A DNA stretch of 64,000 nucleotides from Rugalucina vietnamica (lineage: Eukaryota > Mollusca > Bivalvia > Lucinida > Lucinidae). This document shows, piece after piece, positions 1 through 64,000 of this stretch. Location: the NCBI GenBank assembly GCA_964017185.1, contig OZ024884.1, positions 19,252,048 through 19,316,047 on the forward strand, given 5' to 3'. Both the position numbers and the translations under genes were made by a program. The notes below the pieces were generated by a model. The model saw nothing but the letters and a program-made list of their open reading frames with translations. It was not told the origin of the DNA and did no database searches. The stretch's first letter is position 1. Each line of letters opens with the position of its first letter.

Positions 1-1640
1 AACCCACGGTTAAATAAATGTTGTGAGCCACTGACAAGTCCAAGGTCATAGTTCTGTTGTTGTTGATTGTGCCAGGACACCTTTCAGAATCAGAGCTGTT
101 CTTTGATAATTCATATTTACTTTCATCTCTCAGGGGTTTATTTTGAGCCAGTTAATAGAAAGTATTGATCGGTACAGCACACATGTAAACTTCGCTTAAG
201 TATTTTCAAAATTGAAAATATTAACATTCAGTTTAAAGTAAAACAGATGTATGCTGCAATCTATTCTAACACGACCTTATGATTCAAATGTGCCCATATA
301 AAACCAAAAGGTTTAGGGATTTGACTGGGTACAAGGCTGATCGATTAAAAGAAGACTGCAAGGTCCAAACCATGTCACTCTTTATGTGGGGAATCCCAGC
401 CCCCCACGAGGCCGGCAAATATTTTTCCTTTAATGAGCTGTCACAGTGTGTAATGAGTTCCCAGACATATTTTGCAACTTCACCTCATGCTTTGCAAAAC
501 TTACTGCTGCTATCACTTATTGATATGCAACGCTTGTCCATTTCATGTATAACTATCTCCCTCAGGCTGAGGCACCAAGGTGGCAATGACATAGATGTCG
601 GTGTTTCTCACTCCCTGCAAGATTTTACTTGCTACCTTTTAACCATTTCACATTAAACCGACGGCCAAAGCGCCTCGCCTCCGAATGCAAATATATCTGT
701 GACCTTTTCTACTTTTCTATTTGTCTGTAAGCAACCATTCAAACGGGTGAATTTACTATTCCAGACATCCATGCAGTTATTAAGTAAAGTTATGCCGGGC
801 TCACGGGGAGCTGGATTTCTTTACTGCTCCCATCGTTGGGACTTGATGAGCCACAATGCAGAAAGGAATTGACTACCATTTCATGTGAGAAATAACAGCG
901 CTCCGTAATAGAAGCCATCCAGGTTTTATTTATAGCCACTTACAATTTTTCCCACCATTTTTCATTCACATATACATAGGCAGAGGCACCAAAGTTGCAT
1001 CCACTAGAATGGATATGGGTACATCTCCCAAAACCTGGCAATACTTAGACAGACTCATGCAAAGCGGTCTTGTAAATTTTGAAAATGGACTGGCCGCAAG
1101 GCAGAAAGAATAATTTAGACTGCATGGTTGATTCCAGTGTCAGTCTTATGTGAGAAATCTGCACGGTTGATACCATGTCAGTTTTATGTGAGAAATCCCA
1201 GCCCCCCATGAAGCCTGCAAGTATTTTATCCCTAAATCAAATGCGTAATACTTAGTATTTCCAGTCATGTAACCTTTGCATCATTTAATTTTCAACATTT
1301 GCAATCACTTGGACTAGGAGATCTTTGCATAATTTCATGTAAAACTTTTCACTCACTTCATACTCAGACAGAGGCCCAAGGTGGCATCGACTGGGGTCTG
1401 TATCTCACTCACAACTCATCAACCTTTAAATATTTCACATTAAACAGTACCCTTTGGCCAATGCCCCTCGCCTCAAACCGGCAATCTTTGTGACTCTTTG
1501 AAATTTCTATTTATCTTAAAGCAACAATTTAGACTGATTTAATTTACTATTGCAGACATACATGCATTAAACTTATGCAGGCTTCAAGGTGAGCTGGAAT
1601 TTCTTTAGAATTTTGCCTAAATATGTTCCACCTAGCGACA
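1..1640. repeat. Diverged direct duplication, period about 800 bp
   Basis: Two stretches repeat each other in the same orientation. Around 379-440 and 1183-1245 both carry a version of AATCCCAGCCCCCCA followed by a similar tail, and 753-823 pairs with 1544-1606 (TTACTATT.CAGACAT.CATGCA). A weaker partial third copy may lie near 960-1110. No protein is recognisable, and short open frames here are not conserved between the copies. This is probably an old segmental or element-derived repeat upstream of the visible PDE1 exons. Confidence 0.6.
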
Positions 1641-1762
1641 AATCACAGTGACATGGTGCCAAATACATCCCTTTAATGATAGATTCTGTGACCTCGCTGT
1701 GACTGAATGATAGATATTTTACTGACCAGTTTTGGTGTGTGTCAAAACAAACTGATATAGGA

Positions 1763-2215
1763 AGATGTCACTTGAAGTTCTGGGTTCGATCCTGATTAAA
1801 ACTATGCCAAATGCTGATTGACACTACTCTTGGCTAATAAATATCATTTGAAGTTCTGGGTTCGGTCTCAATTTTAAAAATAATTGACAGTACTCTGGGC
1901 TAATAAATCATGTCATTAGAATTTCTGGGTACGGTCCTGATTAGAGATGACAAATGCTGATAAAGTGATCAACTGATCGACACTTATTTTGCAGACTTGA
2001 AATGGACAAATAAAATTATAAATGTCACTTGAAGTTCTGGGTTTGGTCCCGGCTAAACAGATGCCAAATGCTGATTGTCACTACTCTTCTTGGCTAATAA
2101 ATGTAATTCGAAGCTCTGGATTCAGTTCCGATTATAGAGATGCCAAATGCTGATTGACGGTACGCTTGGCTAATAAATGTCACCCTATGTCCTGGGTCCG
2201 GTCCCGATTAAAGCT
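1763..2215 (+). repeat. Degenerate tandem repeat, unit about 80 bp
   Basis: About five diverged units share GAAGTTCTGGGTTCGGTCC, then ATGCCAAATGCTGATTG, then TTGGCTAATAAATGTCA. One unit near 1950-2030 is interrupted by unrelated sequence. It is non-coding. Confidence 0.65.
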
Positions 2216-3058
2216 GCTGATGGGGAGTTAAAAGGGGGGCATGACAGCATTTGGGAGTGGGTGGGGTTGCACTTGACCCCTGGCCATTTAAACTCTTATT
2301 TTGACATGCTATCTCAAAATCTGCATAAGTTTGAGGACATTCTACTTACCTTATCCCTACCTACTCAACCTTTTACCTAAACCTAGACACTTTTTTATTT
2401 TTTCATCTTGGCTTCAAAACTGCTTGCCTCCTCCCACATGGCTTCTGTTTGACAAGGCCCCAAAAGCTGAATCAGCACTGTCATCTGTCGATTCTTCTGT
2501 AGTTTTCTTCTCTGAGACTAGCTGCAGTTTATTCTTTGAATTTGTCCTTTGCAATAGATCTGATGCCTGAGATTTTCAAAGATTTATGCAGCTCAATTTT
2601 TTGCTTCTGAGAACTGGATCTCCACAGAACAGGAAGTTGTCAGGTCACATGGTATATTGATGACATCAGAGGACCAGCATGACATCACACCTGATCATGT
2701 GATTTGCCCTGTCAGTCATGTGACTTAGATCATGTGACCTCAAAGATGTATTATTGATTGACAGTCAGGAAAACACTTAATTGAATCAATTATCATTTCT
2801 TAAACCAATAGTCTGAAACGATGTGGAAGGTACTTACAAAAAGCTGAAAACAAGAACAGAAGCAAGCCCGACCAAAATAAATGCAAAATACTGCTTATGG
2901 CAGTATTTATTTTTACTTTCAATTTTTTTACAGCTGAAAAAATATTCATATTATATATTGCATGGACAAGTTTTAGTATTAAATGATACTTCTTAGTTTT
3001 TTAATGCTGAGTTCACTTTGGTTTAAAAGGAGAATTTCTATAATTGGTGTGTTGCTTA
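2216..3058. other. Non-genic stretch
   Basis: No exon, RNA gene or clear element was recognised. There is a short hairpin near 2886-2910 (AATACTGCTTATGGCAGTATT) and, near 2935-2970, a weak match to the end of element family B. Confidence 0.3.
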
Positions 3059-4563
3059 TTAGCTCACCTGAGCCGTTAGGCTCACAAGGTGAGCTTATAG
3101 GATGGCCATGATCCGGCGTCCGTCCGTCGTCCGTCCACAATTTCAAAGATCTTCTCCTCTGAAACCGCTTGGCCAATCAAAGCCAAATTTTATATGAAGC
3201 ATCAATAGGAAGGGGGAACCAAAGTATATATAAGAAATCCAGGTCACATGACCAAGATGGCCGCCATGCCCATATATGGTAGAAACCCTTTAAAAATCTT
3301 CTTCTCCAGAACCGGTGGATCGATTTCAATGAAACTTGGCATGAAGCATTAATGGCTCAAGCACTACAATGTATATATAAATCATGACCCTGTGATGACC
3401 TTGACCTATTTTACGGCAAGGTCAACATAGGTCGCCAATGCATTGGACTGGGGAAAACTTTTAAAATGTCATTTGAAGTGAAAGTCTTGCAGGAAATGGG
3501 CAGTAGGACTGAATATTAATGATTCTGAAAGAAATTGGACCCCAGGGGCTCATGTGCCCCCACCCAGGGGCAATATACATATCTCCATAATATTCAAACG
3601 TCTTCTCCTCTGAAACCACTTGGCCAATCAAAGCCAAATTTTATGTGAAGCATCAATAGGAAGGGGTTACAAATATGTACATAAAAAATCCAGGTCACAT
3701 GACCAAGATGGCCGCCATGCCCATATATGGTAAAAACCCTTCAAAAATCTTCTTCTCCAGAACCGGTGGACCGATTTCAACAAAACTTGGCATGAAGCAT
3801 CGATGGCTCAAGCACTACAATGTGTATATAAATCATGACCTTTTGATGACCTTGACCTATTTTACGGCAAGGTCAACATAGGTCGCCAATGCATTTGAAT
3901 GGGGAAAACTTTTAAAATGTAATTTAAAGTGAAAGTCTTGCAGGAAATGGGAAGTAGGACTGAATATTAATGATTCTGAAAAAAATTGGACCCCAGGGGC
4001 TCATGTGCCCCCACCCCGCGGCAATATACATGCATATTTCCATAATATTCAAACCTCTTCTCCTCTGAAATCGCTTGGCCAATCAAAGCCAAATTCTATG
4101 TGAAGCATCTATAGAATTGGGGAATCAATGTATACATAATTAATCTAGGTCACATGACAAAGATGGCCACCATGCCCATATATGGTAAAAACCCATCAAA
4201 AATCTTCTTCTCTGAAACCAATAGACTGATTTCAAGGAAACTTGGCGTGAAGCATCGATGGCTAAAGTACTCCAATGTGTATATAAATCATGACCCTGTG
4301 ATGACCTTGACCAAGTTTATGGCAAGGTCAACATGGGTTGCCTATGCATTTGAATTGGGAAAACTGTTAAAATGTCATTTGAAGGGAAAAGCCAGCAGGA
4401 AATTGGCAAATGGACAGAATATTGAAGATTCTGAAAAAAGAAAATGGCCCAAGGGCTTCATCTGCCCCTGCACTGGAGTTAAATATCATAATATTCAAAC
4501 ATGTTTATTGGTATATGCAGCAGATCTCAGGTGAGCGTTTACAGGACCATTTGTCCTCTGGTT
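3059..4563 (+). mobile_element. Three-unit interspersed element, forward copy
   Basis: The element opens with TTAGCTCACCTGAGCC and closes with CTCAGGTGAGCGTTTAC, so the ends share an inverted GCTCACCTGAG. Inside are three direct units starting near 3143, 3596 and 4049 (period about 453 bp). Each carries CTTCTCCTCTGAAACC, CACATGACCAAGATGG and GATGACCTTGACC. Open frames inside follow the repeat and show no known domain. The same element lies reversed at 40243-41619, and a broken copy lies near 45775-46262. Confidence 0.75.
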
Positions 4564-5282
4564 ATAATTTAGTATCCCAAATTTCTGTTGAAGCTAAAGC
4601 TCTACTTCTCTTTCTTAATTGGAAACAATTTCAGTAATACTGAGTTCACAAACAAGAATGCAGAAACTGCCCACATGTCACGTACAGACCAGTATAGTGA
4701 TGGCATAGAAAATATGCCAGTATTTATACAGTAAAACTGATGTTGGCTGAGCACTTGAGTGTCTGAAAAAATGGTGCCATCTCATGACAACCTATATCCG
4801 TTTAAAATTTTCAACCAAAGATGCCCATAGTTTGTTAAAAAAAAAAAAGAAGACAATTTTGTGATTCCAGATTAGCTTCAGTTAATGTTTTTAGTTGTAT
4901 GAGTAACTAAAATGAGTTCTTACAAGGGTGACACTAAATAATTTGGGCATTCTGAACATTCTCTTATTTCTCTTGTCAAAAACTAAAATTAACATTGCAA
5001 TACTTGGCAATATTTTGAGAAAAAAAAATATGATTCACATATTAATTAATGGTTAATAAAAGGAGAAAATAGTATAATATTTACATATAAGCATCATCAC
5101 TTTACAGATGCAAGAGAAGCAACAACATGCTTCATGCTTCTAACTGTTGAGTTGCTTCCCTTGTAAGAATTTCTTACTATTTACAGATGACAACTTGTCA
5201 GCAGGTAAGGGTCTTGCCATGGGTGTGTGAAAAAAATATAACCGGGAGTGGCTTTGTTGCAGTGTGTATTAAAGATTATTTG
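4564..5282. other. Non-genic stretch
   Basis: AT-rich sequence with poly-A runs. I see no exon, RNA gene or clear repeat. Confidence 0.3.
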
Positions 5283-5527
5283 CGTACTACTGATATGATT
5301 GTATAAGTTTTTAGCAAAACTGCTGGACAGGAAAGAAAGCTAGTCAGGTGTTTTGCTAAATACTTTTTCAGGCAGTAATTAAACAATCATAAATTGTAAT
5401 GTAACCATGGGTGGCTTTTATTGGTGTGAGTGTGTAAAAGACAATTTGCATACTACTAATTGCATAAGTATTTAGCAAAACTGCTGGACAGTCAGATGGT
5501 TTGCTAAATACTTTTGCAATCAGTAAT
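5283..5527. repeat. Two hairpin repeats (AAGTATTTAGCAAAAC family)
   Basis: Two neighbouring imperfect hairpins (about 5283-5385 and 5447-5527) have left arms like GCATAAGTATTTAGCAAAAC and right arms like GGTTTGCTAAATACTTTTGC, with a short loop containing GGACAG. A third copy is at 31737-31829. They look like miniature inverted-repeat elements. Confidence 0.6.
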
Positions 5528-6295
5528 AAAATGTTATCAAAAATCATAATTGCATAGTGCACTCATGAGCTGAGTGCACATTTCAAGATTTAACAAGCTT
5601 ACTTATATAATAATGAAAGCTTGTGTCACATTCACAATATTGTAAATTTGATCCGTGAACACTTTTTCACTTGTTACATGTGCTGCTTTCAAATGGCTAT
5701 ACAGCATGTGTATTAGATCGTAGCTAAAACATAACCAAATGCTTTTAAGTGAAAGAAAGGGCAAATTAAGATATCCTAGCCTTTGAAAGTTGATTAGATG
5801 TTTTTTAAGTTTGCAAGTTTGAAGCTTTCTTTAGTGTTTATTAGGCATTAAAGTCTGTTTAAATGACATAGGCTTAGGGACGGCTTAGTGCATGTGTAAA
5901 TTAAATGTATATCATACATGATTCATGCAATCTAGAATAGGCAACACATGAGTACCTGAAAAGAATATGTAGGGAAATGTTGTTTTATTATAAACATTAT
6001 TGCAAAATATCAAAGTATATTCATGTATCAGATATGTTGTATATGTTTTGTTTCTGCAGGGCCATTTATTCCGTATTGAGATACTGGCTTCAAACATTAA
6101 ATTTTGCAATATCCTTTAATGTGATAAGAATAAAAAATTCAGGTCTGAATTTCAATTTTCCAAGAACATTTTCAGGAATGTCAATAAATTGTGCCAATAA
6201 ATTGCAGCTTCAGTCCTTGAAGAAGTTAAACAACTTTTGATGTTTTATTCTTGCACATTAAAAGCTTCCGTTCCTTTGTAATAAGGTATTTTAAA
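5528..6295. other. Non-genic stretch
   Basis: AT-rich. I see no exon or recognisable element. Confidence 0.3.
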
Positions 6296-6531
6296 TGAGC
6301 CGCACCATGGGAAAACCAACATTTTTCATATACGAAAACAAAGGGGCAGGTCAGCTTCGCAGTAACTGCAAAGCTGATCAGTGCCTTTGTTTTCGCTACA
6401 CAGTTAGTACAATTCCTCTACTTTGTAAATCCGAAATTTGCAGCCTCTAGCCATCTTCTGTGCTTGTACAGCTCGGTTTGTGTGGAAGCTGTTCGGAAAC
6501 CACATTGTTGGTTTTCTCATGAGGCAGCTCA
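6296..6531 (+). mobile_element. Family A palindromic MITE, copy 1
   Basis: Family A is about 235 bp, starts TGAGCCGCC.CATGGGAAAA and ends with the inverted TTTTCCCA.GAGGCGGCTCA. It carries an off-centre palindrome of about 70 bp built on CTTCGCGGTWACCGCGAAG, flanked by GCGAAAACAAAGGCGC and its inverse. The remaining part holds GTACAATTCCTCTTC and TTTCAAGCTTCTAGC. This diverged copy has paired changes in the palindrome (GCAGTAACTGC). No coding capacity is seen. Confidence 0.75.
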
Positions 6532-7714
6532 AATAGAAAGACTGCAATTTAGAATGTTGCACATCAGACAAAATGCTTTTCCTGCCTCGTGCAAATATAT
6601 TGAAGAAATTTTCATAAAAATCTGAAGCTCAAATAGTTAAAATATACTTGTAAGGATTGCTTTAGGACACAAATTTTAGTTGTGTCTGAAATGAATTTTA
6701 AAAAAAAAATCCTGAAAAATTTAGAGAGAAAAAAATTTGAAAATTTAGATATAACGTTAGGCATCTTTTGTCTGTCTAAAATGTCAAACCAGCATGGGGT
6801 GAAGAAAACAGAAGAATTGATCAAGCTTTTCTGTCTGGAACGTCTAACTAGTTGAGTCTCAATTTGTCCCGAACATTAAAAGAATGTCTGTGTGCATCAA
6901 TTTTGCATGTTAAGGTCCCGTTTTTGCATAAATTGAGATTTTCCACAGTCGTTTGATTTGCATATCTAAATTGCTCTCCGGTAAAAAATAGAAGCTCTTG
7001 TCTGTCATGAAAAGATACCGTAGTGTAATAAACTGTTCATAAATAGCAAAGCTGTACACCCTTACAGATCTGCGCAAAAAAAATTGACAAAACTTCTTAA
7101 AATAAAGGGAGCTTTAGAAGCTAAGGGGCATTTATTAAACTCTGTGAACCTCAATTGAAGCTGGGGTTTCAGATGTGTCTCTTTAAGTTTTAAACAGTTA
7201 TTTTCTTATGAAGAGGTGAATGCATTTTGTACCAAAATCTAGACATAATATTGGATGAATAGTGGAATTTCAGGTACAATGTCGGAAAATCCGAAACGAT
7301 AACTCATGCAGCCTGTTATAAAGCATAAATTGTGCACACTTTCTGGACTAAGCTGAAATTTTGTACTAGCAGAAAAAATCTCTGATACCCATTCATTCTA
7401 CAGATTTTTCACTAAAGCTTATTAAGCTAAAAAAAAGCCTCAGATCTTGGTATTTATGGTGTCAAAGCGCAAAGTTTTATATCTCCTATTCAGAGAATCA
7501 CTCCCTTGATGCCATTCTTAGAATTTGACGATGCTGTCTCTGATTGCCCAGGGATACATGAAAGCTCTAGTTTTTTTCTGCTTTATGGCAGAATTATACA
7601 GTAATTGCTTATGGTCTGCTTTAATTTGGTATAAGGCAAAATCTGTCTATATGAGGCCAAAGCATTATTCAGGTTTTATTGCTTAGAATGTTTGTTAAGC
7701 CTTAATAAATCTGT
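6532..7714. other. Non-genic stretch
   Basis: No exon or repeat was recognised. It is AT-rich with short open frames only. Confidence 0.3.
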
Positions 7715-7990
7715 GGCGGCCCCTGTGGCTGCCCATGTGGCCGAGTGGTTAAAGGCGCTGTTTCTTAATCACTCGATCATCTCACCACTGTATCTGGTGT
7801 GGGTTCAATCCCCGCACTGGCCACATATGAGACAAGCCAAGCTCTGCTTGCGGGTGTGCCATTTAGTTTTTCTCGGGGTTCTCCTGTTTTTGCTCCACCT
7901 ACTGATTGGTCTGTCTCACATGAGCTGAAATAATCTTGAGAGGGATGTAATACTGAATTAAAAAAAAAATAAAAGAAAAAAAATAAAAAA
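7715..7990 (+). mobile_element. tRNA-headed SINE
   Basis: The head has RNA polymerase III A-box-like (TGGCCGAGTGGTTAAAGGC) and B-box-like (GGTTCAATCCC) sequences typical of Ser/Leu-type tRNAs. A body with CTTGCGGGTGTGCCA and TTTTTCTCGGGGTTCTC follows, then an A-rich tail at 7960-7999. The closest relatives are at 45952-46188 and, reversed, 37818-37993. The body rules out a functional tRNA gene. Confidence 0.75.
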
Positions 7991-8092
7991 TAAAAATCTT
8001 TCTGAATAGAATATTTTATAATATTTTCAATTCCACCACAAAACATTAAAGTTAAAACATATTTCTAGACTCGTAAGGAAATGGGATTATTT

Positions 8093-8325
8093 GAGGTGCA
8101 TCACGAGAAATCTGTTTTTATGCATAGGTGAAAACAAAGACGCAGATCAGCTGTGCAGTAGTTCAGTTGTTACTGCCCAGCTGATCAGCACCTTAATGTT
8201 TTTGGCTACTCAGACAGTACGATTCCTCTTCTTAAATCAGAAATTTCAAGCTTCTAGCCATAATCTTCTTTGACAGTACTGGCTGGTTTGTGATGCATAA
8301 TGTCAGAAACCCTGAAGACCCGTTT
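8093..8325 (+). mobile_element. Family A MITE, copy 2 (degenerate, GACCGG subfamily)
   Basis: It keeps GAAAACAAAGACGCAGATCAG, the TTTCAAGCTTCTAGCC block and an end with AAACCCTGAAGACCCG. This matches the subfamily at 51802 and 53455, whose ends read AACCGG rather than AACCAACAAT. The central palindrome has decayed. It lies just 5' of the first recognised PDE1 exon, within its upstream intron. Confidence 0.6.
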
Positions 8326-8373
8326 TCAAACGTCACAGCGCATTTTATTTCTTGCTTTTGTCTCTTATTACAG

Positions 8374-8554
8374 GCACAGGGTCCTTGACAGTATTACGGC
8401 GGTCAAACTCTCGGACAAAGGTCCTGTCAAATAGTAGCAGTCGTACATCTAGCGTGGCCAGTCTCGAGAGTGATTCATATGCAAGTGTCGACCTAGGAAC
8501 AGATAAACTTCCACCGGTCGACGTCCCAGAAGCCTCACATGTTTGCTCACTCAG
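8374..8554 (+). CDS. PDE1: PDE1 exon 1 (first recognised), N-terminal regulatory region
   Basis: The acceptor TCTTATTACAG ends at 8373 and the donor is CAG|GTAGGC. The exon begins with two bases of a split codon and ends after two (AG), which join to the A of the next exon to give Arg. It encodes a Ser/Thr-rich, probably disordered stretch (RTSSVASLESDSYASV) followed by SHVCSLR. The last residues lead into the PDE1 segment LRHILRKLQ, which resembles the vertebrate RLRCLVKQLE region. An in-frame ATG at 8352 sits before the acceptor and is intronic if the acceptor is used. It could serve only an intron-starting alternative transcript. Confidence 0.8.
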
Positions 8555-11500
8555 GTAGGCGTGTTGGCATTTTCATTTAAGTTTGTTTAAACCTTAGAGT
8601 GCTAAAATGGTGGCTGCCATGGGCGTGTTAAGTGTTAAAATTGCAGCCTGGTCGAACGTTTTATGTTGTAGTAATGGAGTCTCAAGCAAGGGTACCTTTA
8701 GCATGCTAAGAGTTAAGCAATGCATTAAAAATCTGTAACCATATCATGAAGAATCAGTGACAGATATTGTAAAGAATCATGTAACCTGTGATCTTGTTGA
8801 AGCCCTGTGTTTGGGAGCGCATTTGTCTAGTGGTAGAGATTAGGATTCCGAATCGAGAAGTAACTGTTCTTGCTTTGAACCTTCCTCCACTGGGCTGTGT
8901 ACTGAGCAAAACTCTTTTTTTCCCCCATGGAAGGAAGTGGTGGCTACTGTAATAAAAAAAAATTCAGTACATTTAGGTCTATTTCAAGAGTGAATTTGAA
9001 ATTTTGTAGTTTCTCCATTATGAATAATATTTAGGGTATTATACATACTGAAACTATTACATAGTCAAGTTGATCATTTTATTGGTAATTTTATTTTATT
9101 TATTTATTTTTCAGATTACGGCATATATTACGGAAACTTCAAAAGGAAGAAGTTTCCAAAGATGATTTACAGAAAAACCTCGAATATGCAGCACAAGTTT
9201 TAGAAACAGTGTATATAGATGAAACAAGGTAATAAAATTATTATATGGGTATATTCATCTGTACCATACTGTGTTCGAGAAATTGCAGCTTTAATATGAT
9301 AGATGCAAAAGATTTATATAAAAGAAGAAAAAAAAAAAATGATGAAAAATAAAATAATACATGAAAATTATTTTAAAAAGAAAACAGTTTAATTAAAGCT
9401 TGAGAAAGTACTGTTTTGGAAAGAAAATCAGAAAATTTTAGGCAGAAAATCTGGGGAAAACCTATAACTTCCTCTAGCATGTCTAGTACTTGGTTATACA
9501 CAGAAAAATCCTGGTATAATTGAAAAGTTGTTCACTAGGGCATTTTACACAACAAAAAACAGCTGTTAGTCACATGATTTTCAAATCACATGACCAAATG
9601 ACATCATTTATCACATGACAACTTGTGATGTCATCAAGAATTCTGATGACATCATTATTTTGTCATCATTTCATTGGTCATTCATTGTGACTTCCAGCAT
9701 CCAAGATGGCTTCCTTCTTTGACTTTTTCCATCAGTAAGAAATTGCCTGAAAATTTTCCTTGAAATAGATAATTTCTTATTAGATCCTGGCAAATCTTAA
9801 AAACTTACAGTTTCCAATGTTAACAGACATTTTATACTGCAAATAATAAGGATTCTGTCTTGATCTTCTGCTGAATTTTTCATTTCACCATTGAATTGAG
9901 GTGGGTGGGGTACACGAAAACAACAAAACATAAATGAAAAATCTTGAGCTGCATTTGTTTAATTATTTATTTATTTACTTGTGTAAGAAGTTCAGTGGCA
10001 GCAAGTTATCTTACTGGTACCTAGCACTACAAGGGTATACTGGTTTACTGGCTTACCGCGGCACTAGCGATTCAATGTCTCACTAAAAATACTCAAGATA
10101 ATCTATCTTTTGTTTACACCCTGTTCGTTTTTTATCATTACCTCCTACGTTTTTCTAAAAAGAAAAAATAAAATTTTCATTTGTTTTTGTTTTGCAATTT
10201 CATTCTTATTGCCGTCATATCATTCAAGGTCGGTCAATTTTTGTTTCCTATATTACCGCGGAGTTCATCTTAATGGAAAACTTTTCAGTTTGAGAAGTCC
10301 TTTCGATGTCGGAAAGTTATTGATTACAAGAGCAGATATTCGCAAACAACATTCAAGGTCAACAACATCTTTGAAATTATTTGAGAGATTTAGGCAACAT
10401 AAACATTTTCGTGTTTGCAGTTTTCATAGATGTTAGCTTTTTTCACTAATTAACACCTAGCAATGCACAAAGGGCTACTGAATTCATTGCTATACTTTAA
10501 CTAAAAGCAAATCAAAATATGATAAATTATGTTGTTTACACAGAAAATAAATGTTTGTCTAGGTTTCTGATAAAAAAAATACCGCGAAATCGCGGTCTAA
10601 ATACATGCATGCACAATTTTTGTTCTGTTCTATTCTATTCTTACTATAAGATGAACTCATCTATACTTTTGCGGGTTTGCCGTAAAACTTACGGACATTT
10701 CCGAATCGTTCGCGGATACTTCCAAATAAGGCGATCATGTGACCGATGATGCCCTCGTATTGTGACAGACCTTGCCGACATTCCCGGTATAAAATTAGAA
10801 TACCAAAATCTATTTTGAGAATAATAGAGGCAGTTTAGTGGTAGAGGGGGTCTTGATTGTGGATAAAATCTTTGTTTTCATATGGCTTTGACAAAAATAT
10901 CATTTTAAATACCAGTTTTCTAGACATATCTACCAAAATGTGCCTCAAACTCGGGGGTTTACATTGGCGTCGTAGGATCTCGAATGTAAAAAAAAGCTAG
11001 AGCCCGAAGCACGCTAGAAATCTAGAGATATGCAAATACGTCGGTAACGTAGCATCCGCGGTAACGTAGGGTCGGAGTATATGGCTTTGCGCGGTGGCGT
11101 AGTGGTAGAGCGTCGGACTCCGTATCAAGAGGTCCTGGGTTGGATTCACACAGGCGTCACCGTGGTGTGTCCTTGAGCAAGACACATTAATTCCCTACAG
11201 TTCTGGTTAAACCCAGAAAGCATTGGCTATGTCCGGACATGACTGAAAAATTGTAGACCGGGACGTTAAGCCTCAACACAAACAAACAAGCAAACTCTGT
11301 AACAAGGAGATAGGAGCACAGTGGAGGGACGGTCTGTCGATACAGGCCCCTGTGGAGTGTGGATAGGAGCATTTGATTCTGTTACTCAAGAATCATGGCT
11401 TAGGGTCAGGGTTATAATCAAGGTATAAATACCCAAGTTACAAAGCCTCCCATCAAGGTAATCCAGTCCAGGCTTTGAGAAATATATAAAAAAAAAAAAT

Positions 11501-14500
11501 AAAAATAAAAAAAAATAAAAATAAAACAACAACCTCATTTCATTGAACTTTCAGAGTTCTGTTACCATCAAGGGTGTACTGTTCCAACTTATTTTATTTA
11601 TTTTGCATCATTCATTATTACAATTTACGGCAATATATTTTGTTTTCAGTCCAAAAGATTTTGCTGAGAATGAGGTTATTGAAATTCCATTCAATGAGTT
11701 GAGTGGAAAAGCCAAAAAGACGTTAAGGTTACCATTGTTTATGTTAGCGTCTTTGACAACAACACAAACGCTTTCTAATATATCTAACACAAACATGTGG
11801 AGTCTGGTGTACTTGAAACACTGTAGTGTGTTGCTGGTTTTACAGAGTGAAAGATTTCCAGCTTTTAAAAACTAACACCATGTTCCTAACAATTTTCTAG
11901 ATTTTTTTTTTCTTAAGTTAAAATAAAAAACTTTTTTAGAAGAGGTTAAGGGATCCCGTTTTAGATGAGACGGGCTTGGACGAGGTCCTGTTATGGACCT
12001 CAGCTGTTGAGTTTGGATATTAAACACTAATATAATCCAAACAAATGGCTTTTGAAGTTTAACTGAAGCATTTTATGGTATAAATTGACTAACACTTATC
12101 TTTTGTTTGGAAAATCAAAGCTTAGATGGCTTAAGAGTAATTGTCAGTAATAGTTAGCCTCATAACCTGCACTAAAGTGTATAATATTTGATCTTCCTTA
12201 ATGCTTCGGCACCTGATATATAAAGATAATATTAAACCTTGTTCCATCAAATCTTATATGGAAAGAACAGACAGGATCAGATGAATGATGACAAACTTTG
12301 TGCCATGGATTTCAAAAAAAAAAAAGTTTGCATCACTCGAGCTTTGTTTTTTTTTTTTTTTTAGAGTAAAGCAAAATTATAATGAGAGCTCATCTTAAAA
12401 TTCTAACATATAAGTTGTTGTGATCAAAATGATGAAACAATTTGTTGCATTAAATTTTGACAGATACAAACAACTGTGTTATGCGCATATGAGGTAGAAA
12501 CTGGTAGAATTTGAAAAGTCATATTCAGAAGCTTAATTTTTTTCTTAGAAACATACCCAGATTTATGCGACTTTGCTTAAATATATAAACACTAATATCT
12601 CCCTGCTGTTTAGAATATCCTTTTCACTTTTAATTTTATAAATGCGTTCTTTCAGCATAAGAAAATATTTAGTATTTTGTCACGCCTCCCTAATAATGCT
12701 GAGTGGCAAACAAGGTAGCCACTACTACAGGCTGGTATAGTGTGTAGTGACTGAGATTCGAACCTTGGACCTCAGTTGTTCCACCACTAGAGCTACTAAG
12801 TCCATACATTATACCCAATATTGTATATCTTCGACACTGTTGATCACATGCAAGCCTGTCAGAGTTGAGCATGAAAATTATTTCAAGTGTTAATCAATAC
12901 TCACATTTCAGGGTTTAGAAAATGATTGCATGACATGTTCTGAAGTTTTTTCTGAACCTTTCTGAATTCCTGCTAGATGAATGCTGACTTCTGCTTATGA
13001 ATCTGAACTCAAACTTCCACAGTGCTTCATGAATGCATTTTCTATCAAAAGTTACCTTGCTTTAAAGATAACTGTAAGTTCAAAAATATTCGCGAGAATT
13101 TAATTTTCCCGAATATTTGCGTCGAGTTGTTGCCTAGCACATTTAAAGTTCTGGAAAAAGAATTACTATAAGCCTGATGATAAAGACTACACAAAGCTAA
13201 GACCTTGCGAATAACGTGGAAATAGAAAAGTCACGATATAAAAAGTCACGTGAAAATTTTTGAATTTACAGTATTTAAAAGAAGATGATAAAGAATATAT
13301 CTTTAAAAATGAAATTATGTTAATGATAAGCAGTATTTGATAACATGAAGCTAGACTGTGACTGACCTTTACTTTTGTATTTGTTCTTTTTTCTTCTGTT
13401 CTTCTTTTGCAGTAGCTTTATGGTGGGGTACTTTGCAATCATTGATAGATGTAAAAATCAAGCTTAGTTGTATATTCTCAATTGAAGAACTCACTATAAA
13501 TGTAGAATCTTATTCAAAATAAGCAAAATTACTGTTAATATCATAATGATTGCAAGAGCACACTTGTTATCCAGAGACATTCAAAGCAGCTAAGTACAGC
13601 CAGCGTGGATCACAACGGATGTAATCAATTTATGACTGTAGTGTTCAAATACCTGTCAGAGAACAACTTATCACTGATTACTTTATTCTGAGGAAAGTTG
13701 TTCCCAGATTGGTATTTATTACCTATTGTTGACTATTGATTTGATCTGCATTCTCTGTTGCGTTGGTTTTCTCTGGATAGCCAGTGTAAAATACCTGCCT
13801 CGTAAAGCTACATGTTCTTGTATGAAATCTGTTCTTCTCTCTTTCCCCCCTGCTGCGCCTCTCTTAGATGTAGAGAGTGTCTAGCAGTATATGCAAATGG
13901 AGCCCCGACATGCCGCTGCAAATGTAAAACTGATGAAACAAGGTATCACATTACTGAGCTTGCCGTAGAATATTTGTAAATATTTCATGTTTAGAATCAG
14001 TATATATGTACACACTGCTATATTTAGACTGTACAATTTACTATGCCTATGTCACAATTTATTAGACCGTACACTTGCCTTTATCACGATTTTAACTTTT
14101 TATATGAATATCACAATTTGCTGCTAGACATTGTACAATTATTATATGCTAAAAAATGCTTCTTTGGACACTAGTTGCTATATTTTGTGGTTTGCTGAGT
14201 AGTCAGACTGTACACATAGCTGCAGTTAGTTACTGTACGCCTAGTAGTTTCTGTATGCCTAGTGGCAATTAGTTTCTGTACCCATAGTGATAAGTAGTTT
14301 AGAACCTAGATGCTATCTAGACCATTAACTTATGTTGTAGGTAGATTTAGTATTTTTTGTATGCCTAGCTGCTTAGTTTTCTTTTACTTTAAGCTGCATT
14401 CTTCTCCGAGACTTAATAGATACACATGAAGCTTGTCCACATTTGTTTTCATTCTTTTTGATTTTTTTCATTTTTTTTCATCGTTGATTGTCAATGTTGC

Positions 14501-17500
14501 ACTCTTGCATCACTTTTTGTTTCAGTAGAAGCTTATTTTTGTTGTTGTATCTACTAAGTAGTTTGCTTAAAGCTAATAGTGTGATTTGTTGTTTTTATTT
14601 CATTTTTCAGCTTTAAATGTTAAAATTTCATTTCCTGACATCTTTCAGATATAATATTTTCATATAATTGTTATTGGATCAAGTGTTTGTTCATTTTCCA
14701 CAAAATGTCAGGGTTTAAAATTCCTTTGACCAATTCTCATTTCATTCATACGATGAAGAGGCTGAATAATAAGCTCTATGCTTGCCAGTAGGTGGTGAGA
14801 CATTTTCAGCACAGTTGAACTTGAAGAATTCGGAACAGATTTTTTTCCTCTAAAATCTATGGGATGTCATTTTGTCCTTTGTATTCTTGGCATTTTAAGA
14901 ATAGAATTTGAGCTATCATTCTATTTATATCTAGTTTTAAGCATCTATGTGACATGGAGGATAATAATACTATCTTTATCTCATTGCAGGCGTTTATGTG
15001 ATGAGGAAGATGAACTCAGTGAAGTTGAACCTGATGCCGTCCCGACGGAGGTGCGGGATTGGTTAGCGCTCACGTTCACCCGCTCAATGAGCAATGTCAA
15101 ACGGAGAGGAGAGGAGAAGCCCAAGTTTCGCAGTGTGGCAAATGCAATACGGGCGGGTATTATGGTAGATAGGTAAGTACAGTATGTAGGAGAACAGTTT
15201 TGTTATGATAAAGAAACAAACATAGCCAAAGAATTTGGGATCATTTCAGTTACATTCAAAACCTGCTTTCCTATTTAAGTGTATCATAAAAACTTTTGCG
15301 TAAAATACAGCCAATAATCAGTCCTAGGAAATTGCATTTTAAGATATTTGTTGCAGGTTTGTAAATTTATGCAGACAGAAAGTTCAATAATGATTTATCA
15401 GCAAAATATGTTTTAATTGCAATACAGAACTCCAAACTATGAGAATCTTTTCACATACATATTAATTCAATTTTCAGGATATATCGTAGATTATCGAGTA
15501 CGACTGGTTTAAATGTACCTCCTCATGTTCTTCTTATCCTCAAGGTACGTAACTCTTGCTGGATTTTTATTCCCTAAAATAAGGCTTTATACCAAGGATT
15601 TCCTTTACACTACTACTTAACTATTCTAGTAACTAGTAATTCCTAAAATACCTGATCAGTTTTAGAAAATCTATGAATCACCGGATATGGTAATGAGAAA
15701 GATGCTGCTGTACTATTTGACAGTTTGCCCAACAGAAATCTGCATATGATTTTTGGTTTACCAGGACTTCAAAAAGGATCAGTGTTCCCTCCAACCATTG
15801 TACTATATTAATGAATTTCTGTAAAAATAATATAACAAAAGTGAAAATAACATCTTTTCTTTCCATGGTCTAGGGAGTTTTGAAATCCACAATTTTTGTT
15901 TTTCACACATTTATTTTTGACCATTTTTCATTTCAGCATTTGGATGATTGGACTTTCAATGTGTTTTCTGTGAATAGTGCCTCTGATGGACACGCCTTGA
16001 AATACGTTGGTTATGAATTGTTGCAAAAGTATGACTTAATAACAAAGTTCAAAATCAGTAATAATCACTTGGACAATTTTCTGCTTCAACTGGAAGTTGG
16101 ATATAGCAAATACAAGAACCCGTATCACAACCTCGCCCACGGAGCAGATGTCACACAAACAGTTCACACTATCTTGTCGCAAAGCAAGCTGGTGGTAAGT
16201 ACTAAGCTTGGTGACATTTCATTCATGATAGTTGATATTAAATGATCATGCAAAGTTATAATTCATTTTTGTTGAAACTCTAAAACTCTGGGAGGCAGTT
16301 CTAACATGTAACAGGGCACAATCAGTGTCTTGAGCAAAAATATTGAAAATAAAACATAACATGAAAATATATATTTTTTTTTTCCCAATAAAATTTTTTA
16401 TTTTTAAAGCTGAAAAAATCTCTGTATATTGCATGGGCAAGTTTTCTTAATGCGTAACATATAATTTCTGTTTTGAGTAAACTTTTCTTTACCATTTCAG
16501 AACTGGTTGACAGACCTAGAAGTATTTGCAACTATTCTGGCAGCTCTTATACATGACTATGAACACACAGGGACAACCAACAACTTTCATATTCAAACTT
16601 CGTAAGTAACACTTCTAAAAGTTTATTACATGGCCCTCTTCCTTTCTCATTAATATCATCATTGTTTCTAAAAGAACAAAGTTTGAACTTTATTTCTAAA
16701 GTCTGATGCATAAGTAAAGATAAATCATCAGTTCCTTCATATGTAGATCTAATAGAGGGAAAAACATGAGTCAATAGCTCCCTGTCTGTTTTGTATCGAA
16801 GAGTACCCATAATTAATCCTCATATCTGGCACTTAAATAGTTTATATTATCGTTCATCTGTGTGTCATATTTTGCCAGGTCGGAGGTAGCGTTGTTGTAT
16901 AATGACAGGGCAGTGTTAGAGAACCACCACATCAGTGCAGCCTTCCGACTGATGCAAAGTGAAGAACACAATATACTGGCCAATCTTAGCAAAGAAGAAT
17001 ACAGGTAACTTGTTATTTGTTATCCGAGTCGACTTTGTGAAGTTTAAGTAAATTTTCTTCATTTTGTATTACTTAACATGTCACCATCCTGGCACTAAAT
17101 GGCTAGATTAATGAATGTGGCCTATAAATACCCATGATGCAACCAAATTTTGTTATGTAGAATGATGCAACATCACACAATACATGACAAAATGGAGTGT
17201 GGTGATTGGAAGCCAGATCAATTTGGCAACAACATACAGAGAAGAGTTCATTGCCTCCCTGTAGGTTGTTACTACCCATTTGATTCTGCTTTCAGTTTTG
17301 TCAAGTGACGTTATGTTGCATCCATCTGTGTCATTAGAAATTTGGTTCCATTTGGGGTAAACCTTTTCAAAGGTTTTCTGAGCATTATCACAGGATATAT
17401 AATTATATATGACACTTAATTTGAAGAACTTAGAAATAAATCAACTACATGTATTTGGATATCTATTGTATGCCTGCCATACATTATCTGTGTTGCTCTC

Positions 17501-20500
17501 TGATAATAAAACACCAGAATTTTGAATGCTTGTACTCAGATTATTTTCTATTTCTATGGGTCAAAGTCTTCATGTTTTTATAATGGTCCATGTTTCAGAC
17601 AGTTGAGGAGATATGTAATTGAAATGGTCCTAGCCACGGACATGTCTGTCCATTTTGCACTCTGCAGGGACATGAAAGTTTGCCTTCAAACAATGGATTG
17701 GGAAGAGTATGTTACATAATGCCAATAGCATTAAAAATGTTACTGTTAAAATGTTTTAGGTCAAGTTTATTATGGCCTTTTGTTTTGTTATATATTTCAT
17801 GTTTTTGTTTGTTCATGTTTTCAGAATTTGCCGGCAATACTATGAACACTGAATTTATAACAAAATTTCTTGAAATAGGGAAAATAGGAAATAGACAGAG
17901 TCATAGGAAAAACAAGAAAAAAAAAACAGAATCTTAGGAAAAATAGGAAAAAGACAGAAAAAGCTTTCTAAACAAGAAACAAAAATGAAAAAATATGTAA
18001 AAGAAATGTATAATGTACCAAAGTTCAAAGTCACATGATTTTGAATTTGATTGTTTTCATACTATTGCCTGTATTTGGTATACTGTAAATTTCCAATGAG
18101 CATGGACTATCATTGTAAAAAGTTTCATTGATAAGACTTCACTTGTAAGATGCTGACCAATCAATTTACACAAAGTGTCTTAAATTAGAACATTTACCCT
18201 TTGTGATTCAGCATGGTCAAGGCAAAGAAAAAAAAGAAGTAAACAACATGAAATTATTATATATCAATTTTATTTGCATATTTTCACTTTCTTTAGGTAT
18301 GTATAAAGTTTATTTGAGGAAGTTTGTTTTGATTTGGATTTCTAGTGTTCTCTGGTTATCATATTTCCATGTATAGAGTTATAATTATGAAGACAAACAA
18401 CAGATTTTTCTGTGCACTGATACTGTAAGTATCCAAGTGACAGTATTGATTTTTCTTCTACACTGACTGACTGACTGACTACAGTTTGAAAAAACAGGTA
18501 AATTCGTTTGTCCACGCTCATTGGAAATTAACAGTATTTTTTTAGTTTTCAACAAGTTTCACTGCTGTTTAAGTTTCTGTTACACCGTTACTTTCAGAGA
18601 GTTCCGAAACTTAGTGATTGATATGGTGCTCGCGACTGATATGTCCTACCATTTCCAACAGATCAAAAACATGAAGAACCTCCTCAGCATGCCTGAAAAG
18701 TAGGTTTTAATGTATCAGTATTGTAATTTTCTGTAACATATGTAATCTTTCTTAAGTAACATATGTAACCTATTTCATGTAATATATAATCTTTCCCCTA
18801 CCCTCTATTGTAAATATATAATCAGTTATTGTAAACAATTTGGTGTTGTATTTTAGTCATATACTTTACGACAACATAAGAATTTTCTGTAACATATGTA
18901 TTCTTTCTTATAATACGTAGCATATCAGTTGTAATCTTTTATATGCAACATAATATGTAATCCCTCTTTAGTAACACAGGTAATTTTTGTAACATATATA
19001 CTCATCCTTATGTAACGTACTGTAAGTTCGGAAATTTTTTCATGACTTTTATTCAGTGATTTTTCTCCTTCGGAATCATTAGTGATTTCTTGAATTTGCA
19101 AATGAGTTCATTTTTAGTTTAGCTTGTAGTTACTCTTTATTAGCTAGGAGACAACAAATTTTGCAAATATTAGCAAAAAATAAGTTCTCATGATTAATTA
19201 CGAATTTACAGTATGTAATCTTTATCCTACCCTGTATTATAAACATGTGATTAGTCTTTATAAACTACTCAATGTTGTATAAATATGTCATTTAATAGTA
19301 CATGTATGTAATCTTTACTATTACTGTATATGTGTACTATATTAGACTGCTTCAAAAGTTACTTTGCAAGATATTTGCTTTGCAGTTGTAGTTGTAATCA
19401 GTCATTTACAAAATTAATCAGATGTGATTAAGCTTGATTATGAAGATGTATCATTGCTGCTCCTGAATATTTTACTAAGTGCTGTTCCAGAAAAAAAGAA
19501 CAAAGACAGTGTGTTTGAAGGTGCTTATTAGATTCAGCCTCAGTGATATTCAGTTTTCTTGAGAGAATCTCATGAGAAACACAATCTTGGAATAGCCTGT
19601 TACATTAAATGAACAAATAGTGGTTTATTTATTTTCATTCTCTATTTTGGAGGAGGGAGTCAATTAGCTCATTGAAGACTTTTGCATATCAGAGTCAAAG
19701 TAAATCATCATTCCCGGGAAATTCTAGGTATTGCAATGTAAGCAACTGACGCTATGCTCTAACTTCCCTGATGCCACTTATATGGGTTCTTGTTATTCAA
19801 AGCAGTTTTGCCAGAATGTTTGCTTCCTTCAAAAGTTTTGTTAAAAAAAAACACTTGCTTTTTAAGATTGATTGCTTCCTTCTATGGATAAAGAAAATAC
19901 ACACTTATTAGGCCAGTTTTTTTTAATAATTTGGTTTTCAGGAATTTTTTCAAAAATTTGGGGTAGGAGGAGGTAAAAAAAAAAAAAAAAAGTCAGCATT
20001 CCAGTTTAACATCTGAAATTTAGCGTTTACTAACTCTTGGCTAAGTACTGTGTGTTTAAAATATTCAGTCTTTCATGGTTTATACTGCATTTAGTTTTAC
20101 CCGGAATAAACCTTTTAACCTAAAATAATTGTTTTCGTTTTTGTGTCATACCTGATTGGAAATCTTAAATAGTACAGGGCAGTCTCGCTATAAAGCACAT
20201 TGAATTAATGCGGTGTTGGATATAATGCGAGGGTGCCTTGGATCCCAAATTTTCGCCCACCCGCTTATATATATATATAAAATAAAATAAAAAAAAGATC
20301 ACGGAAAAAAAATTGTGGCGATGCCAAAGCGCCGTTTTACCCTTATATCCTATATTGTGTTTCAGTTTATAAGTGTTTATTTGCAGGTGAATTCGCTGAT
20401 AAAAAGATCGTTTGCAGGGCATTCGCCAAGGTTGAGTTTTCTTTCAGTTTCCCTTTATCATATAAAAAAAAGAAAGAAAGAAAGAAAAACAAGATCGATC

Positions 20501-23500
20501 GTCAGGCATTCGCCAAGGTGCAATTTTCTTAAAGTTTCTCTTTATGGTATTATGAGAACAATTAATGTTAATTATCTTTTGTGCATTCAAAACTGAAAGA
20601 TCACATTTCTAATAGAAAGCATAGTGTGTGTACGAACCGTGCCGGCTGGGAATCTCTCAAGAAAAGGAGGATGGATAATCGACACATTGCTTTACAAAGG
20701 TCTGAAGGGTAAAGCCAGAACACATACAGATGACCTTATCCCCAAGACTAGGCTTTGTACAAATAATCACTCCATGGCATTTCAGCTACCATAGAGGCCT
20801 ATAATGTACAGTGGCGGATTTAGAGGGGGTTCAAGGGGTTCGCTCGAACCCCCCTCTGGAGCCAAATTATTTCATTTTCATGGGGAATTTCAAGAAATTT
20901 TGTGTGCATTTAGGCAAACGAACCCCCCATTTCTACATTTGAACCCCCTCTTGAGAAATCCTGGATCCGCCCCTGATGTAGGTTCTTACCCCAGACTATC
21001 AGGGACTGGAATGACCTCACTGACTCTATGTTTTCCACTGCTGAAATGTCAGATGATTATGTGTGTCCAAGTTTGCTTCCCTCGTGCATTCTATGAATTA
21101 ATTTCTCCCCCATCCGAACCCCCTGGTGAAATAATGTCATTTGACGTGTCACCAGTCAACTATTCAGATAAATAGGCATGCTTAATTTTTTTTTAGGTAG
21201 GGCCATAATTTTGGTCTATGCCTTAAAAAATGTGGCCATGGATAAAACCATGATCCAAACTGCGAAGATTAAACAACTCACCATGGTTAATCTGACAAGG
21301 CATATTGTTTGACTATGACGAGCAATGATCAGTTGAGGGTTCACTGAGTGATCATATTTAGAAGCCACAGTAGCTTGTCATTCTGGGGCTCTGCGGTATT
21401 CTCGACAGTGGATGTGGGCATTGCATGTATTTATTGCGGAAATTAGCCTGGCCATTGTCATTCAAGCCGATCTTTGGCATCTTATAGTGCGATGAACAGC
21501 TTGTGGTTTCCTACTTTCGTTTCGGAAGCGTGTAAGATGTAACGGAAAAATTGATTGGTCAAAAGCCAGAAGTAAAATTACAGTCTACCAATGAAAACCG
21601 AGAAAAGAAATCGATCGATTTTACATTTCTTTGCGCATGTCTAATGGCACATTTGTTTAATAAGGACGGCGTAAGCATCTGTGCGGCGTACAATGATAAA
21701 AGCAGGTACCGCCGGCCGGAATGTCGGAACGTCACCGAAAAATAAAAATTAAAAAATTCAATTTTATTTTTTTCCATTTTGCGTGAAATTACGGTCGGCG
21801 GAACGGAAAACCGATAAATTAAAAAATACTGGCCTTATGTATTCTGGAAAATGTGGCTATAAATTGGGTCAGTTTTCTGCACTGTGAAACCGAAATGCAG
21901 TAGTCATGACCTCTTGGCAGGTCTATAGGGCATTACAGACATACACATCAGTAAAGCATGTCAGTGAAAAGTTTACCCCCTTAAACCCCACTTTTATATA
22001 GTAAAATTGGGGTTTGCAGGGATATACCTATTTTTCTTATTTTTGCTCCAAAACAGAGGCGGTTCTAATGTGCGGTTCTAACAATCTATGTTTTGAGCAA
22101 AAATAAGAAAAATATCAAAAATTTTCGTCTGAAAATTATCGATTTTTGACCTGAAAAAATTACTGTATATCATATGGGCATGTTTTCGTAATGGAATGCT
22201 TTGAATAAAGAGGTCCCAAATAATAAATGATTGCTTCACAGTAGGATTAAATTAATACACAATTATCATGGCTTTACGCTTAAAGCTTTTATTTTTTTCT
22301 CACTTTTCATTTATGTTTTAGCAAAGCTAGTAAAAATATGTTGTGTTCACTGTTTGATTAACAAGTTGTTTGCTAAGCATTGTCATGGTTTTGAAGCTTG
22401 CCTGGACAGAAGCTTATTTTGCAGGAAATTACCCTTTATCTTCACATATCTTGGCATTTTTGTCAGACATTTTTAAAATGTCTGAATAATTCATACATAT
22501 TAATTTTGTCAGTAGACCAACACTTTTTGTGAAGTCTGACCTGTAGACCGACATTTTGTGTTCTAACTAAACCATGCCTTTGTTTTAATTTTCATTGCTT
22601 ATCATTTCACTTTTAATTGCTGTTTGATTTTAAATTTCACCATGTTTTCTTAGCAAAACATTTTGTAATTGAGAAAATGTCAAACAAAAGTATAATTGGC
22701 TTCTGTCAGTGAGGGATAGTTTGTTTCTTCATATTAAAAGCCTAGCAGTGTTGTTGTTGTTTGAAAATTCTAATTACAAATGTAGCTAACATGTACATGC
22801 ATATGATGTTTAAGTGTTCTGTAGCTACTTGCAGCTAAGTGGCTTTGTACAGCTAGGTGTACAGCCAGTTTGCAGCTAGTCGTACAGTCTTTTTGATTAA
22901 TAGTAGAAAATTGTGCTATTGACTGACTGTTATTGAATATTGTAGACAATGCAAGTATGAAATTAACATGCACAGTAACTGTGAACCTGACTTGATACAA
23001 AAAAGCACAACACCCAAGTCTTGTTTAGTTGCAATCCGAAAGATATCATTCATGCATGATAAAGTTTAACCAAAAACTTTTTTGGGTGAGGAGCACAGTG
23101 GCTCAGTGGTAGAGCTTCAGACTTGGGATGGAGAGGCAGGTCAGAGGTTTGAATTTCACAGATTGTGTCCTTGACACATTAATTCTCCAATGTCCTGATA
23201 AATTTCCAGAAGAGTTGATTCCATCCAAATGACTTGGACATAAAATAAACTCACTTAGTTTGTAAGTAAACCCTTTGCCTTTTATCAGGCATTTGATTTT
23301 CAAGCTGAGTTGAGTTTCCACCTGAACCTGGTCCAAAACAAGGCTCATTCAAGCAGTGTTTCATATCTTACAATATCATTTCAGCATAGACAAGCCAAAG
23401 GCATTGTCACTGGTGTTACATTGTGCTGATATCAGTCACCCTGCCAAGGACTGGGACATCCATAAACGATGGACAGACCTCTTGTTAGAGGAGTTCTTTA

Positions 23501-26500
23501 GACAGGTAAACATTGTCATTGCTGTAAGATTGTCTGGTTACACTGTCACTGGTGTTACATTGTCACTGCTGTCATGTGGTCACTGCTGTTATATTGTCAG
23601 CAATGTAACATTTTCACCAGCATTACATTGTCACTGGTGTTACATAGTCACTGGTGTTACATCATCACTGGTGTAACATTGTCACTTGTGTAACATTGTC
23701 ACTGGTGTTACATAGTCACTGGTGTAACACTGTCACTGGCATTACATTGTCACTGGTGTTACAATCATAGTCGCTGGTGTTGCATTGCCACTGATGTTAT
23801 ATTGTCACTGGTTTTACATTGTCATTAGTTTTGCTTTGTCAGTGGTGTTACATTGTCACCTGTTTTATATCATCACTTGTGTTACCTTGTCACTAAGGTG
23901 TTACTTTATCACTAAGGTGTTACCTTGTCACTAAGGCATTACATTGTCACTAAGGTGTTACATTTTCACTCAGATGTTACATTGTCACCAATGTTCCATT
24001 TTCACTGGTGTTTCATTGTCACTTGTGTTTCATCGTCACTTGTGTTTCCTTGTCACTAAGATGTCACATTGTCACCAAGGTGCTACATTGTCACCAGTGT
24101 TCCATTTTCGCTGGTGTTCCATAGTCACTTTTGTTACATTGTCACTTGTGTTACATTGTTACTGTTTTTATATTGTCATTTATGGTGTTACATTGTCACT
24201 TGTATGACATTGTCACTGGTGTTGCATTGACAAAATTTTAGGTAATTGTATTGAAAGTTTCATTGTGGGAGATTTATGTGAGAAAACTGTGTTTTATAGC
24301 CAAAAATATGGGGGAGCTATAAAAGAAAATTTTCACAATGTAATTATGACAATGTTACAGCTCTGGAAAGGAAAATATAATTTCTGACTTCAACTTGCTC
24401 AGAACAAAGTACAATTTCCCACAAAATAATTGTGCTGAGTAAAAACTGTTTGTTGAGCAATCATAATGGCTTTGCATTATGACTGACTTTCTGATAGTAA
24501 ATCACAGAAATATACAATCGCAGGTTTTGATATCCAAGCAGAGGTCACATCATGTTAAATTTGCATGTGTAGCAAATTATAATGCTGCATTTCATGTGAT
24601 GGAAAAATGCTGTGGTCTGGTCAGCTTCTTGTAGCTTCCTCTGTCATAAAACTGGTATATGGAATATAGACAAGATTAATGAAAAATATTTTACATGTCA
24701 TTACTTCTAGTCTGACCAAGTTTTCTGCACTGCTTGGTTAGAGTTGATTTGTCTGACTACACAATAAAAATGATTGACTATGTTCTCATGTGTTCAGTCA
24801 GGGATAATTATGAACTCACTGATTGTCTGCCAAGGAATGTGATCCTCTTGTCCAGCACATTTCTTTCATGAAGGTTTGGTCAGAAAATATTTCTACAGCC
24901 AATTTTATCGCTCTTCCACTGAATAAAGAAGAGCATTTTGTCAGTTACTGGTGAAATAAATCATTATAAATGTGCACTAAGTAATGATAACTTACCCTGG
25001 GAGGCTGTGTCTATCCTGACGTGACATTAGCTGTTAACAATGGACATAAAGTAATAGATCAAACAAACAAACAAAACAAAATGCAAGTTCTTTGAAACGA
25101 GTCAAGAAAAGTTTCAGAAAAACTTTATTTTTGTCCTTTCAGGGAGACCGTGAGCAAGAATTAGGACTTCCATTTTCCCCGCTCTGTGATAGAAAAAATA
25201 CTCTGGTTGCTGAGTCGCAAATAGGTAAGGATACCATCTTTCTGCCTTAAGAATTTGGAGAGGCTATCCCACAGAATAATGTTGAGACGCAGTCAGAAAT
25301 GCAGAGATCCAGCGGCCATTTTCATGTGCATATGAGTTCCAAATAAGGTTTCATTGGGAGCTAGCTGATGGCATAATCTTGAGAGCATCAGACTGGACTG
25401 GATTTTAACCCAACTGACACCAGATAGTCATAGAGTAAGACACCTTGATTACCCAGGCTTTGACCCAATATGACTGAAAAAAAGTTGACTATGAAGATAA
25501 ACCACAAAACAAAATAAAAAATTCTTATGTTTCTTGTTTAATAAAACCTTACAAAGCATAAGTTGTAATATTTTAGGTAAGGAATATTGACATAAGAGAA
25601 CTAAAAAAACAACAAAAAATGATATGAATTACGTGACAATTCCATAAAGGACACTTCAAAACAAGGAACTCAACATTTTTTTTTTTTCAGAAAACAAGAC
25701 TTTTAAATTTTGATTTTTTTTTTCCAGGTTTCATTGACTTTATCGTCGAGCCTAGTTTCCAGGTGATGGGTGACATGTTGGACAAGATCCTGTGTCCCCT
25801 CCGTAGTTCCTCCAGTCATGCAGTCGACGAGGCCATCTCAGAAGAGGTGTTTGACAAGGAGACAACCACCCGCGGTACCTCAGCTGGAAAGAGTTTAGCT
25901 AAACCGGTCACACCTAGTAAGTGACTACAAATCATATCTTTATAGAATAAGTATGTAATGGGGACCTTTTGGAAATTTTTAATAGAAGCCTGTGGGGTCA
26001 TGGTTAAGCTTCTGGCCTTGTAAAACAGGCTCGTTCTCAGGCATCTCAGGTCTTTAGGATGAGTCTTTAAACAGAGGTCCCCTCTCCATATGACCTTAGC
26101 TGTCAAAGTGGACCATAATCACCAAATCAAACTACCAACTGTTAGGATATATATATATAGCATTCAAAGTTTGAAAACACAAACTGTTGAATGTATGAAC
26201 TGATTTCAATTCACGCAATATGACAGAAACAATGTTCTTCTTCATGCATAGCCCTGGGTCCCGTGCACTTTGCTCCGGGTGCTATGAGGTCAAAAACCCT
26301 ACAGCTACGGGCACAAAAGAAAAAGAAAAATGTACAAATAACAGTATTATGCCATTTGACACTTGCATAAAGAAATGTTTTTGTGAAAAAAATAATTTTT
26401 GTGGTAACCAATTACACTATGTGGGGTGTATTTGATAAGCATTGTTTATTGAGTCTTTTTCATTGATAACTGTTATCTGTTTCAGCGTCATCCAAGTCCG

Positions 26501-29500
26501 AACTGTGTGTACGACCTTGGGTAGATTGCCTCAGCAATAACAAAGTACAGTGGAAAGCAATAGCAGTCAAAGGTACAAAACAGATTTTTCTTTTCTTCGT
26601 GAATCCTTGCCACATTGTACTTGGGGTCTAGGAGCTCTGCTAAAGCTTTCCATTCTCGTAAGAATTAGATCCATGATTTATCATCGAATTTCGGAGCACG
26701 GTGGTAAAGTGGTTTAGCATCTGACATAAAACTGAATCAAGAGGTCCTGGGTTCGATCACCACAAGTGACACCGTGTTGTGTCTTTGAGCATACTTCTTA
26801 AAGTACTGGTTTTAAAATACCCAAGTAGTGATGGCTCCGCCCCGACATCACTGACAAATTGTTGACTGGGACATTTAACAAACAAGTCATCAAATTTCCA
26901 AAATTGCCTTCTTCTATGGATTCAAAAGGAAAAGTTGTCAATTACTGATGGAAAAATGGGCACAAAGTTCTGGTAAACTGTCCATAGAAGCTTGCGGGCC
27001 AGGAGCAAAGTGGCAAAGTAATTGATCAGCACATGATCGTGATCATTTTTACATGTCATATACACTATATTTGTGAGAACAGCAGACTCCAAATCAAGAG
27101 GTCCTGGGTTCCATCCCAACTTGCGGCACCATGTTGTGTCCTTGAGCAACCCACATTAACTCCCCAGAGTACTAGTTAATACCCAGGAATCGGAGGCTTG
27201 GTCCCGACATGACTGAACAATTGTTGACTGGGATGTTAAACCTGAAAACAAACACAGAAATAATTATCCATAGAAATTATGAAACCCTTTCATCTATATT
27301 TAAACTTTCTGTCACTCCTCCAGATGCAGAAGAACGAAAGAAGAATGAAGAAGCTGAAGGACAATCAAATGAGGCCTCGGACAAAAAGCCCGAGCCCGAG
27401 AAAAAACCTGCTGATAATAAGAGTGCTCCGAAAGGTAACTGACGTCGCTGCGATGACCTGTAGCGACGACGTCGGTCGATGTTCTGTTGTCTGGATACCC
27501 GTTTCTTCGTCTTGTGTTAGGATGGGAACCAATCACTCTGATCTGATGCATGGCTTAATCTTCTTGCAAAAAAACTCAATCTACTCCGTGATTTCTGCAT
27601 CAGTCTTGTCTTCTGATGTAAAGGGGAAACCAGTCTATTATTGACATACATCTGCTACTTCTTCCTGCAGTATATATTGTACACAGTGAATCTGGGAACC
27701 AGTAAAATCTATTGACGTCTGCTACAACTCTTTCTGTGTGTACATCATACTACTTTTTTCAGTAGGTTAGATTATTTCTGAGAAGTTAAAGTCAGCCTAG
27801 AATCAAACAAAAAAAAAAGCAACAAAATGTTACAAAAAAAAAAACAACAACAAAACACAACAGATTCCAGTATGGAAAAGGAGCATAAAGATTTTCAGTT
27901 TTGAAAAGTGTAGTATCTTGTATGCAGTGCTACTGGGAAACACTCTGTTGACGTCTGCTAAAACTCTCTGTCTCTGCATTATATATTGTGAAAAGTGACA
28001 CTCTACGCACCTCTTGTTTATGGAAAGTATGTAATGATTGTTGCATGGGCATCATACAAGCCACAATGAGTGGCCTAAACCGATTTTCTGGATTTTCCGA
28101 CCAGGTCTGACAAAAACCAGCCTGTGCAGTTTCAGGAGAAGGCTAGAAGCTTGAAATTCATGATATAGAAAGAAGAGGAATTGTACTATCAGTGAAGCAA
28201 AAGCAAAGGCGATGATCAGATCTGTGTCTTTGTTTTTGCACATGCAAAAAGCTGTTTTTCTCATTGTGAGATTGTGTCAGGCTCATATGATTTTCGGGGT
28301 AGGAGACAGGGGGTGGGTGGAAGGTAAAGCATCTGAAAAAGACGTGAAAAAGTGTAGGTAAACATCAAATACTTTCTGTAAACAAGAGCAAAATAATCTA
28401 TGGGTAAACAGGAACTGTCCATGCTCTTCCAAAACTGCTATAGTTTATGACTGCAGGTATTACTGATTTCTTTTGAGTGAGTACAGAGACATTGTATATA
28501 GATGGTGATTGACATTATATTAACATTAACCAATTTATTTTCTTAAGCAATTTATTTTTGCAAATTTCAAGAGAAATAATAATTTGTGAAAATAAATTGC
28601 CTAAAAAATGTCATATTATTCATTGTTCTTGAATTGGCCAATTTTTCAGGTCATGAATGTAAAATGTGGCAAAAATATGCATTAAGACATTGAGAGAAAA
28701 TTTCATAGTTGGAAAATAAATAAGTCTGGTTGCAGTAGATCTACTGAGTACAAACAAACAAACAAATCAAAATCATTGATGCAAGACCAAGGACCATCCT
28801 TACTCAAAAGAAATCACTAAAATTTGCAGGTCCAATATAGTGCTTTAGATCTGAGGTTAAGAATAGATAGGGCTATTGAATGTTGTTGATATTAGTGATT
28901 ACATACATGTGATAAGGCATTGTTATGACTGTTACTGTTAAACATGTTAAATTTTATCTTAAATGTTTTATAGTTCTCAAAATCAAAGCTTTAGGTCTCC
29001 ACATTATTTTTAGCATATCCTGTAGATGTATGAAGATATTATATTTCTGAGCCATTTTAACTCTGTTTTCAGGGGTGGGTTAATTGTAATCTGTAATCTT
29101 AAAACAGCTGTAATTGATTACAAACTTTGGAAGTAATCGACTGTTATCAATAATCACACATTTGAGCTGTCTGGTGGGAAAACCAACAATGTGGTTTCCG
29201 AACAGGTCCGACACAAACCGGGCTGTACAAGCACAGACAGAAGATGGCTTGAGACTGGAAATTTTGGATTTAGAAAGTAAAGGAATTGTACTATCTGTGT
29301 AGCGAAAACAAAGGCGTGATCAGCTTCGCGGTTACCGCGAAGCTGATCTGCGTCTTTGTTTTCGCATATGCAGATTGTTGGTTTTCCCATGGGGCGGCTC
29401 ATTTTTTCTGATGGTGATGTAATTAAATTTAATCAATTGCATCAAAAAAGTCATCAATACATTCTGGTTACATTTTGATGGACCATAAGAGGATTTGTGC

Positions 29501-32500
29501 TGAATTTAGATTTTTTTTTATTAAAAAAAAAAAACATCAGGAAAACATTTCCGTGTAATACATACCCCCTTATACCCCACTTTTATATAGTAAAACTGGG
29601 GTATATATGTTTTTCTTATTTTTGCTCCAAAACATAGATTGTGGGTATTTGTTAGAACCGCCTCGGCAAGGCGGTTCTAACGTGTACCCACAAACTATGT
29701 TTTGAGCAAAAATAAGAAAAATATCAATTTTTTTCTACTGAAAATTTTCATTTTTTACAACTAAAAAAAAACTATATTGCATGGGCATGTTTTCGTAATG
29801 AAACGTCTTTTGTGACAAAATATACACAAATCTTGGTGTTTAAAAAGTGGCATTCTCAAAACTAGTTAAACTACAGTAGTTGCCTTCTCAAACAGTTGTT
29901 TGAATCATTTTACTGAAGTCTCAGAAACGGACATCATAATGTATGTAATCTCATACAGTTCCATCTCGTGTATTAAGCAATAATTTGTAGCATAAACATT
30001 AAATGTTAAGTTGTTATGTCATTCCATTTCATGTACTCAATTTGAATTTGAGATTCATTATATTTAAAGTGTGTGCTTTTAACCAGTATAGAAAATCATT
30101 TCAACAAAACATTTGACGTTTTCTATTTTTTTTAGTTATAATAAGGTGTTTTTCATCTCCAAGTTATTAAAATAAATTCTGTATTTCTTGAGAATACAAA
30201 ACACATTACTCATAGTAGAAATTAAGTAAAGCTTGCTTTGTATCATCATTCTGGTGTGGTTCTAATGAGAGGTTTATGCTTAAATTTTCAAATACCTTTT
30301 TATGACTGGTATGAAGATGTTTCTACGCAACGTAACATTAGGTCTACGCATTATTTTTAGGCATTTGTTATGTTTTATGAAAACTGCATTTGCTAAAAAA
30401 CCTGTCAACTAAGCTGTCAGGTTCTGGTTAAAAATCATTTCCTTTAGCTACTTATAGACAGCATCAAGTTATTTAAGTTGCAGGTTGTATCTTTTTATGA
30501 ACCTTTAAGTCATCTATTAACGTCACTACTATTTTTCATGCTTTCTATGTTTTAAGTTTATACCTCATGCTTTATACCTCATGCTTTCATTTTAGTAAGA
30601 GCTGAGATATGATCATTGAAGTGATAGATTTTATAATGAAATGGCCATATAAGTTGGTATAAAGTCATCAAAGGTGGGGTAGATTGGTTTGTAGTGTGTC
30701 CATGAGAATGTAAAATGTCAGCATTACGAAAACATGCCCATATGATATACAGTAATTTTTGTAGGTCAAAAATCGATACTTTTCAGAGAAAATTTTTTTA
30801 TATTTTTCTTATTTTTGCTCAAAATATAGATTGTGGGTACATGTAAGAACCGCCTCGCCGAGGTGATTCTAACGAGTACCCACAATCTATGTTTTGGAGC
30901 AAAAAATAAGAAAAATAGGTATACCCCTGCATACCCCAGTTTTACTATATAAAAGTGGGGTTTAAGGTGGTATTCATTGCACGGACATGTTTTCCTGATG
31001 GTTTGAACCTATGTCTGGTACATTCTTTTTGGAGATCTGTCATACAAAATTAATATATTTTGACCCTGCTTTCTTGCCAATGATGCAAGAAGAACTTAGT
31101 TTAGTGACTAGGGCCCAAATTTATAAAACTTTTTTTCTTGCTCATTTCAAGTGAGCATGAAATTTCAACTGCTTATTATTGACAAAATAGCGGAAATGAA
31201 TTGAAATTTCAGGTTTATATCACCAAAGCCTGTAATTTATCCTGCTTATAATTGTTAAAATGCTGTTGACTCGCTGTTGGCATTTTAACATTAATGAGCA
31301 TGAATTTTTTTTATAACCTCGGAGCCTGTTTCAATGTGCACTAAATACTGGTAATCTGCCTACAGGAGTCTTTTCCAGGAACAGCCTGGTAAGGATTATT
31401 AAATTTACTGTCCTGACATGACCACAGCTGTTTACTTACTGACAAAATGAATGTTTAACCCATGAAAGGCAATGTATTAAGGGGGCTAAATTCACTATAC
31501 ATGCATTTGAAGGGGATGAGTTTAAGCTTACAAACAGGAAACACTTGTGATCAGTATTTGCAGTTTGATTGAGCAGATCATTTACTTGCAGACATCATGT
31601 AGAGAATCACATTTCTTGTGTCCAGTTAGATAGTGATTAAAAAGAAGCAGGTGAAAGTGATGTATGTGTGTCTGAAATGTCCGAAAACAGTGAGTTGGAT
31701 TGCATATGAAGCCTGAACACAGAGGGTATATGATTATTATTACTTATTGCAAAAGTATTTAGCAAACCAACAGACAAGCTTTCTTTCCTGTCTGGCTGTT
31801 TTGCTAAATACTTATGCAGTCAGTAGTATTGATGGAAAACCGTGTCGGTTCTCCATTAGATTACATAACGTGGGTTATACTTAACTGCCTCCAGCCCGTA
31901 AGAGTTATACATTATTATTGTGCATACACAATAATTGTCATATACCCTTTAGTTGTGGGCAGCAGGGAGAAGTCATTATTTTCTTTTTCCAATTTAGTTT
32001 AACCAGTTTGCTTTGAATGAAATGTTTGATGTTGTCTATGTAATAAAGACGACTGTAAATAGGCTTCATGTAACCAAAATCTAGGGATTACGGTAGGGTC
32101 CCTTCACCCTTCCTATACATACACTCCAAGAGACATGACATTGAAGGCTAGCATTTGATGATAACTGAAAGGATGCCAAAGAATTTCTGGCATCTTGATC
32201 TTTTCCATCGGGTTAAAAACCCTGATATTTTTTACAAGTCACATTAACTCATTTAAGCCTGGCGTCCCTTTTATGGGACATAGGCAAACAGAATAGCCCC
32301 AGATGTGACGCCGCAGAACGCGGCGTCCCATCTGGGGCTATTCTGTTTGCTTAGAGAATTTTCATCGAAAAATTGGAAAAAATTTAAAAATCACTCCTGA
32401 TGCTCCTACATATGAAAGTGGACTCACCCAAATGATAACGATGGGAAAATCCATTCGTCAAATATGGGTTAAATACAGAATCATGGTCACTTTATATGCC

Positions 32501-35500
32501 TATGTCACACAAAAAATGTGACCATGTTGCATTAATATGTGTACTTTGTACACTTATGTGCATGTTTGTATAAATTCAAAACTTTGTGATAATTTTTCAC
32601 TCCTGTTCGAATTTTCAGCCCTTGTCCTTCTTCAGGGAAACAAAAAGTTTAAATTCGTCAACTAAGTTGCATCCATATTGAATTCCATAGGCATTGTATC
32701 TCCTTTTTGACTACTGTATGATAATCAAAAGATAGGTGCAAATTTGGCCTAGCATATTTATACTTTAGGACATATCCATGTGGCTGTTTTTCATCTGATC
32801 ACCTCAACAGGGATTTCAACAGTCCTATTGTGAAATATTTTAACACAGGCTTGAATTATCTTCAAATGCTGGCCTTTTCTGTTGCGCTTAATGTACTATA
32901 TACTCCCTGTATATATGAAGATGTAAATATATGAGGTAAGCAGATCAAACTTCGGTGTAATATATGTTTAATTCAACTGTTGCCCTGTATGATATTTGTA
33001 TTATTACATTGTTTTCCAATCACAATTTATTTACTATGCATTAAGAACCATAAAGTATAAAAATCAATTGTTTACAAGTTTAGATATTGCATTAGTGATA
33101 ATTAGTACAACCTGTTATTGGCTGGGGTAAAGACTGAGCATTTCCATGACTACAAAAACCTTTATCTTTTTCCTTTTTTTTTTTCACATTTTATTATTAT
33201 TTTTTTCTTAAAACTCTGATTATAATGACGCCTCCATGGCCTAGTGGTTAACCAGGTCCCGAGGTTATAAAACTTTTTTCATGCTCAACTCAGCTGAGAC
33301 GAAAATTTATCCTGCTCATAAGTGTTAAAATGCCAACAACTGTTGGCATTTTAACATTTATGAGCAGGATAAATTACTAGTTTTTGAGTTTTGAACCTGA
33401 ATTTTCCACCAAATTTGACTATTTAAACATTTATGAGCAGTTGAAATTTCATGCTCAGCTGAGTTGAGCTTGAAAAAAGTTTTATAACCTCGGGGCCAGG
33501 AGTCATAAGTTCGATTCCTGGCTTCTCCAGTCTTTTGGATGAGACTTCAAACCAAGATCCCATCTCCATATGACCTTACATGTTGAGTGGGACGTAAAGC
33601 ACAACCAACCAACATTTTAAGATTTTTTTTTCATAAATACAATTCTTTAGAATTCTTTAATACATCTACTCTAGGTCTACTCATCTACCTGCCTAGAATG
33701 TCTGCGAGGGTGTGTGGCAGTATATAGAGAAAAAGTAAAATTTTCACATTTCTTGTATGTATATGATTTGTAAATGTGAGGCTGTAAACTGAATTACATG
33801 TATTTCTCCGTCACTTTTTTTAAAAATAAAACTCAATCTTCACTACAAGAAACCTTAATGAAATGTTAAAATCTGTCACTTTCAAACCATACAATACATT
33901 CCTGTTTCTTTTTGATATGGTAAGCATTTATTGCTTTCCTCGAGTGCCATCCCGCCTAAAAATTCTCAAATTTCAGGGTCTTTACCACAGCCAACCTATA
34001 GCGTTAGCATCTTTTTTTCCTCTCTGTTGCTGATATGATAGAATAAAGATATTATCTTTGTCTTGTTTTCTCTCTGCCTTCCTTTCCTGTGCTTCAAGTG
34101 TTCAATGGGCTTACAATTGGCGAGCTTGAAAAGTGGTTGCAAAATACATGCATTATATTATTAATAAAACTAATTCTTTCAAAATGTCTTTTTCTAAAAG
34201 CAGAGTTAGAGCAAAATTATTATTTATTTATTTTACATTATCAAAAGTAAGTCTGTGCCAATTTTCTAATGTTTCTCTGAAAGGAACTGCGATAATGCCA
34301 GGAACAGTGTGGCTAGAATAGCTGACCATCATGGCATGACCTTGGCTGTTGACTGGGACGTAAAGCGACAGATCAAACAAACCAAACTACATGCAGTTAT
34401 GATACCTGTGATGTGAAAGTCGTTTCCACTAGGCACAACAGCAGCTGCAATAATGGCAATCATCATAATGCAGCTAAGATGTCTATACATTTCATAATGC
34501 AGCTAAGATGTCTATACATTTCATAATGCAGCTAAGATGTCTATACATTTCATAATGCAGCTAAGATGTCTATACATTTCATAATGCAGCTAAGTTGTCT
34601 ATACATTTCATAATGCAGCTAAGATGTCTATACATTTCATAAAGCCATCTTCTTGTCAAAATTCTTGTCAAAGCTAGGTGACCTATTGGTAGAGCTTTGG
34701 ACTAAAGATCAAAGAGGTTTGGGATTCAGACCCCAATGACCCCGTGTTACATCAACTCATTTTAGCCTGGCGTCCTTTTTATGAGACATAGGCAAACAGT
34801 ACAGCCCCAGATGTGACGCCGCAGAACGCGGCGTCCCATCTGGGGCTATTTTGTTTGCTTAACGAAAATTCATCGAAAAATGGGATAAAAATTAAAAATC
34901 ACTCCTTACGCCCCTAAAAATGAAAGTGGACTCTTCCATTAAATGTTAATGATAGGAAAATCCATTCGTCAAATATGGGTTAAGCAAGGGGCTAATCCTC
35001 AGAATATGCAAAAATAGCTGAAAAATTGTTGACTGGGTTGTAAGACCAGAAAACAGACAAACAGTATTTGCATGAGCCAGTGTGAACAAAAAACAAACAA
35101 AGAAACAAAAGAAATCTGCTAACAAGAGCCGCCGCGGTAGGTCGAAATGAGATGGTGGATACAGAAAGCCTGGCAGGGGGAAGTATGTAACAGAGTCAGG
35201 ATATTAAAGTAGCAGTCACTTGAGGTAAGTCAGAATTTCTAAGAAACTGGGTGACATTATTGTTACAAAGACATGTCCATGCAATATACAGAGATTTTTT
35301 CAGCTGTGGTAATGGAAATTCTGAAAAAAAGAAAAAAAGAAATTTTTAAAACTTGCTTAAAATGTTTGATTGTGGGTACATGTTAGAACCCCCTCACCAA
35401 ACAAGTACCCACATTCTATGTTTTAGATTAAAAATAAAAACAAAGCAAACCCCTACACTACATGAAAATTGGGTTTAATGGGGTATTATTTCATGGACAT

Positions 35501-37371
35501 GTTTTCCTGATGGGTGGTTTGAATTTCAGAACCTTCAGACTAGCAATGTCTGTTTGGGTAATTCAAAGAAATTGCTGTTTTGTCCCTCTTTCCTGGTTAA
35601 AACTGGCTCCTATAGCCTACAGTTATAAAATCACTTGCATCAATGTCCCTTATAGGAAAAATGTTCTCCGTGTTTACCAATAGCTTTATATTTGAGCCGC
35701 CTCATGGGAAAACCAACAATCTGCATAGGCGAAAACAAAAGAAGCAGATCAGCTTCGCGGTAACCGCAAAGCTGATCAGCGCCTATGTTTTAGCTACACG
35801 GATAGTACAATTCCTCTTCTACTTAGATCCAAAATTTCAAGCTTCTAGCTATTTTCTGTGCTTGTACAGGCCGGTTTTGTGCCGGACCTGTTCGGAAACC
35901 ACATCGCTGGTTTTCCCACAAGGCGGCTCATTTGATGAGATAGGAAGATTAATGCAAGTGATTTTTTTTTCTCTCAAAACCCCTGCATGCATATTGTATG
36001 GTCCTCACTTGTGAATCCAGTGAGCAAACTCTTTGCACCGACTGATCTACTGCTTCTCAAATATCTTATTTACATCTATCATGGATATGTGATTGTTAAA
36101 TGATGAGCCTGGTGGTGTAGTGGTAGAGTGTTACTGACTTCAAATCTAGTGAGAGATCATTGCTGGGTTAGAAGGAAACTTGAGCAAGACTTGTACCACC
36201 AACATTACGAAAACATGCCCATGCAATATACAGAGATTTCTTTAGCTTCAAAAATTGAAAATTTCAGCAGATTTTTTTTTTAATATTTTTCTTATTTTTG
36301 CTCAAAACATAGATTGTGGGTACACGTTAGAACCGCCTCGCCGAGGCGGTTCTAACGAGTACCCACAATCTATGTTTTGGAGCAAAAATAAGAAAAATAG
36401 GTATACCCCTGCATACCCCAGTTTTGCTATGTAAAAGTGGGGTATGAGGGGGTAAATATTGCACGGACATGTTTTCCTGATGCAGAAAAGGCTCTGTCCT
36501 GGCAAATTGTGGACTCTGGAGTAGGAGGCTCAGGAATTGATACAATTGAGCCGCCCCATGGGAAAACCAACAATGTGGTTTCCGAACAGGTCCGACACAA
36601 ACCGGCCTGTACAAGCACAGAAAAGAGCTAGAAGCTTGAAATTGTGGAGTTAAGTAGAGGAGGAATTGTACTATCCGAGTAGCGAAAACAAAGGCGCTGA
36701 TCAGCTTCGCGGTTACCGCGAAGCTGATCTGCGCCTTTGTTTTCGCATATGCAAATTGTTGGTTTTCCCATGAGGCGGCTCAATTAATATTAAAATCCCA
36801 ACCCAGGCACCAGCCTTAAACCAAAACTGATTTTGGATTTGTATTTATTACCACTAAATTTTTCGTTTAATTTTCACAAAAAATTCCTGATTCAAATAAA
36901 TTTTAAACACTTAATGCATATTGTACATGTAAGTAATTTAACCCATGGATCTACATAAGATTAAAAGTATTTGTTTAATGGGCTGCAATGTCATTAAGTT
37001 TTCATTTAGCTGTTTTTTCAAAAAAGTAAAGAAACAATAAATAAAGTGAAGAACAAAAAGGATGTATCTAAAAAGAAGACCTTTCAATTTCAGTTGGGGT
37101 ATCACGGCAAACGTCAACGACTGGCCTACCGAGGATCGACAGCCGTGGCAACATCATAGTGAACCGCCAGACATCCACGACAAGTCTCCCGATACAGACG
37201 TTACAGTCTCGGACCACTTCTACAACAGGGCTTATCAACCGAGGCTTTGGGGTGAGGTCACGAATAGTTGAGAAGGTGTCAACTGGGTCAGATGCGGGGC
37301 AGAATCTGTTGTTAGATTCTGAATCTGATTCGGACATGGACATTGATGCTTTAGCTAGTAGTGAAATATGA
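8374..37371 (+). CDS. PDE1: PDE1-type Ca2+/calmodulin-dependent 3',5'-cyclic nucleotide phosphodiesterase (spliced gene, 5' end missing)
   Basis: PDE1 enzymes hydrolyse cAMP and/or cGMP in the cytosol and are activated by Ca2+/calmodulin. Fourteen exon positions, each bounded by AG...GT and with matching phases, translate to 665 residues plus a stop. The order is a Ser-rich N-terminal piece, a helical inhibitory segment ending VYIDETR, a catalytic domain (from about EVRDWL), then an acidic/Lys-rich and Ser/Thr-rich tail. Catalytic hallmarks seen are NPYHNLAHGADV, IHDYEHTGTTNNFH, VLATDMSxHF, LHCADISHP and SQIGFIDFIVEP. The start codon and the first calmodulin-binding exon(s) are not visible in 1-8373 and are probably upstream. 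The tail is longer than in vertebrate PDE1 as I recall it. Family assignment is very secure; the subtype A/B/C of vertebrates does not apply. Confidence 0.95.
8555..9114 (+). other. PDE1 intron 1
   Basis: A degenerate SINE-like fragment at about 8813-8900 has an A-box-like TTTGTCTAGTGGTAGAGATT but a poor B box. Nothing else is recognisable. It ends in a T-rich tract and TTTTTCAG. Confidence 0.6.
9115..9228 (+). CDS. PDE1: PDE1 exon 2, inhibitory/helical segment
   Basis: Acceptor TTTTTCAG and donor AAG|GTAATA. It encodes LRHILRKLQKEEVSKDDLQK followed by NLEYAAQVLETVYIDET and the first two bases of Arg. This is the conserved PDE1 segment just before the catalytic domain (vertebrate YAA.VLE.VYIDETRRL). 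Phase 2 at both ends permits in-frame insertion of the candidate exons at 11650 and 13868. Confidence 0.93.
11085..11290 (+). mobile_element. tRNA-headed SINE (TGACTGAAAAATTG family)
   Basis: The A-box-like GTGGCGTAGTGGTAGAGCG and GTCCTGGGTTGGATTC regions are followed by the body GTGTGTCCTTGAGCAAGAC, then CCGGACATGACTGAAAAATTG and GGGACGTTAAGCC, with a short A/C-rich tail (AACAAACAAGC). Relatives in the window are at 26697, 26996, 34670 and 53222. Confidence 0.75.
11650..11727 (+). CDS. Candidate PDE1 cassette exon, 26 codons
   Basis: A good acceptor (TTTTGTTTTCAG) precedes an open stretch encoding PKDFAENEVIEIPFNELSGK and AKKTL. A weak donor AAG|GTTACC follows. Both ends are phase 2, so inclusion between exons 2 and 3 would keep frame and insert 26 residues after YIDET. 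No homology is known to me. The weak donor and lack of family support make this tentative. Confidence 0.35.
13069..13273. mobile_element. MITE with TACTGTAA ends
   Basis: Inverted ends are TAACTGTAAGTTCAAAAAT on the left and ATTTTTGAATTTACAGTA on the right, with TA at both borders. The interior is non-coding. The terminal octamer is shared with the elements at 18081-18536 and 19018-19213. Confidence 0.55.
13868..13942 (+). CDS. Candidate PDE1 cassette exon encoding a 25-residue Cys-rich insert
   Basis: A long pyrimidine tract (about 13831-13866, ending CTCTTAG) precedes an open stretch of exactly 75 nt that ends ACAAG|GTATCA. Both ends are phase 2, matching exons 2 and 3. It encodes CRECLAVYANGAPTCRCKCK then TDET, and the last bases (GATGAAACAAG) repeat the end of exon 2 exactly. 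Inclusion would place five cysteines in the linker between the autoinhibitory segment and the catalytic domain. Splice sites, phase and open frame support it; no transcript evidence is available. Confidence 0.65.
14990..15172 (+). CDS. PDE1: PDE1 exon 3, start of catalytic region
   Basis: Acceptor TCATTGCAG and donor AG|GTAAGT. It encodes RLCDEEDELSEVEPDAVPTE, then VRDWLALTFTRSMSNVK and EEKPKFRSVANAIRAG. These match the PDE1 blocks DEDELS...VP.EVRDWLA.TFTR and EEKPKFRS almost position by position. It ends in phase 2. Confidence 0.95.
15478..15544 (+). CDS. PDE1: PDE1 exon 4
   Basis: Acceptor TTTTCAG and donor AAG|GTACGT. It encodes IYRRLSSTTGLNVPPHVLLI then LK, corresponding to the vertebrate RMYRK...YPAAVIVTLK stretch. 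It ends in phase 0. Confidence 0.9.
15937..16194 (+). CDS. PDE1: PDE1 exon 5, catalytic core with YHN motif
   Basis: Acceptor TTTCATTTCAG and donor GTG|GTAAGT, 86 codons. It encodes HLDDWTFNVFSVNSASDGHA, a central part (YELLQKYDLITKFKI) and EVGYSKYKNPYHNLAHGADV. By family knowledge, the His of YHN is the general acid and the His four residues later is a metal ligand. The Lys-Tyr-Lys-Asn-Pro-Tyr-His run is a near-universal class I PDE signature. Confidence 0.96.
16501..16601 (+). CDS. PDE1: PDE1 exon 6, HD motif
   Basis: Acceptor TACCATTTCAG and donor TC|GTAAGT. It encodes NWLTDLEVFATILAALIHDY then EHTGTTNNFHIQT. The HD pair binds both divalent metals in this family, and EHTGTTN is invariant in PDE1. 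It ends in phase 2. A remnant of element family B (about 16310-16456) sits in the intron just before it. Confidence 0.96.
16879..17004 (+). CDS. PDE1: PDE1 exon 7
   Basis: Acceptor TTTTGCCAG and donor CAG|GTAACT. It encodes EVALLYNDRAVLENHHISAA then FRLMQSEEHNILANLSKEEY. LYNDR.VLENHH is a PDE1 signature. It ends in phase 2 (AG), so the next exon must start with one base completing Arg. Both following alternatives start with A and do so. Confidence 0.95.
17599..17706 (+). CDS. PDE1: PDE1 exon 8a, alternative form
   Basis: Acceptor CATGTTTCAG and donor AAGA|GTATGT, 108 nt. It encodes RQLRRYVIEMVLATDMSVHF then ALCRDMKVCLQTMDWE. It aligns with exon 8b over its length (about 17 identical of 35 positions, including MVLATDMS and HF) and has the same phases at both ends, so either can join exon 7 to exon 9. 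Codons for the shared MVLATDMS differ at synonymous sites, which argues against a recent copy. The second half departs from usual PDE1 and adds two residues and two cysteines. It is probably one of a mutually exclusive pair. Confidence 0.82.
18081..18536. mobile_element. MITE between the two alternative exons
   Basis: Near-perfect terminal inverted repeats: TACTGTAAATTTCCAATGAG at the left, and its inverse CTCATTGGAAATTAACAGTA at the right. The arms extend further inward (GAGCATGGAC / GTCCACGCTC). TA occurs at both borders. A TGAC tetranucleotide run lies at about 18465-18480. No coding is seen. Confidence 0.7.
18598..18699 (+). CDS. PDE1: PDE1 exon 8b, canonical form
   Basis: Acceptor TTACTTTCAG and donor GAAAA|GTAGGT, 102 nt. 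It encodes REFRNLVIDMVLATDMSYHF then QQIKNMKNLLSMPEN, close to the vertebrate PDE1 block (RNLVIEMVL.TDMS.HFQQIKN.......PE). It has the same phases as exon 8a. This is the form expected from family conservation. Confidence 0.93.
18715..19340 (+). repeat. AT-rich degenerate repeat and TACTGTAA MITE
   Basis: Loose repeats of GTAACATATGTAATCTTT cover much of 18725-19010 and 19210-19330. Between them, 19018-19213 is an element with ends TACTGTAAGTTCGGAAA and CGAATTTACAGTA. It is non-coding. Confidence 0.5.
20640..21060 (+). pseudogene. Decayed non-LTR reverse transcriptase C-terminal tail
   Basis: In shifting frames the stretch reads WESLKKRRMDNRHIALQ, then DDLIPKTRLCTNNHSMAFQL, then FLPQTIRDWNDLTDSM. 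These resemble the end of LINE ORF2 proteins, where a conserved (S/T)FFPRTIRDWN-like motif occurs. At least one stop and frame changes break it, and a MITE (20809-20975) splits it before the FLPQTIRDWN part. It is a dead fragment. Confidence 0.6.
20809..20975. mobile_element. Small MITE with CAGTGGCGGAT ends and ATGTA target duplication
   Basis: The left end CAGTGGCGGATTTAGAG is mirrored by CTGGATCCGCCCCTG at the right. ATGTA at 20804-20808 is repeated at 20976-20980. Ends of the CAG.GGCGGAT.CAG type are common in hAT-like MITEs of animals (established knowledge; family not verified). Removing it restores continuity of the flanking reverse-transcriptase relic. Confidence 0.75.
21946..22194 (-). 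mobile_element. Family B hairpin MITE, copy 1
   Basis: Family B is about 270 bp. Its ends resemble CATCAGGAAAACATGTCCGT and CATTACGAAAACATGCCCAT in inverse orientation. The inner arms TTTTTCTTATTTTTGCTCCA and AAAACATAGATTGTGGGTAC meet their inverse across a short GC-rich centre (CCGCCTCGCCGAGGCGG in good copies). Here the centre has been altered to GAGGCGGTTCTAATGTGCGG. No coding. Confidence 0.7.
23088..23195 (+). mobile_element. SINE fragment
   Basis: An A-box-like GTGGCTCAGTGGTAGAGCTT and a B-box-like AGGTTTGAATTTC are followed by TGTGTCCTTGACACATTAAT. The tail is lost. It lies about 0.2 kb before PDE1 exon 9. Confidence 0.6.
23385..23505 (+). CDS. PDE1: PDE1 exon 9, metal-binding Asp
   Basis: Acceptor CATTTCAG and donor CAG|GTAAAC. 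It encodes IDKPKALSLVLHCADISHPA then KDWDIHKRWTDLLLEEFFRQ. The Asp of CADISHP is the fourth protein metal ligand in this family. Its first base completes Asn (after exon 8b) or Asp (after exon 8a). Bases 23402-23424 (coding for ALSLVLHC) match the unit of the minisatellite in the following intron. Confidence 0.96.
23509..24236 (+). repeat. Intronic minisatellite, unit about 17 bp
   Basis: About 0.7 kb of diverged tandem units CATTGTCACTGGTGTTA, roughly forty copies, begins just after the donor of PDE1 exon 9. Variants include CATAGTCAC and CATTTTCAC, and an expanded CACTAAGGTGTTA subset lies at about 23890-23960. Confidence 0.9.
24240..25142 (+). other. PDE1 intron 9, remainder
   Basis: Mostly unremarkable AT-rich sequence. 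The last part (about 24900-25080) resembles a SINE tail (CAGTTACTGGTGAAATAAA, then GACATAAAGTAATAGATCAA and an ACAAACAAACAAAAC tail). Confidence 0.45.
25143..25224 (+). CDS. PDE1: PDE1 exon 10
   Basis: Acceptor CCTTTCAG and donor ATAG|GTAAGG. It encodes GDREQELGLPFSPLCDRKNT then LVAESQI and the first base of Gly. GD.E.ELGLP.SPLCDR is a class signature. The Gln of SQIG is the invariant glutamine that hydrogen-bonds the purine in PDEs. Confidence 0.96.
25225..25727 (+). other. PDE1 intron 10
   Basis: A degenerate SINE is at about 25360-25515 (AACCCAACTGACACC, GACCCAATATGACTGAAAAA, then an A-rich tail). A long T-tract precedes the acceptor. Confidence 0.5.
25728..25916 (+). CDS. PDE1: PDE1 exon 11, end of catalytic domain
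   Basis: Acceptor TTTTTCCAG and donor CCTA|GTAAGT. It encodes FIDFIVEPSFQVMGDMLDKI, LCPLRSSSSHAVDEAISEEV and a Thr/Lys-rich end (TTTRGTSAGKSLAKPVTP). FIDFIVEP holds the phenylalanine of the substrate clamp. The domain ends within this exon and the rest is variable linker. Confidence 0.94.
25990..26130 (+). mobile_element. SINE 3' part
   Basis: It contains TCTTTAGGATGAGTCTTTAAA, GAGGTCCCCTCTCCATATGA and CCTTAGCTGTCAAAGTGGAC. This is the same body as the SINE at 33226-33611. Confidence 0.55.
26486..26572 (+). CDS. PDE1: PDE1 exon 12
   Basis: Acceptor CTGTTTCAG and donor AAAG|GTACAA. It encodes SSKSELCVRPWVDCLSNNKV then QWKAIAVK. This corresponds to the last conserved PDE1 helix (vertebrate LVDIIQQNKERWKELAAQ). 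Phase 1 at both ends. Confidence 0.9.
26697..26885 (+). mobile_element. SINE
   Basis: It has GGTCCTGGGTTCGATCACCA (B box), GTTGTGTCTTTGAGC, CCCCGACATCACTGACAAAT and TGTTGACTGGGACATTTAAC. Same family as 11085. Confidence 0.7.
26996..27260 (+). mobile_element. SINE with internal insertion
   Basis: Head (GGGCCAGGAGCAAAGTGGCA) and B-box part (GGTCCTGGGTTCCATCCC) are separated by about 60 extra bases. The body has GTTGTGTCCTTGAGCAA and CCCGACATGACTGAACAATT. It ends about 60 bp before PDE1 exon 13. Confidence 0.65.
27324..27434 (+). CDS. PDE1: PDE1 exon 13, charged tail
   Basis: Acceptor CACTCCTCCAG and donor AAAG|GTAACT. It encodes AEERKKNEEAEGQSNEASDK and KPEPEKKPADNKSAPK, a Lys/Glu/Pro-rich disordered tail. 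If the donor is not used, two more codons (Gly-Asn) and a stop at 27440-27442 follow, giving a shorter protein. Phase 1 at its end fits exon 14. Confidence 0.85.
28068..28272 (-). mobile_element. Family A MITE, copy 3 (degenerate)
   Basis: Reverse-oriented: GGATTTTCCGACCAGGTCTG, then GCTAGAAGCTTGAAATT and AGAGGAATTGTACTATC. The palindrome is reduced to GATGATCAGATCTGTGTC. Confidence 0.6.
29163..29401 (-). mobile_element. Family A MITE, copy 4
   Basis: Well-preserved reverse copy, with the full palindrome CTTCGCGGTTACCGCGAAG at about 29324-29342. TTT lies beside both ends. Confidence 0.85.
29535..29800 (-). mobile_element. Family B MITE, copy 2
   Basis: Both ends (CATCAGGAAAACATTTCCGT / GGGCATGTTTTCGTAATG) and the centre CCGCCTCGGCAAGGCGG are intact. 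Confidence 0.8.
30722..31000 (+). mobile_element. Family B MITE, copy 3
   Basis: Full-length, with ends CATTACGAAAACATGCCCAT and GGACATGTTTTCCTGATG. The centre is CCGCCTCGCCGAGGTGATT, with one arm changed. Confidence 0.8.
31111..31326. mobile_element. Family C MITE, copy 1
   Basis: Ends are GGGCCCAAATTTATAAAACT and TTTATAACCTCGGAGCC (inverted). Inner inverted segments are TGCTGTTGACTCGCTGTTGGCA with TTTTAACA on either side. A better-kept copy is at 33257-33495. Confidence 0.65.
31737..31829. repeat. Hairpin repeat (AAGTATTTAGCAAAAC family), copy 3
   Basis: Left arm TTGCAAAAGTATTTAGCAAA and right arm GTTTTGCTAAATACTTATGC surround ACAAGCTTTCTTTCCTGTC. It is the same hairpin as the pair at 5283-5527. 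Confidence 0.6.
32244..32472 (+). mobile_element. Family D element with long GC-rich hairpin, copy 1
   Basis: Ends are TTAACTCATTTAAGCC and, inverse, TTAACCCATATTTGACG. At 32284-32350 a hairpin of about 30-bp arms reads GCAAACAGAATAGCCCCAGA ... TCTGGGGCTATTCTGTTTGC with the apex GACGCCGCAGAACGCGGCGTC. The second part is unpaired (AATCACTCCTGATGC). Confidence 0.75.
33226..33611 (+). mobile_element. SINE split by a family C MITE
   Basis: The tRNA-like head CTCCATGGCCTAGTGGTTAA continues after the insertion with the B box AGTTCGATTCCTGGC, then CTTTTGGATGAGACTTCAAA and GAGTGGGACGTAAAGC. The split lies at CCAGG, which is duplicated around the insertion. Confidence 0.8.
33257..33495. mobile_element. 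Family C MITE, copy 2, inserted in a SINE
   Basis: Arms of about 40 bp (CCCGAGGTTATAAAACTTTT... / ...AAAAGTTTTATAACCTCGGG) also include CTCAACTCAGCTGAG and its inverse. The flanks CCAGG at 33252-33256 and 33496-33500 are a 5-bp target duplication. An internal hairpin reads TGCCAACAACTGTTGGCA. Confidence 0.82.
34464..34637 (+). repeat. 29-bp tandem repeat, six units
   Basis: Six head-to-tail units of CATAATGCAGCTAAGATGTC plus TATACATTT span exactly 174 bp. The only variation noticed is one A-to-T (AAGTTGTC) in the fifth unit. The homogeneity suggests recent expansion. Confidence 0.95.
34670..35065 (+). mobile_element. SINE split by a family D element
   Basis: The head GTGACCTATTGGTAGAGCTT and B-box part GGGATTCAGACCCC precede the break. 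After 34983 the body resumes with AAAATAGCTGAAAAATTGTT and GACTGGGTTGTAAGACC. Confidence 0.7.
34752..34983 (+). mobile_element. Family D element, copy 2
   Basis: It has the same hairpin as copy 1 (CAGCCCCAGATGTGACGCC ... GGCGTCCCATCTGGGGCT) and the same end AAATATGGGTTAA. It is inserted in the SINE at 34670-35065. Confidence 0.75.
35260..35512 (+). mobile_element. Family B MITE, copy 4 (degenerate)
   Basis: The outer ends are kept (ACATGTCCATGCAATATACA / GGACATGTTTTCCTGATG), but the centre has decayed to CCCCCTCACCAAACAAG. Confidence 0.65.
35693..35930 (+). mobile_element. Family A MITE, copy 5
   Basis: Near-consensus ends TGAGCCGCCTCATGGG and CACAAGGCGGCTCA. The palindrome has one mismatch (CGGTAACCGCAAAG). 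Confidence 0.85.
36109..36200 (+). mobile_element. SINE head fragment
   Basis: GGTGGTGTAGTGGTAGAGTG with a short body (AAACTTGAGCAAGAC). It is cut off directly before the family B copy at 36203. Confidence 0.5.
36203..36482 (+). mobile_element. Family B MITE, copy 5 (best preserved)
   Basis: The arms are almost perfectly complementary, with the centre CCGCCTCGCCGAGGCGG at about 36332-36348. Confidence 0.88.
36547..36782 (-). mobile_element. Family A MITE, copy 6
   Basis: Consensus-like reverse copy with a perfect palindrome at about 36706-36724. CAAT and ATTA flank it. Confidence 0.88.
37094..37371 (+). CDS. PDE1: PDE1 exon 14, terminal coding exon
   Basis: Acceptor TTTCAATTTCAG; stop TGA at 37369-37371. 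It encodes 92 codons including the stop: GVSRQTSTTGLPRID, VNRQTSTTSLPIQTL, SRTTSTTGLINRGFG, and an acidic end (DSESDSDMDIDALASSEI). The Arg-x-Thr-Ser-Thr-Thr repeats sit in basic surroundings and look like possible kinase sites (inference). Frame continuity with exon 13 (phase 1) and a clean stop support it as the normal end. Confidence 0.85.
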
Positions 37372-37422
37372 AGGGACCAGCTAGCTTCTCTTCTTACAAC
37401 ATCTACACAATTACTGAAATGG

Positions 37423-37604
37423 TACTGTCTGAGGTCAACCTCATTATAACGCCCCTCATTATAGTTGGGTTTCAATATAACACGGCTATGGCCATGGCTC
37501 CTTAAATGATTATTTTGCTATTTGTCTAATGTAAATAACCTCATTATAACATGGTTTCACTTCCATGGACCCAAAAGATAACGTTATGATGAGATTGACC
37601 AGTA
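37423..37604. mobile_element. pogo/Tc1-like MITE in PDE1 3' flank
   Basis: The left end TACTGTCTGAGGTCAACCTC (then ATTATAACG) pairs with the right end CGTTATGATGAGATTGACC followed by AGTA, leaving TA at both borders. Ends rich in CTCATTATAACG are typical of pogo/Tigger-type MITEs. It probably lies in the PDE1 3' UTR or just beyond. Confidence 0.6.
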
Positions 37605-37679
37605 ATATGGCTGATGTTTACTGAAGGGGACCCACAATTCTGAAAAAAAATTCTATGGCAATTTGTCAGTTACTGGTGA

Positions 37680-37685
37680 AATAAA
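37680..37685 (+). terminator. Possible PDE1 polyadenylation signal
   Basis: AATAAA occurs 309 bp past the stop, but inside repeat-like sequence similar to 24950. Another AATAAA is at 38368-38373. Neither can be chosen from sequence alone. Confidence 0.25.
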
Positions 37686-37817
37686 CTCCTAAGTAATGGT
37701 AAACTGCCTGTTGTAGGCTTTCCTGGGAATAGTGTGGGTAGAGATTTTCTTTGAATTACCTCCCTTACACCTAGACATTTTTTTCTATATTCATTTTAAC
37801 ATTCCTATCAAGATTAT

Positions 37818-37993
37818 TTCAGCTCAAATGAGACAGGCCTATCAGTAAAATGGGAGAACCTTGAGGAAAACCACCTGGCATACCCGCAACCCACATAGGT
37901 GCCCCTTTACAGAGCAGACACAGCGGTGAGATGATCAAATGATTGTGTTAATGAAATCAGCCCGCTTAACCACTCGGCCACAGGGGCGGCCTT
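37818..37993 (-). mobile_element. tRNA-headed SINE, reverse
   Basis: On the reverse strand the head reads CCCCTGTGGCCGAGTGGTTA, followed by a degraded body with CACCTATGTGGGTTGCGG. Same family as 7715. Confidence 0.65.
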
Positions 37994-40242
37994 AGTTTTG
38001 TTCATTTTATTACTTATGGTAAAATTAATGAGAATGACAGTATGTAAATGCTAAAAACTATATCTGAGTAGCATGAGAAGATAAAAAGATCAAGACTTTG
38101 AAATTGATTAGTCCGTCAGTATGTTTTGGAAACTTTATTTATTAAGCCATTGAAGTATTTCAACTGGTTATATGATTGCAATTGTTCTTCATATTCATAC
38201 TTGTAGAGAGAACAGCTAGTAGTTTCTGGCGAAAGAACAACTTGTAGTTTCTGGAGAAAGAATGTGCACGAAGCACTGGTGAACAAACTTCCCAGGAGGC
38301 TAGCACAGGATGGTTGGTTTCATGGCAACTTTGTATAATATTAAATTGAATTTCCTTCATGCTAAGCAATAAACATAGTTACTCTCTGTGCTATATTTTT
38401 GTATATATTGTGCATGTATATTCCATGTTTAAAGTCATACTTATTTTGTAGCATGCTTTGGCATCCTTAAGTTTGATTGTAGGTTATGTTTAAACATCTA
38501 AGGTTTTAAGCCAATCATAGCCAAATTTGATGGGAAACTTAAGCCTCCACTAATCATTGGAGTGATTCAGATGATGCTGTAACCTGTGCTGCTGTCCGAG
38601 TCATTTGTATACCATTACATGTAGATCCAAGTCATATCATGACAGTCGTATCATGTCTTGGACGATGGCGAAATCATGAATTTCAGATTTATGCCCATTA
38701 ACTGTGCTCGGATGATAGCAGTGTTTTGCATGTGATGGTACAAAAATGACTTGGACCACAGAACAGGTAGTATTGTTTTTCTTGCATACCAGATAGAGAA
38801 ATCCTACATTTAACCCCATGTGAGAAATTCTTATCTCACCCTCGTTATCTCACCCCGGTCGCACCCTGCGTTCAAATGTTCTTTTTTAACACTGGTTGTA
38901 TACACACCGTTCATCCAGATACAACAAACGCGGAATGGTCTTCCAAACGCGGATATAAACAATAGTATTTTGAATGGCGGGGAAAGAAGAGTGAGTATTT
39001 ATTATCTTTAATTATAATCAATATCGGCTGAGTTGATTATTGTTTGACATACAATGAAAAAGTACATAACTTTGCAAGTGTTTACCTAAAATCCTATCTC
39101 ATAAATTGTATTAGTTGGAGACATATAGGCTTCTAAATCTGACTTGGATGCGCGAAAAAGAGAAAAATCTTGGCAAGAATGTCTGTAAACCATTATTAAA
39201 GCACGAAAATATGACCAAATTGATGTTTTTCGGAGGATCAGGGATCGCTTCAAGTCTTACCGTTACAAGAACCCACACCAAATTATAGAAAGAGAATAAG
39301 AACTATTTGAAATTGGGTACTCTCATTTAATATGGTGCAACATACCACGGTTCAAATTCTCAAGCAGGTGAAACAAACTCGGACCATTCGGTGCAACGAA
39401 CACGGATAATAAAAGCAAATTCTCGCCTTATTTTAAGAAAAACTGGATACATTCATTGTTAAAGCCAATTTGTATGGTTTAGAAACCATAGATGGTTGGT
39501 TGAAGACCAATTATGGCTTAATATCACGTGTTAAAACCACAAGGAACGTGGGTTCATGAGCACTTTCACTTCGCTTTGGCCACGTCATCATGAAACCCTA
39601 ACATGTTTAAAAGAGCGAAAGGCCCATTTCAGGTGCATGTTAACCGAGAAACTGTCCATGCCTTTGTTTCCGTTCTTTAAATTCGACAATTAAAAGCCTT
39701 AGCTAGCTTTATGAAGTTTGATAGTGACAGATATATGCATAGCTTCAAATGCTTTCGCCTTTCATATTCAAACACCAACTAAATTACGCATGTTTGTAGG
39801 TTATTACATGTAAAACATATGGTGTATGTATGGGTGCATTTCTTTCATGAATATATGGCCAAGAATATATTTATCATGATTGTCTCTCTCACTCTTAAGT
39901 GTGGTGAAGTGAAATCCTTTTAGTATAAAAAGGTCCCCTATGACAACAAATTATAAACGTACACAGACTACGTAGATTCAAGAAGAGCATTTATTAGTGG
40001 TGAAACTATGTGCACAACGAACTCGTTACCATGCCTCTGGATGGCTTTTGGTGTGAAAATAACTGACGATGACTGACCATCTCTATATGACCTTGGCTGT
40101 TGATCCTGTAGTTTTAGTTTAAATTGTTTTACTCAGATTCACAAATAACATATCTACATACATTGGCTAAAGGTACATGACGAAAAGGATTAGAACGAAA
40201 CCAGAGCTTAAAGAGTTCTTCTCCATGGAAACGTTGACCCTG
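37994..40242. other. Intergenic stretch between PDE1 and Wnt9
   Basis: No exon was found. 38905-38972 has an inverted partner at 42478-42545. About 40040-40115 resembles a SINE body (GACCATCTCTATATGACCTT). The rest (38000-38860, 39000-40030) shows no recognisable structure. Confidence 0.4.
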
Positions 40243-41619
40243 TACGTAATGAAAGAACAACTAAAGGACCAATGGTCATGTAAACGCTCACCTGAGATCT
40301 GGGATAAATACCAATTAACTTGTTTCACTATTATGGTCATGGACGACCTATTTTGAACTTGCCGTAAGATAGGTCAAGGTCATCACAGGGTCAATTCATA
40401 TATACATTGTTGTACCCTAGACGACAATTCTATATGCCAAGTTTTGTTGAAATTGGTCCACCGTCTCCGGAGAAGACGATTTTTGAAGGGTTTTTTTACC
40501 ATATATGGATATGGTGGCCATCTTGGTCATGTGACCCGGATTATTTACGTGTTCCACTGGTCCCCCCTTCCTATAGATGCTTTATATAAAATTTGGCTTA
40601 GATTGGCTAAGCGGTTTCAGATAAGATCTTTGAATATTATGGTGATATTCATATATATTACCCCGGGAAGGGGTCAGACCACCCCCCTGTGGTCTTTTTT
40701 TTTTTCTCAGAATCATAACTCTTCAGTCCATTTGCCCATTTCCTTCATTTTTCTCTTCATATGATATTTTGACAATATTCGCAATTCAAATGCATGGGCC
40801 ACCTACATTCACCTTGCCGTAAAATAGGTCAAGGTCATCACAGGGTCACTTATATAAATATTATAGAGCTCCTCTCACTGATGCTTCTTGTCAAGTTTTA
40901 AAATCATAGGCCTTCTGGTTCTGGAGGAGAAGATTTTAAAGGTTTTTGCTAGTTATAGACATGGCGGCCATTTTGGTTATGTGACCTGGACCATTTATAT
41001 ACACTTTCGTTCGTTCCCCTTTCATAAGGATGCCCTACCTAAAATTTGGCTTTGATTGGCCAAGCGGTTTCAGAGAAGAAGGCATTTCATTGTTTTGGTA
41101 AAACACATGTATATTGCCTCGGAGTGGTGGCAGACCTGCCCCTAGGGTCCAAAATTTTTATGAATCATAAATCTTCAGTCCATTTACCCATTTCCTATTA
41201 GTTTTTCCCTTAAAATGACCTTTTAAAAATTTTCCCCATTCAAATGCATGGGCCGCTATGTTTGACCTTGCCGTAAAATAGGTCAAGGTCACCCCAAGGT
41301 CATGATTTATGTTAACTTTGAAGAGCTCCTCTCTCTGATGTTCCATGCCAAGTTTCAAAATCATAGGACTTCTGGTTCTGGAGAAGATTGTTAAAGGTTT
41401 TTGCTATTCAACCATATAACCATTGCGGCCATCTTTGTCATGTGACCATGACCATTTATATAAACTTAAACTTTATTTCCCCCTTCCATAGGATGCTTCT
41501 TGTTTAGCCAAGCAGTTTCAGAGGAGAAGATCTTTGACATTGTGGACGACGACGGACGAACGACAGAGCATGGCCATCATTTAAGCACACCTTGTGAGCC
41601 TTTGGCTCAGGTGAGCTAA
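40243..41619 (-). mobile_element. Three-unit interspersed element, reverse copy
   Basis: It opens GTAAACGCTCACCTGAGATC and closes GGCTCAGGTGAGCTAA, the inverse of the element at 3059. Three units show CCAAGCGGTTTCAGA-type motifs near 40600, 41058 and 41512, and AAATAGGTCAAGGTCA near 40830 and 41276. Confidence 0.75.
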
Positions 41620-41629
41620 AAACTTATAG

Positions 41630-41790
41630 CAACGTGGCATAGTTTGACTCCTGAGCCGACAAGTCGAGGTTGAGGGGGGCATGCTGGCACCAGTGTTATG
41701 TCTTTGGGAAAGACATATTAATTTCCATAGAATTGGTCAGTATCCACGGCTGAAGAGTCGTTAACTGGGATGTTTATTCGCTACACCTTT
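41630..41790 (+). mobile_element. SINE remnant
   Basis: GTTATGTCTTTGGGAAAGAC, then GTCGTTAACTGGGATGTTT. The head is poorly preserved. Confidence 0.5.
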
Positions 41791-42707
41791 ACAGGTGCAT
41801 ATTCTCTGATTCTACGAAATAATTATCCATAGAAAAAAAGATGTTAGCAGAAATGTTATAATGCGGTGTTATACAATGTATGTTATATGCCACCCCCGAA
41901 TTCGATCATATATCAAATGAATAACCGACTAAAAAGCCAACAGGGTGCATTTATAGCACTTTAACTTTATAAAAATCTAGATTCTTCCTTGTATTGTAAT
42001 TAGAAAACGTTCTATCAGTGTTTTGCACGTTAAAACAAGATTTTCGAATCCGTGTTTGTTTTACCCAAATTATGTGGGTCATCCGCGTTGTGTAGTATCA
42101 ACGTCCGTGGTAAGTTGTACCTTGAAGTATACAAGGCTTTTTTTAAACATGGATATCGCCACCCCAAAAAAACTTTTCAAGTTTGATGCATGGTATTTAT
42201 ATATTCCATAGATGTCGAAAATTAGTACTGAAGAGATATTTGCACGAAACCAAACAATTAAATTCTACAAATATGAAACGAATCGGGAAATAGGCGAGAA
42301 AATTATGATTTACAAATTAAAATCGCTTGTATCTATAGTTTACACAAATCTTTTGTTATGATACTTTACCATTCTCAAGATAAACCATTTTGCATTAGCT
42401 CTGCATAAACACATTTTATATAGGATCAATTTAAATGTTGTTTGTTTATGTTTTCTTACCTTGTGTATTCCCACGATACAGTTGTTTATATCCGCGTTTG
42501 GAAGACCATTCCGCGTTTGTTGTATCTGGATGAACGGTGTGGTATAGGACGTCACGTAATTTCGTCACTAAGCGCACACGTCACAATGACGTCAAAACGT
42601 TTTAAATCAAAATGGCGGACGCCGCGATTTTATCATTTTTCTAGGTAAATAGTATAAAAATCAATCTTCGCTGCATTAAGGTATGCAAGAAAAAGAATCC
42701 ATCATTC
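41791..42707. other. Intergenic stretch with inverted partner of 38905-38972
   Basis: On the reverse strand, 42478-42545 repeats 38905-38972 (CACCGTTCATCCAGATACAA, AACGCGGAATGGTCTTCCAA, ACGCGGATATAAACAA). Nothing else is recognised. Confidence 0.5.
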
Positions 42708-42809
42708 GTGTCAGGTATGGATAGACAAATCTGTCCCTCGGGTCACAATCGAGCCTTGTGATGCCAAAATGTGACCCTCGGCACAGATTTGTCTATCCAT
42801 ACCTGACAC
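42708..42809. repeat. Inverted repeat with perfect 26-bp arms
   Basis: Left arm GTGTCAGGTATGGATAGACA (then AATCTG) and right arm CAGATTTGTCTATCCATACC (then TGACAC). GGGTCACA / TGTGACCC also pair inside. It is a foldback MITE or a strong hairpin. Confidence 0.85.
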
Positions 42810-43344
42810 TCATGTAAGATTCTTATAGAGTCACCCCCGTGTTGGTAGGGGAAAATGTTTATACAGAATGGCTTGCTAACATGCCCCCAATGACTTCCAT
42901 GTTCACAAATGCTCCAGAAATTCTGCCAAAACCAGTGGCAGCAGATTTCCATAAAACTTAGTATGTAACAATCACTGGATTTTGAACATGCAAGTAATTA
43001 AGGGCCCTTAGCCGATATCATTACACACCCGGTGTCAGGTGAGCAAGTGTTCTCCGATTTGTACATAAGCTGTAAGATTCTAAATATATGTGTGATACAA
43101 TTAAATTGAATTGTGTAAATAATGTAACTGAATAAAAATGTTCTGCTTTTAATAATGTAGATGCACATAAGAACATGCTTTAATGGGTGGTTAAAAATGT
43201 CTATGTCCTAAATTCTTTGCAGCAAAAATAAAGGCATAAGGAGGATCTTTTACATACAAGCCAGCCCATGTTAAAGTCGTACAAACTTGACTCAGAGTAT
43301 TGAAAAATAGAGTCAGTATTGCAGTAAAAGGCACTGATCAACCT

Positions 43345-43364
43345 TTTTTTTTTTTTACTTTCAA

Positions 43365-43400
<36 letters not shown>

Positions 43401-43455
43401 CATAAGCATGTGACTTGTTTTTTTTTTTTTTGTTTTTTTCATAAGCATGTGACTT
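43345..43455. repeat. Poly-T tracts with a short duplication
   Basis: Long T runs flank two copies of CATAAGCATGTGACTTGTT (43401 and 43440). They lie next to the family A copy at 43467. Confidence 0.85.
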
Positions 43456-43466
43456 GTTAACATAAT

Positions 43467-43709
43467 TGAGCCACCCTGTGGGAAATTTTTAAACCAACAA
43501 TCTGCATAGGCGAAAACAAAGGCGCAGATCAGCTTCGCGGTAACCGCGAAGCTGATCAGCGCCTTTGTTTTCGCTATACGGACAGTACAATTCCTCTTCT
43601 ACTTAAATCCAAAATTTCAAGTTTCTATCTCTTTTCTGTTACTGTGCAGGCCGGTTTGTGTCAGACCTGTTCGAAAACCACATTGTTGGTTTTCCCACGA
43701 GGAGGCTCA
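43467..43709 (+). mobile_element. Family A MITE, copy 7
   Basis: Left end TGAGCCACCCTGTGGGAA with a short insertion (ATTTTT) in the terminal repeat. The palindrome is perfect. Confidence 0.82.
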
Positions 43710-44096
43710 TATGAAATGTACATATGAAATTGTTTAATATGTTGTTAAGTTTAAGCCATCTGTTTATTTCAAAAAATGAAATTGACTGTGAAATAGGGCT
43801 TTAATGGAAATATTACAGGTATGTTCATAATGCGGGTGTCTTAAAGATTTCTCACAATATTACTCCTATTCCTATACTATCACCATTTTGCATTGTTTCT
43901 TTTTATAAAAAGTATGCTTTTGTGTAAAAATTCCATTAACAAATTTAAGAATCGGTTCAAAACAAAATATTCTTGCTAGCGTTCATGGTTTAGATTTTTA
44001 AAAAATGTAAGTTTTTTATGAAGATATTTAATTCCAGCTTTTGTTCAAGACTTAGACCTAAGTTAATATTTAAGAAATGAATTTCATTTTTCTAGT

Positions 44097-44203
44097 GTTC
44101 ATGGAGCTGTGAACCGCAGTGGGTCGCGTGCAAAGTGAATGAACCCCGAAGGGGTTCATGTAAGCTTTGCTAGCGACCCACTGTGGTTCATAGCTCCATG
44201 AAC
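44097..44203. repeat. Long hairpin, arms about 41 bp
   Basis: The left arm begins GTTCATGGAGCTGTGAACCG and the right arm ends CTGTGGTTCATAGCTCCATG followed by AAC. The loop contains a second palindrome, ATGAACCCCGAAGGGGTTCAT in two halves. Arms differ at about four positions. Related GTTCATGGAAGTATGAAC and ATGAACATCTAATGGTTCAT lie at 44427-44470, so a larger element may be present. Confidence 0.75.
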
Positions 44204-44659
44204 AACAGAAAAATTAAACTCATTGCTTATATTTACATTCATTTCTCTCTATCGCTTGTTGAAAAATCACCAAGGCGGTCACATTTACCAGCAAACAGAG
44301 AATCTACACACAGTGTGTGTTCAAACAGCGGAACGGCGTCGACGTTTACAACGTCCAATCAGATTGGCGAGATTCATGTTTTTTGACGTCAACTTTGGAT
44401 TACGTCACGTCGCGTGACGCAATGTTGTTCATGGAAGTATGAACACAGATGAACATCTAATGGTTCATCTAAGGAGGTTTTAGAAAAATGTAAATATATA
44501 GTTTTAAATGTTTATCTAGTATAAGCATTGAAAAAGGCTTATTTTGTCTAATATTTCAAATCACAATCCCGAAAACCCTAGTCACAATCATTTTTTTAAT
44601 AATCAATTTCAATTTGTTGTACCATGTAGGACAAATGGAATACAAAAAAAAAAAAAAAA
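44204..44659. other. Non-genic stretch
   Basis: GTCACGTCGCGTGAC palindrome-like sequence near 44405; otherwise AT-rich. Confidence 0.35.
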
Positions 44660-44938
44660 CATAACGAAAACTTGCCCATGCCCTTATACAGAGATTTTTA
44701 AGCTTTAAAAATTGAAAAATTTCAGCTGAAAAATTTTGATATTTTTCTTATTTTTGCTCAAAACATAGATTGTGGGTACATGTTAGAACCGCCTCGATGA
44801 GGCGGTTCTAACGAGTACCCACAATCTATGTTTTGGAGCAAAAATAAGAAAAATAGGTACACCCCTACATACCCCAGTTTTGCTAAATAAAAGTGGGGTT
44901 CAAGGGGGTATACATTACACGGACATGTTTTCCTGATG
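44660..44938 (+). mobile_element. Family B MITE, copy 6
   Basis: Full-length. The centre is CCGCCTCGATGAGGCGG, a changed but still symmetrical loop. Confidence 0.85.
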
Positions 44939-45314
44939 AGATGCCACTTATGAAAGATACTAGGTTGGAAGGCGAAATTCTGCTCTCTTTTCTCCATATT
45001 TTTTGTGCTAATGTAAATATGTGTAAGTTCAGAAACTTAACTAATGAATGCACAGTTCTAGTTATGTACAGAGCGACTGTTTGTTTTGTTTTGTTTGTAC
45101 ATATTAAAGTTGCATAGAAGAAATAAATAAATCTAGGATTTCTTGCCTGCTTATTATATAATAAACCTTTGCAGTAACAGGTTGCCCCCCCCTCCAACTC
45201 CATCCCCGGGTCCACCAGGGCCTGATGGGCTCCACACAAAGCTGCTAACAGACTGACCAAATTAGCCAGACTGACCAAATTAGAGGGACCAGGAATAGTC
45301 CAAATATAAACATG

Positions 45315-45425
45315 ATAGACACCAGATGGGAAAGAAAATACACTATACTACAATTTAGCCAACAACACACTTGAAAAGAAAGATGATTAGCTCTTCCCCA
45401 TCAAGGTAGCCACCTGGCTAGTTCC
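45315..45425 (+). repeat. Dispersed repeat (CAGACACCAGGCGGGAAAG family), copy 1
   Basis: GACACCAGATGGGAAAGAAA ... TTAGCTCTTCCCCATCAAGG, TAGCCACCTGGCTAG. Other copies are at 55930-56055 and 63408-63525, and a partial one at 61675-61725. The unit type is unknown. Confidence 0.5.
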
Positions 45426-45457
45426 AACCAAAACCAAAGCAATGAGCACATCAGTTA

Positions 45458-45655
45458 AACGTGCCCATGAAAAGTTTACCCCCTCATACCCCACTTTTAT
45501 ATAGCAAAACTAGGGTATGCAGGGGTATACATGTGTGTTTTTTCGCTCCAAAACATAGATTTTGGGTACTTGTTAAAGCCGCCTCGCCGATGCGGTTCTA
45601 ACATGTACACACAATCTATGTTTTGAGCAAAAATAAGAAAAATATAAAAAATAAT
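45458..45655 (-). mobile_element. Family B MITE, copy 7 (truncated)
   Basis: The left part and centre (GCCGCCTCGCCGATGCGG) are present; it stops after AAGAAAAATATAAAAA without the outer right end. Confidence 0.7.
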
Positions 45656-45774
45656 TTCTAATGAGATCCTGATATGAAGGTGGAAAAATGCTCAGTTATT
45701 CAGTTTCTTTCTATTATGAATCATACATTTCTACGATTCAAATGCGTTACTTTCAATCTAATTATTCATACCGG

Positions 45775-46262
45775 AGTAAAGCACGATTTGTGCGTTTGTC
45801 CGTGAGCTTACATGTATATGACAGGCAGGCACCCAACGTCCATCCGAACATCTCTGAAACCGCTTTGCAAATCAAAGCCAAACTTCATGTGGAGAAACTA
45901 TTTTCTGACTTCACTAGGGGAACCAAATTGTTTATAATTTCTTCCCATATGCCGTGGCCGAGCATCAGTCATCTCACCGCTGTGGCTGGTGTGGGTTCGA
46001 GCCCCGCTCTGGCCACATGTGAGACAAGCCAACTTCTGCTTGCGGGTGTGCCAGGTGGTTTTTCTCGGGGTTCTCTCGTTTTCGCCCACCTACTCATATA
46101 TGAGCTGAAACTGAGATAAAGATGAATCTGTATATGTCTCTGGCTGACATAATCTTGAAAGGGACGTAAAACTGAATTTAAAAAAAATCCCATATGAAAT
46201 ATGACGTCAATTATTCTTCGTATATACCAGTAAAAGCGTTTATACATGTAGGACCATTGGTC
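45775..46262 (+). mobile_element. Broken copy of the three-unit element, split by a SINE
   Basis: AACATCTCTGAAACCGCTTT and CAAATCAAAGCCAAACTTCA match a unit of the 3059 element. After the SINE, AGGACCATTGGTCCTCTGG matches its end. Confidence 0.6.
45952..46188 (+). mobile_element. SINE with 8-bp target duplication
   Basis: The head is CCGTGGCCGAGCATCAG, the B box GGTTCGAGCCCC, and the body CTTGCGGGTGTGCCAGGTGG. It ends GGGACGTAAAACTGAATTTA then an A run. CCCATATG at 45944-45951 repeats at 46189-46196. Confidence 0.9.
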
Positions 46263-46419
46263 CTCTGGTTTAAATGTCATTCAACGTACACGTTTTGGTC
46301 GTAACCATTTATGAGTTTTTACATGTAATTAATTTTGATATTTACTTTCGTGCTAAACTTCATTTTCACGTTATCTTTTCAGATGATGATAGAAGGAAAG
46401 GAGCTGATCACCTGTCGTT

Positions 46420-47660
46420 TGTTACCACGGCCTCCCCACCTATGGGTAAGGGTGGGGAATAGCCGGGCTAAAGTGCCGGGAAATTACTTTTTTATTGTCC
46501 CGGCAGTGCAGGGGAAATGACGGGATTTTGTTATTAAGATCCATACCCTAGGGATATTTTCTGTTGCAAATGGCAGAGGACAAAGAGGACAAAGAGCGTA
46601 GTTTTGGCCTCCAATCTGTCCCCTGGGGGTAGGGTGTATAGTAGGGCATTGGGAACTGAAAATTCATCCCCGCCTTTCCCTGCAGTGTGGGAGCTGTGGT
46701 TACACATGACTGGTGCATATTGTCACAAGAAATATTCAGTTATTATTTTCTCAGACCAGGGAACGCGTCTAGTAGTTTTTTGTGCCGGATTCCGCACCGA
46801 GAGGCCAGGAGCACCGGGTTGTGGCGGACCGTGGTCTAGGCAAATCAACTTCGGCCGTAAAGTAATCATTACTACCCTGGAAGCGGTTCCTGCATGACCG
46901 AAAAACTGTTGACTGGCACCACAAAACGGATGAACCGTCATTTCTAAAACACATGAATATAATAACCACTATACGCCATGTACGTTGTTCCACACAATCA
47001 GAGAGATCAGATGTAGGGAGTTGGTGCTACCAATTTGTAACAGTAACGCTGACTGGTTGTGTCATATGCACGTGCTGTAGATATATTTTGATGTCTGCCA
47101 TTACAGATATGTAGACGTGTGATTGTATCTTGGTTTTTATAATCCCTTTGATCTGTAGAATGATGCTACTAGTGGATGCACTGACAGTACATCAGGTAGT
47201 TGTAGCCTAGAATATTCCTCAGTGATGTTTGTTTCTGTGTTTTACGTCCCAATCATGTTGTCCTACTAACACAACATTAGGATGTCTTTACGTGCAAAAT
47301 GTGCTATAAAAGTAAACACTTGAAAGAACTGCTTTTAAAATTAAGGCATATATAATAATTTGTTAAGCTGGAAACCATCGCCACCCGAATCTTCAGCTTC
47401 GATTGTGCACCATCCAGTTATAACCCCGGCCCCACCCACTGGAAAGGGTGGGGATAGCCGAGATAAAGTGCAGGGTAATGATTATTGTCTCCGTTGTGCA
47501 GGGGAAATGACGATTTTGACATTAGGGTCCTTACCCCAAGATTTTCTATTGCGAAGGCAGGCAAAGAGCATATTTTTTACATCCAAAGTGTCTCCTGGGG
47601 GTGGGGCTTGTAGCAAGGCACTGAAAACTGAAAAGTCAATTCCCGCCCTTCCCCGTAGGT
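46420..47660 (+). repeat. Duplicated non-coding segment, two copies
   Basis: About 46440-46695 and 47425-47665 are diverged direct copies. Both hold AAGGGTGGGGA.TAGCC, GTGCAGGGGAAATGACG and CCTGGGGGT.GGG. The short peptides encoded in the same place differ, so coding is not supported. Between them, 46870-46930 has a SINE-tail-like CCGAAAAACTGTTGACTGG. Confidence 0.55.
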
Positions 47661-48206
47661 GTTGATAACCTGCCTCCAGAAGGCTGGTTTTAGAACTGTT
47701 GTTGAGATGACTGACCATATCGACATGGCTGCCGCTAGATGACAGTAAATCATTAAAACGAATGTTTAACCCGACCAAGAATGTTTTGTCCTCTGCATAC
47801 TGACTTTAACTGGAGTGTAAAGAAGAATAAACAATACAAATTTCAGTCAACTTTCATTCATTTTCATAAGTAAGACATTCATATCTTAGCCAGAAAATAA
47901 AATTTAGAGCGATCAGCTAACATAAATATCGCAATTTACAGCTGAAATGAGAAATTTTAGATAAAATAGTACATGTATTCATGATTAAATTCTTAAGGAT
48001 TATACCAGGCCATTAAAATAATCATATTGGGTCGGTATCATCCTTAAATCGCGATGATATTGGATCAGCTCTCACTAATGCCCAGTACAAGCAACACTGC
48101 AAAGATTCTACCATGGTTGAGAAAAATTAGTCATTCAACTGGCCTCTAAAATAACCTGGCAAGTATGGCAATACGTTTGAGGTGAGACAAAGTCACTTAA
48201 AACAAA
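47661..48206. other. Non-genic stretch
   Basis: I see no exon or clear repeat. Confidence 0.3.
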
Positions 48207-48442
48207 TGAGCCGCCTCGTGGGAAAACCAACAATGTGGTTTCCGAACAGGTCCGACACAAACCGGCCTGTACAAGCACAGAAAAGAGCTAGAAGCTTGAA
48301 ATTTCGGATATAAGTAGAAGAGGAATTGTACTATCCGAGTAGCGAAAAGAAAGGCGCTGATCAGCTTCGCGGTTACCGCGAAACTGATCTGCGCCTTTGT
48401 TTTCGCCTATGCAGATTGTTGGTTTTCCCATGAGGTGGCTCA
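48207..48442 (-). mobile_element. Family A MITE, copy 8
   Basis: Near-consensus, with a palindrome mismatch in the right arm (GCGAAACTGATC). Confidence 0.85.
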
Positions 48443-48741
48443 AATGTTTCTGTAAAAATGGTATATGTATATGCGTTTTGGCTAAGTCCTTCTTTGATTC
48501 TGTTCGCTATAAATATGTATAACAGATGCCCACTTCCACACAAAAAAGTCAGTCTAGCGTTATCACAGAGGCGACCTGTAGCACTTTCAGTTTACCCAAA
48601 CCCTAGTATATCCCAGTCTTATATAACTTCCTTTTTGTATAGGTTACATCTGCGCCCAATGCATGGCGTAGTCAGATCTCTCTATAAACACGTCGATGCG
48701 ATACAGATCCATTTTGGACTAAAATACGAAAAATGTTTACG

Positions 48742-48812
48742 CATGTAAACCCCATTTTAAATATGTAAAATTGGGTACACGGAGGCACTTATTTCATGGA
48801 TATGTTTTCCAG
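48742..48812 (+). mobile_element. Family B fragment (right end)
   Basis: TAAACCCCATTTTAAATATG ... TTTCATGGATATGTTTTCC. Only the outer right portion remains. Confidence 0.5.
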
Positions 48813-49230
48813 GCGTAACGTTCAGTCTGTCTAGGTTACGTGGCATGGTCAGATTCTCCCTGACAGACGACAATCGACCAAAAGGTGCAAGTAATATCAT
48901 TTGCGCAGCAAATTGTATCCAGTCTCGTCTGTGCGTTTATCAACTGACCTAATATCACTTGTCAGTCAAAATACCAAGCATCTGACAAATCCATTTTTAA
49001 CAGAACCCAGGACAAACGAATGCACATAGAATATTGTGAATATCGTGTAAATGGATGTCGAATAGCCGGTGTTTGCTTGCGGAGCGATAGAACGCGTCTG
49101 GTCAATGGCCCCGTCAATGGCACGATAGACATCTTGCGACCAATACAGATTACGTTAGATTGTGCGCTCATAGAGGCAAGACTGGCAACAAAGAAATAGC
49201 ACTTTAAAATAAATAAATTAGAAATCACAC

Positions 49231-49719
49231 TTATTTGCATAAAAACATTTCTTCCTCATTGATGCACTGTTCGCAGTTCACATAACAACACCAATGCACT
49301 TGACACTGGCATGGCCGCTTCACCATTATTGTTTTTACATTGTAGCCCCTCCCACAGCACATGACGTCGCAGTTTTTCTGTTCACACACGCGACCGGAAG
49401 TTCCTGGTGAATACAGACTTGGTCCACAGAAATTTGGCGAATCCTCCAAATGCACCATAACATTCCTCCGCGGAGGAACGCCGTCCGTACTTCCTGTCAC
49501 ATGATTAACATCCGCAGCAGTATATAGTCCCTCCACTAAATGGGATTTTCCAGTTGCCTGATTTGCATACGTCACAACCTTGAAAGAATTCTCGTATTTG
49601 TGTTTGAGAGTTTGTCCAATCAAATGGAATGGTGAAAGTTCCCGCCAGCACGTGCGAGTTGTACAAGACCCGGATATTCCATGACATTTGCACGTTGTTT
49701 TTACTTTTGATTTAACAAC
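49231..49719 (-). CDS. Wnt9: Wnt ligand, last coding exon (Wnt9-like)
   Basis: Wnts are secreted, lipid-modified signals that bind Frizzled. On the reverse strand, after the acceptor CCTTATTTTTTCAG, 162 codons run to a stop at 49231. Residues 10-19 are CKCHGISGSC, where the second-last Ser-Gly pair marks the conserved acylated serine (residue 16). TRTCWRELSPFH, LKHKYENSFKV and LEDSPNFCGPSLYSPGTSGR follow, then the Cys-rich end (CCGRGYN, RPCQCQVHWCCYV, CEQC) and a final CK. The LKHKYE block, the LEDSP.FC...SPGT.GR run and the ending resemble Wnt9. Membership of the Wnt family is certain; the subfamily is likely. The first half of the protein is not in view. Confidence 0.93.
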   Translation of the reverse strand, partial: VVKSKVKTTCKCHGISGSCTTRTCWRELSPFHLIGQTLKHKYENSFKVVTYANQATGKSHLVEGLYTAADVNHVTGSTDGVPPRRNVMVHLEDSPNFCGPSLYSPGTSGRVCEQKNCDVMCCGRGYNVKTIMVKRPCQCQVHWCCYVNCEQCINEEEMFLCK

Positions 49720-50633
49720 CTGAAAAAATAAGGACAAATGTTTAGCAACAGTCATGTCTAGCAATATAAAATATGCTGGACTGTGCCCAGATTGCCAAGG
49801 TTAAGGTCCTGTGTCATGGTACATCATGTCCATCTTTGTATGTTTTCTTTCTACACCATCAAACCAAAAGTATAACAACACAACTGGAACAACAATAGCA
49901 ATAACATCACGAATATTAACTGAAAGACAAGCTTGATACGTTCTTATTTTCTCTGTTGCTCGGGGTACTGAGAATATCAAGATGTTGCTGGTAGTCCAGC
50001 TGGACGATTTAGGGAAGAATCTAGGTCGGAAGAGGTCAAATGCGATTGGCTTTGATTAAATGTTTGTTTTGGAAACCAAAACATAACTATAGATTTATTA
50101 CATGTACGTACACTTGTGGAATTATATGTATAAATATAGGGTCGCTTTTGTGTGGCACGTGAATTACCTTTAAGCTCTGCTGAGTCCATGTGTTTTTCTA
50201 TTTATTCTTTTTCTTTTTTTTTTTATTTTCACTAAAGCCCGTAATTGAAAATGTACGCCTTCACTTTTCCAAATTTAGGCCTTAAGTTTTAATGTATCAT
50301 TAACGTAACGCGAGACTGTAGTCCATCACCTAATGGTTCTGGCGTATGTGTTTTATATCAATTATTGCCTATGTAAACATACATCATTATATCACCGTCA
50401 GATTTATATGTGTTAATTTATTATCATGTTATGATGATCTCGGAGTGATTTATTAAAACAATAACAGCCGTTTTGTTTCTGAACTGCCCTAACGTATGCT
50501 GACATTTTTTGGTTTGTTTGAAAACAAACTTAATGCTAACATATTTTTTGATAACATATACATTTTGTACATGCTTTGTTGAAATGCACTCCTACATGTA
50601 GTACGGAAAGAAACTCGGAAACGTCATAAAACA
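49720..50633 (-). other. Wnt9 intron, beginning
   Basis: I see no upstream Wnt exon. An ATG on the reverse strand at 50189 opens MDSAELK followed by a GT, but there is nothing to link it to Wnt9. Confidence 0.4.
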
Positions 50634-50869
50634 TGAGCCGTCGCATGGGAAAACCAACAATCTGCATATGCGAAAACAAAGACGCAGAGCAGCTTCGCGG
50701 TAACCGCGAAGCTGATCAGCTCCTTTGTTTTCACGACACGGATAGTACAGTTCCTCTTCTACTGAAATCCAAAATTTCAAGCTTCTAGCTCTTTTCTGTG
50801 ACTGTACAGCCCGATTTGTGTCGGACCTGTTCAGAAACCACATTGTTGGTTTTCTCACGAGGCGGCTCA
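50634..50869 (+). mobile_element. Family A MITE, copy 9
   Basis: Ends TGAGCCGTCGCATGGG and CTCACGAGGCGGCTCA, with a perfect palindrome. Confidence 0.85.
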
Positions 50870-51036
50870 ATTATGTACACAAAACACTTGCATCTAATAC
50901 TGCATCAGTTCCCTTCTACAACAGATGATTTAAGTCGACACTCTTGACAATTTTCTCTATTTTTAAGCATTTTTAAAAGCAAACGACGTCGACGCCCATA
51001 GCCCATACACTGCCCCGAGGACATCAATGTATCAAT

Positions 51037-51273
51037 TAAGCCGCCGCATGGGAAAACCAACAATCTGCATATGCGAAAACAAAGACGCAGATCAGCTTCG
51101 CGGTGACCGCGAAGCTGATCAGCGCCTTTGTTTTCGCTACACAGATAGGACATTTCTTTTTCTTCTTAAATCCGAAATTTCAAGCTTCTAGCCTGCTTCT
51201 GTGACTGTACAGCCCGGTATGTGTCAGACCTGGTCGGAATCCCAAATTGTTGGTTTTCTCATGCACAGGCTCA
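51037..51273 (+). mobile_element. Family A MITE, copy 10
   Basis: The left end TAAGCCGCCGCATGGG has lost the first G. The palindrome centre reads GGTGACC, and the right end CATGCACAGGCTCA is decayed. Confidence 0.8.
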
Positions 51274-51801
51274 ATTTCTAAAAGAGCGTGAGCGTATTTC
51301 CGCATTTTCTACCGAAAATGATGATACAACGGCTATGATAGACAGTCATCAGTCAATTTGCAGATCAATTCATTAAACCAATATCGGCAAGAGAATGGAA
51401 GATGGATCGAGCTAAAAAATAACAATCTTTAAATTTACGTCAAATGTAAATTAAAAAAAAAATCTACCATGATACCAATGCAATATAGACGGATCAGTGG
51501 TCCCGGGACTGACCCAGGTAGGCGATGAGCTATACAAGATGTTGGTACCACCTGGGCTGAACAGATTCCCCTACATTTTATCGATAACTGGGACATGTAT
51601 ATATAGCATTAGATAAAATGAGCGAGGAGCGGGTGGGGGGGGGGGGGGGGGGTTCTAAGTGGAAGCTTTATGGTAGTGTGACTAGTGTCCGGCATATTGT
51701 TTTTCCAAAAATACTTCTACCTCCGCTTAACTTAAGAAGCACAAGTTAACAAGTACAAGCCCTTAAACAATAAAAATAAAACTGAGAAACATTCTCATAA
51801 A
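51274..51801. other. Non-genic stretch
   Basis: It includes a SINE-like body at about 51495-51605 (TAACTGGGACATGTA) and a run of about 16 G at 51637-51652. Confidence 0.5.
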
Positions 51802-52045
51802 TGAGCCGCATCGCGCATCGTGAGAAAACCGGATTTTTGCCTAGGCGAAAACAAAGGCGCAGATCAGCTTCGCGGTAACCGCGAAGCTGATCAGCGCCTT
51901 TGTTTTCGCTACACGGATAGTACAATTTCTCTTCTACTTAAATCCGAAATTTCAAGCTTCTAGCTCTTTTCTGAGCTTGTACAGGCCGGTTTGTGTCAGA
52001 CCTGGTCGGAAACCCCGAAGACCGGTTTTCTCACGATGCGGCTCA
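51802..52045 (+). mobile_element. Family A MITE, copy 11 (GACCGG subfamily)
   Basis: Ends are TGAGCCGCATCG...GTGAGAAAACCGG and CCGGTTTTCTCACGATGCGG. GCATCG is duplicated at the left end. The palindrome is perfect. Confidence 0.85.
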
Positions 52046-53221
52046 AATGATAAGAAAACTGCGAAAAGAAGAAACAAAATACATGTATCGGCAAACTTTA
52101 TTTTAGTGCCAACTTAATTGCCGAGTTCTCAAAATTAAGATGTTTAACATCTATATTTACACGGTAAGCTTGTAAGCTTCAAGCGATGCATTTTGTTGCC
52201 AATTTATTTCGATTTTATGTCAATTTCATGGCGACAGACAGCGGTAAGGTATGAAGAAGAACATAACTAGACATAGCAAAAAATTGTGTCATTGAAACAG
52301 TATGTTAGAGCACCTATGCGATATGTTGTAGTTAACTGCGCATCCATCCAGTAGGCATAATTTTCTTTACCGATCGTTCCAGGACGGATCTGCTATGATT
52401 TATCATTGCTCTGCCTGCCTCTCTGATTTGCGTGTCATCTTTATATTTGGCTGTTGCTAGCAGGATGGCTACCTCGCTATAAAAGTGGGGTTCAAGGGGG
52501 TATACATTGCACGGACATGTTTTCCTGATGATGGTAGCCTTGTAAAATCGAATGTCTGTTTGCCAGTTGGTTTGATTATAAGTGTGGAGGGGGTGTTGAC
52601 AAAAAGTTTTGACATATTGTTTTGATATGTACGTGTGCGTTCGACAATATGTATTACATTGCAGTTTCATTAGATATTTATCGTAAATCAGTCAAATGCC
52701 AGTATAAAATTGACAGACGTATACCATGTCCTTGCATGCCCTTTTCCAAGACATAAAAATCATGAACATAAAACAACCACGACACCGGGCGACCACAAGG
52801 ACAACACTGCAACCTAAAATATTGTCTTGCTACATTTATCAAAATCGCAGAATTTTGTAAAACATAGGTGTTAATTTTCTGAACATCATGAAAGACATGG
52901 TTGTTATATGAAAGTATTTTGTTAATGAATGTTATGTGGAGGAAGAAGTTGTTCGGAGTGACCACAACAGCACTGAAAAGCCATTCCTCTCTCATGCTTT
53001 CTCATATGAAACATAACTGATCTTTTCAAACTCCATTGTTACAGAGTTGACCTTTTCATTTCGTAATCAAGTGGAAGAACTGATGTCTGGATTTCCAGTT
53101 GGTCACAGAAACCATGTATTCGTAACTAATATCTTATGCTGTCATAGTTTGTTGCAAGCCCTACTGCACATCGCCCATATAACAAAACACGAGCTAAGCA
53201 ATAAATATGTATGATTTAATA
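52046..53221. other. Non-genic stretch with a family B end
   Basis: 52479-52532 is a lone family B right end (AAAAGTGGGGTTCAAGGGGG ... GACATGTTTTCCTGATG). CCGATCGTTCCAGGACGG near 52370 resembles GACCGTTCCAAGACGG at 63047, perhaps another dispersed repeat. Confidence 0.45.
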
Positions 53222-53405
53222 CGCGGGGGCGGAGGTATAGTGGTTGGTGCGTCGAATTCAGGAAACTCTAATGGTCAGCTGCTTTGTGTCATTGAGCAAG
53301 ACACGTGACCTCCCCACAATACAGGTTAATTTTCTATGAAGCGGTGGCTCCGTCCCGGCATGACTGAAAAATGAGTGGAGCGTTAAACCAAGATAAACAA
53401 ACAAA
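53222..53405 (+). mobile_element. SINE
   Basis: GCGGAGGTATAGTGGTTGGT head, TGTGTCATTGAGCAAGACAC, GTCCCGGCATGACTGAAAAA and a CAAACAAATCAAAC tail. Confidence 0.7.
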
Positions 53406-53454
53406 TCAAACAAAACAGGCGTGGAAGAATAGAGCTTGATGAATATAATATTTT

Positions 53455-53692
53455 TAGAGCCGCATCGTGAGAAAACCGGATTTTTGCCTAGGCGAAAACA
53501 AAGGCGCAGATCAGCTTCGCGGTAACCGCGAAGCTGATCAGCGCCTTTGTTTTCGCTTCTCGGATAGTGCAATTCCTCCTCTACTTAAATCCAAAATTTC
53601 AAGCTTCTAGCTCTTTTCTGAGATTGTACCGGCCGGTTTGTGTCGAACCTGGTCGGAAACCCCGAAGACCGGTTTTCTCGCGTCGCGGCTCA
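53455..53692 (+). mobile_element. Family A MITE, copy 12 (GACCGG subfamily)
   Basis: Close sister of copy 11, with ends GAGCCGCATCGTGAGAAAAC and GTTTTCTCGCGTCGCGGCTC. The palindrome is perfect. Confidence 0.85.
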
Positions 53693-56148
53693 ATTTATAA
53701 AATGAACAAGAAACTGAAGCTCACCTTTCTACCTAATCTAATATTATGCTGATCAACTTTTGCTCTAATGTCTTTTCCTCTCCGTTTTCCAGCTCTTAAA
53801 AATCTTCTGGAAAATTTTAGTCCGAATTTCACATTATCACCACATCCTCCCCATAACCACGCCTCTTTATTTTTCAGCGTCTTTGATTCGTCGCACGTAC
53901 ATCTGTCTATGTCACCACGACTACACGCACGTGCGAACGTGTGCACGAGACTCGCTGAGCTTATTGCATATAGGAAAGACGTCTCCTTGAATCCTGCAAA
54001 AAAGAAAATAAAATTACTTCAGTTGATGTTAATCTGATGGAAAAAAATCTGTTCTTTTCCAAATGTAACATCATGATTTATTCTGGAAAAGGGCCATAAT
54101 GCGACCTGCCTTGAAATATTTTTTCCAGTGAATTCTTGACAGATTGTTACGTTAATTACTTATAGTTTTAATAGGATCAAATCAGAAATGTGTCAAATAA
54201 TTAATAATTAAGAACCAGATATTAGACTAATTTCTTGTCAAATTTCAAATTCGGTGGGCATCCACAAAATCTTATAGCCGAAACTTTGCAAAATTTGGTG
54301 CTGATACATGTGTAAAAATCTCTCCGAGATTTCAACCGATATAGTACGGCGCCGGAGGTGACTGGAAATGCCGGCACAACTTCATTAACGGAGCCAATGG
54401 CTCCGACTGTGCGGTTTCCTCACCGTGCAAACCTGCTGATTATTGCACATAATATAATAATTATGATTTGACATGGGGAATCCGTTTGTTCTGTTTATTC
54501 AGGATCATACAGATTTGTTCATAATCATGTTTAATTACGTAAGGTTTAGATCTATTTTCAGATTAATTTGAACATGGCTCTCATAAATGAGCCGTGTGGC
54601 GAAGAACGTATATCATTAGGACTTCAGTCTGATCTTAACAAGCCAATTTTTCACAATTATATAGAAACAGACCTAAAAAGATAAAATAATTAAGGTTAAA
54701 ATTTCAGATTTGATTATTTTGTAGAATTTGTAAATGGAAATAATTCACTGATATATTATGCACATCTACGCTTTCGAATATACATAAGAGGCCTTGTTAA
54801 ATTTTCGTGGATAGGTAGGTACTTTTCGGACCTCAAGGTGCTAGCCACCAACAGCGTTCTTGGCGGGATTCAGTTTGATTAGCTCATTATTTTGTACTTT
54901 GCATTAATGAGAAGAATCGCATTATGTCCATTTAAGGGCCGAACAATTGTTCCGAGCAGACTAATTCTATAGCTCAAGTGACAGGGAAAATATGTCCTTA
55001 AATGCATGTTTTTGGCAAGGTCACGCCCTCGCGTGGACACATGAAATGAATACCGTTTGTCAGGGGAACAATGCTTTCTTTCACGTCCGAGTGGTGACAT
55101 GGTGCTTTCTTTCACGTCCGCTTTGAGCTGATCAATTTGGTACGTGTTGCTAATAGTGATGTATCATTCGCAGCAAGTCAAGCATCACATGCTTTAAAGT
55201 GATGCAGATTGTTAGAAAAATGTTGCGACGTCTTTAATATGGGCAATTTAATGGTCCAGAAGAAAGAAAGGGTGTGAATTTGTGGGTGTAAACGAGAAAT
55301 TTAAACAATTTCCTTTTTAACACCAAACACGATTACTTTTGCAAGAAAACATTTGATACTGATTGACGTTGAAACTTCAAATTACATTCCCTATGTGGAT
55401 CCATTGACTAATGCTTAAAATTGTCACTTTATGGCGGAAATTTACGAGACAAGTTTCATTAAAACTTTTGTGACCGCGGGTATAAATTAACATTTTTCGA
55501 CAGCATTAAATGTTTGGACAGATACCCCGACCGCCGGATTAAGATGGAAACCGGTTATTACAGAAAAAGATGTAGCAATTTTCTGGTTTTACATCAAAGA
55601 ATGAAAGATGTCTCATAGTGAAAGAAATGCGCGTGGGTGTAAGCATTTAATTTACGCCAGTCATCAAATTGCATACGGGTACTGTGTGGCTTAGTTTGTC
55701 CTCTGTAGCTGACGTACGGATCATGTTTATTTCAAGAAACGAATCAAAGCCTAAATGTGTCGATTTACCAGTTGTGTTCAAACTGCAAGAGTCATGAATA
55801 TGCATGCTGGGATATTGTAATGATGAAGCCCAATATTTTTGCCAGATCATGGAAACAAATGACAGGTCGGTCGATATTCTGAATGAAAAGTAAGAATAGA
55901 AGGACCAGAAATTTATATTACTGCATTTAAAAAATCCCAACCCAGACACCAGGCGGGAAAGAAATGGCAATACAAAACATCACTAAAATCTTAACACCAC
56001 GCACGAATACAATACTGACTAGCTCTTTCCCAGTGAGGTAGACATCTGGCTAGGGTCAACCTAAAACAAACATGACGTACAGAGGAACAAACATAAAGTG
56101 AAATCGCAGCAGAAGCGCCTTGAAGCCAACATTGGTCATTTCTATTAA
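53693..56148. other. Non-genic stretch
   Basis: No Wnt exon, RNA gene or strong element was identified. Near 54395-54412 there is a small palindrome GGAGCCAATGGCTCC. TTTCACGTCCG occurs twice near 55080 and 55110. A dispersed repeat copy is at 55930-56055. Confidence 0.35.
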
Positions 56149-56384
56149 TGAGCCGCCTCGTGGGAAAACCAACAATGTGGTTTCCGAACAGGTCCGACAC
56201 AAACCGGGCTGTACAGTCACAGAAAATAGCTAGAAGCCTGAAATTTCTGATTTAAATAGAAGAGGAATTGTATTATCCGAGTAGCGAAAACAAAGGCGCT
56301 GATCAGCTTCGCGGTTACCGCGAAGCTGATCTGCGTCTTTGTTTTCGCCTATGCAGATTGTTGGTTTTCCCATGTGGCGGCTCA
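56149..56384 (-). mobile_element. Family A MITE, copy 13
   Basis: Near-consensus reverse copy with a perfect palindrome at about 56308-56326. Confidence 0.87.
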
Positions 56385-56546
56385 TTTTTCGGTTATATCG
56401 GCCGCGAATAATACGGCTAACGTATTCGCTTAAATGCAATCGGGGGGGGTTGCGGGTTCGATACCTGGCTGGTACATGCCCGTCGTAGTGACAAATGATC
56501 ATCCTGACGTAATAAAGGAAACCGCCCATAGCCTAGGGTGTAACAT

Positions 56547-56583
<37 letters not shown>
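56547..56583. repeat. Poly-T tract
   Basis: About 37 uninterrupted T. Confidence 0.95.
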
Positions 56584-56586
<3 letters not shown>

Positions 56587-56780
56587 ATTTATGGATTAAA
56601 ATCATTCGGTAAATTTTCAGAATCAGTTTTGAATTATTGAACCACATTATGGAATACTATAACCTATTTTCCAAGAATTATTTACAAACATTTCCGATGG
56701 TTTCTCAGACACCACTGTTTACGTACATATCTGTCATAGGAATTACACCGCCATATCTCTTATCTCAGCTCACACGTATT

Positions 56781-57010
56781 TGATCCGCGTCAAAAGAAAA
56801 CCAACAATGTGGTTTCCGAACAGGCCCGACACAAACCGAGCTGTATAAGCGCAGAAGGTGGCTAGAGGCTGGAAATTTTGAATTTAGGAAGAAGAGGATT
56901 TGTATTATGTGTGTAGCGAAAACAAAGGCGCTGATCAGCTTCGCAGTTACTGCCAAGCTGATCTGCGCCTTTGTTTTCGCATATGCTAAATGCTTGTTTT
57001 CTACGGCTCA
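56781..57010 (-). mobile_element. Family A MITE, copy 14 (diverged)
   Basis: Ends TGATCCGCGTCAAAAG and TTTTCTACGGCTCA. The palindrome is changed on both arms to CGCAGTTACTGCC. Confidence 0.75.
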
Positions 57011-57571
57011 TTTTATTTACGAGAACCGAAGACTTCTGAGTAAAATGTGTATATAAATTCAAGCCAACCTCGACCAAACAAACTGAAGAATATTTTCTAA
57101 AAAGTTTGGTCAGCATCTAGCCTTGCCCAAGGCTTAGAAATAAAGAAAAACGCCTTTCGTAATTTTCATTTTTTTAATCTCTGCGGCTAGTCTAGACTAT
57201 AGATGGGGCTCGATTTCTAAGCCTTGTAAAATCCGAAATCAGCAGCCTCAGAAATCGTAGGGCACATTTATCAATGTCAGAATCTTAACAGCAAAGTGCT
57301 TAGTGGTATTCAAAGGTTTATGACCCTGTATTTAGACAGATATTCAACACCATCTTGCACCTCCTGAATATTCCACAAGAAGGATTGTAAAGTGAGTTTG
57401 ACCTTTGTCATTATGCAACTTATAAAGGTGCCAGCAATTTGTAGAACATTGGAAAAGCAGTGCATTCAGGAATTTTTTTATGGTTTATTGATTTAGGCAA
57501 ACAAATAAGACGAATATACATAATACAGAGTTATGCTTTATTATGCTGCTGATCAGTGAGGGTGTACTCTG
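57011..57571. other. Non-genic stretch
   Basis: I see nothing recognisable. Confidence 0.3.
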
Positions 57572-57614
57572 ACTGTCTGTCTGTCTGTCTGTCTGTCTCT
57601 CTGTCTGTCTGTCA

Positions 57615-57649
<35 letters not shown>

Positions 57650-57665
57650 GCCTGCCTGCCTGCTT
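57572..57665 (+). repeat. CTGT microsatellite
   Basis: CTGT repeats with minor interruptions (CTCT, ATCTGT), grading into CTGC near 57650. Confidence 0.95.
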
Positions 57666-57974
57666 GCATGTCTGTCAGTCAGTAACTCAGTTTCTAGGCA
57701 ATTACCAATATTTAGTGCATATTTCTTTTAAAAACTGATCATCATAAAGCTGTTTTCAGGGCCAAACCAATGCAGCATTTTGCATTTGCTTACTGTGATA
57801 TAGCTGTTATATGCATAATAAGTTACAATGTCTAAAAAGTTTTGGCCCCTGCCCTTTAGGCCCCAATGAAATGGATGGGCTGCTTGTGCCTCCAGGTGAA
57901 GCTTCCACACTACAATATTGGTTAACCGCTCAGGTCTGAGCCCGCCCAGGTCTGAGCCTACCCAAGAAAACATA

Positions 57975-58203
57975 TGAGCCGCCGCGTGAGAAAACCAACA
58001 ATTTGCATAGGCGAAAACAAAGACGCAGATCAGCTTCGCATTAGCCGCGAAGCTGATCAGCGCCTTTGTTTTCGTGTAGTTCAATGTCTCTTCTTCTTCA
58101 ATCCGACATTTCAAGCTTCTAGCCTGCTTCTGTGACTATACAGGTCGGTTTGTGTCGGACCTGTTCGGAAACCACATTGTTGGTTTTCCCACGAGGTGGC
58201 TCA
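57975..58203 (+). mobile_element. Family A MITE, copy 15
   Basis: Ends TGAGCCGCCGCGTGAG and CACGAGGTGGCTCA. The palindrome is disrupted on the left arm (TTCGCATTAGCCGCGAA), and a few bases are missing after TTTTCGTG. Confidence 0.82.
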
Positions 58204-58579
58204 TATAAGCCTTATTGGCTTAGTTTGGTGGTTATATTTGAAGCACTTTTTGGATGTCATGACGTCCAATTTTAGGTACAAGCCCAACAAAATAGGGGCA
58301 AGGTTCCGACATGACCATTGCTGTTGACTGGTACGCTAAACCACAACTCAAACAAACAAACAAATAAAAAGGTCTGGTATAACAATTCAAATGGCTGTAT
58401 TAACACGAGGACCATATGTAAGACTGGCATTAATGCTAAATAATAATGGTGTTGAATAAAGATATTATCATTAATAATCTATATTATAATTATTGGTGTT
58501 GTTGCTGTTCTCTGACAATAATTAAATTCAAAATTGCAACCGATATCAGTGTATGTAAAAAGTGCAAAGTATTTAGTAA

Positions 58580-58583
<4 letters not shown>

Positions 58584-58627
<44 letters not shown>
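58584..58627. repeat. Poly-A tract
   Basis: About 44 A in a row. Confidence 0.95.
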
Positions 58628-58632
<5 letters not shown>

Positions 58633-60027
58633 TTCATTGTTTCATGAGGCCAGATTGGTTTCTGAATGCTCAATTCATTTCATCATAGAAACTTTCAAGG
58701 CTGTAAAACTATCAACCTACTGAAATATAAAATAAACACTGGTGCTAATCTCAATCAAGGAATTAGAGATGGTCAATTTGATAGCCATTTACTGTGGTAG
58801 TCTGTAAAACCTGGGCTGGGCTCATTGGTCTGGGCTCTGGGCTAGGCTCAAAATTGGGCTATACTCAAAATATTGGGCTGGGCTCATAAGGTTATTTCAG
58901 GAGAAAGGTCATAACCTGGCCCACCATGTACCCTAAGACTGAGTGATCTGGTCCAGATTCCTAATAAGTGTCAGATCAATTCCCTTGAGGATATTGATAA
59001 TATTCAATGCAGGTCATTATTTACTCCAGAAATCCATCCAAAGCCTTTAATATTTTGATTTGTATTTTCTAAAAAAATTGGGATCATTTTGAATGTTACA
59101 CAGTTTGCAGAAGTTGTATGATTATTTTATCAGTGGGCGTTGAAACAGACATAAATTTATGTGATATAGAATAATATGCAACAAAGAAATGGTATTCAGA
59201 GGAGCATTCCATTCAGCTTTCTACTGCATCCGAAAGTGGCTATTTGCACTCAGTGTAGTCAATCAAATAGCTTAGTCTCTTTATATTTTTTGCTTTTTAA
59301 ACACACATGTGTAAATTATACATAGGAAACCGAAAGGCAAATTAAAACAATTTTCCTAATTTTGAATTAGGTCATTAGACTGCAAAGGCACTGCTGTTTT
59401 GTCACAGTATGGCTCAGTGCGGCTTTTGCTTATCACATGTATTTTGTATGTTTGTCATGTATGTATAATTGCTCTCTTATGCCCAGGTCACACTAGAGCT
59501 TACTGTCGCTGCGGACGCTACGGATAGGGCTTCCGTATTTGTTCGTCCTGTCCGTAACGATTCGTATCATATCCATAAAAGTCCGTATCTGTACGTGCAT
59601 TATTTACAGGGCACGGAAGATCCGCAGCCAAGCTTTGATAATTGTCAAAAATCAGGCACGGATGAAAAACCCGTAATTGTCCCTATCTAATCGGTATCAA
59701 AAACCGTATCTATTCCGTAACTAAACGTATCTTGTCGTAAGCATTTCTTGCGGATCGATACTGTTTCCTTTTTGCTATTTTGTTCGGTTACTCTCTTTGT
59801 CAGCGTACAGTTATGTGATGAAAAGTATACCGCTGACTCACCGAATCGCCCGTGCGTCCAGTGCTCACAAAGATGCACGTGCTTTCAATGCATTCCTTTG
59901 GCTAGAATGAAACATATGGATTTCTCAGAAGGAGATTTTGCATTGCTTTTACCAGCTGAGAAGCAGGATGCAATATCAAAGAAAAATTGGAGAACCAACG
60001 AACAAGCAAATTTCCACACACATGTTA

Positions 60028-60645
60028 AAGAGCAGTCACACAGTAGCGTATAACCAAAACGCGCGCCGGGCGTATGAAAAATCTCAACACGCTGAAGACT
60101 TTGGACGTATAAAAATTAATTTGTTCCTTTAACTCGCTTTAGCAGTCACGCATTAGCGCGCAACTGGTGCGAGTGCCGGACGTATTAAAAATCTCAAAGT
60201 TTTGGAGTACGGTTGTGATACGTCCCAGACACGCTAAGCACGCGCTTGAAGCAACTTCTAATAAAATCGGAACGCGCATGGAACGTACACTGGCGTGCTT
60301 CAAACGCGCTCCAAACGCGTTCAGAGCGTATTCAACGCGCCCATAGCGCGTGGAACTTATTCGGGACGTATAAGTCACACGCCCGGGACACGCCCGGGAC
60401 ACGCCGAGCTTTTAGAAAATTTTTAAGAATGTTTAAATTTTTTTTGAGCCCAAACGCGCGTGAAACGCGCTGAGACTTTTAGCGACGTACAGCGACGGGC
60501 GCCGGACGTACACCAAGCGTACCCAACGCGCTTGTAGCGAGTTTTGAACGTGTTTCCGACGTGCGTCTGGCATATGTGGAATTTTGCTATTTTTTCAACA
60601 CGCCCGGCGCGCGTTTCACTTATACGCTGATGTGTGACTGCTCTT
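60028..60645. mobile_element. Harbinger-like MITE, innermost nest
   Basis: 25-bp inverted ends AAGAGCAGTCACACAGTAGC (then GTATAA) and, inverse, AAGAGCAGTCACACATCAGC. TTA at 60025-60027 is repeated at 60646-60648, the target type of PIF/Harbinger elements. The interior is rich in ACGCGC motifs. A second, diverged copy of the left end starts near 60132 (TTAGCAGTCACGCATTAGC). No coding. Confidence 0.8.
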
Positions 60646-60689
60646 TTACTCAAATTATAGTATTATGAGAAGTTATTTCCGTTGTTTTA

Positions 60690-60985
60690 CGACTATCACT
60701 CGATTGATCAATCATTCGATCGATCCGTCAAGATCCAATCAATAAATCGATCCCAATCGATCAATCACTCGATAGATCGATCGAAAGAACGGTCACTCAA
60801 TCGATCTATCACCCGATCAGTCTTGATCGATCACTCAAACTTTCGATCAGTTAATCACTCGATCAATCAATTGATCTAGCATCGGTCAATCAGTCTATCG
60901 ATCGATCGAGAGATCTATCGCGATCGAGCAATCAATCGACCGATCAATCGGTCACTACAAGCAATTAATCAATCAATCAATCAAA
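60690..60985. repeat. Degenerate TCGATCAATCA minisatellite
   Basis: About 300 bp of TCGATCAATCA / TCGATCGATC variants directly follow the innermost MITE. They explain the Ser/Asp/Arg/His-rich open frame there, which is not a gene. Confidence 0.8.
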
Positions 60986-62187
60986 GCATATTATGTTCTA
61001 TAATTTCTTCACGTGCAGATACGGATGTTTCGTCCGTATCGAAATTTTGACTTTTTTCAAAATTTGGGCGCGGATTCTACGGACCTTGCGGATACAACAC
61101 GTGCAGCTATGGTCATATACGCATACGATGCGAATTGTTACGGATATAACGGATAGATACATTTGACTTGTCCGTAGCGTCCATCGCATCCGTATGTGCT
61201 AGTGTGACTGTACTTTGATAATAAACAGCGGTTACTTACATCCCATTGCAGCATCTTATACGCAAGAGAGCGTAACAAATGCGTATCTAAAGGTACATGT
61301 CCGTGTCTAAACGTAACGAATGGTATCGAAAGGTATGTAGACAAGTTACTTTCCGTATGTATCCGAATATATCCGTAACTATACCGTAAGAATCCGTATT
61401 TAAAGGTAATTATAATAACGTAAATTCATTAAGAACAGTTAGCCCCGCCCACTAATTCCTGCGGATTGCTACATTTAGTATCCGCAACTATCCGCAGCGT
61501 ACGTAATTGCTAGTGTGCCATCCACGTGTGGGCTGAGTGCAATAAAGTTATGTTTATGTTCATGTTCAGGCAATGATCATGAAATGGCGCAATCAAAAAG
61601 AATTTCCCACTCCAAAAATCGAGGTGGGAAAATTTTTAAAATTATCAATCAGGTACTTATACTAAGAAAACACATCGTGAGCTGAATGAGCAGCTCTTTT
61701 CCCAACAGGCGGCCACTATAAGCTAGTAATACCCAAAATACATCAGCTTTTATCTGCTGGTAGATATATATATCGGTTAAAACATGCTGTACAAAATTAC
61801 AGACAACATGCTGAAATTTTAGAAAAATATGACCAATCAAGTGTATACTTTTGTTTGTCTCTCAGTATATTTCCATTTTGATTTTGTGGCACCCACCCAT
61901 GCAGCTAACATATGCCCTGCCAAGATTTAGTTTCACTTATGTTAGACCTTTTCCTATGGGACATCTAATGAACAACATTAACAACTAAGCAAAGGCCATC
62001 AATTAGGTGAATGAGTTTTTCACCTTCATTAACCTTTTGCCTGAAATGACCCTCAATCGAACCTAGCCCATATTTGAGCCCAGCCCAAATTTGAGCCCAG
62101 CCCAGAACAAAATTGAGCAGAGCCCAGCCCAAAGTTGAGCCCAGACCAATGAGCCCAGCCCAGGTTTTACAGACTACCATTTACTGT

Positions 62188-62578
62188 CAACCATTTCTCA
62201 GAGGGATTTTGCTTTTTACTAGTCTGTAAAACTCAGCCAAGATTATTGAAGAAACATTCATTGATAGACTAGCTTAGAGACTCGAGAAATTTCAATATAG
62301 AGAAAATAATAAAAATGAAACAAATAATCATATGACATAAATATGTTTTACAGACTAGTAGCTAGTCTAGTCAGCATCTAATGTTTTTAGTTGGTCAAGG
62401 CTATTTCAAGGCATACGTTGCTGACTAATTCAATTCTCAGAAAGCTGTCCTTAAAATAATGTATCTCAATATGGGAGCGGAAGTAACTTGAACAAAAACT
62501 TGCGATATTGTACCATGATTGGACGCTCGGCAGCCTGAAATCTATTAGGTGGTCTTGAGTGACAGTAATGACATAATA
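62188..62578. other. Non-genic stretch
   Basis: CTAGTCTGTAAAAC occurs at 62220, and its inverse GTTTTACAGACTAG at 62347-62360. These are small echoes of the foldback element ends; otherwise nothing. Confidence 0.4.
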
Positions 62579-62814
62579 TGAGCCGCCTCGTGGGAAAACC
62601 AACAATGTGGTTTCCGAACAGGTCTGACACAAACAGACCAGTACAGTCACAGAAAAGAGCTAGAAGCTTGAAATTTCGGATTTAAGTAGAAGAGGATATG
62701 TACTATCCGAGTAGCGAAAACAAAGGCGCTGATCAGCTTCGCGGTTACCGCGAAGCTGATCTGCGTCTTCGTTTTCGCATATGCAGATTGTTTGTTTTCC
62801 CACGTGGCGGCTCA
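62579..62814 (-). mobile_element. Family A MITE, copy 16
   Basis: Near-consensus, with a perfect palindrome. ATA lies on the left border and TATA on the right. Confidence 0.87.
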
Positions 62815-64000
62815 TATATAAAGAAATGATAATCAGTTTGTGTGCTTGACAGATATGAATAAACATTTAAACAACTTAAAAACAGGTTCTTAAAATTATA
62901 AGATAAACCGATGACATAATTTATTTCTTGAATAACCTGGAAATCTTTCTAGGGTCAACTGTAGGTTACTATTTGATTTCATTTTGCAATTTCAGAAGTT
63001 TTTCTACGTAATACATGTTAAAACCACTCGCAGCAGTTAGTGATTGACCGTTCCAAGACGGTACTTCGCTCGTGTTTCTCTGAGTTTAATAATGTTTGCG
63101 TTTTTTCTTTCTTTTTAATATCTAAGCGGCGTAAAATCGTTGCTGCTACAAAGCCTCCTATAGAGAAAATAGTAGTAGTAGTAAAGATTAGGCTTTTAAC
63201 GTCATCCTGGGCCAAACGGACTTAATCCATGTTCCCACCACAAGGACGTATAGAGAAAAAGTCCGTGCATTAGTTTTTAAATGAGTTTGTTACATGTTCT
63301 CTTCAAAAACCGGATTCACTTTCAGAGGAATTCAAATATACGGGCCTAATACACAAAGTAGATCTAAGAATAGAAGGCAAAGCATTGCATAATTGAATTT
63401 ACAATCACACCCCAGACACCAGGCGGGAAAGACAGTACAGTACAGAACATCGAAAATGTTACAACACGCTTGAGGATCAATGTGACCCGCTCTTTCCTAA
63501 CAAGGTGGCCATTCGCCGGCTAGTGCACACGTTCACTTGCTAGTACATGAGCCCGAAAAGAAACACTGGACGAAAGTAGCTTTAAATCATGAATTGACAT
63601 GCATCTATAGTCAGCTGCCATGTTTTTGCCGACGAAGCACGTTCGTTCAACATGTGTCAAAAATGTGTCCGATATCATGTCTGTCATTGACATATATCGA
63701 GATTGTACAGATGCTTAAAACATACCTTTTTATTGCAATTTTAATTGTTCGGACCTGTTGGTGAAGTGTAAAGCAACACAGTAAAATGTAAAATGGTCTA
63801 AACTATATTGTTGCTTTTGTATTAAAGTATTCAGAGCATGCCAACTGGTCAGATGGGCATGTGTCCCCATGGTTCGACTCGGAAGGACAGACATGGTTTC
63901 ATTGTCAGACAAACGTTTGGCAAGCTAAGCAACGGAGTTAGAAGTTTGTGTTTGGTTGCAAGACTTTAAAAGTATAAAAGCGGCGAACAAAAATCTTTGG
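62815..64000. other. Non-genic end of window
   Basis: A dispersed repeat copy lies at 63408-63525 (CAGACACCAGGCGGGAAAGA). A reverse-strand open frame at 63215-63018 has one hydrophobic stretch but no homology that I recognise. No Wnt exon was found. Confidence 0.35.

What the first reader, a model, noticed from the sequence alone, without database searches (positions are those of the whole stretch)
17599..18699. Probable mutually exclusive exon pair in the PDE1 catalytic domain
Exons 8a (17599-17706) and 8b (18598-18699) both encode a MVLATDMSxHF block, have the same phases, and each can join exon 7 to exon 9. About half the residues are identical, yet shared residues use different synonymous codons, so the duplication is old and both copies look selected. 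The second half of 8a (ALCRDMKVCLQTMDWE) is unlike normal PDE1 and longer by two residues. In other PDEs the TDM region borders the substrate pocket, so swapping this helix could change substrate preference or regulation. The functional effect is inference.
Basis: partly seen in the sequence, partly recalled or inferred. Interest (0 to 1): 0.85.

Follow-up and report, generated by a model that had tools for sequence, protein, structure and literature searches.

The report
Duplicated catalytic exon in PDE1 gene
In this animal's gene for a calcium-controlled enzyme that destroys cAMP and cGMP, one exon of the catalytic core is present in two old and very different but intact versions, so the animal can probably build two forms of the enzyme by choosing one or the other; this is a known kind of gene design at a place where we found no earlier report of it.

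Summary
A PDE1-type gene lies on the + strand, and its exon for the TDM helix exists twice in tandem: 8a (17599-17706, 108 nt) and 8b (18598-18699, 102 nt). Both have AG/GT splice sites and the same phases, and each alone passes the Pfam PDEase_I cut-off. They share 18 of 34 aligned residues; synonymous sites are saturated (pS 0.83) but amino-acid change is limited (pN 0.33). Neutral simulations never reproduced this (0 of 20,000 at each of five rates). 8b is the canonical PDE1 exon. 8a keeps the active-site half, has a divergent second half, and is two residues longer in a loop whose length varies between PDE families.

Best reading: an old tandem exon duplication spliced as alternatives, giving two PDE1 isoforms. 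'Mutually exclusive' is inferred: all four inclusion patterns stay in frame and the 891-nt intron is too long for steric exclusion, so only the fold argues for it. A changed substrate preference is weakly supported, since the pocket Met336 equivalent and its motif are identical. Tuning of surface, stability or autoinhibition fits better. No RNA or related animal genome was available. New member of a known kind.

The parts
14990..15172 (+). PDE1 exon 5 with PDEase_I_N domain; 15051-15077 encodes V..WL..TF, the spacing of PDE1B inhibitory-helix residues V97, W100, L101, T104, F105
   Evidence: PF08499, 108 bits; residue list from PMC12610503; place counted by hand
15478..15544 (+). PDE1 exon (5b in this report)
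15937..16194 (+). PDE1 catalytic-domain exon 6
16501..16601 (+). PDE1 exon (6b) with the HDYEH motif
16879..17004 (+). exon 7, upstream partner; ends in AG| of the shared codon
17599..17706 (+). exon 8a, divergent duplicate of the TDM-helix exon (36 residues)
18080..18537 (+). inverted-repeat element in the 8a-8b intron: 28-nt arms, 93% complementary; probably a MITE
18598..18699 (+). exon 8b, canonical PDE1 TDM-helix exon (34 residues)
23385..23505 (+). exon 9, downstream partner with the ADISHP motif
25143..25224 (+). exon 10
25728..25916 (+). exon 11, end of the catalytic domain

Best explanation
Exon 8 of a PDE1 gene was duplicated in tandem long ago. Both copies have been kept by selection and are spliced as alternatives, one per mRNA, giving two PDE1 isoforms. 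They share the active-site motif (MVLATDMSxHF) but differ in the second half of the TDM helix and in the following loop. Shown: intact paired exons, matching phases, past purifying selection, PDE1 context. Inferred: that one and only one is used per mRNA, since a doubled or missing core helix should not fold. Most likely effect, inferred: the swap leaves the substrate pocket as it is and tunes second-shell packing, surface contacts or stability, and through these catalytic rate or Ca2+/calmodulin autoinhibition, in particular cells or conditions.
For: Gene model with AG/GT sites and continuous frame. PF00233 and PF08499 matches; PDE1B is the best PDB match, E 2.5e-126 for the 8b form. 18 of 34 identity, saturated synonymous sites (16 of 19.3) and pN 0.33. 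Simulation 0 of 20,000 at each of 5 rates. Rough donor scores: 8a is below all 8 other exons compared and 8b below 7 of 8, as regulated exons often are. Met336 lies in the shared TDM motif; the numbering fits all 11 PDE1B residues checked, 10 of them besides Met336 itself. In humans the MXEs with known structure lie inside folded domains, unlike cassette exons (PMC5740500 section 7).
Against: No transcript evidence. Joint inclusion or joint skipping keeps frame, so nonsense-mediated decay does not enforce exclusivity. The 8a-8b intron is 891 nt; branch-point-like sites lie within 40 nt of both acceptors and AG exclusion zones are ordinary, 30 and 22 nt. Complementarity between the flanking introns is at chance level (11, 10 and 5 of 30 shuffles reach it). 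8a has the lowest donor score of the ten exons (rank 82 of 704 GT sites), though exon 6b, presumed constitutive, is nearly as low at rank 76. No relative with an 8a exon could be examined: searches found none, in collections without animal genomes.
Confidence: 0.74

Rival explanations
1. 8a is a real alternative exon but not mutually exclusive: it is sometimes added together with 8b, or both are skipped, making inactive or dominant-negative forms.
For: All combinations stay in frame; no device for exclusion was found. PDE7A3, which lacks part of the catalytic domain, is a described PDE form (PMC13095499 passages).
Against: 8a keeps the catalytic motif and nearly the length of a replacement, as expected if it stands in for 8b. 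A doubled core helix is unlikely to fold (argument of PMC5740500).
Confidence: 0.12
2. 8a is a recently silenced exon: long functional in the past, no longer spliced.
For: Lowest donor score of the ten exons compared (3.44); second half has lost the PDE1 signature.
Against: No stop, frameshift or broken splice dinucleotide; Pfam match above cut-off. An exon silent for most of its history would not keep 53% identity at saturated synonymous sites, but a recent loss cannot be excluded.
Confidence: 0.1
3. The exon swap changes the substrate preference (cAMP against cGMP). This concerns the effect and can hold together with the best explanation.
For: Met336 of the TDM motif has a large calculated inhibitor binding energy in PDE1 (PMC13209513 passages); 8a is nearer to PDE4B, a cAMP enzyme, than 8b is (17 of 34 against 14 of 34 identical).
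Against: The TDM motif is identical in 8a and 8b. Of the seven residues listed with large calculated inhibitor energy, only Met336 falls in the PDE1B stretch 322-355 that matches this exon, and it does not change.
Confidence: 0.12
4. The inverted repeat at 18080-18537 is a splicing hairpin that controls the choice between 8a and 8b.
For: 28-nt arms; folding z-score -4.1, 0 of 100 shuffles fold as well.
Against: Its left arm begins with TACTGTAAA, an end sequence that recurs at two other places in the window, which fits a MITE. Looping it out still leaves over 400 nt between 8a and 8b.
Confidence: 0.07

Closest known systems
Tandem duplicated exon substitution / mutually exclusive exons (PMC9741552 and PMC9013439: passages; PMC5740500: passages and section 7)
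   Same: Homologous adjacent exons, same phase, encoding the same piece of a folded domain; old duplication; both held by selection.
   Different: In the two human surveys (PMC9741552, PMC5740500) the main texts contain neither 'PDE' nor 'phosphodiesterase' at a word start (supplements not read). Exclusivity here is not enforced by frame or steric distance, and no clear RNA structure for it was found.
Oyster alternative oxidase with duplicated exon 10 (PMC5589949, passages)
   Same: Mollusc enzyme gene with a tandem duplicated exon and alternative use; copies 63.5% alike in DNA in C. virginica.
   Different: That pair is terminal with stop codons and used through an alternative 3' site; this pair is internal, in frame, and more diverged (59 of 102 nt identical).
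PDE1 (PDE1B in the PDB: 5b25, 1taz, 4npv, 5uoy)
   Same: Catalytic domain and inhibitory-helix pattern; 8b form matches PDE1B at 424.5 bits.
   Different: A second version of the TDM-helix exon. The PDE1 section of PMC13095499 counts over 10 human isoforms and does not say which exons differ.

Membership tests
PDE1 family gene | Catalytic domain nearest to PDE1 | tested here: met
   8b form: PDE1B 424.5 bits, next family PDE4 246.7 bits
PDE1 family gene | N-terminal PDE1 regulatory domain and inhibitory helix | tested here: met
   PF08499 108 bits; V..WL..TF spacing equals PDE1B V97/W100/L101/T104/F105
PDE1 family gene | Ca2+/calmodulin activation | not testable with these tools
   needs an enzyme assay
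Mutually exclusive exons | Adjacent homologous exons with the same phase and AG/GT splice sites | tested here: met
Mutually exclusive exons | Both copies under protein-level selection | tested here: met
   pS 0.83, pN 0.33; simulation. One pair in one species; says nothing about very recent loss.
Mutually exclusive exons | One and only one copy in each mRNA | not testable with these tools
   no RNA-seq at hand
Mutually exclusive exons | A device that prevents joint inclusion: frame shift, U2/U12 clash, or too short intron (frequent, not obligatory) | tested here: not met
   in frame in all combinations; GT-AG sites throughout; 891-nt intron, ordinary AG exclusion zones. In humans 9% of clusters show steric and 0.79% U2/U12 conflict, 60% have lengths not divisible by three, so this does not exclude membership.
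Mutually exclusive exons | Competing docking/selector RNA structure (some members only) | tested here: inconclusive
   no complementarity between introns above shuffles; one species only, no covariation possible
MITE (18080-18537) | Terminal inverted repeats | tested here: met
   28-nt arms, 93% complementary
MITE (18080-18537) | Target-site duplication | tested here: inconclusive
   TA at both ends, but TA is its own complement and may be part of the arms
MITE (18080-18537) | Many copies in the genome | tested here: inconclusive
   the 22-nt arm sequence has no match in the window beyond the two arms, up to 3 mismatches; shorter end motif TACTGTAAA at 13273 and 19213 on the - strand; genome not held

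The most novel reading that the evidence does not exclude
A single PDE1 gene makes two catalytic cores that share the pocket but differ in the helix and loop behind it, giving cell types of this animal two PDE1 enzymes with different rate or Ca2+/calmodulin sensitivity. This would be regulation of a cyclic-nucleotide phosphodiesterase by exchange of a catalytic-domain exon instead of an N-terminal one.
Probability: 0.3. Interest if true: 0.55.

Novelty: new member of a known kind. Interest (0 to 1): 0.42.

Why it matters
Where the passages I saw say how PDE variants differ, they differ in N-terminal or regulatory parts or lack part of the catalytic domain. An old, selected exchange of a core helix would be a natural experiment on which parts of the catalytic domain tune the enzyme without touching the pocket, and could be tested with two recombinant proteins.

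Tried and rejected
Relatives: an 8a+9 peptide found none in viral contigs (17 pattern matches, none confirmed). The 3-row alignment A1 found none in genome contigs (34 matches, none confirmed) or viral contigs (56, none confirmed). No match in plasmids. These are viral, prokaryote and plasmid collections, so this says nothing about other animals. No whole genome is held for the window.

More copies: the six-frame scan found no third exon 8. tblastn of seven other exons (5, 6, 6b, 7, 9, 10, 11) against the window found no convincing second copy (best off-target E 0.005, exon 5 at 45397, 42% over 26 residues; next 0.017, exon 7 at 31765-31691; both taken as chance). Exons 5b, 12 and those upstream of exon 5 were not tested.

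Splicing mechanism: steric exclusion, distant branch point and frame shift were tested and not met. Intron complementarity is at chance.

Assembly artefact: no direct repeat joins the flanks of 8a and 8b in register (that tool misses copies under about 65% alike and did not list the exons themselves). With the exons only 58% alike in DNA, two collapsed alleles are unlikely.

Origin from PDE4: 8a is about equally near to PDE1B (19 of 35) and PDE4B (17 of 34), but its place and phase are those of PDE1's own exon and the stretch is too short for a tree; taken as divergence.

Rfam and tRNA scans of the window gave nothing. Paper searches for PDE or PDE1 with exon pairs: 1 paper; 97, 20 listed; 4; 2; 3; 14, 10 listed. 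No listed title reports such an exon; I opened one's (PMC12346295, passages) and three's (PMC9013439, PMC9741552, PMC5740500). The listings (12 of 55 and 15 of 17) served for other questions.

Full report
What is there. The + strand carries a PDE1-type gene. Exons read from the sequence join with continuous frame and AG/GT splice sites from 14990 to 27442; exons further upstream were not modelled. The product matches PF08499 (PDE1 N-terminal, 108 bits) and PF00233 (catalytic, 303.8 bits with 8a, 305.7 with 8b). Among solved structures PDE1B is best: 424.5 bits for the 8b form, next family PDE4 at 246.7. Five inhibitory-helix residues whose change abolished or substantially reduced activation in PDE1B (V97, W100, L101, T104, F105; PMC12610503, abstract, results and discussion read) are all present with the same spacing at 15051-15077. 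So the gene appears to encode a regulated PDE1.

The pair. Between exon 7 and exon 9 lie two homologous exons, 8a (17599-17706) and 8b (18598-18699), with the same phases. Either one gives a continuous protein. 8b alone matches PDE1B at 33.0 bits and PDE4B at 21.7. 8a alone matches PDE1B and PDE4-type chains almost equally (26.4 and up to 26.0 bits). Of the first 20 residues, which include MVLATDMSxHF, 14 are identical; of the remaining 14 aligned residues, 4 are. The two extra residues of 8a fall in the loop between the TDM helix and the ADISHP motif. That stretch varies in length among the PDB matches: query 2-77 covers 74 residues in PDE1B and 85 in PDE4, and query 1-77 covers 78 in PDE9.

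More than chance. 18 of 34 aligned residues are identical, 11 of the 18 with different codons. Of about 19.3 synonymous sites 16 differ (pS 0.83, saturated); of 82.7 non-synonymous sites 27 differ (pN 0.33). In neutral simulations from 8b (substitutions only, window base composition) at five levels, 0 of 20,000 each gave an open frame with at least 18 identities and at least 21 third-position differences. Both copies have therefore been held by selection for most of their history. This does not exclude a recent loss of one.

Is it mutually exclusive? Not shown. Lengths of 108 and 102 keep frame for 8a, 8b, both or neither. The intron between them is 891 nt. AG exclusion zones are 30 and 22 nt and branch-point-like sites lie within 40 nt of both acceptors. 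Complementarity between the three flanking introns is at shuffle level: 11, 10 and 5 of 30 shuffles reach the observed score. The one strong structure, 18080-18537 (z -4.1), looks like a MITE: 28-nt inverted arms, TA at each end (ambiguous, since TA is its own complement), and the TACTGTAAA end motif at two further places in the window. The arm sequence itself has no further match in the window. The case for exclusivity is structural. The exon encodes part of the folded catalytic core, where a double or missing helix is unlikely to be tolerated, and the human MXEs with known structure are of this sort (PMC5740500, section 7). That survey finds steric conflict in 9% and U2/U12 conflict in 0.79% of human clusters, but lengths not divisible by three in 60%, which is not the case here. 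By a rough matrix from memory the 8a donor is weaker than all 8 other donors compared and the 8b donor weaker than 7 of 8; exon 6b (3.50) is practically as weak as 8a (3.44).

What the swap would do. The PDE1B numbering of PMC13209513 (passages) fits all 11 residues checked on the PDE1B row, and puts the match of this exon at residues 322-355. The Met of TDM is Met336, one of seven residues with large calculated inhibitor energy in that paper. It is the only one of the seven in this exon and is the same in 8a and 8b. The changes lie mostly behind it and in the following loop. I therefore rank altered packing, surface contacts, stability or autoinhibition above altered substrate preference; all of this is inference, and no structure of either form was modelled.

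Known or new. Tandem duplicated exons are a well-known kind, and a duplicated exon used alternatively is published for an oyster oxidase (PMC5589949, passages). I found no report of one in PDE1 or in another PDE catalytic domain: searches (listings only in part for 18 and 48), and no mention of PDE in the main text of two human surveys (supplements not read). The library leaves out most subscription papers. No animal genomes or transcripts could be searched here, so age and spread of 8a are unknown beyond the saturated synonymous sites.

Noticed in passing
49234-49800, - strand: Last part of a Wnt gene (PF00110, 156 bits), on the other strand from the PDE1 gene.
   Followed up: partly
23537-24229: A tandem array of about 39.5 copies of a 17-nt unit, GTTACATTGTCACTGGT, starts 31 nt after exon 9. 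The coding sequence of exon 9 itself contains CATTGTCACTGGTGTTACATTGT, so the array may have grown out of exon 9.
   Followed up: partly
e.g. 36330-36779 -, 43510-43734 +, 51845-52114 +, 53492-53749 +, 62663-62866 -: A repeated element in several copies whose chance translation reads AKTKAQISFAVTAKLISAFVFATRIVQ or, in another frame, ENKDADQLRGNREADQRLCFRYSDSTIPLL and close variants; from memory, typical of bivalve genomes.
   Followed up: no
25913-25924 and 27324-27442: The exon 11 donor overlaps an in-frame stop (CCTAGTAAGTGA), so retention of the intron would end the protein there; splicing to 27324 adds a charged tail. Possible alternative C-termini.
   Followed up: partly
18717-19019: Degenerate direct repeats of TAACATATGTAATCTTTCTTA just downstream of exon 8b.
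   Followed up: no
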